A stretch of 64,000 bases of DNA from Argopecten irradians. Taxonomy: Eukaryota; Mollusca; Bivalvia; Pectinida; Pectinidae. Under the pieces are notes generated by a model, which had not been told where the DNA came from, made no database searches, and worked only from the letters and a program-made list of their open reading frames with translations. A program made the position numbers and the translations under genes. Location: contig NC_091135.1 of NCBI RefSeq assembly GCF_041381155.1, forward strand, positions 62,641,567 through 62,705,566, in the 5' to 3' direction. Shown here one piece after another: positions 1 to 64,000 of the stretch. Numbering within the stretch: the stretch's first letter is position 1; each line of letters starts with the position of its first letter.

Positions 1-232
1 CTTCCCTCTCCTCTTAGTCTACTGGTATACTGTAATCCCCCTTCCCTCTTCTCTTAGTCTACTGGTATACTGTAATCCCCCTCCTCTACTCCTTCCCTCT
101 CCTCTTAGTCTACTGGTATACTGTAATTCCCCTTCCCTCTTCTCTTAGTCTACTGGTATACTGTAATCCCCCTCCTCTACCCCTTCCCTCTCCTCTTAGT
201 CTTCTGGTATACCGTAATCCCCCTCCTCTACC
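1..232. repeat. pyrimidine-rich minisatellite
   Basis: Imperfect tandem copies with variable spacing (about 40-52 bp) share TAGTCTACTGGTATACTGTA and a CCCCCTCCTCTAC spacer. The array runs off the left edge. It has no coding signal; it may be an intron of the ELMO-like gene or intergenic. Confidence 0.85.
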
Positions 233-1379
233 ACCTCTCTTTCCTCTTTATTTACTCTTACTATCCACACTATACTTACATTTACATACTGTCTCCTGTT
301 GACCTAGCATGTACTACTCTACAATACTTCCCTTAGCTTTTTCCTTTCCTACTGATATGTTTGTATTTCCCTGTGGTGTAAAATGCCATGCTCCATAATA
401 AGCCCATCCAACTATAGTAATAGTGTATTAAGGTAGACCGTCCCTTCTGGTTTCCTCTCATGGATTTCGTTCATTTTTTGATATTTTGATTTTAGCTATA
501 CCCTGATCACAAAAACCGCATAAAAATCATATGTCACCGGGTTAATTTTTCTTCCAGGGTTGCTTAAAGATATGTACAAATGACTTTATAATCCGGCTTT
601 TAAGGATTTTTAAATAAATAATATTAACTCCCTGTAGCATCCCTTAACATATAAATAATATACCTGTAACATGTTCATACCTTCAGTAGGTGATATAGAA
701 TTCATTACTATATCCAACAAGCTGGGTTTTCCACAATAAAACGAAATATCATTATTTTAAAATTAAGTCTGGACCCAATTTTAGTGAAAAAATGCATCAA
801 AATAGTAATGTTTTCTTTTTTTCTGAAAAAATGATCTCAGGAAAAATCGATTTTTTAGATTTTCCATGAAGATTGGCTTATTTGCAATACGAAAAGCCAA
901 TAAAAAGTATACCTCACCGCATTATTTTTCAAATTATGACCGATTTGCTTCCTACTACCCCTTAAATTTTGGTCTGAAAATGTTAAAAAATAGGCGAATC
1001 CGTAGCACTTTTCAACGTTTTTATGTTATTTATCTACCCTTGTTAGATTTTACCGATTGGCACACCTTTAGATTGATACACTTCAAGTAAACACTCGAAA
1101 AGGTTCTAGACGAAATACTTGCTCGAATGCCGATTTCAGAAGCGAGTTGTAATAGATGGGTACAGAGAAATAAAATACGTTTGCTGGGATTCGGATAGCG
1201 ACGTAACAAACGTATGATGTCACAGAAGGGACGGTCTACGTTAACTAAATAGGTAATGCTCCACCACTTTCTTCTTTGCCTGTCCCCCTCCTGTAACATT
1301 TTGCCCTCCCCCTGTTTGGAGGTAGTGTCTGTCTTTACTTATATTTAAGGTTAATTTGCATTGACTATGTGTTGATGCA

Positions 1380-1535
1380 ACTCTCTACATTCTTCATCAA
1401 TGTCTCCTCCTCTACATTCTTCATCAATGTCTCCTCCTCTACATTCTTCATCAATGTCTCCTCCTCTACATTCTTCATCAATGTCTCCTCCTCTACATTC
1501 TTCATCAATGTCTCCTCCTCTACATTCTTCAATTC
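1380..1535. repeat. 27-bp tandem repeat
   Basis: About 5.5 nearly perfect copies of a 27-bp unit containing CATTCTTCATCAATGTCTCC. Because 27 is a multiple of three, an open frame of repeated 9-residue units appears on the minus strand; I regard it as a by-product of the repeat. The stretch before it (233-1379) shows only AT-rich single-copy sequence. Confidence 0.9.
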
Positions 1536-1579
1536 TTCCCAATGACCTCACTACCAGACCATGTTAGTTTGACAGTAAC

Positions 1580-2355
1580 CCCTGTAGGCACTGTCCTTAT
1601 TTCCCCACACACTCTCCTACCCCGGGCCTAACCCTCCCCACCCCCTCTCCCTACCACTAACCCTCCCCATCTCTTCTCCCTCCCCCAACTCTCTCCATCC
1701 AGTCCTCACTGCTCTCTCTCCTTCCCCTAACCCTCCCCATCTAGTCTCCCCGCCCTTACCCTCCACGCCCCCTCTCCCAATCAAGTCTCTCCCACCTTAA
1801 CCCTCCACGCCCCCTCTCCTACCCCTTATCCTTCCCATCCAGAATCCCACACCCTAACCCTCCACTCCTCTTCTCCCACCCCTAGCTCTCCCCCACCTTA
1901 GCCCTCCCTGCCCTCTCTCCTACCCCTAACCCTCCCCATCCAGTCTCCCCCACCCTAACCCTCCACGCCCCCTCTCCCACACCCTAGCTCTCCCCCACCT
2001 TAACCCTCCCTGCCACTTCTCCCACCTCTAACTCTCCCTATCCAGTCTCCCCCACCTTAACCCTCCCTGCCACTTCTCCCACCCCTAGCTCTCCCTATCC
2101 AGTCTCCCCCACCTTAACCCTCCCTGCCACTTCTCCCACCCCTAGCTCTCCCAATCCAGTCTCCCCCCACTTTAACCCTCCCTGCCACTTCTCCCACCCC
2201 TAGCTCTCCCTATCCAGTCTCCCCCACCTTAACCCTCCATGCCACTTCTCCCACCCCTAGCTCTCCCTATCCAGTCTCCCCCACCTTCACCCTCCTGCCA
2301 CTTCTCCCACCCCTAGCTCTCCCTATCCAGTCTCCCACACCCTGACCCTCCATGC
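1580..2355. repeat. C/T-rich 57-bp degenerate tandem repeat
   Basis: Degenerate copies built from CCCACCTTAACCCTCC, TGCCACTTCTCCCACCCC and TAGCTCTCCCTATCCAGTCT blocks, more regular towards 2020-2340 with a period near 57 bp. Scattered CCCTAACCCT strings resemble telomeric DNA, but the period is not 6 bp. Strong strand asymmetry (pyrimidines on plus). Confidence 0.85.
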
Positions 2356-2585
2356 CCACATCATGCACTTACGTTTGGAGGTGACTGTGTACTTTCTCCT
2401 GTGAACCCAGTATATAATTCTCCACTATGTCTATCTTGTTTGTCGCACTGCTGTAATATATACAAAGAAAACAATTCGGTGAAAAAATCTTTCAGCAAAG
2501 GGAGGATTACTGAAAAATATGACAACATTGATCTGAATTTCAACACATTTCATAATCTACTGGGCCCAGTTTATTCAAAAGATGA

Positions 2586-5458
2586 CCACACCAAATAAAT
2601 CAGTTGTTCTTCGGAAGTGAGGAAAATAAATTGGGAGCGAGCGAGCGAATTTTTTTTATTTTTAATTAAATATTCATTTTCAGATTTTCAGAGGCGAAAG
2701 GTCATGTGAGAGCTAATTTTTTGGCAATTTTTTTTTTTAAACATTTCAAAATATTTACATCTAATTAATTATAATTATATTCAAGCAATATTCTTAAAAG
2801 AAAAAAAATTAAGTTCATTGATTCAATAGAGCGTCTTTTTATATCAAATTTTAATCAAATTGGAAAAAAAACGGAGTAGCTCTAGGTCAAAACTTGATTT
2901 GCCAATTGAAACTTACTGGTCTTAAATTATGATGATCCATGATTCGCAGGAAAGATTTAATTTCATTGACGAAGATGCCTGTATTTCAACCCTATTTTAC
3001 CCTTATTCTTTTTAATTTATCTGTTATTGAATAAAAAAAAAAATAAAAAAATACTAGGCTTACATTGATTTAACTTTCAACAGTTGAACATTTTTCACAA
3101 TTATGTATAATGAAGCAATATACTAAATTTTCATTTCAACATAAATACTCATTTTTAGAAAATATCAGATCTGCTACAGTAATAATCAAAATGTAACTAA
3201 TCTGAGAGAGAAAAAAAGTAAAAAAAAGAAAGAAATTAAATTAAATATTTTATTGATTTAATTATATTTACTATTACCAATTTTATCATTTTATCAACAT
3301 GTAGTCTAAATTCTACACCAAAATTCTATTAAGATAATCCCCTTCCATTAATAAAACTCAACACGATTATTAGTGATATCCTAAAATTGTATACCAATCC
3401 GGATCCACTATTACAATTACCCAAAATGGTGGCCATTACAAAATTTGTGACGTCTATGGATAGTAAGGCCTATTAATTATAAACATTAATCAAAGTGCCA
3501 AGGCCACTCATAGATGCTGTAAATGAAGGACTCAAACAAAGGAATAAAGAAATTGTTTTTTTTTCATTTAAATATTGAATTTAGTATACTAAGTGTGCAG
3601 TGTTGAATTTCAGAGTTTAACAAAATATATTTACAGTATACCGTATTTATTTTATGATATTTAAAGTTTTTCAAGAACAATAAGTTGAATAACTCATTTT
3701 CCTGAAATAACTGTTATACATTTTATATCTAAATTATTTCTGAAATTACGATTTCAACACCAATGAAACCGTTCAGAATCTGGGTACCATTCTTTATTAA
3801 TTGCTAAATTATCAATTTCATCAATTTCTCTTCAAAGACAAAAAGAAGTAAACATATCCGTATCTTAAGATCCACTTAACATTGAAGAATATTTTCGGAA
3901 AAATATAACATTAGAAATATTACCATTTCCAGATATGTTTGGATTTCCTTTTTAGAAAACTAACATGGGTTGCTTTAATTTGATGACTTTTGACTAATAA
4001 ATTATGGCCAAATACTTCTGTCAAATAAAAGGTACATTACTGCATTACGTATATCACTCGGATTTCTTTTAAATTCACAAGAACGATAGCCATTAACATT
4101 AAGAAAACTTCATGTAATGTATTGGACTTTAGCAAGTCTTCGTAAGCCTAGTTGGCGAGATATTATCGTGCAGAACATTTAATCGTGAGTTTTGCTTTGC
4201 TGACTTTTGACTTATAATAAAACATGGCCATATCCTTTTGCCAATTAAAAGGTACATTATTTGGTCACTTATAACACTCAAACTTCTTTTGAATTCATAA
4301 GAACGCTAACATCAAGAAAACTCCATGCAATGCATCGGACTTTAGCAAGTCTTCATATGGCTACCGTACATTACACGGCAATATAAGTTCATTTTTTACT
4401 TTAAGTTGCTCGTACATATAAAGATCTATATAATCATTATATTTTGTAAGTTTATGTTGATAAATTTTGTACTTTTTCCCTTTCGATAGACAAAAGACAC
4501 AACTACCAGTGACATATAAAGGGAGGAAACACATACTTTTACTGCACAATAATATCATCAGATAGTTCGTCAATGTAACCAACATAAAAAAACTTTATAA
4601 GCGTTATAAGAACTTTCTTTTGCAGTTACCTTCCTAACATTTGATTACAATAATCGATCAGTAGCATGAATTACGTAAAATTTAAATAAACATACACAAT
4701 CCAAAATCCACCGAAAGTCTGTCGTGGAAGAAGACAGCAAAGAAGGCGTTTTTCGTGATTTTCTGGAGACTACTGATCTCGGAGTAATACAAATATCATA
4801 GAGTCCCAACTGATCACTTAAAACACTCCATCCATGGTGTATATGTATGTACAAATTCAATGTCTGTGGTTTTTAATATTGAGGTTTTATTTTTTCATAC
4901 CATCAAGTATTACGTGAAATGAACAAAACAACTTTTAATTTTCATCTTGGAGTGGTTTCATTGTTTCGATGTGCACAGGCTCGCCGAGCGTACCTAAGAA
5001 TGCTGTTTCACAGCATCAAAAATGTGAGTAAATCATTTACAGTTGTAAGCAGTTTTTGTTTTTGAAGTAATGCTCACTATCTATAATGCATAAAATTCCT
5101 TGAATGGCCAGATGATTGTTTGACCTCAGACTCAGCCATAATACACATGTAACAGTAACGTTACACACTTGAATGTAGCCCCATGACAGACTAATAATTA
5201 GGACTGCTGATGTTGGTCAGAGAGTGTTCACACCTCTTTGTTTACTTCATTATTAAGCCATGGCCAGTGCTCAACTGCCTGGTATGTAGATATGGCTAGG
5301 GTTGACGTATTTAACCATATGGAAACGCCTGAACAAAAATCTGGATTTGCCAATTTTTTTTAAGATGCGCTGCAATTTTTCTCTTTTTTTTACTGTTTTC
5401 TCAACTTAGATATTTTAGGAGCGGGATTCCCGACAAACAACTGATTTATTTGGTGTGG
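2586..5458. mobile_element. candidate 2.9-kb TIR element (non-autonomous)
   Basis: The string CCACACCAAATAAATCAGTT starts at 2586 and its reverse complement ends at 5458, with the match extending a few bases inward (GTT, then TCGG-like). Flanks differ (TGA before, CCTAAGG after), so no target-site duplication is clear. The interior is AT-rich and holds no ORF above about 75 codons, so no transposase is visible. It could instead be two solo copies of a shorter repeat in opposite orientation. Confidence 0.45.
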
Positions 5459-5510
5459 CCTAAGGCTAATCACAGTTTAATGACAATTTTCAAACCAAGA
5501 TAAAATAATT

Positions 5511-5662
5511 CCTGGCTCCAGGATCATAAAACAATTTTAGACTTAAGTTTAGACTTAGCCAATCAGAATTGACATAACTTTTTGTAACATCATCTTTGAT
5601 TGACTAAGTCTAAATCTAAGACAGTTTTGTACTTAAAGTTGTTTCATGATCCTGAGACCTGG
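5511..5662. mobile_element. foldback MITE
   Basis: The left arm (CCAGGATCATAAAACAATTT, then GACTTAAGT and AGACTTAG) is inverted on the right arm (CTAAGTCT ... TACTTAAAGTTGTTTCATGATCCTG). The arms are imperfect and about 60 nt long. No ORF. The element lies 3' of the last ELMO exon seen here. Confidence 0.7.
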
Positions 5663-5937
5663 TAATGCGAATTTAGAAAAATTTTGATAAGAATCTTAAG
5701 AACTCCATTCTTTACTTACTTGCCGAGTTTATTGAAGATATAATCACATTTTTTGCAGTAAATAAGAAATCAAAATTTCACTAATCATGTGATTAATCTA
5801 ATCATGCTTTGAACAACTTGGCCCAGGCATACAACAAATCCAAATAGCTTAACCTTATGTACACAGATATAATGTAGAAATGACAGTGAATAATGAATAC
5901 AGAACATCCAGATGTCTACACAAGTCAGTATACTTAC

Positions 5938-8900
5938 CTATGTAAAACTATACACTCAAGGATTTCCAGACCCGCCTGTATACAACTGTTACCAGACTTT
6001 GAACTGAGCACACATTCTGTCACCTAAACAACAATACAAAACTGTTATTACCACCATATATATACCAGAAACAATTAAAGTGTAAACATTCAAAAATGTA
6101 CAGTTTTCATAACTTTGCCTGACTATGTATAAGTGATTATCCAATATTAAAGTGATATTTAATGTTCAGTTGATCAACTGCACATACTCATACCACTACG
6201 AAAAGTAAAAATTGTATATAGCAGTAAAAGTTTTTATTTGATGTTAGATTGTACATAACAAACCTTCTTTGTGAAGTCGACCTGAAGGACGTCCCAGGAC
6301 ACCACACCATGGTCCATCAGCGCTACAAATCCCTTAAGGATGTAGGACAGGGGCTCACCATGGCTGTTAACAAACAACATTTGTTTTGTTCTATTTTCTT
6401 TGATAGATAATCAAAAATTATATATAACAGATAAGCTAACTTCAATTAAGAGTAAATGTAAAGAAATCAAATGATTTCAGTACAAGGATAATATATAGTA
6501 CCAAATGTCTTTCTCTTCCCTGAATCCCAATGAAGATATCAAACACACTGGATCAGTAATTAATATAAATGCACTTATGCAAACTTCCAATGTGATATTA
6601 AGAGCCAACTGTCAGAATGTAATGAACAAATCTACTTGATTTTGTTTTAATTTTCAAATTTCTGCGACTCCTGAAATTTCTAACAAGAGATCCCAGCGGG
6701 ATCTTGGCGCCCACCAAAGAATGATCTATGTCTAACAATGGAAAGAGGGATACTTTCTCTGCTTTTCAAACTTTTTCAAACAAACTACATAAAATTTGAG
6801 ACAGACCGCTTCAGTACTTTCTGAGAAACAGCAGTAACAAACTTCAATGAAATCCAAGATGGCAGCCGGTTGGCCATTTTGTTGACCAATCAGTCCCAAT
6901 AGGTACTATGCACAACTAGGCCCCAAGGGGAACCTACATATGGAATTTGAGAGAGATCCCTTCATTAATTTTTGAGAAATAGAGGTAACTATCAAAGTCC
7001 AAGATGACGGCCAGTCAGCCATCTTGTTGTCCGATCAGTTACAAAATGTAATATGCACAACTAGGACCATAGTTGGTACAAAACTCTAACTATCAAAATC
7101 TAAGATGGCTGCCAGGCAGCCATCTTCTTGACCAATCAGTCCCAAAATGAAATATGTACAACTAGGGTCCTATGGGGAACCTATATGTAAAATTTGAGAG
7201 AGATCCATTCAGTACTTTCTGAGAAATAGTGGTAACAAACTTTAACTATCAAAATCCAAGATGGCTGTCACTTGGCCATCTTGTTAGTCGATCAGTCTCA
7301 AAATACAATATGCACAACTAGGGTCCTAGGGGAACATACACATAAAATTTGAGAAAGATCCCTTCAGTACTTTCTGAGAAATAGCGGCAACGAGAATTGT
7401 TACTTGGTGGACAGACAGACAGCGATTTGTATCGCCCACCATCTGATGATGGCGGGCTAAAAACACAAATATTTACCTATAATGCCCTGACTGTGTACCT
7501 TATATTCCTAGATTGTAGATGAATAAAAAAACTTACTGTTTGCCATCTACAACAAATTTGATGATGAGCTGATGGCCAGCCTTGTTAATGAACTCCATAG
7601 CAAATGTACCGTCTGAAGAGAGGCTAGCCAATTTCTTCAACGATTCAAGTCTCTCCTCCGGTTTTCCATCCTTCAACTTGCCATAAATACCTAGGGCTGT
7701 CTTTGCCTAAATAGCAATTGTAATCCAGTTTTAAAATATTACAGTAATTTCCTTTATCTTTAAAAGATGATAAAAAACATACAGTAATATCCTTTACCTT
7801 TAAAAAATAATAAAAAAACAAACTGTACCAATTATACATTTTGAACTATTAATTCTCAAGAAAATTTATCACCTACATGAGATTTTTTCACAACAATTCC
7901 TTTTAATTCCTTCAACAATCTTATTTTTATTTATTTCTCAATATATTGAACACCAATGACCTTTAATTCCTAACTTATGTTAAAATAATGCTTTTCTTAA
8001 ATTGATAAAGGAAATAGTAAACAGACAATACATGTATGTACATACTGGAGAGGAGGTCAGCTGAAGTACATTGCCATTGGAAATCTCAGATCGATTCTGG
8101 AAATAGACATAAATAAATATCGTTAGTGGTAAATATCACATCAGCTGTACTGTTTCTAAAGCTTTTCGTTTATTATAATTTTGCTCGGTTTTACAAAACG
8201 TAAAAGTTTTACACAGATGTCAGTTTTGAGGTCTATGTGTATTACTCTTGTGAGGAGTCAGTTAGAATACTGTCTGGACTCCTTACAAAACATATCTAAT
8301 TCATCGTGTAGAAGTTGTCCAACAGACATTTTTGAAAGTCTTATGTTAAAAGACCCACATTGATTACAACTCTATGTCTTTTACTGACATCTGTAAACAT
8401 TTTTATCTTCCTTGCTTGGAAAGTAGGCGGCCATTGTTAGACATGGTCTTTCTTTTTAACAGTACTTATAATTGTTCTTACCTAGTCAACCAATTGTGTT
8501 TTTAGTCCCTAGTCGTAATTTACGTTCAAGTCGTTCCAATCAATTTTATTACCAGCGTAGTAGATTTAATGTGATAAAGTACAGTATCTTAAACCGAATA
8601 CCATCTTGTTTTTTTGGTATCAACTCTGCGTCGGACTGTGATATGTTTTGGTTATCCATTGCACCATCTAAAACCCGTTTAAAGACAAACTTACATTAGT
8701 TTGTAACTGGATGTTTACTTCTGTTTCTCTTTTACCTAGTACTCTTCTGTGATATATTTATGTTAGATGTATAAATTTGTTGTCCATTCAGTAAGTGTAC
8801 CTTCTGGTCTGTGGAATTGGAAATAGAAATAATAGCCCTACCCTTTCTGTGATGTACGTCTGTCTATTAGGCTCTGAAAACTGCAGGGCATAGTCGTCAG

Positions 8901-11900
8901 GGTTTGCCAGATTCCATCTGTCGAATGTTCAATTTGAGAAATGGTAAATTATTTCATTGGCAACAACATAAGAGGTAACATTTTGTTTTACTGAATCCAA
9001 GTCTCCTTTAATTTGAATAAGGCTTTCTGTCACATCCTTTAATGTTCGTTATCATCTTAACTTAATACTGAAAACTTATGGAATAGTTGCAAGCTGGTAG
9101 ATAAAAAGTCAACTACAATAACTGCTTCAGATAAAAAGTCAACTACAATAACTGCTTCAGATAAAAAGTCAACTACAATAACTGCTTCAGATAAAAAGTC
9201 AACTACAATAACTGCTTCAGATAAAAAGTCAACTACAATAACTGCTTCAGGTAAAAAGTCAACTACAATAACTGCTTCAGATAAAAGTCAACTACAATAA
9301 CTGCTTCAGATAAAAAGTCAACTACAATAACTGCTTCAGATAACAAGAGATCCCAGAGGGATCTTGGCACCCACCTAAGAATGATCTTTGTCTGACAAAG
9401 GAAAGAGGGATCTTTTCTCTGCTTTTCAAGCTTTTACTACATATAACTACACATGAAATTTGAGAAAGATCCCTTGACTATTTTCTGAGATATATAACAG
9501 TAACAAACTTCAATTATCAAAATCCAAGATGGCTACCTGTCGGCCATCTTGTTCACCGATCGGTCCTAAAATGCAATATGCACAACTAGGGCCCTAAGGG
9601 AACCTGCACATGAAATTTGAGATGAATTCTTTCGGTACTTTTTGAGAAATAGCGGTAACAAACTTTAAACTATCAAAATCCAAGATGGCAGCCTGTCGGC
9701 CATCTTGTTAACCGATTGGTCCCAAAATGCAATATGCACAACTAGGCCCCTAGGGGAACTTACATGTGAAATTTGAGAAAGATCCCTTCAGTACATTATG
9801 AGAAATAGCGGAAAAAAAACTTCAATTGTCAAAATCCAAGATGGCGTCCTGTTGGCTACCTGTCGGCCATCTTGTTCACCGATCGGTCCTACAATGCAAT
9901 ATTCACAACTAGACCCCTAGAAGAACCTGCACATACAATTTGAGACAGATCCCTTCAGTACATTCTTAGACATAGCGGAAAAAAACTTCAACTATCAAAA
10001 TCCAAGATGGCGTCCTGTCGGCCATCTTGTTCACTGATCTGTCCAAAAATGCAATATGCACAACTAGACCCCTAGGGGAACCTGCACATGCAATTTGATA
10101 CAGATCCCTGGAGTACTTTCTGAGAAATAGTGGTAATAAGCTTTAACTATCAAAATCCAAGATGGCGGCCTGTCGGCCATCTTGTTCATCAATCGGTCCA
10201 AAAATGCAATATGCACAACTAGGCCCCTAGGGGAACCTGCACATGCAATTTGAGTCAGATCCCTTCAGTACTTTCTGAGAAATAGCTGTAACAAACTTCA
10301 ATTGTCAAAATCCAAGATGGCGGCCTGTCGACCATCTTGTTCATCGATCGGTCCCAAAATGCAATATGCACAACTAGGGCCCTAAGGGAACCTGTACATG
10401 AAATTTGAGATGAATTCTTTAGGTACTTTTTGAGAAATAGCGGTAACAAACTTTAAACTATCAAAATCCAAGATGGCGGCCTGTCGGCCATCTTGTTCAT
10501 CAATCGGTCCAAAAATGCAATATGCACAACTAGGTCCCTAGGGGAACCTGCACATGCAATTTGAGTCAGATCCCTTCAGTACTTTCTGAGAAATAGCTGT
10601 AACAAACTTCAATTGTCAAAATCCAAGATGGCGGCCTGTCGGCCATCTTGTTCATCGATCGATCGGTCCCAAAATGCGTTATGCACAACTAGGGCCCTAA
10701 GGGAACCTGTACATGAAATTTGAGATGAATTCTTTTGGTACTTTTTGAGAAATAGGGGTAACAAACTTTAAACTATCAAAATCCAAGATGGCGGCCTGTC
10801 GGCCATCTTGTTAACCGATTGGTCCCAAAATGCAATATGCACAACTAGGCCCCTAGGGGAACTTACATGTGAAATTTGAGAAAGATCCCTTCAGTACATT
10901 ATGAGAAATAGCGGAAAAAAAACTTCAATTGTATCAAAATCCAAGATGGCGTCCTGTTGGCTACCTGTCGGCCATCTTGTTCACCGATCGGTCCTACAAT
11001 GCAATATTCACAACTAGACCCCTAGAAGAACCTGCACATACAATTTGAGACAGATCCCTTCAGTACATTCTTAGACATAGCGGAAAAAACTTCAACTATC
11101 AAAATCCAAGATGGCGTCCTGTCGGCCATCTTGTTCACTGATCTGTCCAAAAATGCAATATGCACAACTAGACCCCTAGGGGAACCTGCACATGCAATTT
11201 GATACAGATCCCTGGAGTACTTTCTGAGAAATAGTGGTAATAAGCTTTAACTATCAAAATCCAAGATGGCGGCCTGTCGGCCATCTTGTTCATCAATCGG
11301 TCCAAAAATGCAATATGCACAACTAGGCCCCTAGGGGAACCTGCACATGCAATTTGAGTCAGATCCCTTCAGTACTTTCTGAGAAATAGCTGTAACAAAC
11401 TTCAATTGTCAAAATCCAAGATGGCGGCCTGTCGGCCATCTTGTTCATCGATCGGTCCCAAAATGCAATATGCACAACTAGGGCCCTAAGGGAACCTGTA
11501 CATGAAATTTGAGATGAATTCTTTAGGTACTTTTTGAGAAATAGCGGTAACAAACTTTAAACTATCAAAATCCAAGATGGCGGCCTGTCGGCCATCTTGT
11601 TCATCAATCGGTCCAAAAATGCAATATGCACAACTAGGTCCCTAGGGGAACCTGCACATGCAATTTGAGTCAGATCCCTTCAGTACTTTCTGAGAAATAG
11701 CTGTAACAAACTTCAATTGTCAAAATCCAAGATGGCGGCCTGTCGGCCATCTTGTTCATCGATCGGTCCCAAAATGCGTTATGCACAACTAGGGCCCTAA
11801 GGGAACCTGTACATGAAATTTGAGATGAATTCTTTTGGTACTTTTTGAGAAATAGCGGTAACAAACTTTAAACTATCAAAATCCAAGATGGCGGCCTGTC

Positions 11901-14900
11901 GGCCATCTTGTTAACCGATTGGTCCCAAAATGCAATATGCACAACTAGGCCCCTAGGGGAACTTACATGTGAAATTTGAGAAAGATCCCTTCAGTACAAT
12001 CTGAGAAATAGCGGTAACAAACTTTAAATATCAAAATCCAAGATGGCTGCCTGGCGGCCATTTTGTTAACCGATTGATCCCAAAATACAATATGCACAAC
12101 TAGGGCCCTAGGGGAACCTACATATGAAATTTGAGAAACATCCCTTCAGTACTTTCTGATAAATAGCGGTAACAAGAATTGTTAACGGACGGAAGGACGG
12201 ACGGACGGAAGGACGGACGGACGGACGACGGACCACGGACAAAAAGCGATTTGAATAGCCCACCATCTGTTGATGGTGGGCTAAAAAGTCAACTACAATA
12301 ACTGCTTCAGATAAAAAGTCAACTACAATAGCTGCTTCAGATAAAGACTATTTTCTATTTATTCTACTTTACCTCTCTGATATATCTTGTATGATAGCAG
12401 CAAGTGGTCTATTCTGAAATAAAAATAGTTCACATATTATTTACAATGATCAACAACAACCTGAAATTATTTCAAATAACAGATGAATGGCCTTATACGT
12501 GTACACAGTTGCCGGTACAATATGTAAAATGAAATATGGCAGGAAACTTTTATCAGGTAAAATGTATATACATGCACTTGATTAAGGAGGCGGATGAAAG
12601 CCAGAGTACCAAGAGAAAATTCAAAAACCATTGACATTCGACATTTTGTCAGTACTTGATAACTGCACCCACTTGGGAACCAGAAGTAGATGTGATTTAA
12701 TACACATTTATAGATACATATGTGTTGACCAACCATACATACATGTATTAGCTAATCCAGCTTTATTTGTCCTAAGGAGAATTTCCTGTTAACTCTTCAG
12801 TAAGAGCAGCAGACCAAATATAAGCAGCAGCTGGGGGTCACAGCTATAGCGTTTCTTAGAAATAGAACTTGGATTTGAATGTCTTCTGGGGCAAACGTAT
12901 TTGAAAAGAAGTGATTATGAGGGAGTAGAGTAAGCATATACACATACCTTATATATATTGGTACATTCTAGCTTCTGATAGAATATTGCGATCACTGTAA
13001 ATGCTCAGGGATCAATATAATGTAGCAGGTGTTGAAACTGCTAAACTAGTTGACCTTCATCAAACACTATTTACATCTACCTATTCCGAATTTGCATATT
13101 ACAGTGTTTCGGAGAAAAACGACCTGGATTGCGCTCACGAAATAATGACGTAACAATCGATACCTATCTGCAAGGGAGCGAACTCTTTAATATGCAAAGA
13201 CGGAATAGCTCGTTACCTGTCAACCTTCGAAACTAAGTTACTTATTATGTACGTAGCTATAATCACCCGGATCAGCCAGATCGTGAACCATTTACACTTT
13301 TCCTCCCTTTTTTTCTATAGTCTTTATGTTACCCTAATGACTTTAAGTGGAATTTGACAGGGTTGATCATCTAGTAACCTGCAGGTTACTCAATCTGGCT
13401 CATGTTCAAAGGTCTCGAGTTTAACCACGGTCAGACAGCTACATTTTCTCCTCTCTTGTTACAAAATTGGAAAGCTTGCCAACCCCTGGCCTGTTTCAAG
13501 TATTCATTTGGAGTACTGTGTATGCTTATATAATTAACAGCAGAATGAAGTGACAAAGACTTGGAAAAAGGAAGGAGAATTGTGTAGCCATTCATTGATG
13601 ACCATGTAGCTCAATCTGCAGGGCATCTGGCATGGCTAGTATTCTAAGGTCCTAGTCTCCTAGGTTTAAATCCCAGTTTGCTTTCTACATTTTCTCATCT
13701 CCTGTTACAGACTCAACTTGTGTAATGCATTTAGTATTAATCCATATTATGCATTTATTGCCCTGGTGATATGAAGACATAACGATTTGTTTACCCAAGG
13801 CAGACATATTTCCAAAGGGCGTAGCCCGAGGTAAATATTATCTGCTGTGAGTAAACAAATCATCATGTCTTCCTACTGTCAGAGCAATAAATTGTTCATT
13901 AAACAGAAAAAATAAAGTTTTTCTCATGCCACAATACAAGCCTAACTTTAGCTAGAATTGAAGCTGTTTGCATGCCCAAACACTATTGGGCTAACATTAC
14001 AGTTATTGGAAATCAGAAGTTAGACCTATCCTTTATTATATACCTTTCAGCCGGGTACGAATTGGTCCCTATGTGTCGTAGTGGAGCACTGTCTCCGAAA
14101 ATCACTCGGGTACAGTTTTCTATACTTTTTTGTAGGTTTCCGATTATTTTATGCGCATACATATGCATTTACATATCATTTTTGTCCAAAATAAACATAA
14201 CTACCATTCTTAATATCTAACGTATCGCTTACAACACGTCAAATTCACAATTTGCGGACTTGCCGTATAAATTCCCTTCAGAAGACCTTCATATGTATTA
14301 TGTAAAAAAAATAATGCCTCAATGAGACGTCTCTCGATCAATCAGTGATTGTGATTCACCGGTGAGGAATAATAATATGTATACAATTATGGCCTGCTCA
14401 TAGTACCGTATGAAATATGAGAGTCTCAGATATGCATGCTTTACCATTTGCGACGCAATATACAAGGGTTTCAATATTCCAAAAGATGTTGGTAAAATAT
14501 GATTTACTTTTGTTTAGTAATGTACCCTTCCTGTGATTATGACATCACAAAAATCACGTAACAACCACCGGAAGGTTGGATTAATCGAAGGTAAATTGTA
14601 TTTCACCCACATCCTTTCGGTTCTCAAAACTGCCATATTGCATGCACGACTTTACATATTCAGTCCTGCTGTATGTACAATATTACAACTGCAATATATG
14701 AATACATGTATTTATTATTTTAAAGAATCAAACAACATCTTTTATATTACTTTATATTAAACTTCAGGTACATATCATGATATACATTACACAACGTGTA
14801 CCATAGGACGCATATTGTAATAATCATATAATATATGATGTAATTATGTCATTGACAAAGATAAGTCCAACGACTTTTGTCTGATTCGCTAAACATATTC

Positions 14901-15119
14901 TTATTGGTGACAGAATTATCCTACACAGAAATAGTTTGAAATTGTAAAGAGAATGAGACATTTATTTCCGATTCTTCCGCCAGAAAAGGTACCTACTTGA
15001 TCAAGTTCAAGAAACAATGCCTGTTCTCCCGCTCGTGTCACAGCAACTTTCTTGATGTTTTCCTGTTGATTCTTGGCAGAAATACGGGAGTTAATGGGCA
15101 AAATCTTCGGAGTATCCAT
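5938..15119 (-). CDS. ELMO-family engulfment and cell motility protein, 5' part (7 exons)
   Basis: Seven minus-strand exons: 14997-15119, 12373-12413, 8842-8917, 8046-8096, 7537-7706, 6264-6363 and 5938-6023. All have GT/AG borders, and their phases join without a break (647 nt, about 215 residues). Matches to animal ELMO1/2 recalled from knowledge include LELDQNRPLAAIIQDISERW (human MEIDQKKPLSAIIKEVCDGW), TERNRSEISNGNVLQLTSSP, LESLKKLASLSSDGTFAMEF and FVALMDHGVVSWDVLQVDF. This covers the N-terminal Ras-binding-like domain and the start of the ELMO armadillo region. ELMO proteins act in the cytoplasm as partners of DOCK-family exchange factors for Rac in engulfment and migration. The start is taken at MDTPKI; an in-frame ATG 33 nt upstream is possible. 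The ELMO, PH and PxxP C-terminal parts (about 500 residues) were not found, and the final donor GTAAGTA implies they lie further left, outside the window. ELMO1, 2 and 3 cannot be told apart here. Confidence 0.88.
6684..7462 (+). mobile_element. pearl-like element, family A (short copy)
   Basis: The 5' end CAAGAGATCCCAGCGGGATC forms a hairpin and is followed by GGCGCCCACC. About four core monomers of roughly 155 bp follow (CCAAGATGG...GGCCATCTTG...ATATGCACAACTAGG). The 3' end carries GACAGACAGCGATTTG and the hairpin GCCCACCATC/GATGGCGGGC, then TAAAAA. The two ends are complementary to each other. This fits the known bivalve pearl-like, tandem-repeat-cored, Helitron-related non-autonomous elements. 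It sits in an ELMO intron. Confidence 0.8.
8170..8760 (+). pseudogene. non-LTR retrotransposon (Jockey-like) reverse transcriptase 3' remnant
   Basis: Broken plus-strand frames read LGFTKRKSFTQMSVL and TLVRSQLEYC, the thumb region of Jockey/CR1-type reverse transcriptases. After a frame change come VPSRNLRSSRSNQFYY, SILNRIPSCF and a short C-terminal tail, the usual end of such ORF2 proteins. Stops and frameshifts interrupt it, so it is a dead fragment. It lies in the ELMO intron between the exons at 8046 and 8842, antisense to that gene. Confidence 0.7.
9110..9343. repeat. 30-bp minisatellite, left half
   Basis: About eight copies of a 30-bp unit containing AAAAAGTCAACTACAATAAC and TGCTTCAGAT, nearly identical. 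The array is interrupted by a family A pearl-like element (9344-12284) and resumes at 12285. Confidence 0.95.
9344..12284 (+). mobile_element. pearl-like element, family A (long copy, 17 monomers)
   Basis: Begins CAAGAGATCCCAGAGGGATC (hairpin) and GGCACCCACC, and ends with the hairpin GCCCACCATC...GATGGTGGGCT plus AAAA. The core has 17 monomers of about 155 bp, each marked by CCAAGATGG. Two blocks near 9655-10755 and 10759-11860 repeat at an offset of 1104 bp, so the core grew by duplicating groups of seven monomers. A (GGAC/GGAAGGAC)n tract follows the core. The element is inserted inside the 30-bp minisatellite. It has no ORF of its own; the 64-codon frames are shadows of the monomer. Confidence 0.88.
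12184..12238. repeat. ACGG/AAGG microsatellite of the pearl-like element
   Basis: GGACGGAAGGACGGACGGAC-type tract between the tandem core and the 3' hairpin. An ACGG-type microsatellite at this position is a recognised trait of bivalve pearl elements. A reduced version is present in the copy ending at 37134. Confidence 0.9.
12285..12345. repeat. 30-bp minisatellite, right half
   Basis: Two further copies of the 30-bp unit found at 9110-9343. On the minus (ELMO) strand the array begins 28 nt after the 5' splice site of the exon at 12373-12413. Confidence 0.93.
13081..13208. mobile_element. 128-bp MITE
   Basis: Terminal inverted repeats CTATTCCGAATTTGCATATT and TAATATGCAAAGACGGAATAG bound a short GC-richer centre. 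No ORF. No clear target-site duplication. Confidence 0.65.
13375..13475 (+). mobile_element. degenerate tRNA-derived SINE
   Basis: A weak A-box-like stretch (TTACTCAATCTGG), a weak B-box-like stretch (TCGAGTTTAACCACGG), then the SINE body motif TACATTTTCTCCTCTCTTGT shared with the copies at 13600, 40490 and 41404. Confidence 0.5.
13600..13715 (+). mobile_element. tRNA-derived SINE
   Basis: An A box (TAGCTCAATCTGCAGGGCATC-like, at about 13607) and a B box (AGGTTTAAATCCC, at about 13662) are spaced as in a tRNA head. They are followed by CTACATTTTCTCATCTCCTG, the body of the family also seen at 40490 and 41404 on the minus strand. Confidence 0.65.
13752..13892. mobile_element. foldback MITE
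   Basis: Left arm TTTATTGC, GAAGACAT, GATTTGTTTAC, GGCAGA, ATATTT; right arm carries the reverse complements in the same order, ending GAGCAATAAA. The centre is CCAAAGGGCGTAGCCCGAGG. A long imperfect inverted repeat with no ORF. Confidence 0.7.
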
Positions 15120-15152
15120 CGTGATTCTAATATAAAATCTTAAGACATCCAA

Positions 15153-16191
15153 TGACCCTTACTTAACCCACATTCAAAGTTGATTTGGAGAGGTGAATTC
15201 GTCCGAACTGTCAGAAGTGTTATATAGATTATCTATCTAATTTCGATATTGTGCAAAGATTAAATGGATATAAATATTTAAGTGTGTACTCAATACTACT
15301 CTGGAAAGTCCATTTGATCGCTCCATTGCCTGTTAACCCATCATCTTCATCACTTTTACAACAGTTGTTGCTTTTCTCTTCCCCTTTCCCTTTCAGCTTC
15401 CTGTTTTCATCTTCCTCATCTGCGTCAAACTGGCGCTTGAAGTGTGGGGCTCCATTGGGGGGAATGTTAGTTTAGCGGGAAATATGAATTTCTAATTATT
15501 TACTGCTTTGTAAATGGGTTTCATATGTTTTGGTTCTGACCGTTAAAATGATTATTAGATAAACATACAATAATTAATTGATAAATTAAACAATTCTATA
15601 CCAAAGACTGAGTAGAGATGAGAAATCCCAAGTTATAATAATATAATCGCCTTTTATGATCATGCAATGGGAGCAGTAATGCTCTACCTGCAGGGCCTTA
15701 GATCAAATACATATGTGAAATAAAACATTTGAAATGAGAATTTGATGACTTTTTTTCACATTTACAACGATTGTGAAAGTAGTACGTTATAATTACGCAT
15801 GCCCAATGACACAGATGAGAAGGATAAGTCACTTGGAGTTTTGGACAAACATGTCACAAGTGCATTTGTGTTTGTGTACTGACCATAATGGTGGGAGACG
15901 ACTGATTTTCCTTTGATATCCGCTGCATGGTGCAGCCTTTGATGCTAGCTTGTGGGGGGTGAGGGTTAGCGCCTTACTTTCTGAAGCGGACCGTCATTTC
16001 ATGAGATGTCATATTTTTTTAATGAAAATTTACGACATTTCTCCTAAATCTTCCATCCTTAAAGCAAGGATTAGACATCGCAAAATTTATTAAGATTTAC
16101 CTTGGTGTTTCATTTGATTTGATAGGACAACATTTTTTGAGAAAAATGGTTTTTATTCCTGGTTCAACTAGGCGTCTCACGTGGTGTTTAT
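15153..16191. other. intergenic stretch without recognised features
   Basis: Region upstream of the ELMO start. It is AT-rich with a few pyrimidine runs near 15340-15420. I see no convincing ORF, repeat or promoter motif. Confidence 0.5.
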
Positions 16192-16429
16192 AGGCCAAAA
16201 AAAATATATATGTCTGTTTAGAATTACATTGACAAAAAAAATAGGTCCGGTAGGTGGGATTTTTTTAATGTCTTTCACTCTAAAATAATGGCCGGAACCA
16301 GAGACTGAGATCGAAATTGTGATTTTCAAAAAAAATTTCGTAGAAAAGTGGGGAAAAAAATTAGAGTCAGGGGGTAAAAAATTAGGGTCGGTCTGGTAAC
16401 CCTAAACAGACATATTTTTTTTTTGGCCT
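16192..16429. mobile_element. MITE with about 30-bp TIRs
   Basis: AGGCCAAAAAAAATATATAT plus GTCTGTTTAG on the left is mirrored by CTAAACAGACATATTTTTTT ... GGCCT on the right. The interior has GGTCCGGTAGGTGGG and GGGTCGGTCTGG motifs. No ORF, and the target-site duplication is unclear. Confidence 0.7.
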
Positions 16430-16948
16430 TAGTAGTGATCAGAGACAAATCCTTCTCACTTATAAATCTTTACTCATGCTAATCTGTTGTTGGTCCTGAT
16501 GATAAGTGCAATTTTGGGTGATCTGTATGGATGTACTTTTTTATAGACAGGGTTAAGTTAGCTACTTTGAGATCTCTCAACTATAGGCTGCACTCCAAAT
16601 AATAAATTCATTCTGACATTTATTTAAGCGTATTAAGTGGAGAATGGAATACTATATTGCAGAAATCCAATTTTCTATATATAAAGATAATATATATATT
16701 ACCTATATATAAGAAATAAAAACAATTACCACTGATGAAGTAACGCGAGCACTTTTGCCCCATTCAAGGGAGCTCTTCAAACTACTATATACATGTATAT
16801 GTTTAAAAAAGAAAACACACTAGACTTCATTGCTATGCCTTACTGCCTCCACAGGCATCTTCAGGCGAATCCTTAAGTGTTATATATATATTCAATCACT
16901 GAGTTCTCATCCAATGAAAAGCCAAAACCATTGAATTATACAGTTTTA

Positions 16949-17149
16949 ATGTCAGTTTTGATGAACGGTGATATCCAAGATTACGCTCCAGGACCGCCTA
17001 GAGACGACGTAAATGAAGCGGCAAACTTGCAAGATCAGATCAATGTGGGTAAACTACGATTCACCGTCGATATAAGTCCCACCTCTGATGTCCTAAAAAT
17101 CAAATCAAAACATGAGGTCACAATTATTAGAAGATGTGCACGTGACTAG
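16949..17149 (+). CDS. small ORF, unknown (possible exon)
   Basis: An open frame of 66 codons if started at the internal ATG giving MSVLMNGDIQDYAPGPPRDD; an upstream ATG at 16877 would give 90. The middle (DDVNEAANLQDQINVGKLRF) has a mixed, soluble-protein-like composition that stands out from the AT-driven frames around it. It ends at a TAG after CARD. I do not recognise the sequence and saw no clear splice sites. It lies in single-copy DNA upstream of the ELMO start on the opposite strand. It may be chance. Confidence 0.25.
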   Translation: MSVLMNGDIQDYAPGPPRDDVNEAANLQDQINVGKLRFTVDISPTSDVLKIKSKHEVTIIRRCARD

Positions 17150-18350
17150 TTGACTGCAAATTGTATTTTACTGTAGATGTAAGCAATCTCAGATTTCTGA
17201 AAACTGTTGCAGCTATTCGAACTGCATGCACATAAAATGTGAGCTCGTGGCAAGATACATGTGTACCTATTAGGAAAACTTTACAGGACTATAGGGCCTT
17301 CAGCAATAAAGTCAACCAACAAATTAAAATAAATTAAATTCCTCTGCTTCATTCTAAAACTTGGGATTACCTCCCCTAGTTTGGAATTAATGTCAGTTTA
17401 CCTGGTATTATAATGATTGCTCTAATGTTATGTCCCCTGCCTGTTAAATGTAAGGCCTCTCCTCTTCATAGATACTAACTCAAATCAACTACAGTATACA
17501 TGCTAGTCTGGCAGTTAAATCTGTGGGAAAGTCTTGAAATGGCAAGGACACAAGAAAAACAGATGTACAAAATTATTATAATAATATGTTTATTTTGTTT
17601 ATTTCTAAATAAAAGCAGAAACTAATCGCATATATGTATAGGAAGGTAACAATGTCAGACCTTGAAAAAATCTTGAAAAACCCTTCAACCCAAATTGACA
17701 TACACTGCCCTGCAAAGTTTTGTTACACTTGCGTTTTTACAAATATACATAAACTACGGGAATATGTAAACCTTGTTATTGCAGGCATTGGTATTCATTA
17801 TATATCTACTTACCGGGGTATTTATCTTTTCAAACTCATTAATTGCATTTTGGAGAGTTTTCTTAGAGATAAATTGCCAGCAAATTTTAACAAATGTAAC
17901 AGAACTTTTGGAACATCACAGTTCTTTGGATTATTGAGATTTTAGCATATAATCACCAAACCATTGACCTGGAATAAAGGCTAAGGTCATTCAATCGAAA
18001 AGCCATCATGAAAGACTAGGTCTTCACCATTTTCTTTGAAACTACTGAGTAGCTACTCAGTCCATCCTGCCTCTGGCAAGTCTCTTGGTTATTGAGTAAA
18101 GATCATCTGAAACTTTTGATTTTTGATCTTAAGGTGTCCATCAAAAATTTCATAAATATTCCTGCATCTTTTTACTCGCAACATCCTCAGTAAATCATGA
18201 TAGTCAGCCCACACAAAAAGATAATCCACTAATCATCTTCCCTGTAACAAAACAAAAAGATAATCAACTTATCATCTTCCCTGTAACAAAAAAAATATAT
18301 GTACACTGTAGAAGCATACTACTAAAAAATATACCATGTGAAAAAAAATA
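17150..18350. other. AT-rich stretch without recognised genes
   Basis: A 103-codon frame at 17634-17945 looks like chance: hydrophobic, AT-driven and without family resemblance. A short imperfect duplication (ATCATCTTCCCTGTAACAAA) lies at 18230-18290. Nothing else seen. Confidence 0.5.
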
Positions 18351-21300
18351 CAAGAGGCCCAGAGGGCCTGTATCGCTCACCTGGTTTGTAATACCAAGTA
18401 ATGTTCTGAATACAGGTTCATTGTTTCTTTTCTGAAGGAATTGTAATGTTAACCTCTAAATCCCCTATTGGGCCCCACCCCTCCTGCCCCCGGGGGGTCA
18501 GAGCCAAAATTTATGCAAGTTCTGTTCCCCTTCCCCAAAGGATGTTTGTGGCCAAATTTGGTTACATTCCATTCAGAATTCTATGACTAGTAGCGATTTA
18601 AAGGATTTACCTCTATTACCCCTATTGGGCCCCGCCCCTCCTGCCCCCGGGGGACCAGAGCAAAAATTTATGCAAATTCTGTTCCCCTTCCCCCAAGGAT
18701 GTTTGTGGCCAAATTTGGTTACAATCCATGCAGAACTCTATGACTAGTAGCGATTTAAAGGATTTACCTCTATTTCCCCTATTGGGCCCCGCCCCTCCTT
18801 CCCCCGGGGGGTCAGAGTCAAAATTTATACAAGTTCTGTTCCCCTACCCCAAAGGATGTTTGTGGCCAAATTTGGTTACATTCCATGCAGAACTCTATGA
18901 CCAGTAGCAATTTAAAGGATTTACCTCTATTTCCCCTATTGGGCCCCGCCCCTCCTTCCCCCGGGGGGTCAGAGCCAAAATTTATACAAGTTCTGTTCCC
19001 CTTCCCCCAAAGATGTTTATGGCCAAATTTGGTCACAATCCAAGCAAAACTCTAGGACAAGAAGTGATTTATAGGATTTACCTCTATTTCCCCTATTGAG
19101 CCCCACCTGTCCTGAACTCGGGGGGCCAGAGTCAAAATTTATACAAGTTCTGTTCCCCTTCCCCAAAGGATGTTTGTGGCCAAATTTGGTTACAATCTAT
19201 GCAGAACTCTATGACAAGTAGCGATTTAAAGGATTTACCTCTATTTCCCATATTGGGCCCCGCCCCTCCTGCCCCCGGGGGACCAGAGCAAAAATTTATG
19301 CAAGTTCTGTTCCCCTTCCCCAAAGGATGTTTGTGGCCAAATTTGGTTACATTCCATTCAGAATTCTATGACTAGTAGAGATTTAAAGGATTTACCTCTA
19401 TTACCCCTATTGGGCCCCGCCCCTCCTGCCCCCGGGGGACCAGAGCAAAAATTTATGCAAATTCTGTTCCCCTTCCCCCAAGGATGTTTGTGGCCAAATT
19501 TGGTTACAATCCATGCAGAACTCTATGACTAGTAGCGATTTAAAGGATTTACCTCTATTTCCCCTATTGGGCCCCGCCCCTCCTTCCCCCGGGGGGTCAG
19601 AGTCAAAATTTATACAAGTTCTGTTCCCCTACCCCAAAGGATGTTTGTGGCCAAATTTGGTTACATTCCATGCAGAACTCTATGACCAGTAGCAATTTAA
19701 AGGATTTACCTCTATTTCCCCTATTGGGCCCCGCCCCTCCTTCCCCCGGGGGGTCAGAGCAAAAATTTATGCAAATTCTGTTCCCCTTCCCCCAAGGATG
19801 TTTGTGGCTAATTTTGGTTACAATCCATGCAGAACTCTAGGACAAGTAGCGATTTAAAGGATTTACCTCTATTACCCCTATTGGGCCCCGCCCCTCTTGC
19901 CCCCGGGTGGTCAGAGCCAAAATTTATACAAGGTCTGTTCCCCCTCCCCGAATGATATTTGTGGCCAAATTTGGTTACATTCCATTCAGAACTCTATGAC
20001 TAGTAGCGATTTAAATGATTTACCTCTATTTCCCCTATTGGACCCTGCCCCTCCTGCCCCCAGGGGACCAGAGTCAAAATTTATACCAGTTCTGTTCCCC
20101 TTCCCCCAAGGATTTTGTGGCCGAATTTGGTTACATTCCATTCAGAATTCTATGGCTAGTAGCGATTTAAAGGATTTACCTCTATTACCCCTATTGGGCC
20201 CCGCCCCTCCTGCCCCCGGGGGATCAGAGCCATAATTTATACAAGTTCTGTTCCCCTTCCCCCAAGGATGTTTGTGGCCAAATTTGGTTACAATCCATGC
20301 AGAGCTCTATGACAAGTAGCGATTTAAAGGATTTACCTCTATTACCCCCTATTGGGCCCCGCCCCTCCTGCCCCCGGGGGGTCAGAGCCAAAATTTATAC
20401 AAGTTCTGTTCCCCTTCCCCCAAGGATGTTTGTGGCCAAATTTGGTTACATTCCATTCAGAACTCTATGACTTGTAGCGATTTAAAGGATTTACCTCTAT
20501 TTCCCCTTAAAGGCCCCGCACCTCCTGCCCCCGGTGGATCAGAGCCAGAATTTATACAAGTTCTGTTCCCCTTTCCCAAAGGATGTTTGTGGCCAAATTT
20601 GGTTACAATCCATGCAGAACTCTATGACTAGTAGCGATTTAAAGGATTTACCTCTATTTCCCCTATTGGGCCCGACCCCTCCTGCCCATCCCCCGGGGGG
20701 TCAGAGCCAAAATTTATACAAGTTCTGTTCCCCTTCCCCAAAGGATGTTTGTGGCCAAATTTGGTTACATTCCATTCAGAGCTCTATGACAAGTAGCGAT
20801 TTAAATGATTTACCTCTATTTTCCCTATAGGGCCCCGCCCCTCCTGCCCCCGGGGGATCAGAGCCATAATTTATACAAGTTCTGTTCCCCTTCCCCCAAG
20901 GATGTTTGTGGCCAAATTTGGTTACAATCCATGCAGAACTCTATGACTAGTAGCGATTTAAAGGATTTACCTCTATTACCCCTATTGGGCCCCGCCCCTC
21001 CTGCCCCCGGAGGATCAGAGTCAAAATTTAAACAAGTTCTGTTCCCCTTCCCCCAAGGATGTTTGTGGCTAATTTTGGTTACAATCCATGCAGAACTCTA
21101 TGACAAGTAGCGATTTAAAGGATTTACCTCTATTTCCCCTTAAAGGCCCCGCACCTCCTGCCCCCGGTGGATCAGAGCCAGAATTTATACAAGTTCTGTT
21201 CCCCTTTCCCAAAGGATGTTTGTGGCCAAATTTGGTTACAATCCATGCAGAACTCTATGACTAGTAGCGATTTAAAGGATTTACCTCTATTTCCCCTATT

Positions 21301-22262
21301 GGGCCCCGCCCCTCCTTCCCCCGGGGGGTCAGAGTCAAAATTTATACAAGTTCTGTTCCCCTTTCCCAAAGGATGTTTGTGGCCAAATTTGGTTACATTC
21401 CATGCAGAGCTCTATGACAAGTAGCGATTTAAAGGATTTACCTCTATTACCCCTATTGGGCCCCGCCCCTCCTGCCCCCAGGGGGTCAGAGCCAAAATTT
21501 ATACAAGTTCTGTTCCCCCTCCCCCAAGGAGGTTTGTGGTCAAATTTGGTTACAATCCATGCAGAACTCTAGGACAAGTAGCGATTTATACGATTTACCT
21601 CTATTTCCCCTATTGGGCCCTGCCCCTCCTGCCCCCAGGGGGACCAGAGCCAAAATTTAAACAAGTTCTGTTCCCCCTCCCCCAAGGATGTTTGTGGCCG
21701 AATTTGGTTACAATTCATGAAGAGCTCTAGGACAAGTAGCGATTTATAGGATTTACCTCTATTTCCCCTATTGGGCCCTGCCCCTCCTGCCCCCAGGGGA
21801 GGACAGAGCAAAAATTTATACAAGTTCTGTTCCCCCTCCCCCAAGGATGTTTGTGGCCAAATTTGGTTACAATCCATGCAGAACTCTATGACTAGTAGCA
21901 ATTTTAAGGAAATGTTACATGGGGTCATGGTAGCTATCTTTGATTTGGGATCAACCAGAGATCATTTCAGGATCTTTCCATGCAAGTTTCAGCTAAATTA
22001 CACAGGTAGAATTTGAGAAGTTCAAAATGTGTTTTCAATGAGGAGGCTGTGATGGCCATCTTGGATTTCGGATCAACCTGCAAAATGACAACGCATGGTT
22101 GGGACCATGTCGGGATCATTTCATGTATGTTTCAGCTAAATCGCACTGGTAGAACTTGAGAAGAAGTTCAAAATGTGAAAAGTTAACGCACAGCTCATGA
22201 CGGACAGTTGCACAGCGGACGACGAAGGACGAAACATGATGACTATACATGTAGGTCATCCT
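18351..22262 (+). mobile_element. pearl-like element, family B (long copy, about 22 monomers)
   Basis: The 5' hairpin CAAGAGGCCCAGAGGGCC is followed by TGTATCGCTCACCTGG. The core has about 22 monomers of roughly 156 bp with GGGCCCCGCCCCTCCTGCCC, CAAAATTTATACAAGTTCTG and GGATGTTTGTGGCCAAATTT. Blocks near 18580 and 19362 repeat at an offset of about 782 bp (five monomers). The tail (21900-22262) has GGCCATCTTGGATTTCGG, a decayed ACGG-like tract and a final weak hairpin. Frames of about 60-120 codons on both strands are shadows of the monomer. Confidence 0.85.
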
Positions 22263-22434
22263 GATCCTTAAATATTTTTTTTTAAAATCAATTTGTGCAA
22301 GAACCTGCATGAATAAAAAAAATTTAATTTGATATAGAAGTTGTCCCAAATATCTATGAAAAAGTTGTATGACATCGAAAATTAAAACTTCTTTCATAAT
22401 TTAAAATAAACAACAATACATCTGCAAAATACAA

Positions 22435-25400
22435 TTAGGATGGCCGTATGGGTGATACACAGATAGAATACTGTTCTATAATTGATTGATAGACTGATAC
22501 TTTAGGATGGCCGTATGGGTGATACACAGATAGAATACTGATCTAGAATTGATTGATAGACTGATACTTTAGGATGGCCATATGGGTGATACACAGATAG
22601 AATACTGATCTAGAATTGATTGATAGACTGATACTTTAGGATGGCCATATGGATGATACACAGATAGAATATTGTTCTAGAATTGATTGATAGACTGATA
22701 CTTTAGGATGGCCATATGGATGATACACAGATAGAATACTGATCTAGAATTGATTGATAGACTGATACTTTAGGATGGCCGTATGGGTAATACACAGATA
22801 CAATACTAGAATTGATTGATAAACTGATACTTTAGGATGGCCGTATGGGTGATACACAGATAGAATACTAGAATTGATTGATAGACTGATACTTTAGGAT
22901 GGCCGTATGGGTGATACACAGATACAATACTAGAATTGATTGATAGACTGATACTTTAGGATGGCCATATGGATGATACACATATAGAATATTGTTCTAG
23001 AATTGATTGATAGACTGATACTTTAGGATGGCCATATGGATGATACACAGATAGATAACTGATCTAGAATTGATTGATAGACTAATAATTTAGGATGGCC
23101 ATATGGATGATACACAGATAGAATACTGATCTAGAATTGATTGATAGACTGATACTTTAGGATGGCCATATGGGTGATACACAGATAGAATACTGATCTA
23201 GAATTGATTGATAGACTGATACTTTAGGATGGCCATATGGATGATACACAGATAGAATACTGATCTAGAATTGATTGATAGACTGATACTTTAGGATGGC
23301 CATATGGGTGATACACAGATAGAATACTGATCTAGAATTGATTGATAGACTGATACTTTAGGATGGCCATATGGGTGATACACAGATAGATTACTAGAAT
23401 TGATTGATAGACTATTACTTTAGGATGGCCATTTGGGTGATACACAGATACAATACTAGAATTGATTGATAAACTGATACTTTAGGATGGCCGTATGGGT
23501 GATACACAGATACAATACTAGAATTGATTGATAGACTGATACTTTAGGATGGCCGTATTGGTGATACACAGATAGAATACTGATCCAGAATTGATTGATA
23601 GACTGATACTTTAGGATGGCCGTATGGGTGATACACAGATAGAATACTGATCTAGAATTGATTGATAGACTAACTTTAGGATGGCCATATGGATGATACA
23701 CAGATAGAATATTGTTCAGAATTGATTGATAGACTGATACTTTAGGATGGCCGTATGGTGATACACAGATAGAATACAGTTCTAGAATTAATTGATAGAC
23801 TGATACTTTAGGATGGCCATATGGATGATACACAGATAGAATACTAGAATTGATTGATAGACTAATACTTTAGGATGGCCGTATGGGTGATATACAGATA
23901 GATTACTGATCTAGAATTGATTGATAGACTGATACTTTCGGATGGCCGTATGGGTGATACAAAGATAGAATACTGATCTAGAATTGATTGATAGACTGAT
24001 ACTTTAGGATGGCCATATGGGTGATACACAGATAGAATACTGATCTAGAATTGATTGATAGACTGATACTTTAGGATGGCCGTATGGGTGATATACAGAT
24101 AGATTACTGATCTAGAATTGATTGATAGACTGATACTTTTGGATGGCCGTATGGGTGATACAAAGATAGAATATTGTTCTAGAATTGATTGATAGACTGA
24201 TACTTTAGGATGGCCGTATGGGTGATACACAGATAGATTACTGATCTAGAATTGATTGATAGACTGATACTTTCGGATGGCCGTATGGATGATACACAGA
24301 TAGAATACTAGAATTAATTGATAGACTAATACTTTCGGATGGCCGTATGGGTGATACAAAGATAGAATATTGTTCTAGAATTGATTGATAGACTGATACT
24401 TTAGGATGGCCATATGGGTGATACACAGATAGATTACTGATCTAGAATTGATTGATAGACTGATACTTTAGGATGGCCATATGGATGATACACAGATAGA
24501 ATACTAGAATTGATTGATAGACTGATACTTTAGGATGGCCATATGGGTGATACACAGATAGAATACTGATCTAGAATTGATTGATAGACTGATACTTTAG
24601 GATGGCCATATGGGTGATACACAGATAGAATACTGTTCTAGAATTGATTGATAGACTGATACTTTAGGATGGCCATATGGGTGATACACAGATAGAATAC
24701 TGTTCTAGAATTGATTGATAGACTGATACTTTAAGATGGCCGTTTGGGTGATACACAGATAGAATACTGTTCTAGAATTGATTGATAGACTGATACTTTA
24801 GGATGGCCGTTTGGGTGATACACAGATAGAATACTGTTCTAGAATTGATTGATAGACTGATACTTTAGGATGGCCGTTTGGGTGATACACAGATAGAATA
24901 CTGTTCTAGAATTGATTGATAGACTGATACTTAAGGATGGCCGTATGGGTGATACACAGATAGAATACTAGAATTGATTGATAGACTATTACTTTAGGAT
25001 GGCCATTTGGGTGATACACAGATACAATACTAGAATTGATTGATAGACTGATACTTTAGGATGGCCGTATGGGTGATACACAGATAGAATACTGTTCTAT
25101 AATTGATTGATAGACTGATACTTTAGGATGGCCGTATGGGTGATACACAGATAGAATACTGATCCAGAATTGATTGATAGACTGATACTTTAGGATGGCC
25201 GTATGGGTGATATACAGATAGATTACTGATCTAGAATTGATTGATAGACTGATACTTTCGGATGGCCGTATGGGTGATACAAAGATAGAATACTGATCTA
25301 GAATTGATTGATAGACTGATACTTTAGGATGGCCATATGGGTGATACACAGATAGAATACTGATCTAGAATTGATTGATAGACTGATACTTTCGGATGGC

Positions 25401-28226
25401 CGTATGGGTGATACAAAGATAGAATATTGTTCTAGAATTGATTGATAGACTGATACTTTAGGATGGCCGTATGGGTGATACACAGATAGATTACTGATCT
25501 AGAATTGATTGATAGATTGATACTTTCGGATGGCCGTATGGATGATCCACAGATAGAATACTCTAGAATTGATTGATAGACTAATACTTTAGGATGGCCG
25601 TATGGGTGATACACAGATAGAATATTGTTCTAGAATTGATTGATAGACTGATACTTTAGGATGGCCATATGGGTGATACACAGATAGATTACTGATCTAG
25701 AATTGATTGATAGACTGATACTTTAGGATGGCCATATGGATGATACACAGATAGAATACTGATCTAGAATTGATTGATAGACTGATACTTTAGGATGGCC
25801 ATATGGGTGATACACAGATAGAATACTGATCTAGAATTGATTGATAGACTGATACTTTAGGATGGCCATATGGGTGATACACAGATAGAATACTGATCTA
25901 GAATTGATTGATAGACTGATACTTTAGGATGGCCATATGGGTGATACACAGATAGAATACTGATCTAGAATTGATTGATAGACTGATACTTTAGGATGGC
26001 CATATGGGTGATACACAGATAGAATACTGTTCTAGAATTGATTGATAGACTGATACTTTAAGATGGCCGTATGTTGGGTGATACACAGATAGAATACTGT
26101 TCTAGAATTGATTGATAGACTGATACTTTAGGATGGCCGTTTGGGTGATACACAGATAGAATACTGTTCTAGAATTGATTGATAGACTGATACTTTAGGA
26201 TGGCCGTTTGGGTGATACACAGATAGAATACTGTTCTAGAATTGATTGATAGACTGATACTTTAGGATGGCCGTTTGGGTGATACACAGATAGAATACTG
26301 TTCTAGAATTGATTGATAGACTGATACTTAAGGATGGCCGTATGGGTGATACACAGATAGAATACTAGAATTGATTGATAGACTATTACTTTAGGATGGC
26401 CATTTGGGTGATACACAGATACAATACTAGAATTGATTGATAGACTGATACTTTAGGATGGCCGTATGGGTGATACACAGATAGAATACTGTTCTATAAT
26501 TGATTGATAGACTGATACTTTAGGATGGCTGTATGGGTGATACACAGATAGAATACTGATCCAGAATTGATTGATAGACTGATACTTTAGGATGGCCGTT
26601 TGGGTGATACACAGATAGAATATGATCTAGAATTGATTGATAGACTGATACTTTAGGATGGCCGTATGGGTGATACACAGATACAATACTAGAATTGATT
26701 GATAGACTGATACTTTAGGATGGCCGTATGGGTGATACACAGATACAATACTAGAATTGATTGATAAACTGATACTTTAGGATGGCCGTATGGGTGATAC
26801 ACAGATACAATACTAGAATTGATTGATAGACAGATACTTTAGGATGGCCATATGGATGATACACAGATAGAATATTGTTCTAGAATTGATTGATAGACTG
26901 ATACTTTAGGATGGCCATATGGATGATACACAGATAGAATACTGATCTAGAATTGATTGATAGACTGATACTTTAGGATGGCCGTATGGGTAATACACAG
27001 ATACAATACTAGAATTGATTGATAGACTGATACTTTAGGATGGCCGTATGGGTGATACACAGATACAATACTAGAATTGATTGATAGACTGATACTTTAG
27101 GATGGCCGTATGGGTGATACACAGATACAATACTAGAATTGATTGATAGACTGATACTTTAGGATGGCCATATGGATGATACACATATAGAATATTGTTC
27201 TAGAATTGATTGATAGACTGATACTTTAGGATGGCCATATGGATGATACACAGATAGATAACTGATCTAGAATTGATTGATAGACTAATAATTTAGGATG
27301 GCCATATGGATGATACACAGATAGAATACTGATCTAGAATTGATTGATAGACTGATACTTTAGGATGGCCATATGGGTGATACACAGATAGAATACTGAT
27401 CTAGAATTGATTGATAGACTGATACTTTAGGATGGCCATATGGATGATACACAGATAGAATACTGATCTAGAATTGATTGATAGACTGATACTTTAGGAT
27501 GGCCATATGGGTGATACACAGATAGAATACTGATCTAGAATTGATTGATAGACTGATACTTTAGGATGGCCATATGGGTGATACACAGATAGATTACTAG
27601 AATTGATTGATAGACTATTACTTTAGGATGGCCATATGGGTGATACACAGATAGATTACTAGAATTGATTGATAGACTATTACTTTAGGATGGCCATTTG
27701 GGTGATACACAGATAGAATACTAGAATTGATTGATAGACTGATACTTTAGGATGGCCGTTTGGGTGATACACAGATAGAATACTGTTCTAGAATTGATTG
27801 ATAGACTAATACTTTAGGATGGCTGTATGGGTGATACACAGATAGAATATTGTTCTAGAATTGATTGATAGACTAATACTTTAGGATGGCCGTTTGGGTG
27901 ATACACAGATAGAATACTGTTCTAGAATTGATTGATAGACTGATACTTTAGGATGGCCATATGGATGATACACAGATAGAATACTAGAATTGATTGATAG
28001 ACTGATACTTTAGGATAGTCATATGGGTGATACACAAATAGAATACTAGAATTGATTGATAGACTGATACTTTAGGATGGCCGTATGGGTGATACACAGA
28101 TAGAATATTGATCTAGAATTGATTGATAGACTGATACTTTAGGATAGCCGTATGGGTGATACAAAGATAGAATACTGTCCTAGAATTGATTGATAGACTG
28201 ATACTTTAGGATGACCATACTAATAC
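22435..28226. repeat. 62/67-bp satellite array (about 85-90 copies)
   Basis: Unit: AGGATGGCCGTATGGGTGAT, ACACAGATAGAATACTGATC, TAGAATTGATTGATAGACTG, ATACTTT (67 bp). A 62-bp form lacks the TGATC before TAGAATTG. Variants (CGT/CAT, GGGTG/GGATG, GATC/GTTC) recur in blocks: 23881 onwards resembles 25201 onwards (offset about 1320), and 22781 onwards resembles 26980 onwards (offset about 4.2 kb). This indicates higher-order amplification. Minus-strand frames of 60-125 codons are repeat artefacts. The right edge abuts the last BRCT-gene exon seen. Confidence 0.95.
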
Positions 28227-31200
28227 TTTGCCTTTTATAAAACTTGTTGCTTTCTTTCTTGTCCTTTCTGTTGTCTCTATCATGACTGTCCCTCCCCAAG
28301 CCGAGGTCCTCCTGAGTATCTTCTGAGTATGAAGCAAACCCAACCTTTGGACACTTGTTAATTGCTCTCTCCCACTCTTCATAATGGATACATTGTATAC
28401 CTGTATCAATGCACAAGATACATAATATCAATAATCATTATTTTTACCCTAGTAAAATTTATAGTACTATAAATACTAAAATCCAAGATCACGGGTGGTC
28501 AGCCAACTTTTGACTGATTTGTCCTAAAATGCAATATGCTTAACTTGGGCCCTTAGAAAACCTACATAAGAAATTTGAGACAGATCCCTTCAGTACTTTC
28601 TCATAAATAGGGGTAACAATCTTAATCAACTACAAAAATCCATGATGACTGCCTGGCAGCCATATTGTTATTTCGATCAATCTCAAAATCAGCATGACAC
28701 TCCTAGGGCCCCAGGGGAACCTACATATGAAATTTGAGACAGATCCCTTTAGTACATATACTTTCTGAGAAATAGCGGTAACAAACATCAACTGCCAAAA
28801 TCCAAGATGGCTGCCTGGCAACCATTTTGTTTTTCAGATCAGTCTCATGACACTCCTAAAGCCCCAGGGGAACCTTCATATGAAATTTAAGACAGATCCC
28901 TTGAGTAATTTCTGAGAAATAGCAGTAACAAACATCAACTTCCAAAATCCAAGATGGCTGCCTGGCGGCCATGATCAGTCTCAAAATTAGCATGACACTC
29001 CTAGGGCCCCAGGGGAACCTTCATATGAAATTTGAAACAGATCTCTTCAGTACTTTCTGAGAAATAGGGGTAACAAACATCAACTGCCAAAATTAAAGAT
29101 GGATACCTGGCGGTCATATTGTTTTTACGATCAGTCTGAAAATCAGCATGACACTCCTAGGAAACAATGAGAACCTACATAAGAAATTCTAGACAGATCC
29201 CTTCAGTACTTTCTGAGAAATAGTGGTAACAAACATCAAATGCCAAAATCCAAGATGGCTGCCTGGCAGCCATATTGTTTTTCCGATCAGTCTCAAAATC
29301 AGCATGACGATCCTAGGGCCCCAGGGGCACCCACATTTGAAATCAAACTCAATCAAACAATTTTTGCTAGTTTCATATCACCAACTTGATCATTTAAGTA
29401 ATAAAAAACAACCATACAAAATTAAATGTGTTGATACCTAGTTTATAAGCAAAATTTTCAGTATCTGCCTTGTGAGTCGTGTCACAAGGTCCTAGTATAA
29501 CAAAGTCTGTGGCACTTGATAATTTCTTGTCAACAGTACAGCCATGCATTACAGCTTTAGACGCCAATCTGTGAAGGTCATCCTGATGTAATCCTGTGAA
29601 CAACACTCGGCGATCATTCATATCCAATGTGGGAACTACAACAAAAAATACATCTTAAGGCTGCAACTTTAGCTTTTCAAAAATCATTAATTACAAAATA
29701 GTAAGAAAGGATTTGTTTAGAGGGGGGGGAGAGAGCAGTCATTGGTGGAGTGGGGATATAAGTGGCATATGAGAGGATAAGTTAACAGGAGCATTATAGG
29801 ATAATAAGTTGAAGGGAAATAAAAGGAGATGAGTTCAGGAAGGCTTACTGGATTGAAAGTTAAAGGGAATCATATGCTTATTGGAAGACAACCAAGCAGG
29901 TTATTAGAGGCTAAGTTTATGGGGTTCTTTGTAGATAAACTGTATGGCTTATTGGTAGAGAAAATTCTCTGCTTATTGATGATTATATATGGTAATTTTT
30001 TGCAATATTACTTTTGGGGCTTATCAGAACCTTTATTTCGAGAAGTTAATTGGGAATTAAATTTATGAGCATAATTGAAAAAGTAATGGGAAATCAATAG
30101 AGGAAAACCTTAGAAAGCTAATTTGAGAATCAGAAAAATAACAAGTACTCATTGTAATGGACACCATTACATAGTCCCCCAAACGCATCCCTAATTGCAA
30201 CAAATCAAGAATGCAGTTGCACAGTGTATATGAACATCTTGGAAGAAATTTGATGTACTTTAATATATGAATTCAGGTTCTCCTAAAATGTACATAACTA
30301 AATAACTTGGTGATCATGACCCAGGACCAGGCCATGCCTTGTACCTGTGTATAGTGCGCACCCCAACTTTTCACTTGAAAATTTATGAAAAAAAGTGCGC
30401 ACTATACACGCAATAATACGGTAATACAAGGCTATTTTCAGAGAAATTGATTTGGCAGTTACCATGACTGTATGGCATCCCTTAAAATTTTAAGTTAAAA
30501 CCCCCATTTACCAATTTTTAATGAATTGCTGAGGAAAAATTGAAAACAGGAAGTTGGCCCAGCGACAATCTTTTAAAAATTTTATCATATTGATCAGCAT
30601 TCCTTCATTCCCCTATATACTATTTTTTATTGAAATCAGAGACCAAAATATAAACACAGGAAGTTAGCCCAGCGGCCATCTTGGAATAGCAAAATCTTTA
30701 AGAAAACGTTTGCATGTTGTTCGCCATCCCTAAATAATCCTATAGACTAATTTTCATTGAGATTGGAGATTGAAACCTGAAAACAGGAAGTGGGCCAGCG
30801 GCCATCTTGGATACCAAAAATTCTTTACAAAAATGTTTGTGTGTTGTTCGCGATCCCTTAAAACTCCTTTAGACCAATTTTCATTGAGATAGAAGACCGA
30901 AACCTGGAAACAGGAAGTGGGCCAGCGGCCATCTTGTAATACTAAAATCTTTACGAAAATGTTTTCATGTTGTTCGCCATCCCTTAAAACCCCTTTAGAC
31001 CAATTTTTATTGAGATAGAAGACTAAAACCTGAAAACAGGAAGTGGTCCAGCAGCCATCTTGGAATACCAAAAATCTTCACGAAAATGTTTTCATGATGT
31101 TCGCCATCCCTTAAAACCCCTGTAGACCAATTTTCATTGAGATAGAAGACCGAAACCTGGAAACAGGAAGTGGGCCAGCAGCCATCTTGGAATACCAAAA

Positions 31201-34200
31201 ATCTTCACGAAAATGTTTTCATGATGTTCGCCATCCCTTAAAACCCCTGTAGACCAATTTTCATTGAGATAGAAGACTAAAACCTGAAAACATGAAGTGG
31301 TCCAGCAGCCATCTTGGAATACCAAAAATCTTCACGAAAATGTTTTCATGATGTTCGCCATCCCTTAAAACCCCTGTAGACCAATTTTCATTGAGATAGA
31401 AGTCTGAAACCTGAAAACAGAAAGTGGGCCCTGGCCATCTTGGAATACCAAAAATCTTCACGAAAATGTTTTCTTGATGTTCGCCATCCCTTAAAACCCC
31501 TTTAGACCAATTTTCATTGAGATTGGAGACCGAAACCTGAAAACAGGAAATGGGCCCTGGCGGCCATCTTGGACTTCCAGTCCGGGAAAAAAAGCATCTA
31601 TGCATCACCCCACACCCTATAGAGTCTGTCTACCAAGTTTCATGATCATCGGCCCAGTAGATTCTGAAAGCTGTGGAAACCCGCGCGGCGGAAGAAAGTG
31701 GAAGAAATAAGAATAAAAATGATAATAATAACTAACTTACATTATATATAATTATAATAATAAAAATACTGCGGTATCTTCATAATTCCAATTGTTCTGA
31801 AATCAGAACGATTTTTAAGTGTTCTAGCAAAATTAATGTTGTGTAACTTACTTACTTTTGAAGAAAATCGGCTTTTTGTGTCCCTATTTTCCTGATGCAA
31901 ATATTCACTGTTGCCATACTTGGAAGGTCTTTCTCACTACGGTGTTTATTCCTGTTGAAAACAAGCGTTCTGACGCCCTTCGCGGGTTAAGTTCATTTTA
32001 CGAATAAAGTCAACAAAAGAAGCGGAACAATATCAAGAAACAATGCATTTTTAGCTCTAATATCGACATCAGTCGGGCACAGAACTGGATACTGGATAAT
32101 AAAATTTCCTGTAATAGTTGAAATAGGAAAATATTACGATGTCAGTAAATAGATGTTTAATTTCTTTTGATTCAATTTCTAAATTTGATGACTTATACCG
32201 AACATTCCTGAGTGACTTCACTTTTCACAGAATGAATGAAACTGCAGTCAGTCCCGCCAAACAGTGACGTCACAATATCGGAATGACGTCACTTACATAT
32301 TTCCCACGGTAGTAAAAAGGAGTACACACTCATTCGAATGCATCTTTTCTTGATCATCAAAGAAACATTTCGCTTTGAGCGTGTAAATAACAGGCAACTT
32401 GCTTTCGTTTTGAATACCATCTTCTGTATATATAATGAAAAAGTTGCAGGATAAACAGAATACACGGTCACTATCTTACAATACAAGCTTTATTTTGGTG
32501 TAGACAGGGAAAACCGAGATTACTCGGCAAAACCTCCTCATCTCATCTCATCGTACAAATGACAGCAGCATCGATATTAATAATAGCATAATAAAAATGT
32601 CCAACGTTGGAAAAATTGCAAGTACATTCATTATTTACATAAACCAGTAATAAGAATAATCATTTATTTCATCTAGACTAAATAATTTGCAAATCCCATA
32701 CACCGCCTGCAATGAGACGTCCTTGGCTTATCGCTACACACGATGCTCTCGATCATGGTCTTATTATTATGTACATTTTCTTGGGATGTTAAATCTAGAT
32801 GTATCTGTTTTCGACAGTTAAATTTCTATGAACATGTGTATTACAAACAGTCTCAACTGCTATTCCGAGACCTTAAGATGCAATCTTGGTCACCTCAGCC
32901 AAAACACAGGGGCATCCAAATTTTGACAGAAACGTTTACTAGTAATTTGATATGTATGGCATTTAAAAGTATTGGAGACCTTTTGATATGCACGTGTATA
33001 TCTTGATGTTTCAAGTGGCTGCCCTCATTATTTTTTGTGAAAAATGAATTATACATATATGTTATAAAACTCAGTAAACTTTTTTATTGTCATTATTGTT
33101 ATATATTAATTACACTGTATGTGATATTTAAACGAAAACACAGATTTTACCTAAGAAGCCAATGATATATATAATGTAAGTATCGGTTAGCTTGTAATTA
33201 ACTTACATTATATATAATAATAATAATAAAAATACTGTAAGAGGTATCTTCATAATTCCAATTGTTCTGAAATCAGAACGATTTTTAAAGTGTTCCAGCA
33301 AAATTAATGTAGTGTTACTTACTTACTTTTGGAGAAAATCGACTTTTTGTGTCCCTATTTCCCTGATGCAAATATGCACTTTTGCCCCACTTGGAAGGTC
33401 TTTTTCACTACGGTGTTTATTCCCTTGAAAACAAGCGTTCTGACGCCCTTCGCGGGTTAAGTTCATTTTACGAATTTAAAGTCAACAAAAGAAGCGGAAC
33501 AATATCAAGAAACGATGCATTTTCAGCTCTAATATCGACATTAGTCGGGCACAGAACTCGATACCAGATAATAAGAATTTCCTGTAATAGTTGCAATAGG
33601 AAAATATTACGATGTCAGTAAATAGATGTTTAATTTCTTTCGTTTCATTCAATTTCTAAATTTGATGATATGATCCCTAACATTCCAGTGACGTCACTTC
33701 TGGTAGGAGTGAATGAAACAGCAGTCAGTCCAGCCAATCAGTGACGTCACAATCACCAGAATGATGACGCTTACATATTTCCCACGGTAGTAAAAAGGAG
33801 TACACACTCATTTGGTTTAGTGAATGTATCTTTTCTTGATCATCAAAGAAGCGTTTCGCTTTGAGCGAAATCGTGTAAATAACAGGCAATTAGCTTTAGT
33901 TTTGAATGCCATCTTCTGTATGTATAATGAAAAAGTTGCAGGATAAACAGAATACACGGTCAATATCTTACAATACAAGTTTTATTTTGATGTTGACAGG
34001 GAAAACCGAGATGACTCGGCAAAACCTCCTCATCTCATCTCATCGCACAAACGATAGCCGTATCGCTATTAATTATAGCAAAACAAAAAAGTCCTACGTT
34101 GAAAATATTGCAAGTACATTCATTATTTACATAAACCAGTAATTAGAATAATCATTTATTTCATCTAGACAAAACAATTTGCAAATCCCATACACCGCCT

Positions 34201-37200
34201 GCAAGGAGACGTCCTTGGCCTATCGCTACCCACGATGCTCTCGATAGTTGTATTATATTATGTAACTTTTCATGGGATATTAAATCTAGATATATCTGTT
34301 TTCGACAGTTAACTTTCTATGAACATGTGTAAAACAAGCAGTCTCAGCTGCTATTCCGAGACCGTAAAATGCAATCTTGGTCACCTCAGTCAAAACACAG
34401 AGGCAGGCAAATTATGACAGAAATGTTTACTAGTAATTTGATATGTATGTCATTAAAAGTATTGGAGACCTTTTGATATGCAAGTGGCTGCCCGTATTAT
34501 TTTTTGTGAAAAATGAATTATACATATATGTAATAAAATTAGGTTAGCTTTTTGATTGTCATTATTGTTATATACACTGTATGTGATATTTAAACAAAAA
34601 CATATATTTTACCTTAGAAGCCAATGATATATATATGTAAGTATCGGTTGGCTTGTAATAATAATAACAATAAGAAGAAGAAACGGAGCAAAAACATTAT
34701 GTCCCCACTTCGTTTAGGGGACATAAATATCGGCTACATCAATAGAGTTTGGTTTGATTTGCTTAGTTTCATGTCCTATCAACAGCCAAGGTCATGTAAG
34801 GATGTTTTAGATTCGATGGTGGAGGAATACCAAAGTACCCAGAGAAAACCACCAACCAGCAGTCAGTACCAGGCAACTGCACCACATGGGATTCAAACTT
34901 GCAACCCAGAGGTGGAGTAGACTCCTGGAAGCCTGAATTTCGGTGGGTACTATCAACAATACTTACCAGACTCTGGTGGGCCTGAATTTATGTGGGTACT
35001 ATCAACAATACTTACCAGACTCTGGTGGGCCTGAATTTATGTGGGTACTATCAACAATTCTTACCAGACTCTGGGGGGCCTGAATTTCTGTAGGTACTAT
35101 CAACAATACTTACCAGACTCTGGTGGGCCTGAATTTATGTGGGTACTATCAACAATACTTACCAGACTCTGGGGGGCCTGAATTTCTTTGGGTACTATCA
35201 ACAATACTTACCAGACTCTGGGGGCCTGAATTTCTGTGGGTACTATCAACAATACTTACCAGACTCTGGGGGGCCTGAATTTATGTGGGTATTATCATCA
35301 ATACTTTCCAGACTCTGGGGGGAGGGGGGCCTGACTTTCTGTGGGTACTATCATCAATACTTACCAGACTCTGGGGGGCTGGAACTAACATCCACAACAT
35401 TTGTCTGTTTTAATGGTTTCTTTTCCTTCATCAATATGCCAAGCATCACTAAAAATAAAGTGAAGAATTATCAAGTGGAATGTAATTTTCCCCCAAAATT
35501 ATCATTTATTTTTAATAGTCTTAAATACAGTGAACCAACAAGTGAAAACAATAACATGACTGAAAGACTAAATATCAAACAAGAGGCCCAGAGGGCCTGT
35601 ATCGCTCACCTGGTTTGTAATGCCAAGTAATGTTCTGAATACAAGTTCATTGTTTCTTTTTCTGAAGGAATTTGAATATTTACATCTAACTCTCCTATTG
35701 GGCCCCACCCCTCCTGCCCCCAGGGGGTCAGAGCCAAAATTTATACAAGTTCTGTTCCCCTTCACCAAAGGATGTTTGTGGCCAAATTTGGTCACAATCC
35801 ATGCAGAACTCGAGCTCTAGGACATAAGTAGCGATTTTATAGGATTTACCTCAAATTCCCCTATTGGGCCCCCCTCCTGCCCACGGGGGGTCAGAGCCAA
35901 AATTTATACAAGTTCTGTTCCCCTTCCCCCAAGGACGTTTGTGACCAAATTTGGTTAAAATCCATGCAGAACTCTAGGACAAGTAGCAATTTATAGGATT
36001 TACCTCTAATTCCCCTATTGGGGGGCCCCCCTCCTGCCCCCGGGGGGTCAGAGCCAAAATTTATACAAGTTCTGTTCCCCTTCTCCCAAAGATGTTTGTG
36101 GCCAAATTTGGTCACAATCCATGAAGAACTCTAGGACAAGTAGCGATTTATAGGATTTGCCTCTATTCCCCTAATGGGCCCCGCCCCTCCTGCCCCTGGA
36201 GGGTCAGAGCCAAAATTTATACAAGTTCTGTTCCCCTTTCCCCAAGGATATTTGTGGCCAAATTTGGTTACAATCCATGCAGAACTCTAGGACAAGTAGC
36301 GATTTATAGGATTTACCTCTATTTTCCATATTGAGCCCCGCCCCTCCTTCCCCCGGAGGGTCAGAGCCAAAATTTATACAAGTTCTGTTCCCCTTCCCCT
36401 ATGGATGTTTGTGGCCAAATTTGGTCACAATCCATGCAGAACTCTAGGACAAGTAGCGATTTATAGGATTTACCTCTATTTTCCATATTGAGCCCCGCCC
36501 CTCCTTCCCCCGGGGTGTCAGAGCCAAAATTTATACAAGTTTTGTTCCCCTTCCCCCAAGGATGTTTGTGGCCAAATTTGGTTAAAATCCATGCAGAACT
36601 CTAGGACAAGTAGCGATTTATAGGATTTGCCTCTATTTCCCCTAATGGGCCCTGTCCCTCCTGCCCCTGGAGGGTCAGAGCCAAACTTTATACAAGTTCT
36701 GTTCCCCTTCCCCCAAGGATGTTTGTGGCCAAATTTGGTCACAATCCACGGAGGACTCTAGGATAAGTAGCAATTTATAGGATTTGCCTCTATTTCCCCT
36801 ATTGGGCCCCGCCCCTCCTTCCTCCGGGGGGTCAGAGCCAAAATTTATACAAGTTCTGTTCCCATTCCCCCAAGGATGTTTGTGGCCGAATTTGGTCACA
36901 ATCCATGCAGAACTCTAGGACAAGTAGCAATTTATAGGATTTACCTCTATTTTCCCTATTGGGCCCCGCCCCTCCTGCCCCTGGGGAGTCAGAGCCTGTG
37001 GCCAAATTTGGTTACAATCCATGCAGAACTCTATGACTAGTAGCGATTTAAAGGAAATGTTGACGAACAATGGACGGACGCCGGACGCCGCGACATGACA
37101 TAAGCTCACCAGCCCTTCGGGCCAGGTGAGCTAAAAATCTAATTATCTGAAAATGTATCTCGAGGAGGACTCTATAAACTTATCTATAATTGTAATTATA

Positions 37201-38314
37201 AGTTTCATACAATACATACTGTCGTCTTTCTCTTTCTGGTTATATCTAAAGTTTGTACTTGCATTATAGTGAGATACATGTACTTAGTTTAAAATTTCTT
37301 TCTGAATTGAGACACTGTGTATAGTTTTATATGCTAATTAACATAAAACATAACCAACCAAGTCAAGTAGAAAGTCTCCAAAAATATAATGTTATATTTA
37401 ACACCCTTACAATTGTTTCCATCAGTTTACCACAACCGAACTGCTTTAAACAGAAAATTGAAAAAGAAAACACTTTTTTCTTCCAAGATTTTATAATGCA
37501 TACCATTTTCACTGTAGTCTCTCTTGCGACCTCGTGACCCTGTGATAGATTTAAAGCGTTTCATTGAACGCTGTACATCCCTTTCTGTAATAAGTGTTGA
37601 CTCCAGTGGCAGATTGGCCGCCTTTTTAGCTGCAAGTAATGCAAGCTGGTCCGCATGGTCATTACCGTCCACTCCAGCACCTGAGGGTATCCAGTCTATA
37701 GCTACATGGACTCCCTGAGACAAGATGTCCTCTCTCTTCTTCCTTATCCTTCCAACAACCTCTCTGAGTTCCTTGTTAACTTTTTCATACAAGCATCCTT
37801 TAATCACTTTTTGGTTATCACAAAAAATCTGAATTTTTTCCAGTTCTAAAAGATTAACATTTTTACTAATATGAGACAAAGCGTTCTCTATTGCAGCATA
37901 TTCAGCTTTTTCAACTGAGGACCGAGGGGAAACAGGGACAGACAACTCTGCTACTTTAGTCTTGTCATTCTGGTATATTACAATGCCACTACCACACGGT
38001 CCAAGCCTTCCTTTAGAGTCTAAAGTAGAACCATCTGTATACACTATCAGTGCTTTATCAGGTAAAGATAATAATACTTTCTTATACATTTCTTTTGCAA
38101 GTTCAACTTTCTCATCTGTCCTCTCCCCATACCAGTAATCATTGACAGGTTTTGAATATCCTCGTGAAATGTTACACCTATAGCAACAAACACTGACTGC
38201 AGACACAGAACTTGGTTGAAAGCCGTCACTAAGAAATAGCACATTTGTGGTTTCGGACCTCCTTAACATCTGGTAGAATACCCTAAAGGGTATCTGTCTA
38301 TGTAACTTAAACAT
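28227..38314 (-). CDS. RNase H type I domain + BRCT domain protein (4 exons, 3' end open)
   Basis: Assembled exons: 37504-38323 (ATG at 38314), 35365-35448, 29438-29635 and 28227-28400. Each has AG/GT borders and every junction is phase 1, giving about 422 codons. Residues 1-19 (MFKLHRQIPFRVFYQMLRR) are basic with no acids, as in a mitochondrial presequence. Residues about 88-228 are an RNase H fold with all four acidic positions: D94 (VYTDGS), E138 (KAEYAAIENAL), D166 (FCDNQKVI) and D222 (GNDHADQLA). Such enzymes cut RNA in RNA-DNA hybrids. A short linker ends SSSPPES. Then comes a BRCT-like domain: RRVLFTGLHQDDLHRLASKA, TDFVILGP, KLGIQCIHYEEW with the conserved late Trp, followed by a charged tail (DSHDRDNRKDKKESNK). 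BRCT domains bind phosphoproteins or DNA in repair. RNase H may derive from a non-LTR retrotransposon. Further 5' UTR or 3' exons are possible; the joining is inferred, not seen in a transcript. Confidence 0.6.
28480..29345 (+). mobile_element. pearl-like family A core, ends not recognised
   Basis: About five to six divergent monomers with CCAAGATGGCTGCCTGGC, ATCAGTCTCAAAATCAGCAT, GACACTCCTAGGGCCCCAGG and TTTCTGAGAAATAG. Neither hairpin end is present, so this is an old or truncated copy. It occupies the intron between the two BRCT exons. Confidence 0.7.
29636..30300. other. intron sequence without recognised features
   Basis: Includes a G-rich run (GAGGGGGGGGAGAGAG at about 29720) and purine-rich degenerate repeats (GGATAAGTTAACAGGAG, AGATGAGTTCAGGAAGG). 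The plus-strand frame at 29829-30068 looks like chance. Confidence 0.45.
30340..30412. repeat. strong inverted repeat (hairpin)
   Basis: TGTGTATAGTGCGCACC on the left pairs with GTGCGCACTATACACGC on the right across about 35 nt that also fold (TTTTCA/TGAAAA). Likely a terminal fragment or MITE remnant. Confidence 0.6.
30440..31715. repeat. 127-bp tandem repeat core (family D)
   Basis: About nine units with a period of 127 bp: GAAAACAGGAAGTGGGCC, AGCGGCCATCTTGG, AATACCAAAAATCTTCACGA, TGTTCGCCATCCCTTAAAAC, CCAATTTTCATTGAGAT. The right end changes to CACCCCACACCCTATAGAGT and a CGCGCGGCGG stretch, as if an element terminus. The TTTTCA-type frames on the minus strand are repeat shadows. Intronic to the RNase H-BRCT gene. 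Confidence 0.85.
31734..33199. repeat. 1.47-kb tandem duplication, copy 1
   Basis: Copy 1 of a direct duplication (copy 2 at 33200-34665). Landmarks in order: AACTTACATTATATATA, TTCTGAAATCAGAACG, CCCTTCGCGGGTTAAGTTC, two TGACGTCA sites, CCCACGGTAGTAAAAAGG, TTTCTTGATCATCAAAG, GACGTCCTTGGCTTATCGC. Frames are not conserved between copies, so it is probably non-coding. Confidence 0.85.
32265..32291. promoter_or_regulatory. paired CRE-like palindromes (copy 1)
   Basis: TGACGTCA occurs at 32265-32272 and 32284-32291, 19 bp apart. This octamer is the full CREB/ATF consensus. A CCGCCAAACAG stretch precedes them. In copy 2 the matching region has TGACGTCA at 33689 and 33742, with a CCAAT box (GCCAATCAG) just before the second. 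Regulatory activity is inferred from motif alone. Confidence 0.45.
33200..34665. repeat. 1.47-kb tandem duplication, copy 2
   Basis: Direct repeat of 31734-33199 with many substitutions and small indels, for example GCGGTATC versus GTAAGAGGTATC and a CATTTGGTTTAG insertion near the ATCATCAAAG landmark. The divergence shows it is not a recent assembly artefact. Two full CRE palindromes lie at 33689-33696 and 33742-33749. Confidence 0.85.
34735..34920 (-). mobile_element. tRNA-derived SINE (MetaSINE-like tail)
   Basis: Read on the minus strand: B-box-like GCAAGTTTGAATCCCATG, then GGTTTTCTCTGGGTACTTTG and CCTCCACC, then CTTGGCTGTTGATAGGACAT and GAAACTAAG. The last part matches the common bivalve SINE end (...TAGGACGTNAAAC...) also seen at 62117. 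The plus-strand 98-codon frame over it is an artefact. Confidence 0.65.
34925..35372. repeat. 48-bp minisatellite made from a splice donor
   Basis: About nine copies of a unit that on the minus strand reads CCCCCCAGAGTCTG|GTAAGTATTG, then TTGATAGTACCCACAGAAAT and TCAGG. The rightmost unit coincides with the 3' end and 5' splice site of the linker exon (35365-35448) of the RNase H-BRCT gene. Each copy therefore repeats the last exon bases plus the GTAAGT donor in the following intron. Confidence 0.9.
35580..37134 (+). mobile_element. pearl-like element, family B (complete copy)
   Basis: 5' hairpin CAAGAGGCCCAGAGGGCC, GCTCACCTGG; about eight monomers of 157 bp (GGGCCCCGCCCCTCCTGCCC...GATGTTTGTGGCCAAATTTG); a short GGACGGACGCCGGACG tract; 3' hairpin AGCTCACC-AGCCCTTCGGGCC-AGGTGAGCT, then AAAAA. 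The two ends can pair (TCACCTGG with CCAGGTGA). Lies in the intron between the RNase H exon and the linker exon. Confidence 0.88.
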
Positions 38315-38391
38315 CCTCTGGATCTGTTTGATAGAAGAAACAAAAAATAGAAACAGAAAATCTGTCAAATTACAGACATAACAATGCCTTA

Positions 38392-39616
38392 TGCTAGGTT
38401 TACACTAAGTTCCCGGCGGCCACGGCAGCCCCGTTTCAGGCCACCGTGGACAAAACGTGGTGACCGCGAGACAACGCAGAAGGACGTGATAGATAAACGT
38501 GAGCGGTCGTGATTACCGTGGATGCCGTGCCAGATTTTTAAACTGTCAAAAAATTTGCCACGGCAGTCAAGGTACAGATGGTGAACGCCACAGGACGTAA
38601 TAAAACGGGGTTGACGTAACAAAACGTACTAGTGCGTATGAGGCCGTAACAAAACTTCCAGATGGTCCGTGGTGGAACGGGCAGCAATCACGTTCCCCGG
38701 AATCTCACAGTGATTTCAAGTTTTGTGACGTTCTGCTGCGTTTTTTCCACGTTTTATCACGGTTGATGTAGATTGGCTGCACGTTTTGTGCCGTTTTATT
38801 AATGTTTATCAAGGTTTTGACAGCAAGCCAAGGCGGATGATAACCGTTTTGATGCGTTATGTTAAGACACATCACGGCCTGTAGTGGTTGAAAGCCCGAC
38901 ATGATACGACTTGTTACGTCTTATTACAGTCTTACGTTGCAAGCAATATATGATGGAGCATCATTGCCTGGCCTGGTACATATTCACTACTTCATGGAAT
39001 TATTTGTATAAATAAATAGAAATAGTCATTATCAAACAAATTTAAACCATCAAATTATACCAAAACTATTATTGCAGAAGGCAGATTAAGTGAGAACCAT
39101 TACAGAAAAAAAAATATTTGCATAGAAACACTTGGCTATGATAATTATATATTTATACCAAATATAGCTAATATTTTTATTCTTTTAATGCATTTTGTAA
39201 TCAAAACGTGTTTGAAATGACATATTTGGCAATATATATTGTTTCATTTGCTCCAAAAAAGCCCGGCATCAGACTTTCATCCCTAGTAAGCCTTGGAGGA
39301 CCGTGAAAAACGTATCGGAGCTTGATCAAAACGTGTAACACGTAGCAGACCTCATCAGATCGTAACAGGCCTAGAGAGAACGTAGTGGTATCCTTTATAG
39401 ACCGTGCTAAAGCCGTATTGTACCTTTAATGTCCGGGAACAACACTTTCCCCTATATCCACGGTCCATCACATTATCCGTAAAAGACCGTGACAAAACTT
39501 CCCAAGACCTAGCTCAACTTGAATACAGAGACAAAAATAGCCAAAATTCCACGGCGCACCATATTTTGGGCAAACGGGGCGACCATGGTCGCGGGGAACA
39601 TAGTGTAAACCTAGCA
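38392..39616. mobile_element. PIF/Harbinger-like MITE, 1.2 kb
   Basis: Terminal inverted repeats TGCTAGGTTTACACTAAGTT and its near-complement ending GTGTAAACCTAGCA are flanked by TTA on both sides (38389-38391 and 39617-39619), the TSD expected of PIF/Harbinger elements. The interior is full of short complementary blocks (CCGTGG, AAAACGTG, CACGTTTT) that would fold on themselves, and has no transposase ORF. It sits 68 bp upstream of the acceptor of the RNase H exon. Confidence 0.75.
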
Positions 39617-39939
39617 TTATACATTTTACATCCAAAACCTCTTTTATATACGAGCACATGTAGAGTTATTAATCAAAGTTTTATATTTTTAAACTAATTA
39701 GTTTGTTTTATTGATGTTCTATTTGGTCAAGATTGTATTATAGTCCCTAGTAGGTGTATAGCTGATCATTCATGAATTTATTATAACTATCATTGATGCC
39801 TTCTATTGAGCTCCCAGTAACTATGCAGTCATCATCTGCATGTCTTAGATCAACATCAGACTTTCATTCTGAGTTAATTCATTTCAGCTAGAAATGTTGA
39901 CTTAATTTATTTGATTCTTTCCTGCATACGTAGGAAAAC

Positions 39940-40060
39940 AGGAAAATTCACATTCATGTCGAGTGCCCCGACCAGGAATTGAACATGGGTCTCCAGCGTG
40001 GAAATCTACGACTCTATCAACTGAGCCAAAGAAGCATGCTCCATCAGCTGAGTGACAGAG
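39940..40060 (-). mobile_element. tRNA-derived SINE head
   Basis: Minus strand: TTTGGCTCAGTTGATAGAGT (A box) and GTTCAATTCCTGGTCGGGGC (B box region). The anticodon arm does not pair well, so it is a SINE remnant and not a tRNA gene. Confidence 0.6.
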
Positions 40061-40189
40061 ACCGTATTTAACACTATGTACAAACCACACCAACCCGCTA
40101 CTTTTGCACTAATCGGCCTGTTTTTCTTGAGATTACCTAAATCTCAACCTGAAACTCTTTAACCACCTTCCATGGGTTACCCAATGTAG

Positions 40190-40330
40190 AAGAACAGCTA
40201 CACATTCCTGTAGAGGGCCCCGACCAGGAATCGAACCCAGGTCTCCTGTGTGAAAAAACTACGGCTCTAGCGACTTATCGAGCAAATTTACATGCTTCGT
40301 CAGCTGAGTGACAAAGACAGCATTAAACAC
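40190..40330 (-). mobile_element. tRNA-derived SINE head (second copy)
   Basis: Minus strand: GGAGACCTGGGTTCGATTCC then TGGTCGGGGCCCTCTACAGG. It is a sister copy of the one at 39940-40060, with a more damaged A box. Confidence 0.6.
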
Positions 40331-40477
40331 TTCATGGATGTACAAACCACACCGATCTGCTCCTATTGCAGATCAAGGTCAATCTAAGTTTAAACAAGAT
40401 TCTTTTCTGCTATAATCTCAACAAAGACGGTGGGTGAAACTCGGAGGAGTTGGAGAGGGCTAAATCCAATTGTAACA

Positions 40478-40600
40478 GGAGAGGAGAAAATGTAGTGGCC
40501 AGACCGGGATTCGAACCAGGGACCCTCTGAACACTAGCGTGGTGCTCTACCGACTAAGCTACCTGGTCACCGATGATCCACCCAATCCAATCCTGCTACA
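40478..40600 (-). mobile_element. tRNA-derived SINE
   Basis: Minus strand: GTGACCAGGTAGCTTAGTCG, GTAGAGC, CCCTGGTTCGAATCCCGG, TCTGGCCAC, then CTACATTTTCTCCTCTCCTG. A- and B-boxes are good and the acceptor arms nearly pair, but the anticodon stem fails and a fixed body follows, so this is a SINE. A second copy is at 41404. Confidence 0.75.
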
Positions 40601-41403
40601 CTCGACATAGTATCAGGACTAACGACTACTAGTTGTGATCGAGTGCTCATGACATATAGGTCTTGAGATACCTGGGTGGTGTAACAACCAACAGGCCCAA
40701 GCTTTAGCTCGGTGGTGAATAGTCGTACCACGGTAGTCGGTAGTTACGTTTGATCCGTACATGTGTCAGTGTCTTGTACATAAGCTTTGACGGCAGGCAG
40801 CCGTATTGTGGTGTCAATTCATGTAGGGTGCATGTTACTCATGACATTGTCTCATGACCACTACTTAGTAGTCGTGAACACTCACAACATAGGCAGGTCG
40901 TGAGTAGGCCTGGTTACAGTAGAACTAGTGTTGACGACACGATTGCAACCAGCAGGCTCTGAACCCTAGTAACAGTGATCAGAAACTACAGTGTTGTGTG
41001 TCGGAGTATACGTTTGACGACAGGCAGTTGTTGTAGTGTATAGTTGCTGCTGTCCGGTGGTTTGTTTTGTGTACATATTCACCAGCAATGGGGTGTTGCG
41101 CTCCGATTGTGTATAGGGTTGTCTCCCTTCAGCTAGTGTATTGTAGTTCAGAGAGGTACTCTGTCATTATTTCATGTGTTGTACATAGAGCTTTGGATGA
41201 TGTTACTGATAGTAACCATCATTATTTGTATATATTGGCTACTGTAGTGTAGTTGGTAATTCATAATAGGGACCTAAGTATATCTTGGTAACAACCCCCG
41301 CCCGGTATATATATGTTACACTTTCTCGAAGTCTTCGCCCTCGAAGACATATGAGAGCCTTCCAAACACCACCATCGTGGTTATTTAGTTGGGCGCCAAT
41401 TCT

Positions 41404-41530
41404 GTAACAGGAGAGGAGAAAATGTAGCGGCCAGACCGGGATTTGAACCTGGGACCCTCCGAACACTAGCCGAATGCTCTACCGACTAAGATTTACCTGG
41501 TCACTGATGATCGACCCAGTCCATTCCCGC
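41404..41530 (-). mobile_element. tRNA-derived SINE (second copy of the 40478 family)
   Basis: Minus strand: GTGACCAGGTAAATCTTAGT, GGTAGAGC, CCCAGGTTCAAATCCCGGTC, TGGCCGCTACATTTTCTCCT. The D-arm carries an insertion compared with the other copy. Confidence 0.72.
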
Positions 41531-42043
41531 TATACAATAATATTAGACATCGATATTGAGAAACTTCTGATGAGCAATTATGATCAAAAGTGTCTCGTCA
41601 TGCTATAACTCTAACATCGTTGGAGTAGGTAGGGCTGATCTACAAACTAGAATCTTTTTGATACTGTACCCAAATTGATACCCTAATTGACAAAACATTT
41701 TTTTGTTAAAGTTTACCTGATTTCTCAGTGGTGGTACCCCGAAAGATGCATCATCTATTGATAATTATGCTTCGTCTTATGTACCTATTTCTGTTATTTT
41801 CTCTGAAAGATAACTTTTAAAATTGATAACTCTGTCTGAACTTAAAAAGGAAACATACGTACCACTCACAATGAAATAATGCATTCCACTTACAACACTT
41901 TCACAGTAGTGTATGCAGGGATTTCCCCGTTCTATTTTTATAAACTTCGTTGATTGGTGGAAATATAAAATGTTACTGGACTGTTTGACCTTTTTTCTTT
42001 GATTTCGGAGTTATTCCCCCTGCTTACCGGCTGACCTTCAAGC

Positions 42044-55364
<13,321 letters not shown>

Positions 55365-55741
55365 ACTCTAAATATAGAATAATTTATACAAAGGATTTGT
55401 CCAAAACAGACGAAAACATTTGTGTGTTATCAGTTTTGAACATATTTCTTTGATCAAAAGGAAAATAGTTGTAGTATGAAAGAAAGACTAGTTTTCAGAT
55501 GTAGTCAGTGTGAACATGAATAGTGTGTTTATACTGACTAGAGACCCATAACATCTTGTGAGACTTATTACTAAATTGGAGCAAGTCTGAAAGTCATCAA
55601 AAAAAAGATCTTAAAAATACTAATAAGATGGCTGAACTCCATGTATAAAAGGGAGATAGGAATGAATAAAGGATCTGATAAAAAGTGCTATTGATATGCA
55701 AATTCTGCTTGTTATGTCATCAAAATATTTGTTAAAATAAA
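55365..55741 (+). terminator. GOT2 3' UTR and poly(A) signals
   Basis: AATAAA hexamers occur at 55665-55670 and 55736-55741, about 300-370 nt after the stop codon. No competing gene follows for kilobases. The exact cleavage site cannot be read from the sequence. Confidence 0.5.
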
Positions 55742-56900
55742 ACATTCTGGTGTTTTAACATTATTTATTTTTATATGAGCGGTGGATACTTTCTTACACA
55801 AATCTTGCATGCTTTCCTGATAATGATGTGTTCAGTTTAATCCTTATTCTTTGAATCCGAACCAGACTGTTTTGCCTACCTTTTTAAAACTATGCTGGTT
55901 TATAGTGATGAGGTTGAAGGTAGCTTAGATTTATATTAAATACATGAGTACGGATCATGGGTATATATGTACATGTAATACCCACATATAGAATAATCAA
56001 TTACCTATTCCTGTATGTTTGAAAATTTATATTAATCATTGAATCTTTAACCAGGTAGGACATATGTTAAGTGTAGCACTTTCTGAAAAAAGTTATTTAA
56101 GAAATACAGTTTGTATATGTGAGTTACTTAGATCCTGTACGTTTATATACCACTAGCCTATGGGTCTATGTACTATGTTTATTTAGGGGTTGTATTGACT
56201 TCATTATTACATGATATATTTGTACTATAAACAGACTTTAAAATATTAGGCATATTCAGTGGTCGTTAATGAGGTAATGATAGACTGATGTACCTCCACA
56301 TACATGTAATTTGAGGTTTAATACTTATAGGTACTGTAAACTTGCATATTTTATCAGTAATAATATTATACACATTTTGAGCCTGAGAGTATAATGCTTT
56401 ATTATGCGTGTCAATTGTACCAGCTAATTTGTTTCTAAATTAGTAATTATGCATAATATGCCTTGAATCAACTATTTCAATGGTTTATTTTGAGAGTTTT
56501 ATATGTGGATAGCTATGACAGTGTGTTTTATGCTGTAGGAATTAACATAGTACCATAACATTGTAGGTGTGGTAGTGACTGGCATTTCTATTGGTTAAAT
56601 CATGTGTAAGATTTGTTATTAGTTGAAAACCATGATAGGATATAGACAGAGTAAAGTACACAGACACTTGACACACTGTTAATGTTATAATAAAACAATG
56701 GGATACTGACAGAATAAAATGCATTTATTTATTACTTTGTTATTGTTATGTATATATATTGTGTAGCTAACAAAACTAGTATTTATGAAACACGAAATAT
56801 CTACAACTTCTTTCCTACAGAAACGATAGGTTATTAACATTTAAAATAAAACTTATACCCACACCAGTAACCTAGCATCATACACAAAACGACATTTTGG
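55742..56900. other. intergenic AT-rich stretch without recognised features
   Basis: Low-complexity AT-rich DNA between the GOT2 3' end and the 40-bp minisatellite. No ORF, RNA or TIR element recognised. Confidence 0.5.
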
Positions 56901-56929
56901 ATACAATAATTACCCAAGGAAAAACACAT

Positions 56930-58640
56930 AGAAAGACATTGTGGATACACCAATAACCCAGGGTATTATACAGACAGACATCGTGTATACACCAATACCC
57001 TAGGGTCACACAAACAGACATCGTGGATACACCAATAACCCAGGGTCACACAAACAGACATCGTGGATACACCAATAATCCAGGGTCACACAGACAGACA
57101 TCGTGGATACACCAATAACCCAGGGTTACAAACAGACATGGATACAACAATATCCCAGGGTCACACAGACAGACATCGTGGTACACCAATAACCCAGGGT
57201 CACACAGACAGACATTGTGGATACACCCATATATACCCAGGGTCACACAGACAGACATCGTAGACACACCAATAACCCAGGGTCACACAGTGGATACACC
57301 AATAACCCAGGGTCACACAGTCAGACATCGTTGATATAACAATGCCCCAGGGTCACACAGAGAGATACCAATAACCCAGGGTCACATAGACAAACATCGT
57401 GGATACACCAATACCCCAGGGTCACACAGACAGACATCGTGGATACACCAATACCCCAGGGTCACACAGACAGACATCGTGGATACACCAATAATCCAGG
57501 GTTACACAGACAGACATCGTGAATACAACAATACCCCAGGGTCTTACACAGACAGATATTGTGTTTACACCAACAACCCAGGGTCACACAGACAGACATA
57601 GTAGAGACACCAATCACCCAGGGTCACACAGACAGACATCGTGGAGACACCAACAACCCAGGGTCATACAGACAGACATCATTGAAACACCAATAACCCA
57701 GGGTCACACAGACAGACATCGTGGAGACACCAATTACCCAGGGTCACACAGACGGACATTGTATATAAACCAATAACCCAGGGTCACACAGACAGACATC
57801 GTGGATAAACCAATACCCCAGGGTCACACAGACCGACATCGCGGATACACCAATAGATACACCAGGGTCACACAGACAATACATCGTGGATACACCAATA
57901 ACCCAAGGTCATACAGACATACATCGTGGATACACTTATACCCCAGGGCCACACAGACAGACATCGTGGATACACCAATACCCCAGGGTCACACAGACAG
58001 ACATCGTGGATACACCAATACCCCAGGGTCACACAGACAGACATCGTGGATACAACAATACCCCAGGGTCATACAGACACAGACATCGTGAATACAACAA
58101 TACCCCAGGGTCTTACACAGACAGACATGTGTGTTTACACCAACAACCCAGGTCACACAGACAGACATCGTAGAGACACCAATAACCCAGGGTCACACAG
58201 ACCGACATCGTGGATACACCAATAATCCAGGGTTACACAGAGAGACATCGTGAATACAACAATACCCCAGGGTCTTACACAGACAGACATTGTGTTTACA
58301 CCAACAACCCATGGTCACACAGATAGACATTGTAGATACACCAATACGCCAGGGTCACACAGACAGACATTGTGGATACACCAATACCCCAGGGTCACAC
58401 AGATAGACATCGTGGATACATCAATAGCCCAGGGTCATACAGACAGACATCATGGATACACCAACAACCCAGGGTCACACAGACAGGACATTGTGTATAC
58501 ATCAATAACCCAGGGTCAAACAGACAGACATCATGGATACACCAATAACCCATGGTAACACAGACAGGACATTGTGCATACGCCAATACCCCAGGGTCAC
58601 AGACAGACATCGTGGATACACCAATAGCCCAATGCAGTGC
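56930..58640. repeat. 40-bp minisatellite
   Basis: About 40 copies of a 40-bp unit: GTGGATACACCAATAACCCA, GGGTCACACAGACAGACATC. Variants alternate AATAACCCAG and AATACCCCAG. Because 40 is not a multiple of three, frames over it shift continually and are artefacts. Confidence 0.96.
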
Positions 58641-58679
58641 GCAGAGAGATGTTGTGAATACAACACATAAGCATAATTG

Positions 58680-61060
58680 AGAAAGAAATCATAGGCACAT
58701 GGAGAAAGACATCGTTGACACCTCACACATGCATAAAAAGAAATACATCGGAGACACATCACATAAGCACAAAGAGAAATACATCGCAGACACATCTCAT
58801 AAGCACAAAGAGAAATACATCGTGGACACATCATATAAGCACAATGAGAAATACATAGTGGACACATCATATAAGCACAATGAGAAATACATAGTGGACA
58901 CATCACATAAACACAAAGAGGAATACATAGTGGACACATCACATAAACACAAAGAGGAATACATAGTGGACACATCACATAAACACAAAGAGGAATACAT
59001 AGTGGACACATCACATAAACACAAAGAGGAATACATAGTGGACACATCACAAATTCACAAAGAGAAATACATCGTAGATACATCATAAAAGCACAAAGAG
59101 AAATACATCGCAGACACATCTCATAAGCACAAAGAGAAATACATCGTGGACACATCACAAAGGCACAAAGAGAAATACATCGTGGACACATCATATAAGC
59201 ACAAAGAGAAATACATAGTGGACACATCACATAAACACAAAGAGGAATACATAGTGGACACATCACATAGGCACAAAGAGAAATACATCGTGGACACATC
59301 ATATAAGCACAAAGAGAAATACATCGTAGATACATCACATAAGCACAAAGAGAAATACATCGTGGACACATCACATACGCATAAAGAGAAATACATAGTG
59401 GACACATTACATAAGCACAAAGAGAAATACATCGTGGACACACATCATATAAGCACAAAGTAAAATAAAATACATCGTGGACACATTACATAAGCACATA
59501 GAGAAATACATCGTAGACACATCTTGTATAAAGAGAAATAGGTCGTGGATACATCACATAAGCACATTGAGAAATACATCGTAGACACACCACATAAGCA
59601 CATAGAGAAATACATCTTGGACACATCTTGTATAAAGAAAAATACGTGGTGGACACATCACATAAGCACAAAGAGAAATACACCGTGGATACATCACATA
59701 AGCACATATATAGAAATACATCATGGATACATCACATAAGCACAATGAGAAATACATCTTTGACACATCACATAAGCACAAAGAGAAATACATCGTGGAC
59801 ACATCACATAAGCACAAAGAGAAAGACGTCGTAGACACATTACATAGGCACATAGAGAAATACATCGTAGACACATCACATTGGCACAAAGAGAAAGACA
59901 TCGTGGACACATCACATAAGCACAAAGAGAAATACATCGTGGACACATCACATAAGCACAAAGAGAAATACATCGTGGACACATCACATAAGCACATAGA
60001 GAAAGGCATCGTAGACACATTACATAGGCACAAAGAGAAATACATAGTGGACACATCATATAAGCACAAAGAGAAAGACATCGTGGACACATCACATAAG
60101 CACAAATAGAAATACATCGTGGACGCATCACATAAGCACAAAGAGAAAGGCATCGTAGACACATCACATAAGCACAAAGAGAAATACATAGTGGACACAT
60201 CACATAAGCACATAGAGAAAGGCATCGTAGACACATCACATAAGCACAAATAGAAATACATCGTGGACGCATCACATAAGCACAAAGAGAAAGACATCGT
60301 GGACACATCACATAAGCATACAGAGAAAGGCATCTTTGACACATTACATAAGCACAAATAGAAATACATCGTGGACACATCACATAAGCACATAGAGAAA
60401 GGCATCGTGGACACATCACATAAGCACAAAGAGAAAGACGTCGTAGACACATTACATAGGCACATAGAGAAATACATCGTAGACACATCACATTGGCACA
60501 AAGAGAAATACATCGTGGACACATCACATAAGCACAAAGAGAAAGACGTCGTAGACACATTACATAGGCACATAGAGAAATACATCGTAGACACATCACA
60601 TTGGCACAAAGAGAAATACATCGTGGACACATCACATAAGCACAAAGAGAAATACATCGTGGACACATCACATAAGCACAAAGAGAAATACATCGTGGAC
60701 ACATCACATAAGCACATAGAGAAAGACGTCGTAGACACATTACATAGGCACATAGAGAAATACATCGTAGACACATCACATTGGCACAAAGAGAAATACA
60801 TCGTGGTCGCATCACATAAGCACATAGAGAAATACATCGTGGACACATCACATAAGCACATAGAGAAAGGCATCGTAAATATATTATATAAGAACAAAGA
60901 GAAAGACATCATAGACACATTAATATATACATAAGCACAAAGAGAAATACATCGTGGACACGTCACATAAACACAAAGAGAAATACATATTGAACACATC
61001 TTGTAAAAGAGAAATACATTGTGGACACATCACATAAGCACTAGAGAAAGGCGACGTGGC
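58680..61060. repeat. 36-bp minisatellite, open in frame on both strands
   Basis: About 65 copies of a 36-bp unit: CACATCACATAAGCACAAAG, AGAAATACATCGTGGA. The 36-bp length equals 12 codons, so stop-free frames persist: up to 187 codons on plus (DTSHKHKEKYIV units) and 481 on minus (Cys/Tyr/Phe-rich MYFSLCLCDVST units). I treat these as artefacts: the start codon is only the repeat's own ATG, no splice or promoter context is seen, and both strands are equally open. Subtypes (CGTCGTAGACACATTACATAGG; CACATTGGCACAAAG) recur in blocks of several units. Confidence 0.93.
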
Positions 61061-62116
61061 CACAAGCGATGATTTTTTCTGGTTGAGGACTATCTGCTGT
61101 CCTCTATACCAGAAAAAGAACATTTATATTGTATATACATTAAACAAAACTATCATAAAATTTTCCGATGATTGTCCAACTTATTCCTGAACGAGTTTAC
61201 ATTGATTGCTGATAACATATTCTGGCGGTTCTGAGTAATATTAGAATTTCTATCTTTATAAAGTTGTTGATCGTTTAGGGAATATCTTATAGCCGATGGC
61301 ATGACACAAAAATACCAGAATAATACACAGGAAGACATCGGATGCCGTGTGAATTTGGGAACTTATATAATCAATTGGTAGGGTTTTATTGATTTTTTTA
61401 AAATTGAAATGGAACCGTGTATCTTATATCTGACAAGTGTTCACTTTTGATTCAGAGCAAGACAAATGTTTCCGGAACAGAAATAAAGAACAATACTTGT
61501 TGCTAAAAAAACTACAATAAAAATGTATCATTCATTGAGTGGTGATTATGCTAACATGCATTTTCACCACCCAAGCTACCAGCATAACCGCGTACCCGAG
61601 AGATTCATATAAAAACTTTTTTTCAGAGATATTTCTTTCTTTATTATGCACTCTATCTAAATTGCTGATAAAATTATACTTGGATGGAATATGTTTTGTA
61701 CGGTGTTATCGAGGTTTGACTTAGATATAATTTGAACTTTGTATTTTTTAATCATCTTGGCACTCTTATGAATGGAAAAAAAATCAATAAAACAAACAAA
61801 CACACAATATGGCTTCCTTTATACACAAAATCAAATACTTCACTATGCATGCTAATTATAATATGAAGTTGAATACCATCACAGTCCATACTCGACAATT
61901 ATGAAACGATGAACTCTTTTATCTTTTATCCAAAATGATTATTTTCAAAGAATTAACAGATATCTGATAACACTCATAGATGTGCACTTATAATTATAAC
62001 ACTAGGTCCTTATACAAAAGAGAGTATAGCACAGTATGTGAAGGGTTAGATATAAACACCCGGGCATAAATCATTTTGACTAATCGTTGAAACTTCATTC
62101 ATTCATTAGTTTTAGG
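61061..62116. other. intergenic AT-rich stretch without recognised features
   Basis: A local inverted pair near 61076-61112 (TTTTTCTGGTTGAGGAC / GTCCTCTATACCAGAAAAAG) could fold. No ORF above about 60 codons shows family resemblance. Confidence 0.5.
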
Positions 62117-62312
62117 TACCGCGATGGCCGAGTGGTTAACATGTCCCGACATATTACCACAACCCCTCCACCTCTGTGTCGCGAGTTCGAATCCCGCTGG
62201 TCGGTGGTTTTTCCTCCTGGTACTCCGGTTTTCCTCCACCAACAAACCTGGCACGTCCTTAAATGACCCTGGCTAATAGGACGTCAAACTAATAAACATT
62301 TCCAAACATTTA
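62117..62312 (+). mobile_element. tRNA-Ser-headed SINE (bivalve MetaSINE type)
   Basis: Head: GCGATGGCCGAGTGGTTAAC (A box as in tRNA-Ser) and GCGAGTTCGAATCCCGCTGG (B box). Body: GTTTTTCCTCCTGGTACTCC, GGTTTTCCTCCACCAAC. Tail: TGGCTAATAGGACGTCAAAC then TAATAAAC. This order is the common bivalve SINE layout. The anticodon-arm region is not tRNA-like, so it is not a functional tRNA gene. Confidence 0.85.
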
Positions 62313-62776
62313 GTATAAGGTACATACAATTAATTGACACAGAGTCAATGTACTAAAGACATTATTTCAGAAGCTAATTTTACTATCTGTGGTTATTTAT
62401 AACACCCTCGTCAACTCCATGTATTCCCTAGGTAAATCACGGTCAATCAGTGTATATAACCCAGAGGTTGTTTACACGATCGAGACATTTAACCCTTTTT
62501 GACACAAACAAGTACTGTAAACAAAGTCACACCCTAGGCCTTTATATACTGTCAAATTTTGAATGGAGCACGCCCAGTTAGAATTTCGCCATTTCATTCT
62601 GCTCGACCTCAAAGTTCCACACTTTTTATTAGTTTTTTACCGCCAATGACATAAAAATGTAAATCATGTAATAAAAATAGCAATCTACATTTCTGAATAA
62701 GGGGGTTTCCCCCTCTCAAATCAGTTCTTAGTCCAACTTTTCTACACCATCTTCGATAATCAATAGGTTATACATA

Positions 62777-63043
62777 CTATCACTGACGTTATATCCACCC
62801 TGGATTGACTATCTCATAGTATAACTGGAAGAAGTTCAGAAGAAAAAACCTGACCAATCACAGGTCTGCAGAGATTTCTTCTGAACATTACACAGAGAAA
62901 GCGACACACAACTTCAAACTATAATAGTAAACCAGAGTACCAATAAACAATTTCTTTGATGTACATCAAAGAATGTACATCTACTGAACTGCCTTCAGTT
63001 TTACTATGAGATAGTCCAGGGGTAGATATAACGTCAGTGATAG
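62777..63043. mobile_element. 267-bp TA-flanked foldback MITE
   Basis: TIR CTATCACTGACGTTATATC, then CACCC...GACTATCTCATAGT, mirrored by ACTATGAGATAGTC ... GATATAACGTCAGTGATAG. TA lies on each side (62775-62776, 63044-63045). It contains two inner inverted repeats: GTTCAGAAGAAA/TTTCTTCTGAAC and a palindrome around TTTGATGTACATCAAA (about 62952-62973). Confidence 0.8.
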
Positions 63044-63221
63044 TAACCCCTGGATTATTGTGGATGTTCCTCTTCCTTTGCCGTTTTCATTTGCCTCTTT
63101 GTCCCCAGTAATTATAAGCTTCTTTCAAAACTTTGTAAGCATATTAAATCGATGGATATTTAAACGAATCTGTATACATGATAGGTAAATAATTTGATAC
63201 ATAAAGTCGTAGTATGTTTTT

Positions 63222-63328
63222 GGTAGTCCGCTAAACCTGCCTATTTTATTATAGGCTTTTATTATTATTATTCCTCCCCTATACATTTGACAGAAAAAGT
63301 CTAATAATATCGGTTAAGCGGACTATGT
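63222..63328. repeat. short inverted repeat (small MITE or remnant)
   Basis: TAGTCCGCTAAACC at the left and GGTTAAGCGGACTA at the right enclose an AT-rich centre of about 80 bp. Confidence 0.6.
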
Positions 63329-63337
63329 TAAATTCTT

Positions 63338-63629
63338 GGTATCGCAAAACTGATTTTCAGACATTGTAGTTGAAACCTTTTAAATAAAAACATTTAATTA
63401 AGTGATTTACCATGAATCTTCATATGCGTATGAAAAACATTATTTATAAGCAGAGATTTAATTATATTTAAATCTCTGTTTATAAGCGCACTTTCACCAG
63501 AGAAATAATAAAAGTATTACATTTACAATGCAGATTGATTTGTTTTTAATCATAGGAAAATTAGAAGCGGGCCCTTGATTCCAGTAAGTAGTTTTATGAT
63601 TTAAAAAAATCAGTTTTGTGATACCAACG
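63338..63629. mobile_element. foldback MITE, about 290 bp
   Basis: TTGGTATCGCAAAACTGATT at the left is mirrored by AATCAGTTTTGTGATACCAA at the right. An inner hairpin (CAGAGATTTAA...TTAAATCTCTG) lies at about 63450-63480. No ORF. Confidence 0.65.
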
Positions 63630-63888
63630 TTATATACTGTAACGAGCGTAAGAAAGACAAGTTATACGTCCTTGTTTATCAGTAGTGTCATTTGAGTTCT
63701 TGCTGATACTGTAATGTTATATGAAATATCCAATTTGTCCTTTATCATGAACAGTAAATATATGTGCAGATGTTTATCAATGCGAAAACCCTGCGCCTGC
63801 TCAGTAAAATAGACTTTGTAAAGTGCGAGTGCCTATTTTTGCGACAGGTCACATGATCAGAGATAGGTAGTAAATCACGTGACTTAAC

Positions 63889-63919
63889 ATGGTGGACGAC
63901 TCGCCCCCGAGCCAAGGAC
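63889..63919 (+). CDS. possible first coding exon of an unknown gene
   Basis: ATG followed by MVDDSPPSQG and a split codon at a strong donor (GGAC|GTGAGT). Upstream, TCACATGATC and the E-box TCACGTGACT lie within about 45 bp, in a locally GC-richer stretch, as at a promoter. Without the splice the frame stops within about 15 codons. The rest of the gene would lie past the right edge. Weak call: no family recognised. Confidence 0.3.
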
Positions 63920-64000
63920 GTGAGTCCAGCAGCTGATAATCTAAAGTTGAAGTTTGAACTCAGGGGTTCCTTAGGAACATCCCTGATAAATTTAAACCCA

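Follow-up and report, generated by a model that had tools for sequence, protein, structure and literature searches.

The window analysed here is a stretch of 64,000 nucleotides of the Argopecten irradians genome, and four exons on its minus strand together give a predicted protein composed of an RNase H domain, a linker and a BRCT domain, in this order. The reading frame is completed by a short fifth coding exon. The features of the locus are as follows.

37504..38314, minus strand: coding exon 1, with the ATG, the presequence-like N-terminus, the whole RNase H domain and most of the post-RNase H segment
38138..38314, minus strand: N-terminal 59 residues, resembling a mitochondrial presequence (six R, two K, three D+E; R-G-Y-S at residue 51)
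37631..38056, minus strand: RNase H domain (PF00075, residues 87-228), with D94, E138, D166 and D222, and G212 at the catalytic His position
35365..35448, minus strand: coding exon 2, covering the remainder of the post-RNase H segment and a stretch of the variable linker
34931..35379, minus strand: 49-bp tandem array, overlapping the end of exon 2
29438..29635, minus strand: coding exon 3, with 66 codons and phase 1 on either side, encoding the N-terminal portion of BRCT
28232..28400, minus strand: coding exon 4, C-terminal part of BRCT (W374) and basic tail, with a GC donor at its end
18229..18241, minus strand: coding exon 5, 13 nt, completing an Arg codon, followed by EDD and stop

All three introns between exons 1 and 4 have GT donors and AG acceptors, and the exon 1/2, 2/3 and 3/4 junctions are all of phase 1 (codon split after its first base), as had been claimed, with good splice sites, in an earlier sequence-only reading of this DNA. 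The frame of about 422 codons proposed there proved continuous, but exon 4 does not extend to the TAG at 28180. A GC donor at 28231 terminates it, and with the fifth exon the summed exon lengths give 424 amino acids. When minus-strand positions 28230-1 were scanned, 18241-18229 was the sole match to the pattern expected of the last exon, and the ending of the database protein P0001, KFYKR-EDD, fits the GC donor at 28231 followed by a 13-nt final coding exon. The stop-to-stop frame around exon 1 (38404-37427) comprises 325 amino acids, and exon 1 matches only the families RNase_H and RVT_3. Two of the introns, roughly 2 and 6 kb long, contain tandem repeats; in the 49-bp array, the donor context of exon 2, CAGAGTCTGGTAAG, occurs eight times, the real donor included.

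A scallop gene with an exon skipped in a predicted isoform

P0001, the sole Argopecten protein retrieved and, like all scallop proteins considered here, a prediction, is named 'isoform X2' and represents a cluster of two members. In this isoform exon 2 is spliced to exon 4, so that exon 3 is skipped, most of BRCT is removed and only the last BRCT exon is retained; 424 residues minus the 66 codons of exon 3 leave 358, exactly the length of the database isoform. Both domains are present in the other three of the four retrieved scallop proteins, those predicted in Pecten, Mizuhopecten and Ylistrum, where they follow the same order as in Argopecten, and the search for this order in other molluscs, which had been proposed earlier, thus gave a positive answer. 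The window protein is 52-64% identical to these orthologues at 89-97% query coverage. Since three other genera join both domains in order, the fusion is not an exon-picking artefact of one genome. Mean identity over six species pairs is 66% for RNase H, 67% for BRCT and 83% for the post-RNase H segment, and 30% for the linker, 30% for the tail and 41% for the N-terminus; BRCT is kept as strictly as RNase H in these scallops.

It might be argued that two adjacent genes were misjoined by the gene predictor, as only predictions are at hand and the exons are separated by introns some 2 and 6 kb long that contain tandem repeats. We find this very improbable, because the predicted proteins of the three other genera show the same join with equal conservation on either side of it, in Argopecten itself P0001 has exon 2 linked to the second of the BRCT exons, and every phase matches. 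Even less credit can be given to a pseudogene or a chance assembly of open frames: skipping of exon 3 in isoform X2 may mean that BRCT is dispensable in Argopecten, but the frames are open, the splice sites intact, orthologues exist and conservation is domain-specific. A chance or gene-prediction chimera was rejected on the basis of the orthologues and the domain-wise conservation. At the level of sequence, we regard it as confirmed that this is a real gene of the scallop lineage, whose predicted protein joins RNase H and BRCT.

Each protein search gave four to five proteins, namely those of the four scallops and, in one search, P0005, an element-like RNase H without BRCT (E 1.4e-4), whose fungal LINE nature was judged by eye. 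No fusion homologue beyond the four scallops was recovered in these searches, which required shared 5-residue words and imposed length limits and which distant bivalve orthologues could escape. Two short peptide patterns gave 586 matches in genome contigs and 157 in viral contigs, none of which was confirmed by the RNase H profile. In tblastn searches with the Mizuhopecten protein, 283 phage and 39 plasmid records showed weak RNase H matches only (best E listed 7e-3 and 2e-5, respectively), with no record reaching 80% query coverage. A bacterial or viral source was rejected on these profile scans, which found no relative, and on the weakness of the tblastn matches. The RNase H-BRCT pairing was not found in the literature searched (titles and beginnings of abstracts). 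The fusion is a new architecture, for which we infer a function below.

The RNase H domain and its origin

PF00075 matched the joined window protein with E 1.7e-11 and 44.9 bits (residues 87-228) and the four database proteins P0001-P0004 with 40.7-56 bits, all five above the curated cut-off of 25.8 bits. The four acidic residues D94, E138, D166 and D222 (DEDD), correctly placed in one exon by the sequence-only reading, are invariant in all five aligned rows, which represent four species. The phrog_531 profile (RNase H) was matched by 3/3 scanned proteins (best 1.3e-21), and RNase HI models were matched in the NCBIfam scan, far under their own cut-offs. Human RNase H1 was the best solved-structure match by sequence (scallop profile, E 1.6e-5) and came first in Foldseek (E 1.1e-4) with the whole-protein AlphaFold model, whose mean pLDDT is a low 39.3. 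Judged from its sequence, this is a DEDD-bearing domain of RNase HI fold, belonging to the RNase H type 1 superfamily, with putative activity in hybrid cleavage.

The position of the catalytic histidine (His124 in E. coli, His264 in human) is occupied by G in Argopecten, D in Pecten, N in Mizuhopecten and D in Ylistrum, and the residue is therefore lost in all four species. It is present in the aligned human, bacterial, phage and element rows and absent in the two haloarchaeal rows. The segment of the bacterial RNase HI alignment which we take to be the basic protrusion is missing in all four scallops, as judged by eye. The domain bears a GPCG motif resembling that of RNase HI. According to PMC8900815, the H124A substitution in E. 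coli RNase H causes substantial loss of activity, which, together with the loss of His in scallops, suggests that nuclease activity may be weak. One could go further and propose a pseudo-nuclease, in which RNase H would be a non-cleaving hybrid-binding module and BRCT a protein-protein adaptor, the whole acting as a scaffold at hybrids. The absence of His and of the basic protrusion in 4/4 species, as well as the fast overall evolution (52-64% identity to other scallop genera), would agree with this. We nevertheless hold it unlikely: the invariance of four metal-binding carboxylates in four species would be difficult to understand if no metal-dependent chemistry took place, and Halobacterium RNase HI is active without the catalytic His (PMC9719913). 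Some archaeal RNases HI are known to lack this residue.

The fusion was also considered as the canonical RNase H1 of scallops, and rejected. The canonical gene is a separate multi-exon locus of the Argopecten genome, has the catalytic His and PF01693, and gave the only PF01693 match in that genome; no PF01693 match up to E 1 was found in the window protein or P0001-P0004. This gene agrees with what the earlier reading said of animal RNase H1, namely that it carries a hybrid-binding domain in place of BRCT. In the genome search, neither the RNase H exon nor the BRCT exons turned up in another close copy.

A separate problem is where the RNase H exon came from. It is possible, if somewhat doubtful, that the single RNase H exon was exapted from a non-LTR retrotransposon (LINE) and became fused to a pair of BRCT exons in the stem lineage of the scallops; this explanation concerns origin and fits either function. 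The whole domain lies in one exon, whereas catalytic pieces of canonical scallop RNase H1 are distributed over at least three frames, kilobases apart. Within the same genome, the best other match to this exon (33% identity, E 1.8e-5) is a frame in which a reverse-transcriptase motif, YADD, is found as well; the W-[IV]-P-S motif of the domain recurs in scallop element frames, the basic protrusion is absent, and the fungal element-like P0005 came top of 13 RNases H under the scallop profile (43.4 bits). Against this, haloarchaeal RNase HI (35.9 and 31.1 bits) and that of Rhizobium (35.0 bits) scored above six scallop element copies (25.5-28.4 bits), and the GPCG motif is like that of RNase HI. 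Both trees, built from 15 sequences and 176 columns, place the family beside two haloarchaeal proteins rather than elements, with an ultrafast bootstrap of 82 (IQ-TREE) and a local support of 0.93 (FastTree); because of the very long branches in this 15-sequence tree, the haloarchaeal placement was not trusted as an origin. No further reverse-transcriptase families were matched in the window protein or P0001-P0004.

The BRCT module

A BRCT-like domain encoded by two exons had been proposed earlier, and the segment taken alone supports it. With PF00533 (curated cut-off 21.3 bits), the BRCT segment of the window, 87 amino acids with boundaries set by hand, scored 23.7 bits, and those of Pecten and Ylistrum 25.6 and 22.6 bits, i.e. 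above the cut-off in three of four species; that of Mizuhopecten, with 15.6 bits, fell below it. The profile check suggested for the joined protein was thus positive for PF00075 and divided for PF00533, since in whole proteins BRCT stayed under the cut-off: the joined window protein gave E 0.0012 and 19.5 bits, and whole-protein Pfam scans reached the cut-off in none of the four exon-3-bearing proteins. Six shuffles of the window segment matched nothing. The BRCT part was matched by phrog_2561 'DNA ligase' in two of three proteins (E 2.5e-3 and 2.2e-4), and no BRCT model was matched in the NCBIfam scan. Among PDB sequences, a single-sequence search returned three chains, all Nbs1, at non-significant E values of 0.25-0.28, and a profile search returned one cystathionine-beta-synthase chain (E 0.93). 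The AlphaFold model of BRCT, with a poor mean pLDDT of 49.6, has the order strand-helix-strand-strand-helix-helix. With this model no BRCT appeared among the best 50 matches listed in either of two structure comparisons, and Foldseek gave no match at E <=0.001, with ferredoxin-like folds on top; as the pLDDT is low, this null result was counted as uninformative.

Residues T14, G15 and K56 of the segment are invariant in all four species. PMC9359705 describes contacts of the RFC1 residues Thr166, Gly167, Arg174, Lys208 and Lys209 with the 5' overhang and the phosphate on it. When compared by spacing, the distance from Thr to Lys is +42 both in the scallop BRCT and in RFC1. The pocket Arg of RFC1 (+8 from Thr) is replaced by H or Y in scallops, and an Arg stands at +9 in 3/4 of them. 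The tail that follows BRCT is rich in lysine and arginine.

Proposed function and known systems

RNase H usually reaches hybrids through a hybrid-binding domain or a polymerase, and BRCT domains recognise phosphates located at breaks in DNA or carried by repair proteins. A protein in which the two are naturally joined would allow a direct link from hybrid removal to the recognition of breaks or nicks to be tested within a single polypeptide, and it raises the question of how RNase HI copes without histidine. Its restriction to scallops, within the searches made, points to a possibly recently made animal genome-maintenance gene.

We consider it probable that the gene encodes a specialised RNase HI-like protein that has BRCT and the basic tail in place of the parts by which hybrids are normally bound. 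The protein would be an RNA-DNA hybrid nuclease, or an attenuated one, and BRCT with the basic tail would anchor it to a substrate or partner, a task which in ordinary RNase H1 falls to the hybrid-binding domain and the basic protrusion. As Thr-Gly and Lys stand at the spacing of the RFC1 phosphate pocket, docking would most likely occur on a DNA end or nick with a 5' phosphate, or on a phosphoprotein present at such a site. The substrate may be RNA primers or remnants of R-loops beside these ends, in mitochondria or in the nucleus; a role at R-loops or in repair had already been put forward, as a guess, in the sequence-only reading. Mitochondrial localisation is possible in view of the composition of the presequence-like N-terminus and its motif, although R-x-[FYL]-[AS] was found in only two of four scallop species. 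If exon 3 is skipped, the resulting form would have no working BRCT. More tentatively, we may be dealing with a second, independent RNase H of scallops, acting on hybrids located at nicks or ends of DNA, where BRCT takes the place of the hybrid-binding domain, exon skipping switches BRCT on or off, and activity persists without His; such a protein could be an enzyme of genome maintenance peculiar to this lineage and perhaps mitochondrial.

Eukaryotic RNase H1, partly mitochondrial and composed of a hybrid-binding domain, a linker and RNase H, shares with the scallop protein the RNase HI fold, the DEDD carboxylates, a presequence-like N-terminus and an accessory module attached via a linker. 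The fusion differs from it in lacking PF01693, the basic protrusion and the catalytic His, and in having a C-terminal BRCT as the accessory module. The RNase H of LINEs is likewise compact and devoid of the basic protrusion, and identity to scallop element frames amounts to 30-33% in local alignments and 22-27% over trimmed tree columns; unlike LINEs, the fusion has no reverse transcriptase, is a spliced gene with one copy found, and has lost His. RNase HI of the archaeal type (Halobacterium, PMC9719913; L010 and L011) also lacks His and the basic protrusion and has GP-G and AEY motifs, but identity of the scallop family to the haloarchaeal L010 and L011 is only 23-28% and the loop before the last Asp differs. 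With single BRCT domains (RFC1, PARP1, XRCC1 and phage phrog_2561) the scallop module has in common Thr-Gly in strand 1 and, as in RFC1, Lys at +42; its overall similarity to them is weak, and it is distinguished by its attachment to RNase H.

Exon structure and the skipped exon

The coding exons of the RNase H-BRCT gene lie in the window as follows.

38314-37504, minus strand: exon 1, 811 nt, complete RNase H domain
35448-35365, minus strand: exon 2, 84 nt
29635-29438, minus strand: exon 3, 198 nt
from 28400, minus strand: exon 4, with a GC donor at its 3' end
18241-18229, minus strand: exon 5, last coding exon, 13 nt; AG followed by the needed codons

All three junctions that the sequence-only reading had placed in phase 1 are in that phase, and the join of exons 1 and 2 is borne out by the Argopecten database protein, a 358-aa isoform X2 in which exon 2 is spliced to exon 4 and exon 3 is absent. 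The 3' end of that reading was replaced by the GC donor after exon 4 and the 13-nt exon, the only site with an AG and the codons for the C-terminus of isoform X2 (KFYKR-EDD) when minus-strand positions 28230-1 were scanned. The window protein would then be 424 aa long if exon 3 is included; leaving it out gives 358 aa, the database length. Because exon 3 is 198 nt long and phase 1 at both ends, its skipping preserves the frame while taking away most of the BRCT domain.

The GC-AG intron upstream of the last coding exon (18242-28231, about 10 kb) consists in part of a tandem array, 18.6 copies of a 67-bp unit, at 27009-28219. The splice donor of exon 2 sits inside a 49-bp tandem array (34931-35379), in which CAGAGTCTGGTAAG is present eight times, so that the donor itself is duplicated in series. 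Elsewhere, the end of an open frame at 44526-44921 (plus strand) resembles by eye the start of mitochondrial aspartate aminotransferase (GOT2); this piece alone gave no Pfam match supporting GOT2. At 57769-61029 both strands have long, repetitive open frames built of short tandem units, probably satellite-like DNA.

A fusion conserved among scallops

The four proteins obtained in the first homologue search are all from scallops, and each is named 'uncharacterized protein'; that of Argopecten irradians was 100% identical to the query where aligned. The same domain order was present in the predicted proteins of Pecten maximus (LOC117337197), Mizuhopecten yessoensis (LOC110461886) and Ylistrum balloti (LOC132553218), RNase H preceding BRCT within 446-458 aa. 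Averaged over the six pairs of the four species, identity was 41% for the N-terminus, 67% for the helix preceding RNase H, 66% for RNase H, 67% for BRCT, and 30% for both linker and tail. It was highest (83%) in the 49 residues after RNase H, a segment (about residues 230-278, LPLESTLITERDVQRSM..., encoded by 37504-37627 and 35365-35448) that no listed Pfam match covers.

Both proposed domains were matched by Pfam profiles in the joined window protein (RNase_H, E 1.7e-11; BRCT, E 0.0012). When the four proteins with exon 3 were scanned whole, none reached the BRCT cut-off of 21.3 bits. Scanned alone, the window BRCT segment passed it (E 5.7e-5), as did the isolated segments of three of the four species in all (25.6, 23.7 and 22.6 bits); that of Mizuhopecten fell below (15.6 bits), and its match to the twin-BRCT model (E 0.0045) was also under that model's cut-off. 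None of six shuffled segments matched, and structure comparisons with a poor BRCT model as query gave no BRCT among the matches listed.

Two conserved domains with a free linker between them are the pattern of a working two-domain protein. As a predicted protein conserved in several scallop genera, the proposed fusion is real, and it is a new architecture made from known domains; its function and location are inferred.

Genomic copies and origin of the RNase H domain

Searched against the 846-Mb genome, the BRCT exons matched only themselves (two places), and the RNase H exon matched, besides itself, ten places at E <= 0.01, the best 33% identical. Among three of these ten that were examined, one frame has a YADD reverse-transcriptase motif, and at the other two related RNase H frames belong to repeated elements. 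The hybrid-binding domain PF01693 has one genome match, on contig C6, followed downstream on the same strand by three frames holding RNase H1 catalytic pieces in order (E 0.017, 0.039 and 4e-7, with the histidine in the last). The window gene is therefore additional to a normal RNase H1. At this canonical locus, L018 (G000:C6:13732500-13742400), the ordinary catalytic pieces lie in separate frames beside the PF01693 match; with their histidine, they can usefully serve as a control for the gene in the window.

The RNase H domain could be a domesticated LINE domain, as suggested by its containment in one exon, by the absence of the basic protrusion (judged by eye in the alignment), by its nearest in-genome matches, and by P0005, an element-like RNase H without BRCT, being the top scorer. 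Alternatively, it could be RNase HI-like and old: the scallop element copies score below haloarchaeal and Rhizobium enzymes, and both trees set the family beside haloarchaeal proteins, though on very long branches. Pattern scans of prokaryotic genomes and viral contigs confirmed no relative.

Active site and BRCT pocket

The four carboxylates are invariant in the four scallop RNase H domains, and the position of the E. coli and human histidine holds G, D, N or D. This histidine is kept, within the same alignment, in the scallop elements, P0005, all three bacterial proteins and the one phage protein, and is missing from both haloarchaeal proteins. Its loss from E. coli RNase HI causes a large drop in activity (PMC8900815), and a haloarchaeal RNase HI is described as active although it has no histidine (PMC9719913). 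Since histidine and basic protrusion are both gone, another anchor would be expected, and the BRCT domain and basic tail may be candidate replacements.

A Thr-Gly in strand 1 and a Lys 42 residues further are invariant in the scallop BRCTs. The XRCC1 BRCT pocket takes poly(ADP-ribose) (PMC6334254) and that of RFC1 a DNA phosphate (PMC9359705), so the scallop ligand is not nameable from sequence. In RFC1, Thr-Gly, an equally spaced Lys and an Arg grip the phosphate; the scallop BRCT is like it in the Thr-Gly and the Lys spacing, but differs in the position of the Arg.
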